Origin: Allokutzneria sp. NRRL B-24872
Lineage (GTDB): Bacteria > Actinomycetota > Actinomycetes > Mycobacteriales > Pseudonocardiaceae
NCBI RefSeq assembly: GCF_002155965.1
Contig: NZ_MUMH01000110.1
Coordinates: forward strand, 1-42,595
Length of the DNA: 42,595 bases
Reading direction: 5' to 3'
The position numbers and the translations under genes are program-made. Below the pieces are notes generated by a model. The model was given only the letters and a program-made list of their open reading frames with translations. It was not told the DNA's origin and searched no databases. Below, piece after piece: positions 1-42,595 of the stretch. The stretch's first letter is position 1; each line of letters starts with the position of its first letter.

Positions 1-23
1 GTACGCACAGCGCGATTGCTGAT

Positions 24-476
24 TTGCTGTCGTCGGTCAATAATTTTTCAGGCTTGAGGCAAGCCACGTTAGCCTCCGACGCGGTGCGAAATCTTGGAAT
101 GTTCGAGCCGTTTGGGCAGCTGGCTCACTTGCCAAATTCGACGACGAGCCCCGTTCAGCCTCGACGTCCTTTGCAGGTTTTTGATGCTCGCAGGGTTCCC
201 GAGCTGATTGACGATCTCCTGGGTACACAAATGCGACCTGGTGTCGCCGACGAGACTGAAGAAGAAGTGCTTGAACTTGCATCCCTTAAGGGGGGAGGGG
301 TCAGCACCTCTCAGGCGGTCGCGATTATTGTCGGGATACTGCTACTTGAACTGTCGATTGTCATGTACCTTAGTGGCCCTGCTGAGCAGCGCTTCATAAG
401 CGATACCTTCGGATTCCCTGCAAATGTCGCTGGGTGGCTGATGTTCACTTTCTTTTCCTTTTCTCGTCGCAAGTGA
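24..476 (+). CDS. Hypothetical single-pass membrane protein, possibly 5'-truncated by the window edge
   Basis: I do not recognise a family. The reading frame is open from the first bases of the window, so the TTG at 24 is only a formal start and the true start may lie upstream. The visible 150 residues have a hydrophilic N-terminal half, then an acidic stretch (DETEEEVLEL), a glycine hinge (KGGG) and one strong transmembrane segment at about residues 95-117 (QAVAIIVGILLLELSIVMYL). A second hydrophobic patch lies near the C-terminus, which ends in basic residues (RRK). It precedes a Nudix gene on the same strand by about 70 bases. The function is unknown. Confidence 0.5.
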   Translation: MLSSVNNFSGLRQATLASDAVRNLGMFEPFGQLAHLPNSTTSPVQPRRPLQVFDARRVPELIDDLLGTQMRPGVADETEEEVLELASLKGGGVSTSQAVAIIVGILLLELSIVMYLSGPAEQRFISDTFGFPANVAGWLMFTFFSFSRRK

Positions 477-530
477 GAGTGTTCTCCCGGTTTGTAGGCA
501 TGACGTCTTTTAGGAGGCGCGTTCCCTCCG

Positions 531-536
531 TAGGCT
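531..536 (+). promoter_or_regulatory. Candidate -10 box for a leaderless Nudix transcript
   Basis: The hexamer TAGGCT fits TANNNT and is followed by exactly seven bases and then the GTG start at 544. This is the spacing expected for actinobacterial leaderless mRNAs. I see no convincing Shine-Dalgarno sequence directly upstream of 544. Inference only. Confidence 0.4.
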
Positions 537-543
537 GCTGGGC

Positions 544-1119
544 GTGACTGAGGAACATGGCGCGTGGAAGACGTTTGGCGAGCGGCTGGTCTACGACAAC
601 CGTTGGGTACAGGTGGGGCTGGTCGACGTCGAGGCCCCGAACGGCGAGCGGTGGGACTACCACGTGGTCCATCTCGCCCGCATCGCCATCGCCTTGATCG
701 TCGATGACCAGGACCGGGCGCTGATGCTGTGGCGCTACCGCTTCGCCACCGAGCAGTGGGGCTACGAACTGCTTGGCGGCATGGTCGATGACGGCGAAGA
801 CGCGGCCATCACGGCGGCGCGTGAGGCGGCCGAGGAGAGCGGTTGGGAGCCGGTCGGCGAGCCGGAGCACCTGATCAGCTTCGAGCCGTTGCCCGGTCAG
901 GTCACCGCGCCGGTGGACGTGTATTTGTGGCGTGCGGCGAAGCACATTGGCGACCCGACAGACACAGAGGAAGCCGGTCGCGTCGAGTGGGTTCCACTCA
1001 GCCGCGTCCCGGAATTGGCTCAACGGCAAGAACTTCTCGGCTCCGGGACTCTCGTTGCCTTGCTGCACTACCTCGCTTCACGCGGCGCCGGGCAGGACAA
1101 GGCTGCGGAGTCGCCGTAG
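544..1119 (+). CDS. NUDIX hydrolase
   Basis: Hydrolyses a nucleoside diphosphate linked to another moiety; the substrate cannot be read from sequence. The 191-residue protein carries a full Nudix box at about residues 79-101: GGMVDDGE, then REAAEESGW, matching GX5EX7REUXEEXGU with the metal-binding glutamates of REAAEE present. The layout (N-terminal strand region with WDYHVV, central box, C-terminal VEWVPLSRVPEL) resembles ADP-ribose/NDP-sugar-type Nudix enzymes, but that is inference. A GTG start at 544 is chosen because it sits seven bases after a TANNNT box. The 3' end overlaps the end of the convergent broken regulator gene by about 40 bases. Confidence 0.88.
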   Translation: MTEEHGAWKTFGERLVYDNRWVQVGLVDVEAPNGERWDYHVVHLARIAIALIVDDQDRALMLWRYRFATEQWGYELLGGMVDDGEDAAITAAREAAEESGWEPVGEPEHLISFEPLPGQVTAPVDVYLWRAAKHIGDPTDTEEAGRVEWVPLSRVPELAQRQELLGSGTLVALLHYLASRGAGQDKAAESP

Positions 1120-2206
1120 CTCACGGTCGGACTTGATCTCCTTGCAGAGTTGTCGCGCCTGCCTGGCGTAGCTGTGTGCGGCGTCGCGGTCGCCTGCTGC
1201 GGCGTACGCGAACGCAAGGTCGACCAAGATCCGTGACTTGGCGCGAGCGAACTCCTTTGGCAAGCGAGACATGGCGTCGGTGAGCCGGTCGATCGCGTCC
1301 GGCTCACCGAGCTTTGCAAGCGCGTTGCCGCGCCAGCGGTCGAGGTGCGCTCCGCCGAGGAACAGGAACGGCAACTTCGGGTGCACGACTTCGTTGGGCA
1401 GCAACGAACTTGCGGTGTCGAACGCACGCAATGCGTCGACTCGCAGGCCGATCGTGGCGAGCCCTTCGCCATGCGCCGCCGCGAGCCATGCCCGAAAGCA
1501 GGGGAGGCGCGCCGCGTTCGGCGAGCGCACGCGCTTCGGCAAGCTGGTCGACGGCAAGGGCTGTCTCCCCGATGTCCACCAAGACGAAGGACTGTTCGGC
1601 GATCGCGTGTGCGAGCAGTTCTGTTGAACCGGCCTCGCGGGCGGCTGACTTCGCCCGCTCGTAGTGCGCCCACGCCTGGTTTGCGGCGTCGCGGTCCAGA
1701 GCTTCCCAACCGGCCAATGTGGACGCTTCGACGAGGACCCCGGCGAGCGCTTCGCGCTGCCCGCTGAGCGTGCCGAAGGTGAGCAGATCCTCAACCTGCT
1801 TGATGTGGCTGCGAAGCTAGTCGAGCAGCGAGGCGGCGCCGAACCTGCGGTCGACGTGCCGCGCATGGTCGACCTGGCGGCGGAACAGCTTGACGGTCTC
1901 AGCGTCGATGCTGCGCGCGACTTTGAGTCGCGTGCGCAGCTCGGTCGCTTCCTCGGTCTCCGGCTCGTCCGGGAACCCGAGTTCGGCGTTCGTCCGGCCG
2001 TAGATGTCGCGGAACAGCCGCCGGTAATGGGGAAGGCTGACCTGTTCGTGGCCGTTCTCCCAGCGCGACAGCTTCGTTTTCAGGCTCGTTGGCGACATCA
2101 CCGACAAGCCGAGCGTTTCAGCTCGGCCGCGAAGCAAGCGGATCACAGAGTCGGCCGAGTAGCCGAGCTGCTTGCGCACTGCCTGAAGCCTGGTCTGGCC
2201 CATCAT
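1078..2206 (-). pseudogene. Helical-repeat (TPR-like) transcriptional regulator, broken by an amber codon and a +1 frameshift
   Basis: The N-terminal part (ATG at 2206, preceded by GGAGAA) encodes a HTH-type domain (SPTSLKTKLSRWENG). The rest encodes TPR-like helices (STLAGWEALDRDAA, AIAEQSFVLVDIGETALAV, AWLAAAHGEGLA). It aligns by eye along its length with the intact gene at 8009-9175, for example LAGWEALDRDAA versus LAGWQALDLGNV, and WLAAAHGE in both. Two lesions are visible. An in-frame TAG (plus-strand 1817-1819) lies between ASLLD and LRSHIKQVE. An extra base in the AAA at 1495-1497 (TTT on the coding strand) changes LLRAWLAAAHGE into LLSGMA. Removing both restores about 375 residues. 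It is probably inactive unless these are sequence errors. Confidence 0.75.
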
Positions 2207-2218
2207 TTTTCTCCGGCT

Positions 2219-2272
2219 GGATAACCGTCCTGACCTGCGAGGTTATTCCTGGTTAACGGAGATGGGGTTAAC
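2219..2272. promoter_or_regulatory. GGTTA-type repeat cluster upstream of the broken regulator
   Basis: GGTTA occurs at 2241, 2251 and 2266 (the last two as GGTTAAC, 15 bases apart), with an inverted copy (GGATAACC) at 2219-2226. The cluster lies directly upstream of the start at 2206 and could be its operator. No protein can be assigned. Confidence 0.3.
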
Positions 2273-2386
2273 CGCGGCCAACTGTAGAACTGCCCGCGGC
2301 TGCCGTTTCCTTGAGTCATGAACGGAAACGCAGTCAACCCGGAAACGGGCATCAAAGGACCACAGGCGTTGCCGCCTGCAAGGCGT

Positions 2387-2767
2387 CTACTGCCGCTTGC
2401 GGTCGGGGCGCGCATGGTCGATCACCATCGCAAGGTTGGCGTTCATCTGGTCGAGCCGCTCAGCAAGCTCGTCGATGCTGTCCTGGATGGCCGCCAAGCG
2501 GTCCGCCACGGGATCGCTGGTCTCATCCGCAGAGGGCGGCTGGTGGCCGCGCAGCAGCGATGCGAGGTGCTGCGGGTGCCAGTCGAGCGCGAGCGACAGC
2601 GCTTCAAGCGTCCGGGAGCCGCGTCGTCGCTGAGCGGTGTTGTACTGGATTTCGCGGATCATCGCTTGGGATACACCCGAGCGTTCCGCGAGTTCGCGCT
2701 GACGCAACCCGAGTTCCGTCAATCGCTCGTTGATCGCCTTCGCGACCGCCGTCCAGTCCTGCGACAC
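2387..2767 (-). CDS. XRE-family HTH transcriptional regulator
   Basis: A DNA-binding regulator of about 126 residues. The Cro/C1-type HTH lies at about residues 5-60 (LTELGLRQRELAERSGVSQAMIREIQ), followed by a region resembling the post-HTH segment of such regulators (TLEALSLALDWHPQHLASLLRG). The C-terminus is a predicted amphipathic helix (IQDSIDELAERLDQMNANLAMVIDHA) that could dimerise. I chose the GTG at 2767 rather than the ATG at 2812 because GGAGGA sits seven bases upstream and the HTH is then correctly placed. It diverges from the transfer operon that starts at 2935, with a perfect 16-base palindrome between them, so it probably represses itself and that operon (inference). Confidence 0.8.
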   Translation of the reverse strand: MSQDWTAVAKAINERLTELGLRQRELAERSGVSQAMIREIQYNTAQRRRGSRTLEALSLALDWHPQHLASLLRGHQPPSADETSDPVADRLAAIQDSIDELAERLDQMNANLAMVIDHARPDRKRQ

Positions 2768-2872
2768 GTATTCCTCCGCGCTCCGCCTCAGCGTCGAGAT
2801 TAGCCGGATCACGCGATTCCGGGGGTCCGTGCGGCGCTAGCGCGCTGTTTTGGGACTCCTCTGCCTAAGAGT

Positions 2873-2909
2873 GCGCTTATATAAGCGCGCATACCCGTTA
2901 AATAAGCTT
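2873..2909. promoter_or_regulatory. Divergent operator region: 16-bp palindrome plus TTAAATAAGCTT
   Basis: GCGCTTATATAAGCGC at 2873-2888 is a perfect palindrome. Ten bases later TTAAATAAGCTT (2898-2909) occurs, and the same 12-mer is present at 7911-7922 upstream of another regulator gene, where TAAGCGC also follows. These AT-rich blocks stand out in GC-rich DNA. They are good candidates for a shared operator of one of the XRE regulators in the module. Confidence 0.55.
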
Positions 2910-2934
2910 TCTCTTCATTGTTGGGAATCCTGAC

Positions 2935-3216
2935 ATGAGCACAGCCATGCCCAACGCCGGTCCTCCGGCGTTCTACACAGTCCGGGAAGCCGCGCGGATT
3001 CTGCGCGTGGACCCCGCGACCCTCTACCGAGCGATCCGGGAGGACGCCTTCCCCGCAGTGCGCGTGCGCACTCGCTACGTGGTGCCCGCTGCCGTGTTCG
3101 AGAAGCTGATTGCTGACGCCGCCGAGTCGGGTGGCTGCGTGGACGTCGCACGCATCGCCGCTGAGCGGCGAATGGCGCGTGAGGTTGCGCGTGTGACCGG
3201 GGGTGCACCGTGGTGA
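2935..3216 (+). CDS. Excisionase-like helix-turn-helix protein
   Basis: A 93-residue protein whose central part (about residues 13-62) is a MerR/excisionase-type winged HTH: YTVREAARILRVDPATLYRAI, then a basic wing (RVRTRYVVPAAVFEKL). In actinomycete integrative elements such proteins act as excisionase (directionality factor) or as an operon regulator; which one applies here cannot be decided because no tyrosine integrase is adjacent. The start ATG is preceded by GGGAA. It is the first gene of a tightly packed plus-strand operon and overlaps the WhiB-like gene by seven bases. Confidence 0.75.
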   Translation: MSTAMPNAGPPAFYTVREAARILRVDPATLYRAIREDAFPAVRVRTRYVVPAAVFEKLIADAAESGGCVDVARIAAERRMAREVARVTGGAPW

Positions 3217-3569
3217 ACCCGGACGACTTCTTCGAGGTGTTGGCGGCCGAACTGGACCGCTACGCCGATGTTCCTACCGATGTGCTGGCGGAGATCATGA
3301 CTCGCGACGGGGCGTGCATGTGGCTCTACGCCAACGATTCCGAGCCGAAGTGGACCGGCGACGACCTGACGGACCGGGAGTTGGCCGCGCGGATCTGCGC
3401 GGGGTGCCCGGTGCGTCGCGAGTGCTTGGAGTTGGAGTTCCGCACTGCCGGGGAGTTCTCGCTCGGGGTGTGGGGAGCGCTGTGTGAGGACGACCGGCGC
3501 GCGGTGTATCCGATCTGGCTCGCGCGGCGGGCAAACTCGCCGGAGCGCGACGGGGGGCGGTCGTCATGA
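3210..3569 (+). CDS. WhiB-like iron-sulfur regulatory protein
   Basis: A 119-residue WhiB-family protein. Four cysteines (in GACMWL, then CAGC and REC) form the [4Fe-4S] ligand set with the CX2C and CX5C spacing of the family, and a GVWG turn follows (FSLGVWGAL). The basic C-terminus (WLARRAN) would contact DNA. WhiB-like proteins are frequent on actinomycete plasmids and phages and work with the principal sigma factor (family knowledge). A GTG start overlaps the previous stop (GTGGTGA) and the 3' end overlaps the next start by ATGA, so it is co-translated within the transfer operon. Confidence 0.88.
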   Translation: MVNPDDFFEVLAAELDRYADVPTDVLAEIMTRDGACMWLYANDSEPKWTGDDLTDRELAARICAGCPVRRECLELEFRTAGEFSLGVWGALCEDDRRAVYPIWLARRANSPERDGGRSS

Positions 3570-3892
3570 CGTTCACCTTGACGCCGTTGGAGTTGTGCGC
3601 CGGATTGAGTGTCGTGTTGGCGCTGTTTCTGGTGTGGCGCAGTGGTTCTCGCAAGGCCAAGGCAGCGGCGGAAAAGGCCCGCAAGGGTGCTCGCTTGCTG
3701 TCGCTGACAGGTCGGGTTTTGGCGATGGCGGGGGTGATCGTGGGCGTGCAGTGGCTCGCGATCACGTACAAGGCGGACACGGTGCTGTTGCTGGTCGTGC
3801 TCGGGCTGCCCGCGTTGTTCTCCGCGTACACGCTCACCCGTGCTCTGACAGTGACCACTGTGGACAGTCGGAGCCGGAAGGGTGATCGGTGA
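3566..3892 (+). CDS. Small membrane protein of the transfer operon
   Basis: A 108-residue protein with an N-terminal transmembrane segment (LELCAGLSVVLALFLVW), a basic cytoplasmic linker (RSGSRKAKAAAEKARKGARL) and two closely spaced hydrophobic segments (VLAMAGVIVGVQWLAI and VLLLVVLGLPALFSAY). Its size, topology and position just before a DUF2637 Spd gene suggest a plasmid-spread accessory protein. No catalytic motif is present. It has an ATGA overlap with the WhiB gene and overlaps the next start. Confidence 0.65.
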   Translation: MTFTLTPLELCAGLSVVLALFLVWRSGSRKAKAAAEKARKGARLLSLTGRVLAMAGVIVGVQWLAITYKADTVLLLVVLGLPALFSAYTLTRALTVTTVDSRSRKGDR

Positions 3893-4731
3893 TGACCAGC
3901 CCGGGTCCTCGGGTGTGGGAGAGGGTGGCCGCCTTCGGGCGGCCACCCGCCACCCCCGCGAATGCGCTCGCCCGCGAAGCGGCCGAAGCAGCCGAACTGC
4001 GAGCCCACCAGTCCGATCCCGACGTAGTTGCCCTGCGAGTTGAGCGAGTGCGGACACAGGTTGACCGTCTGTGCTGGGCCGGAATCGTGCTTGGCTTGGC
4101 GTTCACGATGACCAACGTTCAGCAGTTCGCTGCCGCAGGGGCAGCAGCGTGGTCGCTTCCGTGGCTAGCGGCGTGGTTGTTGGACCCCACGGTTTCCCTT
4201 GTACTGCTTGCGATTCTGCGGGCAGAGCAGGTTACTGCTCGCTACCAGATCCGTACCGACGTGTGGGTGCGGCGCGCGAAGTGGTTCACGTTGGCCGCGA
4301 CCTACGTCATGAACACCTGGGCGTCGTACGCGTCCGGGTCTCTCTCCGGGGTGGTGCTGCACTCGGTGCCGCCGTTGGTGGTGTTCGTCGCCGCTGAAGC
4401 GGTCACGGACCTGCGAGACAAGCTCACCGACGCGGTGACGGCAGCGTTCACGGAAGCCCACCGCCGTGCGGTGCCGCGCGCCGTGGTGAACGTCGGAGTG
4501 GAGGTTCATGAACCCGCGAGGCGTCCGGCACGCCGGGGGCGCGGTGATCGCCGCCGGACATCGTTCGGCGAGTACCTAACCGCCGCTCGGGACGCGTGGG
4601 CTCCGGGTGTAGCGGTGACTCCGGCGTGGGTCCGTGAGGTCACAGGCTGCTCGCGTGGCTTGTCGTCTCGGTTGGCCGCAGTTCTAGCTGCCGAGGTTGG
4701 CGAGCGCGCGGAGGGCGGTGACGTCCCATGA
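3889..4731 (+). CDS. SpdB-like DUF2637 conjugal spread protein
   Basis: A 280-residue membrane protein matching the DUF2637/Spd pattern as I know it: VRTQVDRLCWAGIVLGLAFTMTNVQ, then AWLLDPTVSLVLLAILRAEQV and WASYASGSLSGVVLHSVPPLVVFVAAEAV, giving four hydrophobic segments between about residues 60 and 180. The C-terminal part is basic and ends in a small HTH-like region (TPAWVREVTGCSRGLSSRLAAVL). Spd proteins help a plasmid spread along septate mycelium after TraB-driven transfer (family knowledge). Its stop overlaps the translocase start by ATGA. A very stable hairpin lies in codons 12-20. Confidence 0.8.
   Translation: MMTSPGPRVWERVAAFGRPPATPANALAREAAEAAELRAHQSDPDVVALRVERVRTQVDRLCWAGIVLGLAFTMTNVQQFAAAGAAAWSLPWLAAWLLDPTVSLVLLAILRAEQVTARYQIRTDVWVRRAKWFTLAATYVMNTWASYASGSLSGVVLHSVPPLVVFVAAEAVTDLRDKLTDAVTAAFTEAHRRAVPRAVVNVGVEVHEPARRPARRGRGDRRRTSFGEYLTAARDAWAPGVAVTPAWVREVTGCSRGLSSRLAAVLAAEVGERAEGGDVP
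3923..3948 (+). promoter_or_regulatory. 11-bp perfect hairpin with TTCG tetraloop inside the start of the spd gene
   Basis: GGGTGGCCGCC, loop TTCG, GGCGGCCACCC. An uninterrupted GC stem closed by a UUCG loop, about 35 bases after the start codon, is expected to slow ribosomes or act in attenuation. It could equally be a codon-level coincidence in GC-rich DNA. Confidence 0.45.
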
Positions 4732-6894
4732 ACGCGCACAACGGTCCCACCGTGAACGCGGGTGCACAGGGCTCGTTGCCGGTACGCGCTGTGCTCGACG
4801 GCGAGTTCGTGAACGACACCGTCCCGCCTGCAAGCGGTTCGTGGAAGGTGCGGTTGCGGACATGGTGGCTGCACTCGCCGCGTGTCCCGATGGCGTTGAA
4901 GAACCGCAGTTACGCCAAGGCCGCCGTGAAGGCGGGCGTGGTGGCCACGTTGCGGTCACCGTTCCGCTTCCTCGGTGCCGTTGTTCGGGGCGTGGTGGTC
5001 GCGGCGCGATGGTGGCGTTCGTGGGTGAAGGTGGCCGACTACCGGCACGCAGCCGAAGAGTCGGAGAAGTTGGCGGACAAAGTTCACCGAGATCCGCGAG
5101 CTGACGTTGTTTCGGTGGAAGGTCACCGCTGCACTCGTGGTGGCGGTTCTGGTTCTGGGGGCGGTCGCGGTGCTCGTCTACGGCCCCTCCGTGCTCTGGG
5201 CAGCGGCCGGAGTTCTCTCGGTCAGTCTGGCGATCCTGGGGCGACGGAAGGACGGCAGCCCGGGGCGCAAGGCAGTGTTGGCAGGTCCCCGGACGCTCAC
5301 CTGGACGATGGACCCGCAAGTGTTGGTCGATGCGTTCCGGGACTCGAAGCTGATCGGCAAAGACGAAACCCTCCGCTTGGTCGAGCGCGCGACGCGCGTC
5401 GGCGACGGCTGGGCGGTCACGATGGATCTGCCCGCGACCCGCAAGGCCACCGACGTGATCAAGAACCGGGAAGCCCTGGCGTCCGCGCTCGCGGTCGACG
5501 AAGTTCAGCTGATCGTCGACCGGGTACGCGGCAAGGGTGGGCACGCGGGCAGGGTGGCTATGTGGGTTGCTGACGAAGACCCCTACGCCGCGCCGCCGTT
5601 GCGGACCCCGTTGTTGGGCGTAGAGCACTGGGATTCCTGGCGTCCGGTCCCGTTCGGGCGGGACGCGAGGGATCGGCGAATCGACCTTCCGCTGATCTGG
5701 ACGTCGCTTTTGGTGGGGGCGATTCCTAGGCAGGGCAAGACATTCGCGACGCGGTTGGCAGCCGCGGCCTTGATCTTGGACACTCACGTGCGGCTCTATG
5801 TCGCGGATTTCAAGGCGGGAAAGGATTGGAGCGCCGCCGAGCAGGTCGCACACCGCTTCCTTGCCGGTGACGACGCCGAACACGTCCTGGCCCTGAAGGA
5901 CTGGTTGGAAGAACTCGTCAGCGAAGTGCAGGGACGCTACGCGCGGATGCGTGAGTTGGACGATGTGGTGTGCCCGGAGTCGAAGATCACCCCGGCGATC
6001 TCCCGCGACACGTCGTTGAACATGCCCGTGACGGCGATCTTCATCGACGAAGTCCAAGTGCCCCTAGAGGATCGCACACTTGTTGTGGTGCAAGGGAAAA
6101 AGCTCACAGCCGGGGAGTACATCGGCGAGCTGCTGACCTGGCTGGCTAAGAAGGGGCCAGCGGCCGGGATCATCCTCGTGCTCGCAACGCAACGCCCGGA
6201 CAGCAAGACCATCCCGTCCGGGTTGCGGGCGGTGCTGGGGTCGCGGTTCGCGCTGCGGGTGATGGACTGGCGAGACAGCAACATCGTCTTGGGCGAGCAG
6301 ATGAACACCCGGGGCTATGACAGCAGCCGCCTACTCCCATCCCACAAGGGCGTGGGCATCCTGCGCCCGGACGGCGACACCCAAGCCGGAGCCGATGTGC
6401 TCGCGATGACGGTGCGCACCTACTACATGCCGAACGAGGACTGGCAGGCCATATGTCAGCGTGGGCGGGTACTTCGGGATGCGGCGGGGACACTGTCCGG
6501 GCACGCCGCTGGACAGGACTCCGTCCCGGTGCTCGATCGCGCTGCCGTGGCCAAGGTTCTCGGTGCCGCAACGGTCACCAACACCGAAGCGGCGAACGTG
6601 GTCGAGCTGCCGGAGCCGTTGGCGTCTGTTGTGGACTATCTGTCCGATGACCTCGAAGCCGGTGGGCGTGCGTTCGTGCCCACGGCTGAACTCGTCGAGG
6701 CGTTGGAGATTGAGGCGACCGGGTTCGGGCGGCAGATGGGTGAACTCGGCTGCCGCCCCACCCGCGAGCGGATCACCACCGAGCAAGGGACACGCCAGGT
6801 ACGCGGCTACCTCACCGCCGAGATCCGCGCCGCAGTCCGGTCGTGCCGGGATGGAGTGATCCTCGACGGGGAGGTGGTCGACGATGACCTGTGA
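4728..6894 (+). pseudogene. TraB/TraSA-type FtsK/SpoIIIE DNA translocase, interrupted by a +1 frameshift
   Basis: The main transfer protein of AICE-type elements: a septal hexameric ATPase that pumps double-stranded DNA. The segment from 4728 (ATGA overlap with spd, GGAGGG upstream) encodes an N-terminal region ending YRHAAEESEKLADK. The remainder is in another frame and begins LFRWKVTAALVVAVLVLGAVAV with two membrane segments. Reading GAC AAG TTC instead of GAC AAA GTT at 5077-5085, that is one A fewer in the AAA at 5079-5081, joins them as ADKFTEIRELTLFRWK and gives about 722 residues. Walker A is GAIPRQGKT (about residues 329-337) and Walker B is AIFIDEVQ; ATQRPDSKTIPSGLRA is typical of the family. 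The C-terminus has a winged-helix-like region that may recognise the nearby repeats. Without correction a shorter product starting inside the gene would lack the N-terminal 125 residues. Confidence 0.82.
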
Positions 6895-7020
6895 CCTGTC
6901 ACCAGCCGCCCCGGGAACCCGTCACCCCGTCTCAGGCGGTGTGACAGGTGAGAAAACGGGCTCGAACTGGGGAAATGACTCGTCGTGACGGGTGGGCCAG
7001 GTGACAGCCAACCCGTCACC
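6891..7020. repeat. GTGAC(A/G)GGT repeat cluster, candidate TraB recognition (clt-like) locus
   Basis: Five or more copies of a nine-base motif occur in 130 bases directly after the translocase stop: ACCTGTCAC (6894-6902, itself inside the palindrome GTGACCTGTCAC 6891-6902), ACCCGTCAC (6917-6925), GTGACAGGT (6941-6949), GTGACGGGT (6985-6993) and ACCCGTCAC (7011-7019). Half-matches occur at 7000 and 7079. Streptomyces TraB proteins bind clusters of short repeats close to their own gene, so this is a plausible transfer locus. It overlaps the end of the minus-strand XRE gene. Confidence 0.55.
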
Positions 7021-7458
7021 ATCGCCGGAACCACGCTCGTCCGCCCCGTTCGCCGAGACCTCCGGCGGACGGGGCGACGTGTCACCAGTCGAGTCCTCTG
7101 CGGTCGTCCTGGGCGGCTGTGCTTCGTCGTAGCGCAGCAACGTCCACAGCACGACGGCCTTCTCGCCCTTGGGCAACACCGCTTCCGGCGCGCTCATCCT
7201 GGCGACCAGGAACAGCAACACGAAGAACGGGATCTCGTAGAACTCCGCGATCTTCACCAGCACTGGCATCGGAGGCTTCCTCGACCCGAGTTCGTAACGA
7301 CTCAACGAGCTGTAGTCGACCCCGGCAGCCGACGCAGTCTCACGGAGAGGCACGCCTCGCAGAGCACGCAGATCCCGTAGCAGCCCGCCTAGAACCGCGC
7401 AGTACGAACCGGGCTCGTCCGATGGCTGCTCAGGACTGTTGTCCGTCAAGGCCGACAT
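6922..7458 (-). CDS. XRE-family HTH transcriptional regulator
   Basis: A 178-residue protein with a Cro/C1-type HTH at about residues 25-80 (LRDLRALRGVPLRETASAAGVDYSSLSRYELGSRKPPMPVLVKIAEFY). A hydrophobic stretch (IPFFVLLFLVARM) follows, and then a long, apparently disordered acidic/proline-rich tail. The start ATG has GAGGGAG just upstream. Its N-terminal coding region overlaps the end of the zinc-ribbon gene, so the two are co-expressed. It reads towards the end of the translocase operon and probably regulates the module (inference). Confidence 0.75.
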   Translation of the reverse strand: MSALTDNSPEQPSDEPGSYCAVLGGLLRDLRALRGVPLRETASAAGVDYSSLSRYELGSRKPPMPVLVKIAEFYEIPFFVLLFLVARMSAPEAVLPKGEKAVVLWTLLRYDEAQPPRTTAEDSTGDTSPRPPEVSANGADERGSGDGDGLAVTWPTRHDESFPQFEPVFSPVTPPETG

Positions 7459-7756
7459 GACTCCCTCTCACGTAGCTCGACAGCGATAGCCAGAAGCGCC
7501 CCATTGGCCCGGTACGGCGGTGCCGTGGCGCAGCCTCAAGGCTGGGCACCGCAGTGCCTAGACGAACGAACACCGCGCAACGCGGGCACTTGGGAAGCGG
7601 CTCACACGTCAACGGGGCCGCGAACATCCGCGCGTCGCACAGGGTCGTGTATTCGCCGGTGTGTGCCATCCCAGCGGCCATCTCTTCATCCGTGACCGCA
7701 TGGTCAACGCCGTCATCGAGCGACGTCACCCACACCGAGTACAGGCGAGGCGGCAT
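7430..7756 (-). CDS. Small putative zinc-ribbon protein, unknown function
   Basis: A 108-residue product starting at ATG 7756, chosen because GGGAGGAA lies five to seven bases upstream; the longer open frame to 8158 has no such support. It contains CEPLPKCPRC, a CX5CX2C cluster, plus an earlier cysteine in YTTLCDARM, which may bind zinc. I know similar small proteins next to XRE regulators in Pseudonocardiaceae but no function for them. It overlaps the XRE gene that follows on the same strand. Confidence 0.6.
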   Translation of the reverse strand: MPPRLYSVWVTSLDDGVDHAVTDEEMAAGMAHTGEYTTLCDARMFAAPLTCEPLPKCPRCAVFVRLGTAVPSLEAAPRHRRTGPMGRFWLSLSSYVRGSHVGLDGQQS

Positions 7757-7910
7757 GACGTTCCTCCCGGACACGTTGGCGTTGGCCACGGTCGGGGACG
7801 AGCTGCCCGTTACGCAGTTCGTCCCCGACCGCGAGAGGTCCGGCGACGCGGGGCGGCGCGGATGACTTCGCCGGACCGGTCCGTGACGGCTGCGCGCAGC
7901 CATGACAGAC

Positions 7911-7933
7911 TTAAATAAGCTTGTTGTAAGCGC
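7911..7933. promoter_or_regulatory. Second copy of the TTAAATAAGCTT / TAAGCGC operator block
   Basis: TTAAATAAGCTT (7911-7922) and TAAGCGC (7927-7933) repeat elements found at 2898-2909 and 2882-2888. It lies in the divergent region between the zinc-ribbon/XRE pair and the TPR regulator gene, so both ends of the module may respond to the same factor. Confidence 0.5.
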
Positions 7934-8008
7934 AGTCGGGCCGTACACGACCTGCGCACGACATAGCGGCGACGCAGGCACGACCTGTCCACAGCGGAGG
8001 GCGACGCG

Positions 8009-9175
8009 ATGCACCAGGAGAGCGGGTCGACGAAGCCGCCGCGCACGATGCTCGAACTGTTGATCAGACAGCGTCGGCAGACGTTCGAAGAGTTCGTCGA
8101 GTACGCCGAGACTTTCGCCCGCGAGCACGCAGAGCCCGGAACGCTCAGCGTCCGGCACCTACAACGCCTCGCGGCCGGACGACGGCCGGACGGAAAGCCA
8201 CTCGGCCCGGTTCGACCCGCGACAGCTCGGCTTCTGGAACGCATCTTTGATATGGGCATCGGAGAACTGCTCGCCCCGCCTGCTCTGGCCAAGCAGGAAG
8301 ACGACTCCAGTGTTGAACTGCGCCAGATGCTGAACGCCTCACGACGAGTGGACAGCCGCGTAGTTGAGCTGCTTCACGAGCAGCTGGCCGCGATTCGTCG
8401 CCTTGACCGACAGATGGGCGCGCTCGTCGCTCACGATGAAGTCCGGGTGAAGGTCGAGCAGGTCTCACGCCTGATGTCACACAGCCTTGCCCCCGACGTT
8501 CGTGCTCAACTGGCTGTGCTGATGGCTGAGTTGTCGACGTTGGCAGGCTGGCAAGCACTCGATCTCGGGAACGTGGTTGCTTCTTGGCAGTACTACGAGC
8601 GTGGTCGTGTGGCTGCTACCGAGTCGGCAAACGCGGCGTTCGAAGCGCACGTCATCGCGGAGCAAGCTTTCGTGCTTCTCGATGTCGGCAGGACAGCTGA
8701 CGCCGTCGAGCTGTTGAGCGCTGTGCGGGTCAAGGCGAAGAACTCGGCTCCGCCGCTACTGCGATCCTGGCTCGCCGCCGCTCACGGTGAAGCACTCGCG
8801 GCCAGCGGTCAAAAGGGTGAGAGCCTTCGAGCCTTTGACAAGGCAGCGGCTTTACTGCCCTGCGAGACGATGAATGCCGACGGTCCGTATGTGGTGCTCG
8901 ACCCCGTACACCTCGCTCGCTGGCGTGGACATGCGCTCGCACGTTTCGCTGATCCCGACGCGGTTGATGTGTTGACCGGAGCACTCGAACAACTCGATTC
9001 TTCATTCACGCGAGCAGAGACAGCGCTACGAGTCGACCTCGCAAATGCTCTTGTCGCCATCGGCGAACCTCGCGAGGCGTGTCGGCAAGCGAGCCGTGCG
9101 GGCGAGCTAGCGGCCGAGATCGGATCCGTTCGCCAGCAGCGCCGGATGCGTGATCTCACGGGCGCGATTGCTTAG
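8009..9175 (+). CDS. TPR-like helical-repeat transcriptional regulator (intact paralogue)
   Basis: A 388-residue protein. The N-terminal 90 residues are a divergent HTH region (LLIRQRRQTFEEFVEYAETF, then SVRHLQRLAAGRRPDG). From about residue 120 onward, paired helices of TPR type run to the end (STLAGWQALDLGNVVASWQYYERG, HVIAEQAFVLLDVGRTADAV, WLAAAHGEALAASGQ, RWRGHALARFADPDAVDVL). Such actinomycete HTH-TPR proteins are usually peptide- or ligand-responsive regulators (family knowledge). GGAGGG precedes the ATG at good spacing. It resembles the broken gene at 1078-2206; the two copies flank the AICE-like module. Confidence 0.75.
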   Translation: MHQESGSTKPPRTMLELLIRQRRQTFEEFVEYAETFAREHAEPGTLSVRHLQRLAAGRRPDGKPLGPVRPATARLLERIFDMGIGELLAPPALAKQEDDSSVELRQMLNASRRVDSRVVELLHEQLAAIRRLDRQMGALVAHDEVRVKVEQVSRLMSHSLAPDVRAQLAVLMAELSTLAGWQALDLGNVVASWQYYERGRVAATESANAAFEAHVIAEQAFVLLDVGRTADAVELLSAVRVKAKNSAPPLLRSWLAAAHGEALAASGQKGESLRAFDKAAALLPCETMNADGPYVVLDPVHLARWRGHALARFADPDAVDVLTGALEQLDSSFTRAETALRVDLANALVAIGEPREACRQASRAGELAAEIGSVRQQRRMRDLTGAIA

Positions 9176-9513
9176 TTCCTGCTGTCTACTGTGGACTCGC
9201 CCGGGTGCGAAATTCCTTTAGCCCATCGCGCAGCGGAGGCGAGAATGATCTACGTAGATATGTACAACGGCATGGTTTGCCTTCTTTGAAGGTAATGATT
9301 TCGCTCTATCGGCCGAGTACGCCGAATGCGCCAAGATCTTGCGCCGATATCGCTACGCCGCGTACCATCGTGACACCGTGTAGATGCTCATGTCGCCAGT
9401 GTTCCAGATACAGCTTCACCGGTGTTCGCCGGCCTACGGGGTTTGACCGGGATGTAGATCGGTTCCTGTACTCTACACGTCTTTGACTAGTCGCTAGAGT
9501 GGGGAGTTGGCAG
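9176..9513 (+). promoter_or_regulatory. Intergenic region with candidate promoter for the nuclease-STAND gene
   Basis: I see no convincing gene in these 338 bases. A 14-codon ORF with a good RBS (GGAGG, ATG at about 9245, encoding MIYVDMYNGMVCLL) may be a decayed gene start. TTGACC at 9443-9448 with TGTACT at 9467-9472 (18-base spacer) or TACTCT at 9469-9474 is a possible promoter about 40 bases upstream of the next gene's start. Base composition drops towards AT here, marking the junction with the lower-GC cargo. Confidence 0.3.
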
Positions 9514-11851
9514 GTGCCGGAGTACGATTTCTTATCCCTGTCTCCGCACGATTTTGAGCTTTTGATGCGCGATCTTCTCAGTGCTGAGTATGCAACTAAC
9601 TTTGAGGCTTTCGCTTATGGTCCAGACGGTGGGGTGGATTTGCGTGGCCAGGTAGATAACAAGAAATTCGTCGTTCAGTGTAAGCACTACGCGCGATCAA
9701 AATTCTCAGACCTTAAACGCGCCGTGTCTAATGAAGTTGCGAAGATGAGAAAGGAAAGGCCGGATCGCTACCTGTTGGCGACGACGCAGGATTTGACTCG
9801 CGGCCAAAAAGATATTCTACTTGCCGAACTGGGGGCGCTAGTCGAGAGCTCTTCCGAAGTGCTATCGCGTTCGGATATTAACTACCTCCTCTCTGTTCAT
9901 TCAAGTGTCGAAAGAAATCACTTTAAGCTATGGCTAGCTTCTTCTGTTGTCCTGCAGCGTATTGTCAACAGTGGCGTATGGGAGCGGTCAGAGGCGCTAA
10001 TGGAGACTGTGCAGAGTAGAGTTCGCCTCTATGTCTCCAATGTCAGCCATGACCGGGCAGTGCAGATGCTTGCAAATTCCCACGTGGTTGCTATTACGGG
10101 TGCCCCGGGGGTTGGAAAGAGTATGCTTGCCGATATGCTTCTTCTCTCTCATTGGGAAGAGGGATGGCAAGTTGTTGTGATCGACTCGAACATCGCCGAA
10201 GGGTGGTCGGCGTGGGCGGCGGATCGTAAGCAGATATTCCTGTATGACGACTTTCTCGGGCAGACGGATTTTAGTGAACGATCGGTGAAGAACGAGCCAG
10301 CAAGTTTGACGAAGTTCATGGACCGCGTAGTTTCACATGCCGATAAGCGCATGGTTCTCACTACGCGCTCTCATGTTCTTCGGCAAGCTCAGTCGCGTAA
10401 TGAACCGCTGGCGCGCTCAAACCTAGAGTTCTGGCAGTGTGTGGTTGAAATGACCGACTTCAATCTGCTGCAACGGGCTCATGTGCTGTATAACCACCTG
10501 TACTTTTCTGATAAACCTCGTTGGGTCGTGCAAGAAGTAGCACGAGATCTGGATTCCATCTGGTCTTTGGTTCGGCATTCAAACTTTACTCCCCGAATCG
10601 TCGAACTAATAATCCGTCGGCCGCACAGGAGTGGAAAATCTCTTGTACAGGCCATCGGAGCCGCATTTGAGCGTCCAGTCGAATTGTGGGGGTCCAAGTT
10701 TCGAAAATTCTTTGTCTTCGACAGCGCGGAACATTTTGCTTCATCTTGTTACCTTCCCTGTAAAGGGGGCGTCGGGGGATGACTTGAAGAAGGTGGCGAC
10801 ACTTGATTCGACGCCAATAGACTACAAAAATGCTTTGAAGGTTCTTGAAGGTAGCTGGATCACCATTGAGAAGCAAAGTGGTCGGGATATTGCAGTAGCG
10901 TTCGCTAATCCGAGTTGCCGAGACTTCGTGCTGTCGTTCTTGGATGAGAATCCAGATTACCTAGAAGTCTTGGCGTCCGATAATGTGGCGTTGCGCAATG
11001 TCTGCAATATTCTTATGTACGCAATCGCTGCAGTCGATGACCCGCCTACGTACAAGTTCGGTGGCCTTCGCCACTATGTCAAGAATAACGCCAATGAGTT
11101 GGCGAGTGTAGTTGCACGCTTGTTTTCCCGCGAGCAGCGCTCCGAGAAGTTCTTCTCGGGGACTGATGTAATACTAGGTGCTCTTCTGGAAGTAGAGAAA
11201 AATCTGTCGCTAGGCTGGGGTGACTGGCTGGCTAGGGCTGCTCTCGACGTAGGAGAGTCCGACGATAGATCGTATACGGTAGATTTCCAAAAAGCTTACA
11301 AGGTGCTTGCATTAATCTGTTCTTATGCGCGTGTGCGCGGTGGATCCCTGGGGGGCCAGAACGCTTTTCTGCTATGGTTCGAAGCTTGTCTGGAATCGGC
11401 GCAGGAAGATGCAGATTGGGTTGATCTTTACGATTTCTTTGTGGAGAACGACGGTCTTCCGGAATTGAGCTCGATTGACGTTAAATCTATGATCAAGTCC
11501 GCCGTCTTGGATTCAGTGGAAAGTGACCTAAGTAACCTGCATGCTAATTACAGCGGAGATCCCGAAGGGATGAGAGAGCGAATCCGGGAAATCAAGAGTA
11601 TTGCAAGTCGTGTTGGTATTGACGACGGCGACATTGCTAGTCGAATTCGCTGGACTGAAGAACATGTAGCTGACTGGTTCGAGGAAGATCTATCCGGGTT
11701 GGCGGATGGTGAATCTGAAGATGTTGACTACTCGCTGAGATTTGTAGGTGGCGTGTCGCCTATGTCAGCCGTGTCTAGTTCTTCGGGGCGCAGTCTCGGT
11801 GTGGATGATACGAAGAGGCAATTGGAAGAAATGTTTAAGCAGCTATCCTAG
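9514..11851 (+). pseudogene. Mrr-type nuclease fused to an nSTAND3-like NTPase, interrupted by a +1 frameshift
   Basis: A defence-type protein of about 778 residues once corrected. Residues about 1-110 form a restriction-endonuclase-like Mrr domain (LMRDLLSAEY, GPDGGVDLRG, then VVQCKHY, the D and QXK of the PD-(D/E)XK fold). A STAND NTPase domain follows: Walker A GAPGVGKS at about 196-203, Walker B-type IFLYDDFLG at about 242-250, and a sensor MVLTTRSHVL. YDDFLG is characteristic of nSTAND3 as I know it. The C-terminal 350 residues are helical and probably sense the invader. The frame breaks at TTT 10699-10701; one T fewer joins WGSKF to ENSLSSTARNILLHL. GTG 9514 is preferred over 9499 because GGGGAG precedes it by seven bases. 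The gene is clearly lower in GC than its surroundings, suggesting recent transfer. If the break is real the product would be nuclease plus NTPase without its sensor. Confidence 0.78.
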
Positions 11852-12047
11852 TGAAACGTTGTAGTTTGACTAATGTATGGCACAACTTCGATGACGGGAT
11901 GCTTCATTAATTAATAGTTGCGAGTGTTGTACTCATATCTGCTTGCGATCCTGGGGTCACCCTCGCTCTGTGGCGTCAGTACGCTGCTCGCAGGAGCATC
12001 CACAGTGGACCCACAGGGCATGAGTTTGGGCATGAACACTCATCGGT

Positions 12048-14090
12048 TCATGCCCGCAGAGCCATAGTCGGTGCCTTAGAAGAGCCCTTGTGCCCAGCTC
12101 GCAGTGGTGTTGCCTGGCTACCTAGCCGACTCAAAATCCGTCCAGTGTGCGTTCGAGTCGCACCGGGGGCACGTACTGCATCCACACAAGAAGCGCCTGC
12201 TCTCTGAGCAGGCGCTTTTTGATGTGTGGTCATGGTTTGGGTGATCCTTTCCGCGGTGCGAGCGATCTGGGGTAGATCGTCGGCGGGCAAGCGGATGGTG
12301 ATGGTGACGTGGTGGCCGTCGTCAGTTAGGTGGACGGTCAATTGGGTGGCCTCGAACAATGCGCGAAGGAGCGGCTCAGGCGCGCTGGCGAGGTTGAGCG
12401 CCAAGTACGGGAGGCTGTCGAGCAGTGCAATGTCGGCCGTGCTGGGGAGCGCAGGATCGGGTTCGCCTGCTGTGTTGAGTTGGGCGATTGTCGCGAGGGC
12501 GGTGATCTTCTCGGCTTCCAGGTCGTTGTAGTTGCCGCGCAGAGCCTTGGTGAACGGGTCGTCGGGGTCTCCATCTTGGGCTTGGCGGAGGAGTGAGTTC
12601 TGCCGTCGTGTCGTGTCCGCGACGATCCGTTGCAGCCGTTCCCGATCGGCTTGTCGCTGGAGGGCAGCACGGTCGTCGACCCCAGCGAGATCTGCGGCGA
12701 GGTTCTCGTGCCGTTGGTGCCCGAACACGCGGTCCGCAAAGAACCGTGTGAACGCATCCAGTAGGGCGTCTTCGCGGATGTAGGTGGCCTTGGGGTGGCC
12801 TTGGTACTTGTCGGGGCATCCCCGGTTGTTGTTGCGGGGGTTGCACATGTAGTAGGCGCGTTCGTGCCGGAGGTTGCCGAACATCCGGCGCCCGCAGCAG
12901 CAGAAGACCATGCCGCGCAGCACGTACGTGCGAAGTGCCTGACGGTGCACATTGCGCTCGTTGTCGGCACGCGAACCGCGGCGAGCCTGGCTACGAGCGT
13001 TGAGTCCGTCGTACATCCATTTCGGAATCAGTGGCTGGTGGACCGGTTTGGGCGACCACACCCACTTGATGGGGTCGTTGACCTTGCCGCGCTTCGAACG
13101 CGACGCGCGCCGGTTGAACACTTGATACCCCGTGTACTTCGGATTGCGCAGGATCTCGTAGACGCTGGTCTTGCCCCACGCCTTGCGTGCTCGCTTGCCG
13201 CCGGGCGGCTCGGGCGGCGGATACCGCGTTGGATCGGCGTTGAGCCGTTCGGCGATGGTGTCGTAGCCGATCCCTTCGTGGTAGCGCCAGTTCGCGATCT
13301 GCGTGACCGTCTCCCCGTATAGGCCGTCCGGTTCCAACCGGGACTTGGTCAGCCCCTTCGCTGCCTTGGTCGGGTTGGGGTGCCGGAACTTCTTGGCTTT
13401 GTAGCCGTAGGGCGGTTTTCCGATGTTCCAGCCCTCACGGACGTGCGTGCACAGTCCGCCCCACGACTGTTCGAGGGTGTTGAGGACCTCGTACTCGGCG
13501 ATCGATTGGTTGATCCGCCGTTGCAGCACGCGTTGCGCTCGACTGCCAGTCAGCGTGATGGGTTCGTTGGAGGCGAACAGTGGCACGTCGGCCTGTTCCA
13601 GCTCCCGTTCAATTGAGAGATTCTCGAAGGCTCGGCGCGCAACACGCGCGACAGATTCGCAGATCACCACGTCGAATCGCCGCCCGGGTTGCTTGGCTTC
13701 GGCCAGCAGGTCCGCAACTCCTCCATCACGGGGGATCGGGATGTCAAACCGCTCGTAGTTCTCGCCCCTACCGCGTTGGTTGAGCTCCATGCGACCGGAT
13801 TCGACGTCGTAGAAGTGGGCGACGATCACCCACGCCTCGGGTATCGCGGTCCTGCAGTTACCGACCTGTCGCAGGATCGACTGCCGCGGATCTTGCTGGT
13901 CCTCGGTCGAGGTCCGCCCAAGAACCGCGACACGGACCTCATCGCGCATGAGCGCCGCGGTCGATGCACCCAGCGGCGACACCGCATAGTCGGAGAGGCC
14001 GGAGGGGCCTGACACGGGGACGTTGCCTGCCCCGAGTCGTTCGATTGCTGGCGGGGGCGGATTGACCACCAGGTCGTCGTCGGTGCTCAT
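12048..14090 (-). CDS. Large serine recombinase (site-specific integrase)
   Basis: A 680-residue recombinase that would integrate or excise the element. The N-terminal resolvase domain starts near residue 50 (RVAVLGRTSTEDQQ); S61 in the RTS motif is the likely nucleophile. The central Recombinase domain follows from about residue 225 (GKPPYGYKAKKF, ILRNPKYTGYQVFNR). A zinc ribbon lies near residue 395 (MVFCCCGRRMF, then YYMCNPRNNNRGC), then a coiled-coil-like region (DRERLQRIVADTTRRQNSLL). The start ATG has GGAAGG upstream. The last 45 or so residues (APGATRTHTGRILSR and beyond) are the reverse reading of the terminator and tRNA fragment, so the native stop was probably lost or the gene naturally ends across the attachment site. 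Confidence 0.9.
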   Translation of the reverse strand: MSTDDDLVVNPPPPAIERLGAGNVPVSGPSGLSDYAVSPLGASTAALMRDEVRVAVLGRTSTEDQQDPRQSILRQVGNCRTAIPEAWVIVAHFYDVESGRMELNQRGRGENYERFDIPIPRDGGVADLLAEAKQPGRRFDVVICESVARVARRAFENLSIERELEQADVPLFASNEPITLTGSRAQRVLQRRINQSIAEYEVLNTLEQSWGGLCTHVREGWNIGKPPYGYKAKKFRHPNPTKAAKGLTKSRLEPDGLYGETVTQIANWRYHEGIGYDTIAERLNADPTRYPPPEPPGGKRARKAWGKTSVYEILRNPKYTGYQVFNRRASRSKRGKVNDPIKWVWSPKPVHQPLIPKWMYDGLNARSQARRGSRADNERNVHRQALRTYVLRGMVFCCCGRRMFGNLRHERAYYMCNPRNNNRGCPDKYQGHPKATYIREDALLDAFTRFFADRVFGHQRHENLAADLAGVDDRAALQRQADRERLQRIVADTTRRQNSLLRQAQDGDPDDPFTKALRGNYNDLEAEKITALATIAQLNTAGEPDPALPSTADIALLDSLPYLALNLASAPEPLLRALFEATQLTVHLTDDGHHVTITIRLPADDLPQIARTAERITQTMTTHQKAPAQRAGASCVDAVRAPGATRTHTGRILSRLGSQATPLRAGHKGSSKAPTMALRA
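12116..12171 (+). tRNA. 3' half of a tRNA gene (anticodon CAA), probable attachment-site remnant
   Basis: From 12128 the sequence matches the 3' half of a tRNA: anticodon loop CTCAAAA (12130-12136), 3' anticodon stem TCCGT, a short variable region CCAGT, T-arm GTGCG-TTCGAGT-CGCAC (12147-12163), acceptor strand CGGGGGC (12164-12170) and discriminator A. The matching 5' half (it should begin GCCCCCG and carry an ACGGA stem) is absent. Instead a palindrome GGCTACCTAGCC (12116-12127) abuts the fragment. CAA would read Leu, but the variable region is short, unlike classical tRNA-Leu. It is not a functional tRNA here; such 3' fragments mark the far attachment site of elements integrated in tRNA genes. 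Confidence 0.6.
12182..12229 (+). terminator. Strong rho-independent terminator downstream of the tRNA fragment
   Basis: AAGCGCCTGCTC (12191-12202), loop TCT, GAGCAGGCGCTT (12206-12217) and a T run form a perfect 12-bp stem. An outer pair CCACACA (12182-12188) / TGTGTGG (12223-12229) extends it. It is positioned as a tRNA terminator on the plus strand but lies inside the C-terminal coding region of the minus-strand recombinase. Confidence 0.75.
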
Positions 14091-14159
14091 GGTTGCCTTC
14101 CCATCGTCTTGCGCCGCATCGCTCGTAAACCGGTCTGGCCCGCCGATCGCGCAGTCATG

Positions 14160-14561
14160 TCACGCGGCGCGCTCACCGTCCTGCTCTTCGGGTTGGCTGA
14201 TCTGATTTCTTCGTTGATCCGCCCAGCGCAGGAGGTCTCGGATCACCGCTGCGATTTCGCCCCGTCTACGCGCGCCTTCGCCTCCGCTGATGGGGATCAC
14301 TTCTCCGCTGAACCGTCGGCTCCCAACGGGCGGCTGCTTGTAGTGCCACGTCGAGGCAGCGGTGTCTTGCGTCTCCGCTTGACTGCCGGTGAAAGGCAGC
14401 ACTGTCGCGCCATGCATGTAGTTGTCGGGGTGCCGCAGCGAGCTGGCCACAGGAGATGCGTCGTCCTGGTGTCTCCAGGAAGAGGGCTGGTTCACGGCTT
14501 GTGTCCCTTCGGCGGTGTCGACGTACACGGTCAGGGGCGACCCACTCAACGCAGCAACCAA
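14160..14561 (-). CDS. Hypothetical protein upstream of the serine recombinase
   Basis: A 133-residue protein of no recognised family. The N-terminal half is polar. The C-terminal part (GEIAAVIRDLLRWADQRRNQ) looks like an amphipathic helix with a basic end, compatible with DNA or protein binding. It is on the same strand as the recombinase and ends 70 bases before it, so the two may be co-transcribed, and it could be a small partner of the recombinase (inference). Coding support is moderate only. Confidence 0.45.
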   Translation of the reverse strand: MVAALSGSPLTVYVDTAEGTQAVNQPSSWRHQDDASPVASSLRHPDNYMHGATVLPFTGSQAETQDTAASTWHYKQPPVGSRRFSGEVIPISGGEGARRRGEIAAVIRDLLRWADQRRNQISQPEEQDGERAA

Positions 14562-14602
14562 GCGCCAGCGCTTGTAGGGCGCAGTCCACGCCCCTGCGTG
14601 AA

Positions 14603-14639
14603 TAAGGTATTGCCTAATTAAGTTAGGTGCAACCTAACT
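14603..14639. promoter_or_regulatory. AT-rich inverted repeats between recombinase arm and HTH gene
   Basis: AGTTAGGTGCAACCTAACT (14621-14639) is an 8-bp perfect inverted repeat with a 3-base spacer. A related imperfect copy (AAGGTATTGCCT, 14603-14614) precedes it. The site lies in the divergent promoter region and probably binds the small HTH protein encoded next to it. Confidence 0.5.
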
Positions 14640-14786
14640 CGCCTGTTGTGCGTTGGTGTGCCGCAGGATGCCTTCATGTCGTGCGGCAGTATTCGTTGTG
14701 GGCTTGGCGGACTTCCGGAAAGCCTTCAGGTACTCCACGCCCCACCGGGGGCGTTGAGTAGAAACGAGCTCGCGGAAGGCGTCGTA

Positions 14787-15062
14787 GTGGAGCTTCGGTG
14801 GCGGCTGAGGCAGGTGATGGCGTCTCGTGACGTCTGGACCGGCAAGGAGTTGCGCGACTTGCTTGCTACCCGCGCGGCCTACGCGCTGTCTGCACCATCG
14901 ATCTCGGCGCTGATGAACCAGCCGCCGGTGCAGATGAAGACCGAGACGCTCCAGGCGTTGTGCACCGCGCTGAGGTGCACACCAAACGAGCTGTACGGCG
15001 TGACGTCAGCTCTGGAGGTGTCACTCGCCGAAGAGCCGGGAACGGAAGATCCGCCGAGCTGA
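14787..15062 (+). CDS. Small XRE/Cro-type HTH regulator
   Basis: A 91-residue regulator made almost entirely of one HTH domain: ELRWRLRQVMASRDVWTGKELRDLL, then SAPSISALMNQPPVQMKTETLQALCTALRCTPNELYGV. The arrangement matches the HTH_26/Cro-like family often found beside integrases. I chose the GTG at 14787 (GGAAGG six bases upstream) over the longer frame from 14646, whose extra N-terminus is not HTH-like. It is divergent from the recombinase arm with inverted repeats between, so it is likely to control integration genes (inference). Confidence 0.7.
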   Translation: MELRWRLRQVMASRDVWTGKELRDLLATRAAYALSAPSISALMNQPPVQMKTETLQALCTALRCTPNELYGVTSALEVSLAEEPGTEDPPS

Positions 15063-15118
15063 TAGTTGCCTTCCTAACGGTGCGTGCCTGCTGCTGCCCT
15101 GGCGAGAGCGGAATGTGA

Positions 15119-15877
15119 TCAGCAAGCCATCGGCTCGGTGCCAGGGTGCAGCCTCTCCTGGACTTGACGATGCCACGCCAGCGCGAAGGTGATGCAGTTG
15201 GACTCGCTGCGATGGCTAGGTGTGCAGCCAGGTACGTGTCGGCCGCGTTTGCTCCATGCCATGGAGTCGGAACTCGCGAGGGCGTCGGCGTAGCGCGCGA
15301 GGCCGCTGATCTTGACGCCGAATCCGTGGAGTCGCAGACCGCGCGCTGCGAGGGTTCCCATGATCTGTTGTACCTCGGCTGTGTGCTGGCGGCGGCACAC
15401 AGATCCCACGCCGACGAGCGGTTCAGCGTCGAGATTGATCCCCGCGCGTTCGTATAAGTCGGCGCACCGTTCGTAATCCGGGGGCGTGAAGCCCTGTAGG
15501 ACCGGCACCCAGGGAAGCTCGGGGGCGAGGTCGCGGAGGCGGAGGAGGTTCTGCACAGTCCGCCGTTGGTGTTCGTGGACGGTGAGCCCGGTGCGCTTGA
15601 GGATGTGCGGCTCGCACATCCAGTCCTGGGGTGCGCACCATGCGAGGTTCCCGATTTCGGTGGTGTAGCGGCGGACCGCGTGCACGTAGCTAGGCGCGGG
15701 GGTGTGCCAGCCGCCGTGCAACTGCAATTCGCTGAAGCCGCCTGAGTCCAGTGCCCAGGTGGTCACTGCTCGCGGGAGAGTGCGGCGGCCGGCAAGTCGT
15801 CGGTGCGAGAGCAGGAGGGGGATGTCGGGAATGCGGGTCAGCCACGTGGGTTGGTGGATGCCGAGGTACATCTTCAC
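15119..15877 (-). CDS. TGT/DpdA-like protein (queuine tRNA-ribosyltransferase-like)
   Basis: A 252-residue protein resembling the actinobacterial and phage group annotated as queuine tRNA-ribosyltransferase-like or DpdA-family, which swaps guanine for a 7-deazaguanine in tRNA (TGT) or DNA (DpdA). Visible signatures: MYLGIHQPTWL at the N-terminus, LSHRRLAGRRTLP, ALDSGGFSEL (residues 42-51, likely active-site loop), APQDWMCEP (82-90), and late-barrel segments PWVPVLQGFTPPDY, GVGSVCRR and RLHGFGVK. This is compatible with a TIM barrel. It is shorter than canonical TGT and lacks its C-terminal zinc site. GTG 15877 is chosen because it overlaps the upstream stop (GTGA). No preQ0 synthesis gene is in the window, so any deazaguanine would come from the host. 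Whether the target is DNA or something else is unknown. Confidence 0.68.
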   Translation of the reverse strand: MKMYLGIHQPTWLTRIPDIPLLLSHRRLAGRRTLPRAVTTWALDSGGFSELQLHGGWHTPAPSYVHAVRRYTTEIGNLAWCAPQDWMCEPHILKRTGLTVHEHQRRTVQNLLRLRDLAPELPWVPVLQGFTPPDYERCADLYERAGINLDAEPLVGVGSVCRRQHTAEVQQIMGTLAARGLRLHGFGVKISGLARYADALASSDSMAWSKRGRHVPGCTPSHRSESNCITFALAWHRQVQERLHPGTEPMAC

Positions 15878-16041
15878 GTCGGCACCACCTTGTGGTGGGT
15901 GCGGTCGCGGCATAGCTGCCGCTCGCCGCGAGCTGCACGCCGTGGGGGAGGCGGCTGCGGAGATCGGCGGTTGCCCACAGGGTTGTCCACAGATCCCCTT
16001 GGGGCTGTGGAACAGCCGCGATGAACGCAGCGCGTGGTCAT
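15874..16041 (-). CDS. 55-residue basic, Cys-containing protein bridging the methyltransferase and DpdA-like genes
   Basis: A short frame starting at ATG 16041, which overlaps the stop of the methyltransferase-like gene (ATGA), and ending in a TGA that overlaps the GTG start of the DpdA-like gene. Such double overlap strongly suggests it is translated. It begins MTTRCVHRGC (two cysteines), has one further cysteine near the end (LCRDRTHH) and is rich in arginine and proline. It could be a small zinc- or nucleic-acid-binding partner of its neighbours; no family is recognised. Confidence 0.55.
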   Translation of the reverse strand: MTTRCVHRGCSTAPRGSVDNPVGNRRSPQPPPPRRAARGERQLCRDRTHHKVVPT

Positions 16042-16979
16042 GCCGCCCGCCGCGCTCGTGGGCGGTTGCTGCTCGTGGCGGCTACAACCTGCGTGGCTCG
16101 GTACGGCTCGGCAGCGCTGGCTGCCGAGGCGTGTTCGATGTCGTGCGCGGACTGAAAGACGAGCACGTCGTAGTGCGCGGTGAGCGCTCGCGGTACACCG
16201 CGCGCGGCGGCGCGGCGTTCGCCGAAGGAGACACGCGGGACGAGACGACCGCCGCGCAGCTCCGCAGTGAGCGCGATGCACCGCTCCACCAGAACCAAGC
16301 CCGCGGCCTGGCCGGCGGCGGCGACCGGCGAGGTGAGGTCGGCGAGTGAACCGTCCGCGTGTCGGCGGGGCCGCATGACGACGGCGAGATGCCCGCCGGT
16401 GCGCAGCAGTGGGGCGGAGTAGGCGAGGGTCGCCGCGAGGTTGCTGAGGCTGACCTCGATCGCCCCGGCGCGTCCACTTCCCGATCCCGCAACGCGATCT
16501 CGGCACCGTTTGGGTGCGGTGCGCAGGGAGGTGAGGACGAGTCCGACTCGGCCGATTGCACCGGCGGCGCGAACGGTCGCGAGCACGGCAGGCTCGGCCT
16601 CGACAACCGATCCGTCGGCTGGGTGGCCTGCGATCTTCGTGGCGTTGAGGGACGCGCGGGCGAGCGTCCACAGCCTCCGGCAGGTGGTCAGCCCAAATGC
16701 TTGACGGCCGGAGCGAACGGCCTCCACCACGACTGTGCCGGCTCCGCAGTCGGGGTCCAGGACGAGGTCGCCGAGGCGCGTGTAGGTCGTGATCGCGTGG
16801 GCAGCGACAGCGGGTGGGATGCGGTCGTCGTCGCGGTCGCTGCCGGCAACAAAGCCTCCGCGCCGCAGCTGCGCACTCGGGCTGAGCTGACCGGTCGCCC
16901 ACACTGAGAGCGGCGTCGTCAGATGCTCCTCGACTGCCCGCAGGGTGCGCGGACGGCGTGCGGTGTGGCGTTCAGTCAT
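16038..16979 (-). CDS. SAM-dependent methyltransferase-like protein (DNA/TRM11-type, catalytic motif altered)
   Basis: A 313-residue Rossmann-type protein. Motif I is present (DLVLDPDCGAGTVVVEA, about residues 71-87), in the style of N4/N6-amino DNA methylases and TRM11-like enzymes where the product of motif I is DPxCGxGT. The segment where [DNS]PP[YFW] should stand reads LVLTSLRTAP (about 147-156), so the usual catalytic motif is missing. It may bind SAM or DNA without methylating, or use another chemistry. The start ATG 16979 has GGAGACC upstream and overlaps the previous gene by eight bases. It forms one operon with the gene upstream and the 55-residue and DpdA-like genes downstream. Confidence 0.6.
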   Translation of the reverse strand: MTERHTARRPRTLRAVEEHLTTPLSVWATGQLSPSAQLRRGGFVAGSDRDDDRIPPAVAAHAITTYTRLGDLVLDPDCGAGTVVVEAVRSGRQAFGLTTCRRLWTLARASLNATKIAGHPADGSVVEAEPAVLATVRAAGAIGRVGLVLTSLRTAPKRCRDRVAGSGSGRAGAIEVSLSNLAATLAYSAPLLRTGGHLAVVMRPRRHADGSLADLTSPVAAAGQAAGLVLVERCIALTAELRGGRLVPRVSFGERRAAARGVPRALTAHYDVLVFQSAHDIEHASAASAAEPYRATQVVAATSSNRPRARRAA

Positions 16980-17913
16980 CGGAGGTCTCCCGGGCGCAAG
17001 CGGTGGTGCCCGGCGCCGGTCGGCGGGTGAACAGCAGGAGGTCGTCGTGCACGACGACGGAACGACCGAGCGCCGACGAGCACTCGGAGGAGGCTGCGAT
17101 GGACGCGAGCGCGACGCTGCGGGCAGGTACGCGCAGCAGTGCGATGCGATCGAGGAAGCGCAGTCCGGCGCGACGTGCGGCGGGCACGAGCGTTGCGGAG
17201 GAATCGGAAAGCGATCCCCGCGAATAATCACCGTGTGTGATGACCGCGAGGACGCCAGAGCGGGTGAGAAGCCGTACCCAGTGCGCCGGTCGGAGCGCGT
17301 CAGTTGCTGTCGGCTCGACCGTGATGATGATCAGGTCGTAGCGGTCCGGACTGCGTCCCGTCGCGGCCCCCGCGCTAGCTCCAAGTCCGGTCGATGGCGC
17401 GGCGTCTGAGTGGTCCGGACTCGGACTCGCCGAGCGCGGGGTGAGTCCGAGTCCGGACAGCGCCCCGCTCGACTCTTCCGTGCGATGGTCTGTCGGCGTG
17501 CCTTCAGCCCAGAGTCGGACATGCCGGCAGAGTCGGAGAACAGTCCGCGCTGTGCTGTGCAGGTCCTCGTATCGATGGCCGCGTCGGTGGCTGACGGCAG
17601 TCACCGACGAGTCGGGCGAAGCGCTTCCTGCGCCGAGCGCGACGAGCAGAACGTGCTGACAGGGCTGGCTGTAGCACGACACGATCTTCGACACGGCGGT
17701 CGTCAACCACGCCGAGGGATGCTGCGGCGCTTCCTGCTCACCCGCTTGGGCGCACAGCCACACGGTGGACAGCGGCCCGTGCGACTGGCGCCGGCCGCCC
17801 GTTCGACGAGTCCCTGTTCGCTCACTGTCCGACGCCACTCGCGGGAGAGCGGCGCGCCGCACTCCGCGCTCGCGAGTGACTTCACTTCGGAAGCCTTGAT
17901 CAGAAGTTGCCAT
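16972..17913 (-). CDS. Second methyltransferase-like protein of the modification arm
   Basis: A 313-residue protein, first gene of the minus-strand arm. It has a hydrophobic strand with a glycine-rich turn (HVLLVALGAG, about residues 87-96) and later RYDLIIITVEP (about 191-201), placed like motifs I and IV of amino methyltransferases but not matching them fully, followed by LTRSGVLAVITHGD. This suggests a degenerate Rossmann methyltransferase paired with its neighbour. The low-complexity central part (GLTPRSASPSPDHSD) is encoded by a perfect 16-bp inverted repeat. Overlap with the next gene (ATGA type) supports co-translation. Function is uncertain. Confidence 0.5.
   Translation of the reverse strand: MATSDQGFRSEVTRERGVRRAALPRVASDSERTGTRRTGGRRQSHGPLSTVWLCAQAGEQEAPQHPSAWLTTAVSKIVSCYSQPCQHVLLVALGAGSASPDSSVTAVSHRRGHRYEDLHSTARTVLRLCRHVRLWAEGTPTDHRTEESSGALSGLGLTPRSASPSPDHSDAAPSTGLGASAGAATGRSPDRYDLIIITVEPTATDALRPAHWVRLLTRSGVLAVITHGDYSRGSLSDSSATLVPAARRAGLRFLDRIALLRVPARSVALASIAASSECSSALGRSVVVHDDLLLFTRRPAPGTTACARETSDD
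17413..17458. repeat. Perfect 16-bp inverted repeat, 14-base loop
   Basis: GTCCGGACTCGGACTC (17413-17428) and GAGTCCGAGTCCGGAC (17443-17458). The arms themselves contain repeated GGACTC units. The structure lies inside the second methyltransferase-like gene, in a low-complexity linker, and would form a very stable hairpin in DNA or RNA. Its role is unknown; an oriT-like cruciform, attenuator or inserted repeat are possibilities. Confidence 0.6.
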
Positions 17914-18440
17914 CGAAGTTCTCCTCCGTCGCGGCTGAACGTTGCATCCCTAAACTCCGATTTTCGAGCTGGTTTTGGACGCCCCGCCGAAAAAAATGTG
18001 GTGGCGTTGGCCAAGAGCGCATGCTGCGGCGTGGCAGGAGCCGACCTGTGGTGACTTCAGACGGCGTTGTCTCGTCGGCGTTACGCGTGCCCACTGGCCC
18101 CTGTCGTGTGCGCCCTGGAAGTGAACTCCAAGATTTTTGCAGTCACTCACGTGACCTTCATCCGCTCAGAGTGCTGCGCTGGCAACGTGAGTGCTAGAGA
18201 CGCATCCAGTAGTGGCGCATCTGTGCAGCTCAGCTGCTACTAGTGGTACGCCCCCGGGTGTGGCGCCCCGCTCGTCGAGACGATCTTGAAATGTATCAAG
18301 AATGAGAGAAAATAGTAGCCAGCTAGTAGCTTCTAGGGGTCCATATAGTTGGCCGCTAGTAGCTACGTGGTATTTCCGTGGTACGGGTTGTGGCGTCCTG
18401 ATGTCGATGGTTTTCGCATCGACTTCGCTGGAGCTATGAC
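17914..18440. promoter_or_regulatory. Divergent intergenic region with TAGTAGC repeats
   Basis: A 527-base region between the modification arm (minus) and the secretion operon (plus). No gene is supported. TAGTAGC occurs at 18313-18319, 18324-18330 and 18357-18363, with an inverted copy GCTACTA at 18236-18242 and a related CAGTAGTGG near 18207. The repeats are 50-200 bases before the first secretion gene. They could be operators of a switch controlling conjugation, or part of an origin of transfer. Confidence 0.5.
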
Positions 18441-19403
18441 ATGGAAGTCCGATCTGGTTTTCCTCGTGCTGGTACTACGGCTACTCCGAACGCGTTGGAT
18501 ATCGCACGGGATACGTTCGCCTGGCTGGTGACGGGGCCGCATCCGGTATCGCTGAATGGAAGACTCTTCCCGGGGTTGCCTCCTCGGCGCATTCCAGTTG
18601 ATGAGGTTCGTGATCGATTGCTGAGCCGCGGATGTCCGCAGGCGACGCGGGATGCGGTGTGGGCGCATCTGGTGGCGCGCTCGCGCATGGAGGGCGCGAC
18701 GTGGACGGTCGTCGCGGTCGGGGTGGCAGCGCCCGCGCTGGTGTCGGCCGCGGCCCGCTTGTCCCACCGGTTCGCCGGCGACGCGGCCGATGTGCACGCC
18801 GAAGTCGTGCGCGGCTTCCTTGATGCGCTCGCGACCATCGACCTCCGGCGGCCTCGGATCATGAGCCGGTTGAGATGGGCGGCGTACCGGTCCGGCTACG
18901 CCGCGCTCGCCGATGCGCTGGCGAGTCCGACTCCGGTCGCTCCGGGCTTTCGCTCGACTCCGCCGCACGCCCCGTGGGGGCATCCGGATCTGGTTCTTGC
19001 CCGTGCCGTCGCGGATGACGTCCTTACCCGCGAGGAGGCAGCGCTGATCGGTGCGACCCGGCTGGAGGACGTGCCCGTCGCCGACTGGGCCGCGCAACAC
19101 GAGCTCGGTGAGTGGGCGGTCTACAAGATGCGCCGGCGAGCCGAGGTGAGGCTTGTCGCCTACCTGCGCGACGTCGCCGTGGAGTCCGATCCCACCGACC
19201 CCTTGCTCGACCAGGTCGCCGCTGCGGTAGCGCTTGCCCGCCCGCGCACGTCACCCAGAAAGTCACCTTCCGTGACGGTTCTCCGAGCGGGAGCGGCGAA
19301 GAAAAAGGGCGAAGACGTGTCCAAAACGGGCGCGATTTCCGGAGTTCAGGAGTGCGGGACACACCCGCGTTCATCTGGTCCTTCGGAGGGGTCCTCATGC
19401 TGA
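18441..19403 (+). CDS. Sigma-region-4-like/HTH protein, first gene of the secretion operon
   Basis: A 320-residue protein of no certain family. The middle is helical (ATRDAVWAHLVARSRMEG, ADVHAEVVRGFLDALATID). Around residues 185-250 there is a segment like RNA-polymerase sigma region 4 (LTREEAALIGATRLEDVPVADWAAQHELGEWAVYKMRRRAEVRLVAYL), with the acidic HTH entry and basic recognition helix. It could be a transcription factor for the transfer genes. The ATG has GGAG at seven bases. The last six bases overlap the pilin gene start. Confidence 0.5.
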   Translation: MEVRSGFPRAGTTATPNALDIARDTFAWLVTGPHPVSLNGRLFPGLPPRRIPVDEVRDRLLSRGCPQATRDAVWAHLVARSRMEGATWTVVAVGVAAPALVSAAARLSHRFAGDAADVHAEVVRGFLDALATIDLRRPRIMSRLRWAAYRSGYAALADALASPTPVAPGFRSTPPHAPWGHPDLVLARAVADDVLTREEAALIGATRLEDVPVADWAAQHELGEWAVYKMRRRAEVRLVAYLRDVAVESDPTDPLLDQVAAAVALARPRTSPRKSPSVTVLRAGAAKKKGEDVSKTGAISGVQECGTHPRSSGPSEGSSC

Positions 19404-19882
19404 CGATCCGTCGATCCTCCACAGCAACGCGCAACCGGCATCGCGCCGTGCCGAACACGCGGTCATCGAGCTGGCGCCGTCGATCCGTTGCCGGCGACTT
19501 TTCCATTGATCCGATGAATGCTGCCCGAGAGCGGTTCCTCGCCCCGTCGAGGTATCGGCTGAACGCGCTGTTGATCGTCGGGCTTGCGGCGGGTGTGCTG
19601 CTGGTGTCGGAACCGGTCGCTCACGCCGGCACGACGGTCCTGGCACTGGCGGCGTCGGTGAGCGATGTCCTGAACAACTTGCGCAACTGGCTCATGGGTC
19701 TTCTCGCTGGCCTTGCGACGGTGTTCCTGACGATCGGTGGCGTCCGGTACGTGATGGGCGGTGGCGATCCCGGCGAGGTCGAGAAGGCCAAGACCGCGTT
19801 CAAGAGCGCCGGGTGGGGTTACGGCCTGGCGACGCTCGCGCCGCTGATCGTGGAAATCCTCAAAGGGATCGTGGGGGCCTGA
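19397..19882 (+). CDS. TrbC/VirB2-like pilin subunit
   Basis: A 161-residue protein with a basic N-terminal leader, a hydrophobic signal (LNALLIVGLAAGVLLVSEPVAHAG, with an AHA-type cleavage site) and two transmembrane helices (LMGLLAGLATVFLTIGGVRYVMGG and WGYGLATLAPLIVEILKGI) separated by a charged loop (DPGEVEKAKTAFKSA). This is the standard TrbC/VirB2 pilin topology. GGAGGGG lies upstream of the ATG. It is small, precedes a polytopic TrbL-like gene by one base, and overlaps the upstream gene. It would form the extracellular or envelope-spanning conduit of the type IV system. Confidence 0.75.
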   Translation: MLTIRRSSTATRNRHRAVPNTRSSSWRRRSVAGDFSIDPMNAARERFLAPSRYRLNALLIVGLAAGVLLVSEPVAHAGTTVLALAASVSDVLNNLRNWLMGLLAGLATVFLTIGGVRYVMGGGDPGEVEKAKTAFKSAGWGYGLATLAPLIVEILKGIVGA

Positions 19883-19883
19883 C

Positions 19884-21815
19884 ATGGCCACGCCGATCCC
19901 ACTCCACCAGTCCGCGGGCCCGGTCGCGGGAACTGCCTGTCGAGCAATGGTGTCGCCAGGCGTCACCGTCGGTGCCTGGCCATCACGTGGATGGCGCTGG
20001 CGCGCGTGCGCGCTGGCGCTGAGCATCCTGGTGCTGCTGGTAGGGCTTGTTGTCGGCGCGACCGCGCAGCCGAGCACGCCGCGGCCCGATCCGTGTTCCG
20101 GGCCTGAACCCCGACCCGTGCCATGCGCTCCCGCCCCGAGCCGACCAACCCCACCGACACCCACGACGCCAGCACGGCCGACGACGACACCACGGACGCC
20201 ATGCACCGGTGAGGACTGCATCCCGCAGCCCAAGCCGACGACGCCGCCAGCGCGGCCAACCCAACCAGGAACCGGGAACTCCAGCGGATCGGCGTGCGGC
20301 ATCACCGATATCGGCGCGTGCATCACCGAGGCGGTCAACGACTTCTTCCGCGGCATCGTCGACGCAGCACTCACTCCGATCCTGGAGGCCATCGGCCACA
20401 CCACGCTCTCCACACCGACGATCGACAACATCGCCGGCATCGGGGACCTGTGGAACACCTCGTGGGAGATCGTGGTCGCCGCCTACGGGGTCCTCATCCT
20501 CGTCGGCGGCATCGTCGTGATGAGCCACGAAAGCCTCCAGGCCCGCTACTCGATCAAGGAGATCGGGCCGCGTATCCCCGCCGCGTTCATCGCCTCGGCG
20601 CTGTCGCTGTTCTTCGTCGACAAGTTCATTCGCGTGGCCAACGGCGTGACCCTGGGGTTGCTCGGCAGCGGTGTGAACGCGCCATCGCTGGGCAGCACCC
20701 TCAAGACCGCGATCGGGGGTGTGCTCTCCGGCGGACTCTTCATCATTCTCGTCGGCCTCGTCCTGGTCGTCGTCTCGCTGGCACTGCTGATCGTCTACGC
20801 GTTCCGGGTCGTCACCACGTTGGTCCTGATCGTCGCCGCCCCGCTGTTCCTGATGGGCCATGCGCTTCCGCAGACCGATCCGCTGGCCCGGTGGTGGTGG
20901 AAGGCGATCACCGCGACGCTGGCGATTCAGGTCGTCCAAGCGCTGGTGTTGATGACAGCGGTGAGGACGTTCCTCGGCAGCGGCGCGCACTGGTTCAACG
21001 GCACGACCAGCGCGCTGGGATTGCTGGTGTCATCGATCGCGCTGTTCGTGATCCTGTTCAAGGTTCCCTTCTGGCTACTGCGCGCGGTCCGGGTGAGCTC
21101 TGGACGTTCTCTGGTCGCTGGCCTGGCCCGCGCTTTCGTCGCCGCGAAGGCATTCGGCATGGTCGCGGGACGCGCTGGCGCGCTCAGCACGGCGGGTTCC
21201 TCTCGGGGCGCCCGCGCAGCGACCAGCCGGCACGGCGGCCGTCCCTCTGGCGGTGGAGAGCCTGCAGACCCGCCGTGGCCTGCTGTGCCGCGCTTCGCGC
21301 CGTCCCCGGAGGTGCTTGCGCAGCGACTCAAGACTGCTCATGACGCCGACCGCGTTCGCGCGGCGCGACGGTCGCGGTTGCCGTCGCAGGAACCGCGATT
21401 CCTCCAGCCGCAACCGCAAGCGAGCACGCATGACCCGGCGTCCACACTGGCAACCCCGGGGCGGGTTGTACCGGACTTCAGTTCCCCACCGAGTCCCGCC
21501 ACACCCACGCGGGCACAACGCCCGGGCTCGCTTCCACGCTTTCAGCCCCCCGCAAGCGCTGGGCGAGGCGCTGACGCGGCGCCCTCGATGCGGTCGGTCC
21601 GTGTCGCGTCGGTACCGGCGCTCATGCAGTTCCGCCCCGCCACAGCACCGACGCCGCCCTCGGCATCGCCACCGGCGACGTCCGCGCCCACCGCGCCGAC
21701 GTTCCGTCCATCTCATCCCGAGCCCCGCTTGGGCGATGCCTACCGGCGCACCCAGTCCGTTCCGCCGCCGGTGTTTCGCGCACAGGAAGCCGATTCAGGA
21801 GGTGAAGGGACATGA
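19884..21815 (+). CDS. TrbL/VirB6-like polytopic conjugation membrane protein
   Basis: A 643-residue protein. It has an N-terminal signal/membrane segment (ACALALSILVLLVGLVVGATA) and a Pro/Thr-rich spacer with cysteines (PCTGEDC). Six or so transmembrane helices lie between about residues 140 and 420 (WEIVVAAYGVLILVGGIVVM, IPAAFIASALSLFFVDKF, GLFIILVGLVLVVVSLALLIVYAF, TLVLIVAAPLFLMGHALP, LAIQVVQALVLMTAV, LLVSSIALFVILFKVPFWLL). A 220-residue proline-rich, basic C-terminal tail follows. The helical core, with the conserved APLFLMGHALPQT segment and W-rich WWWKAI, fits Gram-positive VirB6/TrbL channel proteins. It overlaps the PrgI-like gene by four bases. Confidence 0.75.
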   Translation: MATPIPLHQSAGPVAGTACRAMVSPGVTVGAWPSRGWRWRACALALSILVLLVGLVVGATAQPSTPRPDPCSGPEPRPVPCAPAPSRPTPPTPTTPARPTTTPRTPCTGEDCIPQPKPTTPPARPTQPGTGNSSGSACGITDIGACITEAVNDFFRGIVDAALTPILEAIGHTTLSTPTIDNIAGIGDLWNTSWEIVVAAYGVLILVGGIVVMSHESLQARYSIKEIGPRIPAAFIASALSLFFVDKFIRVANGVTLGLLGSGVNAPSLGSTLKTAIGGVLSGGLFIILVGLVLVVVSLALLIVYAFRVVTTLVLIVAAPLFLMGHALPQTDPLARWWWKAITATLAIQVVQALVLMTAVRTFLGSGAHWFNGTTSALGLLVSSIALFVILFKVPFWLLRAVRVSSGRSLVAGLARAFVAAKAFGMVAGRAGALSTAGSSRGARAATSRHGGRPSGGGEPADPPWPAVPRFAPSPEVLAQRLKTAHDADRVRAARRSRLPSQEPRFLQPQPQASTHDPASTLATPGRVVPDFSSPPSPATPTRAQRPGSLPRFQPPASAGRGADAAPSMRSVRVASVPALMQFRPATAPTPPSASPPATSAPTAPTFRPSHPEPRLGDAYRRTQSVPPPVFRAQEADSGGEGT

Positions 21816-23023
21816 GCCAATCCGTTCGGATTCCGGCGGATGTCGACCGTGAAGACCGCGTGATCGGTCCGCTCACCGCCCGCCAATTGCTGATCTTGGC
21901 TGTCACCGCTGTGGTGCTGTACGGGGCGTACAACCTCACCGGCACCGTCGTCCCTCTGCCGGTGTTCCTCGTCATCGCTGTTCCGATCGGGGTGACCGCC
22001 GCGGTCCTCGCGCTCGGTCAGCGCGACGGTGTCAGCCTGGATCGGCTCGCCCTTGCGGCACTGCGCCAGCGCATGAGTCCCCAGCACCGCGTCGCCGCAC
22101 CGGAGGGCATCCGGCCCGTGCCCGAGTGGCTGGGCAGCCGGGTCGCCAGAACCAGCGGCACGGGCCGCTCCACAAGGAAGGGCAGCGCGGGCGCTGCCGC
22201 GTCGGTGGTCTCACCGGCCGCTCTACGTCTGCCCGCCGAAGCGGTCACCGACACCGGTGTGATCGACCTCGGCAAGGACGGTGTCGCCGTGGTCGCGGTC
22301 TGCTCGACGATCAACTTCAGTCTGCGCACTCCGGCCGAGCAGGAGTCGCTCGTCGCCACCTTCGGCCGGTATCTGCACTCGTTGACCGCGCCGGTGCAGG
22401 TGCTGGTGCGCGCGGAGCGGCTGGACCTCTCCGGTCAGATTGCCGAGCTGCGCGAGCAGGCTGGCGGTCTGCCGCACCCGGCGCTGGAGCGGGCGGCGCG
22501 CGAGCACGCCGAGTACCTGGACCAGCTCGGCCGCGCCACCGACTTGCTGCGCCGCCAGGTCCTGCTGATCCTGCGCGAACCGATGCTCACCACGGGGCCG
22601 ACCGACGGGCTCGGCGGTGCCTCGCCGCTGGCGGCGTTGACGGCGAAACGCCGGACCGCCAAGCAGGCTGCCTCGGTCGACGACGCCACCCGCAGGGCTG
22701 CCGAAGCCCGGCTGGCCCGCCGGCTCGGCGAGGCCGTGGAACTGCTGTCGCCGTCGGGAATTGTGGTCACCCCGCTGGACGCCGGGCAGGCCACCGCGGT
22801 GCTCGCCGCGGCGTGCAACCCCGACATCGTGATCCCGCCGAACTCCGGTCTCGCCGCCTCGAACGAGGTGATCACCACCGCCCCGGAAGAAGGCTGGGAC
22901 GCAAGCGCGTTCGGCCGCGCCGCGTTCCCCGCCGACGACGAGTTCGGCGAGGCCGAGGACGCCTGGGATGACGACGCCGAGGACCCCGATGACTACGCCG
23001 ATGCTGCTGGGAGGTACCGCTGA
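21812..23023 (+). CDS. PrgI-family/VirB3-like protein with cytosolic extension
   Basis: A 403-residue protein. The N-terminus (SVRIPADVDREDRVIGPLTARQLLILAVTAVVLYGAYN, then VFLVIAVPIGVTAAVLALG) is the two-helix PrgI/VirB3 signature of Gram-positive type IV systems. The long remainder has an SCO6880-like soluble part (GVIDLGKDGVAVVAVCSTINFSLRTPAEQESLVATFGRYLHSL, LVRAERLDL) followed by a helical region and an acidic tail (DDEFGEAEDAWDDDAEDPDD). In these systems it couples the membrane complex to the VirB4 ATPase encoded next, whose start overlaps its stop by one base. Confidence 0.75.
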   Translation: MSQSVRIPADVDREDRVIGPLTARQLLILAVTAVVLYGAYNLTGTVVPLPVFLVIAVPIGVTAAVLALGQRDGVSLDRLALAALRQRMSPQHRVAAPEGIRPVPEWLGSRVARTSGTGRSTRKGSAGAAASVVSPAALRLPAEAVTDTGVIDLGKDGVAVVAVCSTINFSLRTPAEQESLVATFGRYLHSLTAPVQVLVRAERLDLSGQIAELREQAGGLPHPALERAAREHAEYLDQLGRATDLLRRQVLLILREPMLTTGPTDGLGGASPLAALTAKRRTAKQAASVDDATRRAAEARLARRLGEAVELLSPSGIVVTPLDAGQATAVLAAACNPDIVIPPNSGLAASNEVITTAPEEGWDASAFGRAAFPADDEFGEAEDAWDDDAEDPDDYADAAGRYR

Positions 23024-24930
23024 TGAACGGCAAAACCACGCGCTGCGGCCAGAAGGCGCAGGCCCCGCAATCCCCACCCACCAGCGCGAGCGCGTTCACC
23101 CCGGATGCCATTTCCGTCCGCCCCCGCGCGCTGGAAGTTGGCGGCGAATGGGTCGCGTCCTTCGCCGTCGTCGGCTACCCCCGCGAAGTCCACCCAGGTT
23201 GGCTTCAGCCGCTGCTGACCTATCCCGGCAGGGTCGACGTCTCGCTGCACATCGAGCCGATCGACCCGGTCACCGCGGCCAACAGGCTGAAGAAACAGCT
23301 ATCGAAACTGGAGTCCGGCCGCCGGCACACCAGCGAGAAAGGACGGCTGATCGACCCGCACGTCGAAGCCGCCACCGAGGACGCCTACGACCTGTCCGCA
23401 CGGGTCGCTCGTGGCGAAGGCAAGTTGTATCGGATGGGCCTGTACCTGACGGTGCACGCATCAACCGAAGATGGCCTCGGCGACGAGGTCGCGGCCATCC
23501 GGGCGCTGGCGGCGTCGCTGCTGCTGGACTGCAAGCCGACCACGTACCGCAGCCTGCAGGGCTGGATCACCAGCCTGCCCATGGGGCTCGACCTGGTCGG
23601 CATGAGGAGGACATTCGACACCAGCGCGTTGAGCGCGTCGTTCCCGTTCACCTCACCGGACTTGCCGCCACCGGACCCGACTTCGGTTGGTGCCCCGAGC
23701 GGCGTGCTCTACGGATTCAACGTCGGAAGCCAGGGCCTCGTGCACCATGATCGGTTCGCGCTGGACAACCACAACTCGGTGATTCTCGGACGTTCCGGCT
23801 CGGGGAAGAGCTATTTGGTGAAGTTGGAGCTGCTGCGGTCGTTGTACCGAGGGATCGAGATCCACGTCATCGACCCCGAGGACGAGTACGCGCGGCTCGC
23901 CGCCGCGGTCGGTGGTACCTACGTGCATCTCGGCGCCGAGCGGGTCCGCTTCAACCCCCTCGACTTGCCGATCTACACCCGTCCGGACGGGCGCCGCACC
24001 GCACCGCGCGACGCGCTGATCCGTCGGTCGCTTTTCCTGCACACCGTGATCTCGGTGCTGCTGGGAAGTGAACTCGAAGCGGCCGAACGCGCGGCACTGG
24101 ACCGGGCGATCGCCGCGACCTACCAGCGCGCCGGCATCACCTCCGATCCCCGGACTTGGACCCGCCCAGCACCGCTGTTGGCCGACCTCGCCGAGGTACT
24201 CGCAGGCAGCGTTGAGCCCGCCGGGATCGAACTCGCGGCCCGTCTGCACCCCTACGTCGCCGGCGCGTTCTCCGGCCTGTTTTCCGGCCCGACCTCGACC
24301 CGCCCGGAAGGGCACCTGGTGGTGTTCTCGCTGCGGGATCTCGCCGACGAGATCAAGCCGATCGGCACGCTGTTGAACCTCGACGCGGTCTGGCGGCAGG
24401 TCTCCAACCCGGCCATCCGCAAGCGCCGATTGGTCGTGGTCGATGAGGCGTGGCTGTTGATGAAGGAACCTGCGGGCGCGGAGTTCCTGTTCCGGATGGC
24501 CAAGGCGAGCCGGAAGCACTGGGCGGGACTCACGGTCGCCACCCAGGACACCGCAGACGTCCTCGGCTCGGACCTCGGCCAGGCCGTCGTGGCCAACGCA
24601 GCCACCCAGGTGCTGCTCAGACAAGCCTCCCAAGCGATCGACGAGATCACCCGCACCTTCGACTTGTCCCTGGGGGAGAGGCAGTTCCTGCTCTCCGCCG
24701 ACCGTGGTCAGGGGCTGTTGTCGACCGGGCGGCAGCGGGTGGCGTTCCAGTCCATCGCCTCCCCGGTCGAGCACGAGCTGGTGACATCCAACCCCGCAGA
24801 AATCGCCGGCTACGCCGGCACCGCGCAAGGCACCACGACCTCCTACGTCGAACTCGGCGCGGATGACACCGCAATCGCAGACTCACTCGACGACGGTGAC
24901 ACCTCGCAAATCGAACTCGACGCTGCCTGA
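23023..24930 (+). CDS. VirB4/TraC-like conjugation ATPase
   Basis: A 635-residue ATPase energising assembly of the secretion channel. It has an N-terminal VirB4 domain (WVASFAVVGYPREVHPGWLQPLL, SLHIEPIDPVTAANRLKKQL), then Walker A GRSGSGKS at residues 256-263 followed by YLVKLELLRSLYRGIEIHVIDPEDEYARL, and Walker B VVVDEAWLLM near 471-480. The motif AKASRKHWAGLTVATQDTADVL is typical of VirB4. Length is slightly short of Gram-negative VirB4 but normal for actinobacteria. It overlaps the PrgI-like gene, in the usual order for Gram-positive type IV secretion loci. Confidence 0.9.
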   Translation: MNGKTTRCGQKAQAPQSPPTSASAFTPDAISVRPRALEVGGEWVASFAVVGYPREVHPGWLQPLLTYPGRVDVSLHIEPIDPVTAANRLKKQLSKLESGRRHTSEKGRLIDPHVEAATEDAYDLSARVARGEGKLYRMGLYLTVHASTEDGLGDEVAAIRALAASLLLDCKPTTYRSLQGWITSLPMGLDLVGMRRTFDTSALSASFPFTSPDLPPPDPTSVGAPSGVLYGFNVGSQGLVHHDRFALDNHNSVILGRSGSGKSYLVKLELLRSLYRGIEIHVIDPEDEYARLAAAVGGTYVHLGAERVRFNPLDLPIYTRPDGRRTAPRDALIRRSLFLHTVISVLLGSELEAAERAALDRAIAATYQRAGITSDPRTWTRPAPLLADLAEVLAGSVEPAGIELAARLHPYVAGAFSGLFSGPTSTRPEGHLVVFSLRDLADEIKPIGTLLNLDAVWRQVSNPAIRKRRLVVVDEAWLLMKEPAGAEFLFRMAKASRKHWAGLTVATQDTADVLGSDLGQAVVANAATQVLLRQASQAIDEITRTFDLSLGERQFLLSADRGQGLLSTGRQRVAFQSIASPVEHELVTSNPAEIAGYAGTAQGTTTSYVELGADDTAIADSLDDGDTSQIELDAA

Positions 24931-24987
24931 GCGACCCCAATCGCAAGCGTTCATCCGTTCATTTCGAATCGCAACAAGGGGATACCC

Positions 24988-25830
24988 ATGTCTACGTCAC
25001 TGCCCATTTCCGCCACCGGCCGCCGGCCGGCTCGGCTGCTGACGCAGAACAGTGAAATGCGCCGGATCGGCGTGTGGAATTGGTCGTTGCCCGCCTGGGC
25101 TGGCCGCCTAGCCGATGGCCGCACCTATAACACGTGTCCCAGCGCCGGGATCTGTGCACAAGCGTGCTACGCCCGGCGCGGCACCTACACCTGGCCGGTG
25201 GTCCGTGCCAAGCACGAAGCGAACCTCGTGTACGTCCTCGACGACCTGGCCGGCTGGCAGGCCGCGATGGTCGCTGAACTCGGCGCGCGCAAGTTCCGCG
25301 GCGCCTGGGTGAGAATCCATGACAGTGGTGATTTCTTCAGCAGTTCCTATCTTCAGGCATGGCTGGATATCTGCCGGGCTCGGCCCGATGCGAACTTCTA
25401 CGCCTATACCAAAGAGGTCGCCCGCTTTCGCGCGCTTGTTGAACCCGACCCTCCGCCAAATTTCTTGTGGGTCTATTCCTACGGTGGAATACAAGACGCT
25501 GCGCTGGATTCCGCCACTGATCGAGTCGCGGATGTGTTCCCCGATGAGGACGCGATCGCCGAGGCGGGCTGGGCCTCGCAGGAAGCCAGCGACCTGCTCG
25601 CGGTGCTCGGTCCACGGTTGGTCGGCGTGCCAGCCAACCGCATTCCCGCCCTTCTCAAACGGTTGGCGGGCCGCCGGTTCTCCTCCTGGCAAGCCGAGGT
25701 CGATGCCGAACGCGCCGTCCGCCGAGGCCGCCGACACCTGCAGCTCGTCGACAACACCCGCCCCGATCACAGCCAGCAGCTCGCGGGCAAGGCCAGCCCG
25801 GCGCATGCCGACCAGCCGCGCGCTGCGTGA
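24988..25830 (+). CDS. GP88-family protein (phage-type, unknown function) within the secretion operon
   Basis: A 280-residue protein resembling the actinophage GP88 domain family. It begins LLTQNSEMRRIGVWNWSLPA and has a cysteine cluster TCPSAGICAQACYAR (C50, C56, C60, spacing CX5CX3C), then WVRIHDSGDFFSSSYLQAWLDIC and FYAYTKEV. The three cysteines could hold a metal or iron-sulfur cluster, and HDSGDF could be an active-site loop. The arrangement is distantly reminiscent of phage radical-SAM-like proteins but lacks CX3CX2C. Its place between virB4 and virD4 is unexpected and suggests it acts on the transferred DNA or entering cell (inference). GGGG lies in the leader upstream of the ATG. Confidence 0.65.
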   Translation: MSTSLPISATGRRPARLLTQNSEMRRIGVWNWSLPAWAGRLADGRTYNTCPSAGICAQACYARRGTYTWPVVRAKHEANLVYVLDDLAGWQAAMVAELGARKFRGAWVRIHDSGDFFSSSYLQAWLDICRARPDANFYAYTKEVARFRALVEPDPPPNFLWVYSYGGIQDAALDSATDRVADVFPDEDAIAEAGWASQEASDLLAVLGPRLVGVPANRIPALLKRLAGRRFSSWQAEVDAERAVRRGRRHLQLVDNTRPDHSQQLAGKASPAHADQPRAA

Positions 25831-25878
25831 CCGCAGCTCGCGCCCGTCCGGTCGACCGCCGTCGTGGGGAGGTTCCCG

Positions 25879-28404
25879 ATGTCCTGGTCAATCACTGCCG
25901 CACCCCTATCTGTACTCGTTGCTCCGCAGGTCGAGCTCGCCTCACCGGTTGGCGACTACCTGCGTGACCCGCTCGGCGCGGTCCGGAACGTGCTGGCGCA
26001 CCTGCGCGACCTTGCCTTCACGTGGGGCCCGATCGTCGGGCCGGTGCTCGCGGTCGCCGTCACCGCCGCAGTCCTCGCGCGCCGCCGATGGCGCCGCCGC
26101 TACCACCAGCGCCTGGCAACCGATGCCCGCGTGATCACCGTGCTCGCGCCACCGACGGTTGACCCGTCCGGCGCGATCACCGTGTGGTCCAACCTGGTCG
26201 GCCTACTGCGGCCGGGATGGCGACGCCGATTCAGCGGGCAGCCGCACCTGAGCTTTGAGTTGACCTTCACCGCTGACGGCGTGCAGATCCGTCTATGGGT
26301 GCCCGGCGTGGTGCCGCCCGGCATGGTCGAGCGCGCGATCGAGGCCGCCTGGCCGGGCGCGCATACCCGCACCACCCCCGCCAAACCTCCGATCCCGACA
26401 ACGGCGCCAGCAGGCCGGCGCGTCGAAGCGATCGGCGGCGAGCTGCGGCTGGCCCGCAGCGAGGCACTGCCGATCCGCACCGACCACGCGGCGGACCCGA
26501 TCCGGGCCATGCTCGGCGCACCGGTCGGACTCGGCCCGCACGAGCGGGCCTGCGTGCAGATCCTCGCTCGCCCCGTCGCAGGCCACCGGGTGACCAAGGC
26601 ACGCCGCGCGGCCCGGCGGGTGCACGCCGGCGGGTCGGTCCATCTGGTCGGCCGGCTGCTCGACGTCATCACGCCCGGCACGACGTCGAAGCCGTCGACC
26701 AGCACACGGAAACCGGGCCTGGATCGGCAGACCAGCCTGGAGTACGCCTCCCAGGACCGCGCCGTGGTCGAGAAGCTGCGGGCGATGCTGTTCGAAACCC
26801 TCATCCGCTACGCCGTGGCCACCACCGTTCCCGAGGACGCCACCTCGGGCGAGGTCCAGGCGGTGCGGGAGGTGCTGCGGGGCCGCGGGCACGCGATCGC
26901 CTCGGCGTTCGCCGCCTACTCCGAGCACAACTACTACCGGCGGGTCCGGCTGCGCCGCGATCCGGCTGTGGTGCTGGCCGAACGCCGCCTCGGCAAGGGC
27001 GACGTGCTCTCGATACCGGAACTGGCTGCGATCGCGCACCTGCCGATCGACGAGGGCGCCCCCGGTCTGCAGCGGGCCGGCGCGAAAGCTGTGCCGCCCC
27101 CGCCGGGCATCGCAGGCGTCGGCAGCCTGATCAAGCCCCTCGGGCTGTCGGACTCCGGGCATTCCCGCCCGGTCGGCCTGCACGTCGCCGACGCCCGCCA
27201 CCACCTCCACATTCTCGGCGCCACCGGCTCCGGCAAGTCCGAGCTGATGGCACGGATGATCCTGGCCGACGCCGAGGCCAGCCGCGGCGTGGTTGTGGTC
27301 GACCCCAAGGGAGACCTCGTCTCGGACATCCTGATGCGGCTGCCTGAGGAGCTCGGCGAGAAGGTCGTGCTCTTCGACGCCGACTCTCCGAGTCGCCCAC
27401 CGGTCCTCAACCCCTTGGAGGGAAAGGACAAGGACCGCGCCGTCGACAACCTTGTCAGTATCTTCTCCCGGATCTACGCCTCCTCGTGGGGGCCGCGCAC
27501 CGACGACATTCTGCGCGCCGGCCTGCTCACGCTGACCTCGACGCCCGGCACCCCGACGCTGGTCGACCTGCCCAAGCTGTTGACCGTGCCGGCGTTCCGG
27601 CAACGGGCCTGCGACCAGATCGACGACGACGTGCTCAGGGGCTTCTGGTCCTGGTACGACGATCTGTCCGAAGCCAGCCGTGCACAGGTGATCGCGCCGC
27701 TGATGAACAAGCTCCGCGGGTTCCTCCTTCGCCCCTTCGTCCGCGCTGCCATCGCGGGAGGACCATCCACAGTGGACATGGACGACGTCCTCAATGCCGG
27801 CGGCATCTGCCTGGTGCGCATCGCCCGTGACGCGCTGGGCATGGAAACCGCACGGCTAGTCGGCTCGATCGTCGTCGCACGCACCTGGCAGGCAGCTACC
27901 CGACGCGCACACATCCCGCAGCGTCAGCGTCGCGATTGCGCCTTATACGTGGACGAATGCCACAACTTCCTGAACTTGGCCTATCCGTTGGAAGACATGC
28001 TCGCCGAGGCCCGCGGCTACCGGCTCGCCATGACGTTGGCGCACCAGTACCTCGGGCAGCTCCCAAGAGAACTCGAAGAAGGCATCAGCACCAACGCGCG
28101 CAGCAAGGTCTTCTTCAACGCCTCACCCGAGGATGCCAAGCGATTGGCACGACACACCGCGCCCAGACTGGGAGAGCACGACCTGTCCAATCTCGACGTC
28201 TACCACGCAGCCGCCCGGCTCGTCCTCGGCGGAGCAGAAGTGCCGGCCTTCACGACAGTCACAGAGAAGCTGCCGCCCGCCATTCCTGGCCGTGCCAAGA
28301 GAATCCGCCTGGCAGCCCGCGTCAACACACGCCCACCCGACAACGCACGCGGAGCCGACGACCAGCGGCAGAAGTCCACTGTGGACCCCCGCCGCGCAGC
28401 GTGA
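25879..28404 (+). CDS. VirD4/TraG-like type IV coupling protein ATPase
   Basis: An 841-residue coupling protein that delivers the DNA-relaxase complex to the channel. An N-terminal membrane segment (WGPIVGPVLAVAVTAAVLARRR, about 49-71) is followed by a soluble domain, then Walker A GATGSGKS near residue 447 (LHILGATGSGKSELMARMIL, VVVDPKGDLVSDIL) and Walker B CALYVDECHNF near 687. MTLAHQYLGQLPRELEEGISTNARSKVFF is the classic VirD4/TraM-recognition region. The start at 25879 is chosen over 25864 because GGGGAGG sits upstream at normal spacing. It follows the GP88 gene by 48 bases and precedes a replication-relaxation gene. Confidence 0.88.
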   Translation: MSWSITAAPLSVLVAPQVELASPVGDYLRDPLGAVRNVLAHLRDLAFTWGPIVGPVLAVAVTAAVLARRRWRRRYHQRLATDARVITVLAPPTVDPSGAITVWSNLVGLLRPGWRRRFSGQPHLSFELTFTADGVQIRLWVPGVVPPGMVERAIEAAWPGAHTRTTPAKPPIPTTAPAGRRVEAIGGELRLARSEALPIRTDHAADPIRAMLGAPVGLGPHERACVQILARPVAGHRVTKARRAARRVHAGGSVHLVGRLLDVITPGTTSKPSTSTRKPGLDRQTSLEYASQDRAVVEKLRAMLFETLIRYAVATTVPEDATSGEVQAVREVLRGRGHAIASAFAAYSEHNYYRRVRLRRDPAVVLAERRLGKGDVLSIPELAAIAHLPIDEGAPGLQRAGAKAVPPPPGIAGVGSLIKPLGLSDSGHSRPVGLHVADARHHLHILGATGSGKSELMARMILADAEASRGVVVVDPKGDLVSDILMRLPEELGEKVVLFDADSPSRPPVLNPLEGKDKDRAVDNLVSIFSRIYASSWGPRTDDILRAGLLTLTSTPGTPTLVDLPKLLTVPAFRQRACDQIDDDVLRGFWSWYDDLSEASRAQVIAPLMNKLRGFLLRPFVRAAIAGGPSTVDMDDVLNAGGICLVRIARDALGMETARLVGSIVVARTWQAATRRAHIPQRQRRDCALYVDECHNFLNLAYPLEDMLAEARGYRLAMTLAHQYLGQLPRELEEGISTNARSKVFFNASPEDAKRLARHTAPRLGEHDLSNLDVYHAAARLVLGGAEVPAFTTVTEKLPPAIPGRAKRIRLAARVNTRPPDNARGADDQRQKSTVDPRRAA

Positions 28405-28496
28405 TGAGCGTCCTCGCGGCTTGCTCCAGCAGCATATCCACTCGGCAAGCAGAGGTTCTCCGCTCAGCGAGCCTCGCACGATTGGAAGGAACGACC

Positions 28497-29546
28497 GTGA
28501 TTACAAACCCCACACGACAATGGCAACTGCGCGGAAGCATGCCGCAGCGGCCCACACCCCGCGCCGCGACCACCGGTGCGCATCACGCCCAGCTCGCCAG
28601 ACGTCTCACGCGACGAGACCGGTGGCTCGCTCGAATGTTGTTCGAGCACAAGATCTTCACCACCCAGCAGATCGTGGAACTCTGCTACCCCACCATGCGC
28701 GCGGCCAATCACCGCCTCCTGGACCTCTACCGGTGGCGCGTGGTCGACCGCTTCCGACCGTTCGTCAGCCGCGGAACCGCTCCCATGCACTACGTGCTCG
28801 ACATCGCAGGCGCCGTGGCCCTGGCACAGGAAGACGGCCTCGACCCGAAGAGCCTCGACTACCGACACGAGCAAGCGATGGGGATGGCACACTCTCTCCG
28901 CCTCGCGCACACCGTCGGTACCAACGGAATTCTCACCTCGCTCGTCGCACGCAGCCAGCGGCCAGACGCGCGCGGACGACTGACCGCATGGTGGTCCGAG
29001 CTGCGCTGCGCGAGGCTGTTCGGCGACATGGTCCGCCCCGACGCCTACGGCCGATGGCGCGACGACGACGGCGACCACGTCGTCGAGTTCTTCGTCGAGT
29101 TCGACTTCGGCACAGAAGACCTCGGAAAGCTCAGCCGCAAGCTAATCGGCTACCACAAGCTTTCTGCCGCAACAGGAATCACAACACCAGTACTGGTGTG
29201 GCTCCCCACCACACGCCGCGAGACCAGCGCTCGCGCCGCGCTCGCGACCATGCTGTCCCACCTGGACCATCCCGCCCTCGTGCCCGTCGCGACGAGCGCA
29301 GCGGACCTCGTGGACAAGGACATCCAGCACGATCCCGCTGGCCCCCGCTGGCTGCCCATCTCCTGCGAACAGGCGCTCCCACCGCAGAGGTTGACCCTCG
29401 GCGAACTCGCTCGGCTCTGGCCCTACCTCACCCCGCCTGTACCTGGGCAGAGTGCGCTCGCAGGAACTGCTCAACCGACAGCAGCTCTGCTGGCCGCTCC
29501 CGACCCGCTGCCGCCAGCTCGGCCGCGAGATGTCTTCCGGCGGTGA
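28497..29546 (+). CDS. Replication-relaxation (Replic_Relax) family protein
   Basis: A 349-residue protein. The N-terminal winged-helix-like region (RDRWLARMLFEHKIFTTQQIVELCYPTMRAANHRLLDLYRWRVVDRFRP) and the central part (FFVEFDFGTEDLGKLSRKLIGYHKL, VLVWLPTTRRETSARAAL) match the Replic_Relax family associated with Gram-positive conjugative elements, which takes part in origin relaxation and plasmid mobilisation. The D/E pattern in EFFVEFDFGTEDLGKL, near a lysine, is nuclease-like. It may stand in for a relaxase, since no MobF or MobP relaxase is visible. The GTG at 28497 has GGAAGGA upstream; the longer open frame overlaps the VirD4 gene and is not supported. Confidence 0.72.
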   Translation: MITNPTRQWQLRGSMPQRPTPRAATTGAHHAQLARRLTRRDRWLARMLFEHKIFTTQQIVELCYPTMRAANHRLLDLYRWRVVDRFRPFVSRGTAPMHYVLDIAGAVALAQEDGLDPKSLDYRHEQAMGMAHSLRLAHTVGTNGILTSLVARSQRPDARGRLTAWWSELRCARLFGDMVRPDAYGRWRDDDGDHVVEFFVEFDFGTEDLGKLSRKLIGYHKLSAATGITTPVLVWLPTTRRETSARAALATMLSHLDHPALVPVATSAADLVDKDIQHDPAGPRWLPISCEQALPPQRLTLGELARLWPYLTPPVPGQSALAGTAQPTAALLAAPDPLPPARPRDVFRR

Positions 29547-29549
29547 TCG

Positions 29550-30494
29550 ATGAAGCTCGGGCTCGCCGCACTCGCGGTCATCATCACCATCACGTTCGTC
29601 ATCGGCGGCATCGGCAATGCCGTGATGAACGTGTTGCTCGGCAGCGGTTCCTCCGAACCGAGCCACGAAGCGCTCGCCGAGATCCCTGCCGACTACTTGA
29701 GCCTCTACCGGGCAGCGGCCTCAGCGTGCCCAGGACTGGACTGGACCGTCCTCGCGGCGATCGGCGATGCCGAATCCAAACACGGCCGCGGCTCCGGCGT
29801 CGGCATCACCAGCGGCGAAAACGCCGCCGGCGCCGCTGGCCCCATGCAGTTTCTCAAAGCCACCTTCGGCAATGTCGTTGCACAGCACAGGATTCCACCC
29901 GGCGGCAGCACCCCCGCCTCACGCTACAACGCGCACGATGCGATCTACGCCGCGGCGTTCTACCTCTGCGACTCCGGCGCACCAAAGGACATCCGCAAAG
30001 CTCTCTTCGCCTACAACCACTCAAACCAGTACGTCGAATCCGTTCTCGCGCAAGCGAAACGCTACCAAAGCAGCACCACCGGAACCGGCGACTGCAACCA
30101 GATCCAGGCCGCCAGCCCGGCCGCCATCGCGGCGATCAGATTCGCCTGCGCCCAGCTCGGCCTGCCCTACGTCTGGGGCGGCAACGGCCCCGCCGCCGGC
30201 CATCGAGGCTTCGACTGCTCCGGCCTCACCAAAGCGGCCTACGCAGCCGCTGGCGTTCACCTTCCCCGCACCGCGCAGACGCAGTACAACGCAGGACCGC
30301 TCGTGCCAGAGGGACATCCTCTGCTGCCTGGCGATCTGATCTTCTACGGCACGCGCGGCAACGTCCATCATGTCGGCCTGTATTTGGGAGCCAGCAAGAT
30401 GGTGCACGCTCCGACCTTCGGTCAACCGGTCCAGATCCGCATTTACCGTTGGAAGGGCGACGACTTCCTCACCGCCAGCCGTCCTTCGAACTAG
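29550..30494 (+). CDS. Bifunctional cell-wall hydrolase: SLT transglycosylase plus NlpC/P60 peptidase
   Basis: The VirB1-like enzyme that opens peptidoglycan for the conjugation machine. Residues 1-30 are a signal anchor (LAALAVIITITFVIGGIGNAVMNVLL). Then comes a lytic transglycosylase domain with catalytic E75 (LAAIGDAESKHGRG, AGAAGPMQFLKATF, ALFAYNHSNQYVESVL). The C-terminal NlpC/P60 domain starts near 205 (GLPYVWGGNG, FDCSGLTKAAYAAAGVHLPRTAQTQY), with catalytic C223 and histidines 272-273 (NVHHVGLYLG). It starts three bases after the previous stop. This is the last gene of the secretion operon. Confidence 0.9.
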   Translation: MKLGLAALAVIITITFVIGGIGNAVMNVLLGSGSSEPSHEALAEIPADYLSLYRAAASACPGLDWTVLAAIGDAESKHGRGSGVGITSGENAAGAAGPMQFLKATFGNVVAQHRIPPGGSTPASRYNAHDAIYAAAFYLCDSGAPKDIRKALFAYNHSNQYVESVLAQAKRYQSSTTGTGDCNQIQAASPAAIAAIRFACAQLGLPYVWGGNGPAAGHRGFDCSGLTKAAYAAAGVHLPRTAQTQYNAGPLVPEGHPLLPGDLIFYGTRGNVHHVGLYLGASKMVHAPTFGQPVQIRIYRWKGDDFLTASRPSN

Positions 30495-30533
30495 AAATGT
30501 AGCTTCCGAGGCAAGATGAGCATTTCCTTGCGG

Positions 30534-30564
30534 ACTTGAGCACCGGACGAGCATTTGCTCAAGT
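30534..30564 (+). terminator. Candidate terminator hairpin after the secretion operon
   Basis: ACTTGAGCA (30534-30542), 13-base loop, TGCTCAAGT (30556-30564): a perfect 9-bp stem about 40 bases after the hydrolase stop, without a T run, as often in actinobacteria. The remainder of 30495-30787 holds no supported gene. Confidence 0.4.
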
Positions 30565-30774
30565 TCGGCGGACGTCATCCCCACACAGCCGACGTCCGCA
30601 TCCGAAGCCTTCTCGCCGCTCGACAGGAAACGAACGCACTCTCACGGCCATGTCCGTATTTTGTCAATGGTTGCAGAAGGTCTGGCGAGCCAGTCACGCT
30701 CTACAGGCGAGAGTGGTGGAGCCTTCGCACCTGTCTCGACTCGACACCCACTACTAGGCGGGCGGTCTGCCGTA

Positions 30775-30780
30775 TAGAGT
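30775..30780 (+). promoter_or_regulatory. Candidate -10 box for a leaderless transcript of the three-gene operon
   Basis: TAGAGT fits TANNNT and is separated from the GTG at 30788 by exactly seven bases. No Shine-Dalgarno sequence with proper spacing is visible, so leaderless initiation is likely. Confidence 0.45.
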
Positions 30781-30787
30781 CCGGTGA

Positions 30788-32242
30788 GTGCCGCCGGAGG
30801 ACTCAACCCCAGGACCCGCTGGTCAGCCGGGCTCCGAGCTCACGGTGACGGGGACAGCTGTGGAGGTCCTCCGCCAGTGGCGGATAGCTACCCGCGCCGA
30901 TGACCTCGATGGGTTCGCTGCTGTCGCCCAGCTCGACGACGCGGGCGCCAACACGGCTGACTTGTACGAGTGGCAGGCGGCCATGGCCGCCGCAGACGGG
31001 CTCGCACTCTACCGTGATGCCCTCGACGAGCAGGGTGTGCTAGACCCCGGCTGCGACGACTACATCCTGTGCGAGTGGCATGAGGACTGGGTTGTAGGCA
31101 GCGGGGACCTCATGGAACTTGTCTCGGGCAAACACCGAAGCGCGGATGTCGGCGCGTACACCACGGTGACCAAGCTGGCCGATGATGGCGGCGTCGCCCA
31201 CTTGTTCAACCGGTGGTTCGCATTGGGGCAGAAGCCCATGTGTCGTCTGGTGACAACAGGCGGTCTCACCGCAGGTCCCGCGCGAGAGCTGAAGGCTCTG
31301 ACTTCCCGGCTGCGGATGCTCAAAACCGAGAGGCGCGAACCGACCCTTACGTCGGACGAGACCAAGGTTGTCAGGCAGCTGCGCACGGCGATCATGACTT
31401 ACGACAAAGGTACGGCTAAGCGCTGGAAACGCACTAAGTCGTATCCCGGGGTTGCGGAAGAAGATCAGGAACACGAGGTCAGGGCCTTCCTCGCCTCGTT
31501 GACCATCGTCACCGTCGAGGTGAACCAGGGCGTGGTCGGTGACGCCGCGCCCACCAAGTACGTCAAACCCGTCCTGGAGAAGATGGGTCGCGATGCAGTT
31601 GACTGCGCAGCGGTGTGGAAGGCGGTGTTGGGCCTTTTCCGCGAGCGGATGCAGTCGCGCGGGGAGACGACTTACGGCGATCTCCCCTTGGTTCTGCAGC
31701 GGGACCGCAGCGGAGGTCCGGAGCCGGACGTGCGTCGGCGAATTGCCCGCCGACTCGTCACGTTGGGAGACATCCAGATCGCCATCGAGACCGCCCTCGC
31801 CATCCCAGGCGCCTATCAACCCGTGCCGCCTGCCCTAGCCATCTCCCGGGTCGAGATCAAGATGACCCAGGGCGGGTGCTCCTCTAACGCGGTGAGCCGG
31901 GCCACTGCCCTGCGGATGGAGTACGAGGAGTACTGGCGTGACCAAGAGAGCGGAGATCCTAGGGCGCGGGTGGCGCGCCAGAACCTGGAGCGGCTGCTGC
32001 GTCGGGTCAGCGACCACGCGATGGGAGATTCCGAGCTCTCCGGCCACGGACTGTGGACTGCCGTGGACGACAAGCTGGTCGAACTACAGGAAGCGGGCAA
32101 GCTCCCGGCGGGCGTCGACAGCGAGATCGCCCTGGGCGGGCTCTGTGACCTGTCGAACCGGTGCCAGATCTGGTTCGGCCCGAGGTTCGACATCGACGCC
32201 GCCATCGCGGACCGTCGTTCAGCGGGGGTGACGCAGCCGTGA
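30788..32242 (+). CDS. Nuclease-like effector (DUF4297/Cap4-like N-terminus) of a putative ABC-three-component system
   Basis: A 484-residue protein. The N-terminal part has a pattern like DUF4297-type double-strand DNA nucleases: an early acidic/aromatic helix (DLYEWQAAMAAADGLALY), YILCEWHEDWVV and then DLMELVSGKHR, the position of ELVQVKH in that family, giving likely active-site E110 and K115. The usual Q is S113, a notable deviation. HLFNRWFALGQ resembles the following W-rich segment. The C-terminal 330 residues are helical and not recognised; they probably contact the partner proteins. Its TGA overlaps the next GTG (GTGA), so the three genes are one translational unit. Nuclease assignment is inference from motif spacing. 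Confidence 0.6.
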   Translation: MPPEDSTPGPAGQPGSELTVTGTAVEVLRQWRIATRADDLDGFAAVAQLDDAGANTADLYEWQAAMAAADGLALYRDALDEQGVLDPGCDDYILCEWHEDWVVGSGDLMELVSGKHRSADVGAYTTVTKLADDGGVAHLFNRWFALGQKPMCRLVTTGGLTAGPARELKALTSRLRMLKTERREPTLTSDETKVVRQLRTAIMTYDKGTAKRWKRTKSYPGVAEEDQEHEVRAFLASLTIVTVEVNQGVVGDAAPTKYVKPVLEKMGRDAVDCAAVWKAVLGLFRERMQSRGETTYGDLPLVLQRDRSGGPEPDVRRRIARRLVTLGDIQIAIETALAIPGAYQPVPPALAISRVEIKMTQGGCSSNAVSRATALRMEYEEYWRDQESGDPRARVARQNLERLLRRVSDHAMGDSELSGHGLWTAVDDKLVELQEAGKLPAGVDSEIALGGLCDLSNRCQIWFGPRFDIDAAIADRRSAGVTQP

Positions 32243-32808
32243 TCGACCTGGAGAAGTCCGAGCTGGCGCTACTCCGCGAGGACCTCGCTTACCACCAGGC
32301 GCGGGTCCTGCTGCTGGTCGCGGCAGTTTCCGGTGCGGACGGGCACAGCAAGAAGCTCGACGGTTTGACCAAACTAGCTAAGCTCGACTTCCTGCTGCGT
32401 TACCCGGCGCTCGGGCCCGTGGTGCTCGACGAACTAGACCGGGCCGACCCACGCCTGCACCTGCCGCCAGACCCCGAAGCCTCCCCGACCGACGTAGAAG
32501 CGCCGATGATCAGGTACAAGTACGGGCCTTGGGACGACCGCTACTACGCCGTCCTCGGCGCGCTGATCGGCCGAGGCTTGCTGCGCTACGTCAAGGCCCG
32601 AAAGGGCAGCATGGCAGTCGCCCCGACCCCCGCAGGCCGAAAGGCAGCCGAGCGCCTGGCGGGCAGCGCCGAGTGGTCCAGCATTGCTGAGCGCAGCACC
32701 GCCATCGCGGAGGCCTCGTCCGGGCTGACCGGCCACGACCTCAAAGAACGGATCTACGACCGATTGGCTGACTTGATGGACCGCCCACACCGGCAGGAGA
32801 TCCGGTGA
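32239..32808 (+). CDS. Middle component of a putative ABC-three-component system
   Basis: A 189-residue protein. It looks winged-helix-like: KLDGLTKLAKLDFLLRYPAL, then MIRYKYGPWDDRYYAVLGALIGRGLLRYVKA and VAPTPAGRKAAERLA. RYKYGPWD followed by a helix and TPAG resembles the small middle proteins of ABC-3C operons as I know them. It presumably bridges ATPase and effector. The GTG start at 32239 overlaps the stop of the effector gene, and its own stop overlaps the GTG of the ATPase gene (GTGA at 32805), consistent with fixed stoichiometry. Confidence 0.65.
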   Translation: MIDLEKSELALLREDLAYHQARVLLLVAAVSGADGHSKKLDGLTKLAKLDFLLRYPALGPVVLDELDRADPRLHLPPDPEASPTDVEAPMIRYKYGPWDDRYYAVLGALIGRGLLRYVKARKGSMAVAPTPAGRKAAERLAGSAEWSSIAERSTAIAEASSGLTGHDLKERIYDRLADLMDRPHRQEIR

Positions 32809-34724
32809 CGACACGCTTCCGACTCGACCTGGTTCGCCTCGACACCACCGAGGGCGCGGTCGAGTATCGCTTCCGCTCGGACCTAACCGTGCTCGCTGGC
32901 CCCACCGGGGTCGGGAAGACCACCCTGCTCGAACTGATCAAGTTCGGATTCGGGCTCGATGCCACGCTGGCGCCGGTCGCTGTGGAGCACATCGACTCGG
33001 TGACCCTCCACGTGCGAATCGGTGACGCGCAACTCCAGATTGCCCGCAGCCTCGACCGCGCCAAACGGCGTACGGTCCGGGTCACCGACTTGATCACCCA
33101 AGATCGCCTGCCCGACCACAACGTCGGCCTTGACGCCGAGCACTCCCTGAACTCGCTGCTGATGAAGTCATTGGGCCTGCGTGACGACCTGCGTGCCAGC
33201 TCCGAAAAGGGCAAGAAGGCAGGCAACCGCGTTACGTTCGCCGACATCCTGACGTACCTCTATATCCCGCAGCGGCAGATCAACCTCGATATTGCCTACA
33301 GCCAAGACAACTTCCGGGATCTCAAGCGCCGTACCGTCTTCGAGCTGCTGTACGGACTCACCGAAGCTGAGATCCTCGACCTGCGTGCCCAGGCCAACAC
33401 ACTTGCAAGCGAGATCGCCGTGGCTGAGGCACGGCACACAGCTGTTGTCGACTTCCTACACGAGAGCCGGACCAGGCAGCGAGAAGAAGCCGAAAGCCAG
33501 CTCCGCGCCGCCGAGGCGAGCGAAGCCGCAGCGGAACAGCAGCTTGCCCAGCTTCGAGACGAGCTGGACCCGGTGATCGACAGCAACACTCGCGCACTAC
33601 GGGACTTGCTCTCCGACGCGGAGCGCGGTGCCGCAGACCTCGCCGCAGGCATCGCCGACATCAACCGCCGCCAGTCCCAGCTCGCCGCGGAACGCCGACG
33701 GGTCGAGGCAGACATGGACAGGCTCGGCCGCATGCGCGAGGCGAACCTTGTTCTCGCCAACATCGAGTTCAGGATGTGCCCGCGGTGCATGCAGTCGCTG
33801 GAGAACCGGGAGATCCCTGCCAACGCCTGCAGGGTGTGCCTCCAGCCAGACCCGGTCAATGACGGCGCCTCCGACGACCAGTACGAGATGAGGCAGTTGC
33901 GGGACCAGATTCAGGAGATGAGCGAGCAGATCGTTGCCCTGAGCAGCCAGAGGACAGTGGTCGAGCAGGCCGCGACTGAGAAGAACCGTCTGATTGACCT
34001 GCTCAACGTCCAGATCGAGCAGCGGACCGCCGAACGTATCAGCCCTCGCCTGCAAGCCTTCAGTGATGCCGCACAGGCATTGGCGAGCGCACGCAGCGAG
34101 CAACAGCGGTGGGAAGCCATCCTCCGCCAGTGGGACGTAGTGGCCGACCTCCGTCAACACGTGCGCACCCTCAGCTCCCAGCGCGCACAGTTGGAAGCCG
34201 ACATCAAACAGGCGCAGCAGGCGCTGGACAAGCGGCGCACCGAGGTCATCAACGCACTCAGCGAGGAATTCGACGCCACCGTCCGAGCGATCGGAATCCC
34301 CGGCGTCAACTCCGCGACCATCGATCCCAAGAAGTACTTGCCAGTCATCAACGGCAACGTATTCTCCAAGAACAATCAATTGGGCGGCGGCCTGACAACT
34401 GCCACCCAGATCGCCTATTGGTGCTCGCTGGTCGCGGTCGCCCTGCGCACGTCCGATAGCCTCTACCCGCTGTTCCTCCTGATCGACAGCCCACGCATGG
34501 CGCTCAACACAGCCACTGGCCTCAGCCAGGCGATGTACCGAAGGCTCACTACCCTGGTTGGCACCTTGCCCGGTCGACTCCAGGTGATCATCGCTGACAA
34601 CGAACTGCCCAAGGAGTACCGCGCCAGCTACGCCCAGATCGACTTCGACTACGCCGCCCCAACCATTTCCACCATCCCACACCCCGGCCCCAATGCAGTT
34701 CAGACCATCGAAGAAAGAACGTAG
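32805..34724 (+). CDS. SMC/Rad50-like ATPase with zinc-hook cysteines (ABC-3C ATPase)
   Basis: A 639-residue ABC-type ATPase. Walker A GPTGVGKT at residues 32-39 follows VLA, as in RecF/Rad50-like proteins. Long coiled coils occupy about 190-310 and 360-490. Between them lies a CX2C...CX2C pair (CPRCMQSLE, then CRVCLQP, about 325-346), a zinc-binding hook. The C-terminal lobe has NNQLGGGLTTATQIAYWCSLVAVAL in the position of the ABC signature, and LLIDSPRMALN as Walker B/D-loop with DSP rather than DE, as in other ABC-3C ATPases. In such systems the ATPase is thought to sense invading nucleic acid and license the effector (established proposal for the class, not shown here). AGGAGAT precedes the GTG. 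Confidence 0.85.
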   Translation: MTTRFRLDLVRLDTTEGAVEYRFRSDLTVLAGPTGVGKTTLLELIKFGFGLDATLAPVAVEHIDSVTLHVRIGDAQLQIARSLDRAKRRTVRVTDLITQDRLPDHNVGLDAEHSLNSLLMKSLGLRDDLRASSEKGKKAGNRVTFADILTYLYIPQRQINLDIAYSQDNFRDLKRRTVFELLYGLTEAEILDLRAQANTLASEIAVAEARHTAVVDFLHESRTRQREEAESQLRAAEASEAAAEQQLAQLRDELDPVIDSNTRALRDLLSDAERGAADLAAGIADINRRQSQLAAERRRVEADMDRLGRMREANLVLANIEFRMCPRCMQSLENREIPANACRVCLQPDPVNDGASDDQYEMRQLRDQIQEMSEQIVALSSQRTVVEQAATEKNRLIDLLNVQIEQRTAERISPRLQAFSDAAQALASARSEQQRWEAILRQWDVVADLRQHVRTLSSQRAQLEADIKQAQQALDKRRTEVINALSEEFDATVRAIGIPGVNSATIDPKKYLPVINGNVFSKNNQLGGGLTTATQIAYWCSLVAVALRTSDSLYPLFLLIDSPRMALNTATGLSQAMYRRLTTLVGTLPGRLQVIIADNELPKEYRASYAQIDFDYAAPTISTIPHPGPNAVQTIEERT

Positions 34725-35100
34725 TGTGTTTGAACCGGCTCGAAGGGGCCAGGTTTCTACCGAGACGCCTGCCTGGCCAACGAAAACCACTTTGGCGGCG
34801 CCACTGGCCTCGCCGTCGGTTCGTGAGGTTTTCACGAACATCCGCACATGCCGCTGACCGGCCGCACTCGCCAGGGCAGCGAGTGCTCAAGTAGTGCGGA
34901 GACCTGCCGCAGACGGGCCGCTCACAGCGCACGGAACACCAGGTCATTCGATCAACTTTGTTCATGTTCACGCGGAACGTACAAGAATCAACTATTGGTC
35001 TGCACGTGTAGTTGGGTCGTCGTCTAGGTAGGGCCGGTACCGACGCTAATTTGTGTGAACTGTGAGCAATCCGGGCAATCTCGTTTCCGCCTTTGGTTTG
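34725..35100. other. Intergenic region without a supported gene
   Basis: A 376-base stretch between the converging ATPase and pentapeptide-repeat genes. I see no gene with a plausible start and no strong hairpin. Composition becomes AT-richer at 34960-35060, which may mark a junction between cassettes. Confidence 0.5.
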
Positions 35101-36186
35101 TCACGAGGTAAGGCGGGGCATAGGTGTCGGTGGAGGAAATCGAGACTTTCTATTCTCCGAACGCTCCCAGGCGGCGCAGTCGGCCAGCCTCGCTGCGATC
35201 CAGGTGTCCTCGCGGAGTGGTTCTGGCAGCACGGTGTCCTCGTCCAGAAGTGCCGCTGACAGTTGCTCAGCCGACAGGCCGCTGGCACGGTTCAGGTTCG
35301 CGCCCTGGAGATTTGTGCCGGTGAGTGTGCTACCCGCGAATGACGCATTTCGCAGATCGGCCCCGTGCAGATGTGTTGTATTAAGGCGTGCCCTGTCCAA
35401 AAACGCGCCTCGCAGGTCTGCGAAGTTGAGGATCGTGCCCGTTAGATCGGCGCCGCGAAAGTCCACTCGTCGCAGATCGGAGTCGGTTAGAAACATCCGG
35501 GTTAATCGCGGTGCGTCCTTGAACTCCATTTCCCGGATGCTCACTCCGGCAAGAGCTGTCCGGATCAGCTTGGGTCGGTGCGGTTCCGCCCGAACCGGTC
35601 GACGGGCCAGCACGGTCATCACGGCCTGAACATCCTGGTCAGGCTGAGTTCTCGGCTCCGGCATACCTGGTTGCGTGGCGCGCTGCCATGGTGGCTTGAG
35701 GTAGTCGCCCACTTCCAAGCGCGGCGCGGACGCCCGTTCGCAGACGAACGCGCACAACACCTCCAGGACGGTGGCATGGTCGGGCGCCGACTCGGCCATG
35801 ACGTGTTCCAGCGAGTAGATGCCGCCCAGGCGCTCCTGCACGGTGTCGCCGGCGAGCTGGGTTATCGCCTTGGTGAACCGGTCGGTAACCTGACCGCGCC
35901 TGGTGAGAGCGAAGGTGCGCGCGGCGAATGCGACACCAATCGCGGTGATCGCTCCGCCGCAGCCGAGCAGGACGGACTGCCGAACGGCGTTGATTGCGTC
36001 AGCACGCTCCTTTCCGGGTAGCGAGCGGACGGTGTCGCCGGCGACGAACCACGCGACGGGTCCTAGCAACAGGACAACCACAGCCACCACGGCGAGCAGC
36101 GCTCCTACAGCGGCGAGCCCTCGCATCACCCCATGCGGTGCGCGCCGACGTTGCCCACGGCTCCTACCCAACCTGCCACCCCGCAA
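35101..36186 (-). CDS. Pentapeptide-repeat membrane protein
   Basis: Up to 361 residues. Two transmembrane segments lie near the N-terminus (LAAVGALLAVVAVVVLLLGPVAWFVAG and VLLGCGGAITAIGVAFAARTFAL). A helical region follows (QVTDRFTKAITQLAGDTVQERLGGIYSLEHVMAES), typical of actinobacterial pentapeptide proteins, then pentapeptide repeats of the A(D/N)LXX type (ADLTGTILNFADLRGAFLDRA, LHGADLRNASFAG, LTGTNLQGANLNRA) which form a right-handed beta helix. The TTG at 36186 has AGGTGA upstream; the ATG at 36126, just before the first membrane helix, is an alternative start. The cellular role of this family is unknown. Confidence 0.8.
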   Translation of the reverse strand: MRGGRLGRSRGQRRRAPHGVMRGLAAVGALLAVVAVVVLLLGPVAWFVAGDTVRSLPGKERADAINAVRQSVLLGCGGAITAIGVAFAARTFALTRRGQVTDRFTKAITQLAGDTVQERLGGIYSLEHVMAESAPDHATVLEVLCAFVCERASAPRLEVGDYLKPPWQRATQPGMPEPRTQPDQDVQAVMTVLARRPVRAEPHRPKLIRTALAGVSIREMEFKDAPRLTRMFLTDSDLRRVDFRGADLTGTILNFADLRGAFLDRARLNTTHLHGADLRNASFAGSTLTGTNLQGANLNRASGLSAEQLSAALLDEDTVLPEPLREDTWIAARLADCAAWERSENRKSRFPPPTPMPRLTS

Positions 36187-36312
36187 CTGTGATCACCTGC
36201 CCCGCAGTCCTCCAGCGTTTCGTAGCCGCCCTGAATGATCAAGCCTTCAGGCCATGCTCGCGCTCGCCATGGGGCTGTTAGGCGGCTGACGAGCGTTGTC
36301 GGTGGTGCTGGC

Positions 36313-36318
36313 TACCGT
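36313..36318 (+). promoter_or_regulatory. Candidate -10 box, leaderless
   Basis: TACCGT matches TANNNT and lies six bases upstream of the GTG at 36325, again without a clear Shine-Dalgarno sequence. Confidence 0.3.
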
Positions 36319-36324
36319 GCGGGC

Positions 36325-37044
36325 GTGACAGTGTTGTGGTCGGTGAACCCGGACGACGAACTGCGTATCCCATTACCAGTTCCAGCGTGGTTGGTGTTGT
36401 CGGACGTCTCCGCACATGCGGTGCGGCTCTACTGCCTCTACCAACTAGCGCTTCGCAACTACAGGCGTCCGTCTACACACCTTCCTCAAGGACCTGACGA
36501 CCTTGCTTCCGTACTGCAAATTGACGTCGAGCAGTACCTCTCCGTTCATCAGGAACTACTAGACATCGGCGCCGTGGAGGAAGCGCACGACGTTGACGAG
36601 GCCGGCGAGGTCGAGAGCACTCTTGTCGTGCACGAGCTGAGCCCGACCCAGCGAGTTGAGGCGGACAGGCGAGAGCGTTGGCGCCAGGAGCAGCTTGCCG
36701 AACGCCGCGCTGCGGAGGAGGCGAGTCGCCGAACTGCACCAGCTGCCGAGGGCTTCGTGTACGTCATCGCGCAGGTCGGAACGACACGGGTGAAGATCGG
36801 ATACACGCGGAACGTGGCCCGCAGACTGAAGGGGCTACAGACCAGCAATCCCTACAAGCTGGAGGTGCTCTGGCACGCGCCCGGGGACATGCGCCTGGAA
36901 GAAGCCCTTCACAAGAAATTCGCGAAACGCCGAACTCAGGGCGAGTGGTTCGATTTCGGGCACCTTAATCCAGTAAAAGCTGTTGAAGCGGCCTTAAGTA
37001 AGATTAAGCTCCACGGGGGCGCTGAAAGCTTCCCTGGAACGTGA
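36325..37044 (+). CDS. HTH-type N-terminal region fused to a T5orf172 (GIY-YIG-like) domain
   Basis: A 239-residue protein. The first 90 residues look like a winged-helix domain (PVPAWLVLSDVSAHAVRLYCLYQLALRN, DDLASVLQIDVEQYLSVHQELLDIGAV) resembling plasmid or phage replication-type wHTH. A charged coiled coil follows (RVEADRRERWRQEQLAERRAAEEASRR). The C-terminal T5orf172/MUG113 domain contains GFVYVIAQVGTTRVKIGYTRNVARRLKGLQTSNPYKL and EEALHKKFAKRRTQGEWF, the nuclease-like fold related to GIY-YIG. Such domains occur in phage Bro-like proteins and mobile elements; the substrate is unknown. The GTG start follows a TANNNT box. Confidence 0.72.
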   Translation: MTVLWSVNPDDELRIPLPVPAWLVLSDVSAHAVRLYCLYQLALRNYRRPSTHLPQGPDDLASVLQIDVEQYLSVHQELLDIGAVEEAHDVDEAGEVESTLVVHELSPTQRVEADRRERWRQEQLAERRAAEEASRRTAPAAEGFVYVIAQVGTTRVKIGYTRNVARRLKGLQTSNPYKLEVLWHAPGDMRLEEALHKKFAKRRTQGEWFDFGHLNPVKAVEAALSKIKLHGGAESFPGT

Positions 37045-37066
37045 GCTTTCTTTGCTGTGAGCATCC

Positions 37067-38068
37067 TCAAGCTCGGCTGAGTTGGTACTCAATCTCGGCC
37101 TCCACTCGTGGCATTGCCTCTGCGGTAAAACCCTCGGGTAGTAACCTTAATGCGTGAGGTAGGGGCTGAGATCCGGTGGTGAATCCTTCAATGCGACCTT
37201 TGGCTTTGCGTAGGGGATCGGGCGAAACGTAAACAAGATTCAGCCAATCCAGCATGAAGTGGGCCTCGTAAGCATCTCGACCGATTCCGTGATGCAGTAG
37301 GCGAGTTTCAGAGTCAATCCGGATTCCGCCGTCTGATGTCTTCGCTGCGTAGTGGGCGAGCATCAGAATGAACAGAATTTCCGTGTCCTCAAGGACGTGA
37401 ATCCAACCCTTAGTGAAGAAATCCACTGGAAGGCTAAAAATGTCAACATCCGTACTTTTTGGAAGTTCGTATTTGATGTTCGGACCGTTGCGGCGAGTAC
37501 CGGCTTCGTTCTGCAGTCGGAAGTTCTCGTACCTCTTCAAGCCTCTGAGATGAGCGTTGGGCAGAGCGATGAGGTCAGCGCCCACCAGACGATCGAGAGT
37601 GTTCCGAAGCTGGCGAAGCTTCTTGTCTGCCACGTTCATGAAGATCCGGCCCGACATGGCGGGACGCGCATCGGAGGCAAGCAAATCCACCCAGGACTGC
37701 CCAGAACCGGCGGCCCTGAGGGGCCTGGGGTTCGCGGGGTGCGTTCCCTGCCGACCGCGAGCCTGCGCCTCGAACAGGCCGGTGAGGAACAGCCGCAGAC
37801 TGGCTCCGCGGGGGCTTACGAGCTGCGCTGCCGGCGGACGAAGTTCACGGGGCGGCAACCGGCGGTCAGACCAGTCCCCCGGTGGCGCGTCGACCTGGTA
37901 GACGAAGTCCTTCCGGACTCGCACCTCGGTGAACGACGGCTTGGTCGCCAGGTCTGCCAGCGCGGCCGTCGCCTTCGCGACCGACCCACGCATGGAGTCC
38001 AGCCGGGCAAGCCGGTCGCGGAGGTCTTTGCGCTCTCGCTCCGTTGGAGCACGGGAGTCGTTGATCAA
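37067..38068 (-). CDS. Conserved hypothetical protein of unknown function
   Basis: A 333-residue protein, no family recognised. It starts with a coiled-coil-like helix (TERERKDLRDRLARLDSMRGSVAKATAALADLA), continues with a basic, proline-rich part and a helical region with a possible winged helix (KLRQLRNTLDRLVGADLIALPN, FRLQNEAG). The C-terminal half contains FTKGWIHVLEDTEILFILMLAHYAAK and RDAYEAHFMLDWLNLVYVSPDPLRKAKGR, which has the feel of a replication-initiator or HTH-type fold. The formal TTG start at 38068 has weak RBS support; ATG 37993 is an alternative. It converges with the T5orf172 gene. Confidence 0.6.
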   Translation of the reverse strand: MINDSRAPTERERKDLRDRLARLDSMRGSVAKATAALADLATKPSFTEVRVRKDFVYQVDAPPGDWSDRRLPPRELRPPAAQLVSPRGASLRLFLTGLFEAQARGRQGTHPANPRPLRAAGSGQSWVDLLASDARPAMSGRIFMNVADKKLRQLRNTLDRLVGADLIALPNAHLRGLKRYENFRLQNEAGTRRNGPNIKYELPKSTDVDIFSLPVDFFTKGWIHVLEDTEILFILMLAHYAAKTSDGGIRIDSETRLLHHGIGRDAYEAHFMLDWLNLVYVSPDPLRKAKGRIEGFTTGSQPLPHALRLLPEGFTAEAMPRVEAEIEYQLSRA

Positions 38069-38231
38069 CTTCTGCCCAGTTTCGGATTCTTGTCCTGAAC
38101 GTCTTGACCCGCCCGTATTACCTTGGATTCCTTTTAACAGTCTCCAGAATCCTGGCGGTTCAGGACGCGAACAAGCCTACACGCATCTGCCCAACCCGTC
38201 GTGCACCATGTCGTCATCGCCGAGGACAGCT

Positions 38232-38259
38232 GGCCGCCCGCCGACCCCGGCGGGCGGCC
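38232..38259. terminator. 12-bp perfect GC hairpin
   Basis: GGCCGCCCGCCG, loop ACCC, CGGCGGGCGGCC. It has the form of an actinobacterial terminator without a T run and lies 60 bases before the small membrane-protein gene. The adjacent GGGTAGCCGCCCGAAGGCC is also self-complementary in part. Direction unclear. Confidence 0.5.
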
Positions 38260-38318
38260 TCCGGGTAGCCGCCCGAAGGCCGCCCTAGGCATCCACCCAC
38301 TAGCGACGGAGCGACGCC

Positions 38319-38528
38319 ATGCCTCGAAGACTACGACGAGACGAACCTTCCGACCGCGGCAAGCCCGACAGCAACGACGGCGCCTCGGATCGCCTTCCCC
38401 TACGTTGGGCGGTCATCGGGTCCCTCTCGATCGCCGCGGCAGCGACCGGACTGGCGGCGAACGGGTCACCCGGTGCGATCACTCTCGGGCTCGGAGTAGC
38501 CGCCGTTCTGCACAAGTTGATCGCCTGA
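38319..38528 (+). CDS. Small membrane protein, unknown function
   Basis: A 69-residue product: a basic, polar N-terminus (RRLRRDEPSDRGKPDSND) and a hydrophobic C-terminal half (LRWAVIGSLSIAAAATGLAANGSPGAITLGLGVAAVLHKLIA) that would make one or two membrane helices. GGAG precedes the ATG by about eight bases. No family recognised. It stands alone between converging or diverging neighbours. Confidence 0.5.
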   Translation: MPRRLRRDEPSDRGKPDSNDGASDRLPLRWAVIGSLSIAAAATGLAANGSPGAITLGLGVAAVLHKLIA

Positions 38529-38921
38529 TCTTCACCATGACTGGGCGGCGTGTGCGGGCCCATGTCGAGCGAGGCCCGCGCACGCCGCCAGGTCATCGCG
38601 ATGAGCGAAGTCGGAGAACCAGATCGACGTCTCCTACGCGAACGGGTCCTCGTGGCAAGCTCGTCCGGACAACCGTGGCTCCGGTCGGCGTTACTTCCGC
38701 AGATGCGAGATTGAGAGCCCTAGAGCCATGTCAGGGCGGGCCTTCCAAACAGGCCCTTGGGTTCCTATGTGAACTGCAGCCGCCTCTGCGGTCAAGAAGA
38801 CCACTGATCGAAAAAAACCTAGGCAGTCAATGGAGTCGCTGAGCCGGAGAGTCGGATTCGCCCTCGCCTTGGCTGAAGAACTTCGATCACGGACCGCTGC
38901 GAGGACTGGTGATGCGGTAAT

Positions 38922-39407
38922 CTACTCATTCCCATGTGCGACGTCATGTCGGATTTCGATCCACTGGGAGAGCACTTGTCGGACGTGTTTCGGCTCGACT
39001 ACGAAGCTCCCGGAGCCTCGCCCTCCTCGTTGCTTCCACGTCCACTGGGGCTGAGGGTCGAAACCTGTTCTGCCAAGCAGAGCCTTAAGGTTGTCTGGAT
39101 TCGGCGTGGAAAACCTCTTTAGTGCCGTCTTGAAGTCGGTTTCCCACTGCGTTGCGGCGCCCGCCACCAGTGCCGATCCGCTGGCCTTCTGCAACTCAGT
39201 CAGGACAACGTCCCGCAGTGCCTGAGCAACGTCCTGGACGAACGCCTGCCACGTCGCAACTGCTGTGACGATGACACCCCGGTTTACTGAAGTCTCCACC
39301 CGTCGGCGGCCAGGCGTTCCACTGCCAGCCGCGCGATGGACCGCGACCATGTTGTCACAGTGGGCCATCGAGTTGGTGAAGTTGTCGACTGCGGTCTGCA
39401 TGTCCAT
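38922..39407 (-). CDS. RiboL-PSP-HEPN-like protein, probably truncated by an amber codon
   Basis: A 161-residue HEPN-superfamily protein, a group of RNases common in abortive-infection and toxin systems. It begins MDMQTAVDNFTNSMAHCDNMV and ends with IEIRHDVAHGNE, containing the RX4H catalytic motif (RHDVAH). The frame stops at TAG 38922-38924 directly after the motif. In the same frame the sequence beyond remains coding-like (NPTLRLSDSIDCLGFFRSVVFLTAEAAAVHIG) down to a TAA at 38691, and this looks like the usual C-terminal helix of the family. A nonsense mutation is therefore likely. The motif itself is intact, so a shortened product might still act. Confidence 0.65.
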   Translation of the reverse strand: MDMQTAVDNFTNSMAHCDNMVAVHRAAGSGTPGRRRVETSVNRGVIVTAVATWQAFVQDVAQALRDVVLTELQKASGSALVAGAATQWETDFKTALKRFSTPNPDNLKALLGRTGFDPQPQWTWKQRGGRGSGSFVVEPKHVRQVLSQWIEIRHDVAHGNE

Positions 39408-39577
39408 AGTGACTCGCTCTCGATGGGAATTTGGAACCAACATGTCCCACCAGTAGGCAGTCGTAGTAGTGGAGTAACCAGACCGTGCCAAATCAGATGC
39501 TCATCTGTGTTGACTGATCAGCTAGATTTAGTTGAGGGTCGGCTGTGTCGGCTGTTTCGATATGGGTGCGGTCAAGC

Positions 39578-39859
39578 TTATGATTCGACTCCACTTGTGT
39601 CGTCGAATAGTTTGTACATATTGCTGCGTTGCATGCCCGATTCTTTGGAAATTCTCAGTCGTGGAATTTTTGCGGCATCGGCAGCAAGGATGGCTTCGCG
39701 GCGCTTGGCTCGCGCCTCGCGCTGCCTCGCGAGTAGATCATCAACTTCCTCGTCTAGTTCCCTCTGTTTGGTGCGAGCTTTTTCTAGCCTATTCTTAATG
39801 TCTTCGAGCTCGGCGCGGATAGTGCGAAGTCGAAGGACTTCCTCTGAATCCTCGCTCAT
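39578..39859 (-). CDS. Small coiled-coil protein with HTH-like C-terminus
   Basis: A 93-residue protein starting at an ATG with GGGAAAG upstream. Residues 5-60 are a highly charged coiled coil (LRLRTIRAELEDIKNRLEKARTKQRELDEEVDDLLARQREARAKRREAI). The end (AKIPRLRISKESGMQRSNMYKLF) resembles a HTH of the type that reads serine/arginine-rich recognition helices. It could be a small dimeric DNA-binding regulator. The local sequence is lower in GC than its surroundings, suggesting separate acquisition. It lies upstream of the HEPN gene on the same strand. Confidence 0.65.
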   Translation of the reverse strand: MSEDSEEVLRLRTIRAELEDIKNRLEKARTKQRELDEEVDDLLARQREARAKRREAILAADAAKIPRLRISKESGMQRSNMYKLFDDTSGVES

Positions 39860-40069
39860 GATGCTTTCCCTCTATCTTTGTTGGAGCGCACGACGGCGTT
39901 CGTTGGCGGCATGTCTGCGATACATGTCTACCATGCTCCTAGGTATGACAGTCGGTGTGTACCGCCTGCACAGAGCTCTCGGTAATGTCTGACGGCTGCC
40001 GAACGCCGCGGCAAGCTGGTCCCGGTAGGTAGTTGGCGAGGTCGGAATTGCTGACGTAGGGCCGCAGGA

Positions 40070-41188
40070 TCATGACCGTCCGGTTGCAGTCACCGCCTCA
40101 GCAAGCATTTCCCGCACGACACGATCAAGTTGCTGTGCGCCGCTGTACTGCATGCGGCCCACGGCGGTCATGACCGCGTCATCATTGAGCCCGTCCAACC
40201 ACGTCCGAATAACCGCGGGGTCAACTCGTTGATGATGTAGAGCGAGAATCTCTGTGAGGCTCTGTCGGGCGGTCTCCGCCTGAATTCGCCACAACGACCG
40301 CTGCACAGCTGACTTCTCAGATGCCGCGGACAACGCAGCGCGCACATTTTCGTGACCGATCGTGATATCCAGGCCTGGTGGAAGCTGGCTGACGTCGCTG
40401 GTTCCGGCTATCAGATGAGGGATCGCCGTCGTGCGAGTCCATTCCTGCAGGGCGCCCAGCTCTTTCATCACGATATGCCAGGTCTTGGTATGAGGCCGTT
40501 GAATCGACACCTCGGGCAAGATGGTGAGGGGAACCTGCTTGCCACTTGGCCCGGCCGCGAGAACGTCCCCAACTTGCAAAGGCCCACCCACCATGGTGGT
40601 CACAGCCGGTTCTGGCGCGTCGAGGATGACCCGGCCCAAGCGCACTGCTGCTATAGCGGGGGTGCGATGCTTCGCCAGATTGGTGTGCTCGGCCAGCACG
40701 CGCATCGGATGGTTGTCGATGTCCACGCGCTGATACGGCTGAAGATGACGAAGGCGACGTACCAGTGGCTCACCGTCGTGCAAGGGAAGAAGATCACGGC
40801 GGCGGCGCTGTCTCAACCATTCGACGAACTTCGCCTCACTGGTTGCCGCCGGCATCTCGATTGCCCTTGCCTCGTCGTCAGTGAGTGCTCGGCCGAGCAG
40901 ATATTCAACCTCAGCGAAGATCGTATGTTCAATCAGGGCGCGCAACTGAGTCATCGCGTCTGCTGCGTACCGAGCTACGGCAGCGGGCAGCGGCGCGAGC
41001 TTTTTAACCCGCACCTCGACAATCTGGCCGTCGACAATGTTCTCCAGCGTGAATGGTCCTGGGTCCAGAAAGTAGTCATAAAGCACCTCGCCAGCGCGAC
41101 CAATGAGTGCGTCGACGTGGGCAAGGGTGTACGCGGTATGGAACTGATGCTCGGGCAGCCACGAGTAGTCGCGTCCGGGCGGAGTCAT
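40070..41188 (-). CDS. Hypothetical protein, possibly HEPN-like helical
   Basis: A 372-residue protein with no recognised family. The N-terminal 180 residues are largely helical (YTLAHVDALIGRAGEVLYDYFLDP, ARYAADAMTQLRALIEHTIFAEVEYLLGRALTDDEA) and contain VLAEHTNLAKHRTP, a motif arrangement seen in some HEPN-type families. The middle part is beta-rich (AVRLGRVILDAPEPAVTTMVGGPLQVGDVL), and the C-terminal part is helical (SLTEILALHHQRVDPAVIRTWL). It is flanked by HEPN and unknown genes in accessory DNA, so a defence or element-maintenance role is possible but unproven. Confidence 0.6.
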   Translation of the reverse strand: MTPPGRDYSWLPEHQFHTAYTLAHVDALIGRAGEVLYDYFLDPGPFTLENIVDGQIVEVRVKKLAPLPAAVARYAADAMTQLRALIEHTIFAEVEYLLGRALTDDEARAIEMPAATSEAKFVEWLRQRRRRDLLPLHDGEPLVRRLRHLQPYQRVDIDNHPMRVLAEHTNLAKHRTPAIAAVRLGRVILDAPEPAVTTMVGGPLQVGDVLAAGPSGKQVPLTILPEVSIQRPHTKTWHIVMKELGALQEWTRTTAIPHLIAGTSDVSQLPPGLDITIGHENVRAALSAASEKSAVQRSLWRIQAETARQSLTEILALHHQRVDPAVIRTWLDGLNDDAVMTAVGRMQYSGAQQLDRVVREMLAEAVTATGRS

Positions 41189-41538
41189 CGCAGCAGACTA
41201 AGCCACGTGCGCCGGGCCGACCTCTGGATTTCCGTACCTCCGACGTCGCCGCCCCCTCGGACAGGACTCGCTAAGCGGCGCAGGCCGGACGCGCTGGGTT
41301 GGGGGACGCGGGCGCTGATCGTCCACTGGCACCTGCGTGCCCTCAAGTGTGGCCCTGACTGAATGCCTGCTCGGATGTTGTTGCCACACAGTCGTTCTAC
41401 GTCGATTAACTTCGGGGGCTAGAAGTTGTTCGGCAGGCGCCAGGTGATGGGGCAGATGCGCACGGGGCGGCGTGCCAGCGCGAGCGAGGACGATCGCAGC
41501 GGCGTTGCGCTCGCCGCACTTACGCGGTGTGGTCGTGG
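41189..41538. other. Intergenic region without a supported gene
   Basis: A 350-base GC-rich stretch upstream of the gene at 40070-41188. Open frames here are short and lack start signals. No clear repeat or hairpin stands out. Confidence 0.4.
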
Positions 41539-41874
41539 TCAGCGGCCGGTGGGGAGATTGTCCTCGCGGTGCCTCATTGCGTGACCTGGTACCACTTGAT
41601 TTCGGAGTGCCACCATGTGCTTTCTGCCGTCAGCGTAAGGGATTTGGTAGTGACAGACTGCGAGCCACTGGCCGTCCACGCTGCGAAACCAGCCGCTTAC
41701 CATCGCGCGAACCTCAAGCGTGAGGTCCAGTCCTTCGCCGACCACACGGCGCTGGACTCCCGGGGGATGCGGGAACGCAACCGCCAAGTCGATCCATGAC
41801 GGGGTCAACGTCGCACGCCAGCCGTGGTTGTTGTTCCCGGTCATCTTGGTGTACGGGGTGATGAGATCATCCAT
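41539..41874 (-). CDS. Small hypothetical protein
   Basis: A 111-residue product beginning MDDLITPYTKMTGNNNHGWRATLTPSWIDLAVAFPHPPG. It starts 15 bases after the stop of the cysteine-rich gene on the same strand, so the two are probably co-expressed. WRATLTPSWIDLAVAF and SVDGQWLAVCHYQIPYADGRKHMVAL look like real beta-rich protein. No family is recognised. The longer open frame upstream overlaps the preceding gene and is not favoured. Confidence 0.5.
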   Translation of the reverse strand: MDDLITPYTKMTGNNNHGWRATLTPSWIDLAVAFPHPPGVQRRVVGEGLDLTLEVRAMVSGWFRSVDGQWLAVCHYQIPYADGRKHMVALRNQVVPGHAMRHREDNLPTGR

Positions 41875-41888
41875 GTGCGCCACCGGTT

Positions 41889-42197
41889 CTAGCGTGAGAC
41901 AGGCGAAACGCGATACGCCGCAAAGCTGAACTCCGCCGCGAGCGCCGCTTGCCCTGAAGTGATCAAGAGCCACCAACTGTCCACATCGGACGCGGCGCAC
42001 GCCGAGCACCCCACCCTCAGGACACCGTCCGCCGCAACGACCGCGGTGTAGCCACTCGTTGCGAGTGCGTGCGCTCCTCTCGTGCAGCGAGTGGGCAGCA
42101 GCACGACTCGATTGCCGCAGCTGTCGATCCGGTATCCAGCCGGGCATGTGATCGAGAAGGCGTTGGGGGCACGGGAGAACACCGGAGTTACCTTCAT
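41889..42197 (-). CDS. Small cysteine-rich, possibly zinc-binding protein
   Basis: A 102-residue product starting at ATG 42197, which overlaps the stop of the ImuA'-like gene (ATGA). Cysteines occur in SITCPAGY, IDSCGN, PTRCTR and VGCSAC, enough for a zinc-ribbon. The segment DSWWLLITSGQAALAAEF resembles small unknown proteins I associate with Pseudonocardiaceae. The overlap places it in the same transcript as the ImuA'-like gene. The function is unknown. Confidence 0.55.
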   Translation of the reverse strand: MKVTPVFSRAPNAFSITCPAGYRIDSCGNRVVLLPTRCTRGAHALATSGYTAVVAADGVLRVGCSACAASDVDSWWLLITSGQAALAAEFSFAAYRVSPVSR

Positions 42198-42595
42198 CCT
42201 GTCGGCCGGGCATGTGTGATCAGCCGGCGTGCGGGGGTTGCTTCGGAGCTCGGTAGGCACATGCGAACCGAGCGCGGGCGGGCGGCGGCTGCTCGGCCGG
42301 TGGCGTGGATGTCGACCTCGCGGTGGGTGAGGTGGCCGTCCCCGGCTCCGGCACCGTGCCAGCGGGTGTTGGCGCAGCGCAGGTGAACGTCGGCGGAGGG
42401 CCAGGGGCCCAGGGGCAGGAGCACGGTTCCGCGTTGGCGCACGCGTGCGGAGAGCTTGCGGACCTGGGCGGGGCTGAGCGTGGTGGTGCCGGTGAAGGCG
42501 ACGAGGTCGATGCCGTCGGCGAGCGCGGCGACGACCTCGCCGAGCTGGGTTCCCGGGCGGGGCACCAGGGCCATGCGCTGCACGGCGATCCCGGC
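42194..42595 (-). CDS. imuA': ImuA'-like mutasome protein, 5' part outside the window
   Basis: The C-terminal 133 residues of a protein that resembles actinobacterial ImuA', the RecA-like accessory protein of the ImuA'-ImuB-DnaE2 mutagenic repair complex. Visible: ALVPRPGTQLGEVVAALADGIDLVAF, then LSPAQVRKLSARVRQRGTVLLPLGPWPSADVHL and ATGRAAAARPRSVRMCLP, which is the typical order of the C-terminal half. The frame remains open at the window edge, so the gene is partial. Normally imuB follows with overlap; here a small cysteine-rich gene does, so the island may begin exactly at this 3' end. Confidence 0.7.
   Translation of the reverse strand, partial: AGIAVQRMALVPRPGTQLGEVVAALADGIDLVAFTGTTTLSPAQVRKLSARVRQRGTVLLPLGPWPSADVHLRCANTRWHGAGAGDGHLTHREVDIHATGRAAAARPRSVRMCLPSSEATPARRLITHARPTG

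Follow-up and report, generated by a model that had tools for sequence, protein, structure and literature searches.

Do the tandem genes that lie back to back with the type IV secretion system (T4SS) genes of an actinobacterial element form a DNA-modification arm, and could such an arm mark the element's DNA so that it survives restriction in a recipient? This question is raised by a 42,595-nucleotide stretch of the soil actinomycete Allokutzneria sp. NRRL B-24872 (the window), in which an initial annotation had proposed that two methyltransferase-like proteins, a 55-residue protein and an enzyme resembling DpdA or tRNA-guanine transglycosylase (TGT) work together on a conjugative element. DpdA-type DNA modification is known already from phages and from bacterial dpd islands; for example, the DNA of phage Rosebush carries dPreQ0 according to the excerpted text of PMC6884629, which also states that some phages encode YhhQ and that its presence does not correlate with any phage group. 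This paper describes the gene content of the window arm, its relatives in other genomes, and the alternative functions that these comparisons allow.

Results

Organization of the Arm and Its Surroundings

Four tandem minus-strand ORFs, designated A to D, fill positions 15119-17913 of the window (Table 1). A and B overlap by 8 nt, and the stop codon of B overlaps the ATG start of C (ATGA). A GTGA is shared by C and D only if GTG 15877, instead of ATG 15913, is taken as the first codon of D; the GTG is most likely the start, because homology begins there and D of the relatives starts there. A PADLOC scan of the arm assigned no defence family to A, C, or D and only generic type II methyltransferase profiles to B, and a promoter and terminator scan of the arm gave one promoter-like site and no terminators.

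The arm is divergent from the T4SS genes, as the initial annotation had noted, but the description of these genes as a complete operon is unsupported, since a Pfam scan of 40 window proteins gave no match to a relaxase family. The TrbL-like protein scored below the cut-off (23.6 versus 27 bits). Moreover, no oriT was found, and no DndB-like or DUF6884 family (dpdB/dpdC) among the same 40 proteins.

Table 1. Features of the arm and of the surrounding element in the window.
Feature	Position	Strand	Description
Large serine recombinase	12048..14090	-	Resolvase, Recombinase, and zinc ribbon (Pfam)
HTH_26 regulator	14646..15062	+	Same position after D in relatives L116-L125
D	15119..15877	-	DpdA (PF23859); likely GTG start at 15877
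C	15874..16041	-	55-codon ORF, probably a scar from the loss of X and VUT; internal match to X at 15971-15992; D-proximal match 15861-15889
B	16038..16979	-	N6_N4_Mtase/Trm11-like; motif I kept (DPDCGAGT); LVLTSLRT at 16518-16541 replaces TSPPY; active-site loop missing
A	16972..17913	-	Paralogue of B and putative pseudo-methyltransferase; N-terminal third disordered; SAM motif I absent; LIIITVEP (17311-17334)
Intergenic region, A to transfer operon	17914..18440		CTAGTAGC-type repeats
o18441	18441..19403	+	First gene of the transfer operon, conserved; without a Pfam match
T4SS genes	19112..30494	+	Pilin, TrbL-like, PrgI, VirB4/TraG ATPase, GP88, coupling protein, NlpC/P60-SLT

D Belongs to the DpdA Family

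The assignment of the last gene as DpdA/TGT-like was borne out by strong matches of D to Pfam family PF23859 (DpdA; E 7.2e-86, 288.2 bits against a curated cut-off of 27 bits) and to phrog_1279 (E 1.1e-88). In the Pfam scan no TGT family was matched, and a PDB sequence search with the D profile returned no matches. Residues D56, D97, and D216 (numbered in the 264-aa reading from 15913), which we take to be the catalytic acids of the transglycosylase site, are invariant in 19/19 aligned members. Relatives of D are frequent in phages (400 records) and plasmids (116 records), and D is approximately 52% identical to mycobacteriophage proteins. D looks like the sole catalytic product of the window arm, with its substrate unaccounted for.

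A and B Are Paralogues That Lack the Catalytic Motif

B matched N6_N4_Mtase narrowly above the cut-off (28.6 versus 26.7 bits), with the match confined to the motif I part, and for A and C neither Pfam nor NCBIfam gave any family up to E 1. The initial annotation was right that both methyltransferase-like proteins lack a standard motif: the catalytic (D/N/S)PPY motif of B is replaced by LVLTSLRT, and at the position of TSPPY in relatives of B, A reads LIIITVEP. Over their C-terminal part the two proteins are paralogous (profile alignment probability 98.4, E 8.6e-15). Structure prediction, which had been suggested as a check, gave a Rossmann-like fold confidently for B (pLDDT 79.7, pTM 0.79), with Trm11 among the best PDB matches (E 1.3e-9), and less so for A (pLDDT 68.2), of which the best PDB match (E 3.7e-6) reached a TM of only 0.33. 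B has the fold and motif order of the Trm11/Trm14 and N6_N4_Mtase methyltransferases, but differs from them in lacking the catalytic motif and the loop that follows it and in having a paralogue as partner.

TSPPY is kept in 48/66 B sequences and missing in 18/66, including that of the window; these are 66 of 71 sequences, five exact duplicates having been dropped and L130, of which the frame was read through, having been excluded beforehand. The loop after the motif is also missing in the degenerate B sequences of the alignment, and an acidic residue after the second strand, present in 48/48 TSPPY-type B, is missing in 17/18 degenerate ones, with L044 ambiguous under the pattern applied. In a tree from which both motif regions had been removed, a single branch parts degenerate from TSPPY-type B (SH-aLRT 100), in an unrooted topology that contains long branches such as L079, L141, and L172. 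No PPY-type motif occurs in 70 A rows (65 distinct), and two motif-I-like strings were seen in the N-terminal part of the A rows; in an alignment of A, the row of L063 is a doubtful ORF pick.

Median dN/dS was 0.30 for degenerate B (28 pairs) and 0.38 for TSPPY-type B (45 pairs), and within the degenerate-B branch it was 0.23 for D and 0.49 for A (Nei-Gojobori values, inflated by G+C bias, with all pairs that include the window left out). By these ratios the degenerate B branch is under purifying selection in its other members. The window A and B are probably non-catalytic; the suggestion that they modify DNA in a non-standard way has to give way to loss of catalysis as the likelier interpretation, because both lack the catalytic motif and B also lacks the loop behind it.

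A and B Are the Core Pair, to Which DpdA Is Added, Mostly Beside a Transporter

Matches to B were obtained in 69/298 genomes of the order, including weak ones to other methyltransferases, and matches to A in 18/298. In a B-selected sample of 40 loci, fetched from the listed places of B matches, A adjoins B in 37 and T4SS markers are present in 35. A and B are the core pair beside the T4SS genes of an actinobacterial element family. DpdA was encountered in only 4/40 of these loci (as a fragment in L054) and is therefore an addition to the pair rather than part of the core; VUT, a Vut_1 (YhhQ-type) transporter, was found in 3/40.

DpdA is present in 34/150 family genomes, and 20 of the 49 listed places were fetched. 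Fourteen of these lie on an arm, of which 13 have both A and B and one, L104, which is truncated close to its edge, has B; six lie elsewhere; VUT stands beside DpdA in 13/14 arm loci versus 0/6 others. A further set comprised the best 80 of 114 DpdA relatives in the genome collection; the locus sets share genomes and include near-identical loci (e.g., L117-L120). Among these best 80 of 114, 31 loci carry A and B, one of them under a Melainabacteria title (L124), and VUT lies directly before D, ending less than 120 nt upstream, in 30/31 of them versus 11/49 of the others. B is of the TSPPY type in 15 of these 31 arms, with a C5 methyltransferase in 14/15 and a PAPS-reductase-like gene in 10/15; the other 16 have a degenerate B, with gene X in 14/16 and C5 in three (L130, L141, and L172). 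A frequent order in Pseudonocardiaceae is A-B-(C5 methyltransferase, PAPS-reductase-like)-VUT/YhhQ-DpdA. Pfam identified C5 DNA methylase (L150), Vut_1 (L127), Recombinase (X of L116), and N6_N4_Mtase (an extra gene of L141) among the arm genes of relatives; the PAPS-reductase-like protein of L127 had no Pfam match, but matched phrog_424 (E 1.8e-45), and a PDB search with this protein gave a single match at E 0.16.

The window arm is without the C5, PAPS-reductase-like, and VUT genes. VUT is also absent from L172 (Allokutzneria sp. A3M-2-11), of the same genus, and present in the 30 arms of other titles (best 80 of 114), a pattern noticed after looking; the absence in these two loci could reflect another supply route or independent loss.

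ORF C Is Probably a Deletion Scar

C is probably not a gene, because its profile matched the window alone among 145 sources (144 further loci), its G+C content is flat over the codon positions (0.70/0.68/0.70), and both an internal stretch and its end resemble genes that relatives have and the window lacks. The region shows three collinear matches to relatives. One, of 22 nt over the B/X junction, reaches no further than 12 nt into C (MTTR) and is weak because other junction genes, as in L127, also start with MTTR. Another aligns the inner 21-22 nt with X at the same offset (137-138) in 7/7 relatives tested, with 0/60 shuffles as good in each. The last concerns the stretch before D, which in the D frame reads PHPPQGGADVK against PRPPEGGAGVK, the end of VUT, in L042; in relatives the VUT stop overlaps the start of D, as the stop of C does in the window. 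These alignments make it very probable that C is the scar that remained when gene X and VUT were deleted. The inner stretch recurs in TSPPY-type arms, inside the 5' part of B or close to it, and may thus be a conserved DNA site and not a relic alone.

Between B and D, relatives carry other genes, and the A-B-C-D set is most likely the product of a deletion rather than a fixed gene set. From the proposal of four genes joined by ATGA/GTGA overlaps, the four tandem ORFs and the B/C ATGA remain, but not the A/B junction or the unconditional C/D junction, and C is unsupported as a gene. Conserved linkage was recovered in relatives for A with B and for VUT with DpdA, but not for the set of four.

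Substrate Supply for DpdA

VUT of L127 scored above the cut-off of Vut_1 (43.9 versus 27.2 bits) and below that of TIGR00697, the queuosine precursor transporters (27.8 versus 50.95 bits), for which reason its designation as a preQ0 transporter is made at the level of the family. VUT occurs in 21/150 family genomes, beside DpdA in 18/21 by coordinates. In the host genome (95% complete) no VUT, TGT, QueT, or PTPS (QueD-type) match was found. A QueC-profile match (25.1 versus 22 bits) spans only profile residues 5-63 within a 661-codon frame and was rejected as a candidate, the same short match recurring in many of the 149/150 genomes listed. Since no credible QueC, QueD-type, TGT, VUT, or QueT gene was found in the host genome, the window DpdA is without a visible source of substrate. 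In G305, G309, G379, and G322, QueC and DpdA share a contig at a distance of approximately 48-53 kb. Its neighbours, inspected by eye in two of these four and in G132, include radical-SAM- and glycosyltransferase-like genes, and QueC was not accepted as the source for the arm.

Discussion

At the level of the family, a modification arm in which a transporter feeds DpdA beside conjugation genes is well supported by linkage, because relatives add a C5 DNA methyltransferase, a TSPPY-type B, and a preQ0-type transporter before DpdA, all beside T4SS genes. The idea that such an arm marks the DNA of a conjugative element is therefore a good inference for the family, but it is doubtful for the window copy, where motifs, transporter, and preQ0 pathway are missing. 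For the window, we give about even chances to the explanation that it holds, in reduced form, a DNA-modification (anti-restriction) arm from an actinobacterial family of T4SS-type integrative elements. In a full arm, a 7-deazaguanine precursor such as preQ0 would be imported by VUT, and DpdA would exchange guanine in DNA, rather than in tRNA, for this precursor; additional marks would come from the methyltransferases (TSPPY-type B, the C5 enzyme, and in some arms an N4/N6 enzyme). Element DNA would then be marked before entering the recipient and could survive transfer into new hosts. The window copy has lost C5, PAPS-reductase-like, and VUT genes, X would be reduced to scar C, A and B would form a pseudo-methyltransferase pair that probably only binds, and DpdA, which keeps its conserved acids, would work only if precursor enters the cell by a pathway that these searches did not reveal. 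Phage Orion, which has DpdA alone without the pathway, shows no modification in the excerpted text of PMC6884629, and this speaks against the explanation. So do the rarity of DpdA in the B-selected loci, the lack of a precursor source in the host searches, the VUT score under the TIGR00697 cut-off, and the failure to find oriT or a relaxase. A more specific version is rather unlikely, namely that elements pre-mark their DNA with VUT-imported precursor fed to DpdA, that the non-catalytic pair serves as DNA-recognition subunit, and that the transferred strand resists restriction as a result.

As far as searched, an arm of this type, in which a transporter would feed DpdA next to conjugation genes, is undescribed: no published description was found in the open-access literature among the matches listed, by titles and the starts of abstracts. 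With phage systems such as those of mycobacteriophages the arm shares the DpdA profile family and, in some phages, YhhQ (PMC6884629, excerpts), but it differs in its place beside transfer genes on a T4SS element, in having VUT as regular partner, and in carrying no preQ0 synthesis genes. The chemistry proposed for dpd islands (dpdA-K) is the same DpdA-based 7-deazaguanine modification of DNA; dpdB and dpdC, the required partners there, were unmatched among the window proteins scanned, and the excerpts of PMC11888242 place YhhQ in approximately 9% of islands, against the 30/31 arms found here. Orphan methyltransferases are enriched in plasmid leading regions and thought to protect transferred DNA (PMC11541004, in the excerpted text of which DpdA and deazaguanine are absent); element-borne orphan methyltransferases are common to both, but the window A and B are without the catalytic motif, and no oriT was found here. 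In a survey of actinobacterial elements (PMC3218068), queuine and Pseudonocardia are absent from the excerpted text. If the family-level reading is true, conjugation in many Pseudonocardiaceae would use a phage-like base shield, and the base source of DpdA-only elements would become directly testable; the degenerate yet selected B branch moreover offers a clean case for a pseudo-methyltransferase role in conjugation.

Several alternatives compete with a reduced modification arm. Somewhat less probable is that the window arm is decaying, with A and B dead and D idle without substrate and bound to be lost; the missing VUT, C5, and PAPS-reductase-like genes, a host in which no preQ0 genes were found, and the scar-like C point that way, but the frames of A, B, and D are open, the residues of D are conserved, and the selection on degenerate B in other members (estimated with the window left out) argues against it. 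The original proposal, in which four genes cooperate and A and B, jointly with the 55-residue protein and D, act as DNA modifiers or readers of a new kind, can draw on the tight overlaps and on the pairing of A with B in nearly all B-selected loci; it has become improbable, as C is unsupported as a gene, B and D are separated by other genes in relatives, and catalytic motif and loop are missing. Even less can be expected of D as a tRNA-guanine transglycosylase that serves translation and not DNA. DpdA and TGT are related folds, and no TGT was found in the three genomes of the genus, but D matched PF23859 and not the TGT family, its relatives abound in phages and plasmids, and its neighbours in the arm are DNA methyltransferases and transfer genes.

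A regulatory role, about as tentative as decay, would make the A and B of the degenerate branch a DNA-binding pair that controls the transfer promoter by binding the repeats that lie between A and o18441, with DpdA as separate cargo behind. A and B are divergent from the transfer operon and adjoin its first gene, degenerate B is under selection, and TAGTAG occurs in 2-9 copies in 18/19 intergenic regions of degenerate-B loci and at most once in 37/37 TSPPY-type ones, a count noticed after looking; in L121 the repeats are spaced at 11 bp. On the other hand, o18441 or another protein may bind the arrays, and the shared repeat may reflect common descent alone. TSPPY-type loci carry arrays of other kinds (CCACCAAA, CTGACA/CTGTCA, and CGGTAC), so that an array as such does not go hand in hand with lost catalysis. 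For this reason, a causal link from the TAGTAG array to degenerate B was dropped as a main claim.

Repeats and conserved words in and beside the arm

The intergenic region between the gene for the Rossmann-type protein A and the transfer operon holds four TAGTAG-type repeats in the window. Among the relative loci L042-L172, at least two such repeats occur in this region in 18 of the 19 loci with degenerate B (the branch of the A paralog without the TSPPY motif), and at most one in all loci of the TSPPY type (37/37). An 11-bp spacing of the repeats was seen in part, in L121, and the TSPPY-type loci carry other repeated words, for example CCACCAAA or CTGACA/CTGTCA. Within the arm itself, the stretch CTGTGGACAACCCTGTGGGCAA, conserved across differing gene contexts, includes the word TGTGGACAA, which resembles an actinobacterial DnaA box.

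Features located in the window and in relative loci
Feature	Locus	Position	Remarks
TAGTAG-type repeats	window	18236-18364	inside 17914-18440, between A and transfer operon
CTGTGGACAACCCTGTGGGCAA	window	15971-15992	also in X of L116-L139 and, for L127 and L134, in the 5' part of B
X gene	L116	8719-9510	Recombinase domain
PAPS-reductase-like protein (phrog_424)	L127	8353-9459	
PAPS-reductase-like protein (phrog_424)	L172	8859-10028	
Mrr-type nuclease domain fused to nSTAND3	window	9499-10782	Mrr_cat 3e-11, nSTAND3 9e-47
GP88 family gene	window	24988-25830	within transfer operon

Additional genes of the arms and the window

The Recombinase domain is shared by other X genes of relatives' arms, and no match to the Resolvase catalytic domain was found in X of L116 or the others. 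In many arms the PAPS-reductase-like gene lies between the C5 methylase and VUT/DpdA. An arm of A, B, X, VUT and DpdA is borne by a short contig titled Candidatus Melainabacteria (L124), which may be a misbinned actinobacterial contig. In four genomes (G305, G309, G379, G322; loci L200-L203), DpdA and QueC are located about 48-53 kb apart on one contig.

The window's Mrr-nSTAND3 fusion gene, which lies within a stretch of lower G+C content (about 0.50-0.54), is probably defence cargo. A relative of the window's GP88 family gene is found on an Embleya plasmid (L112), approximately 3.4 kb before VUT-DpdA.
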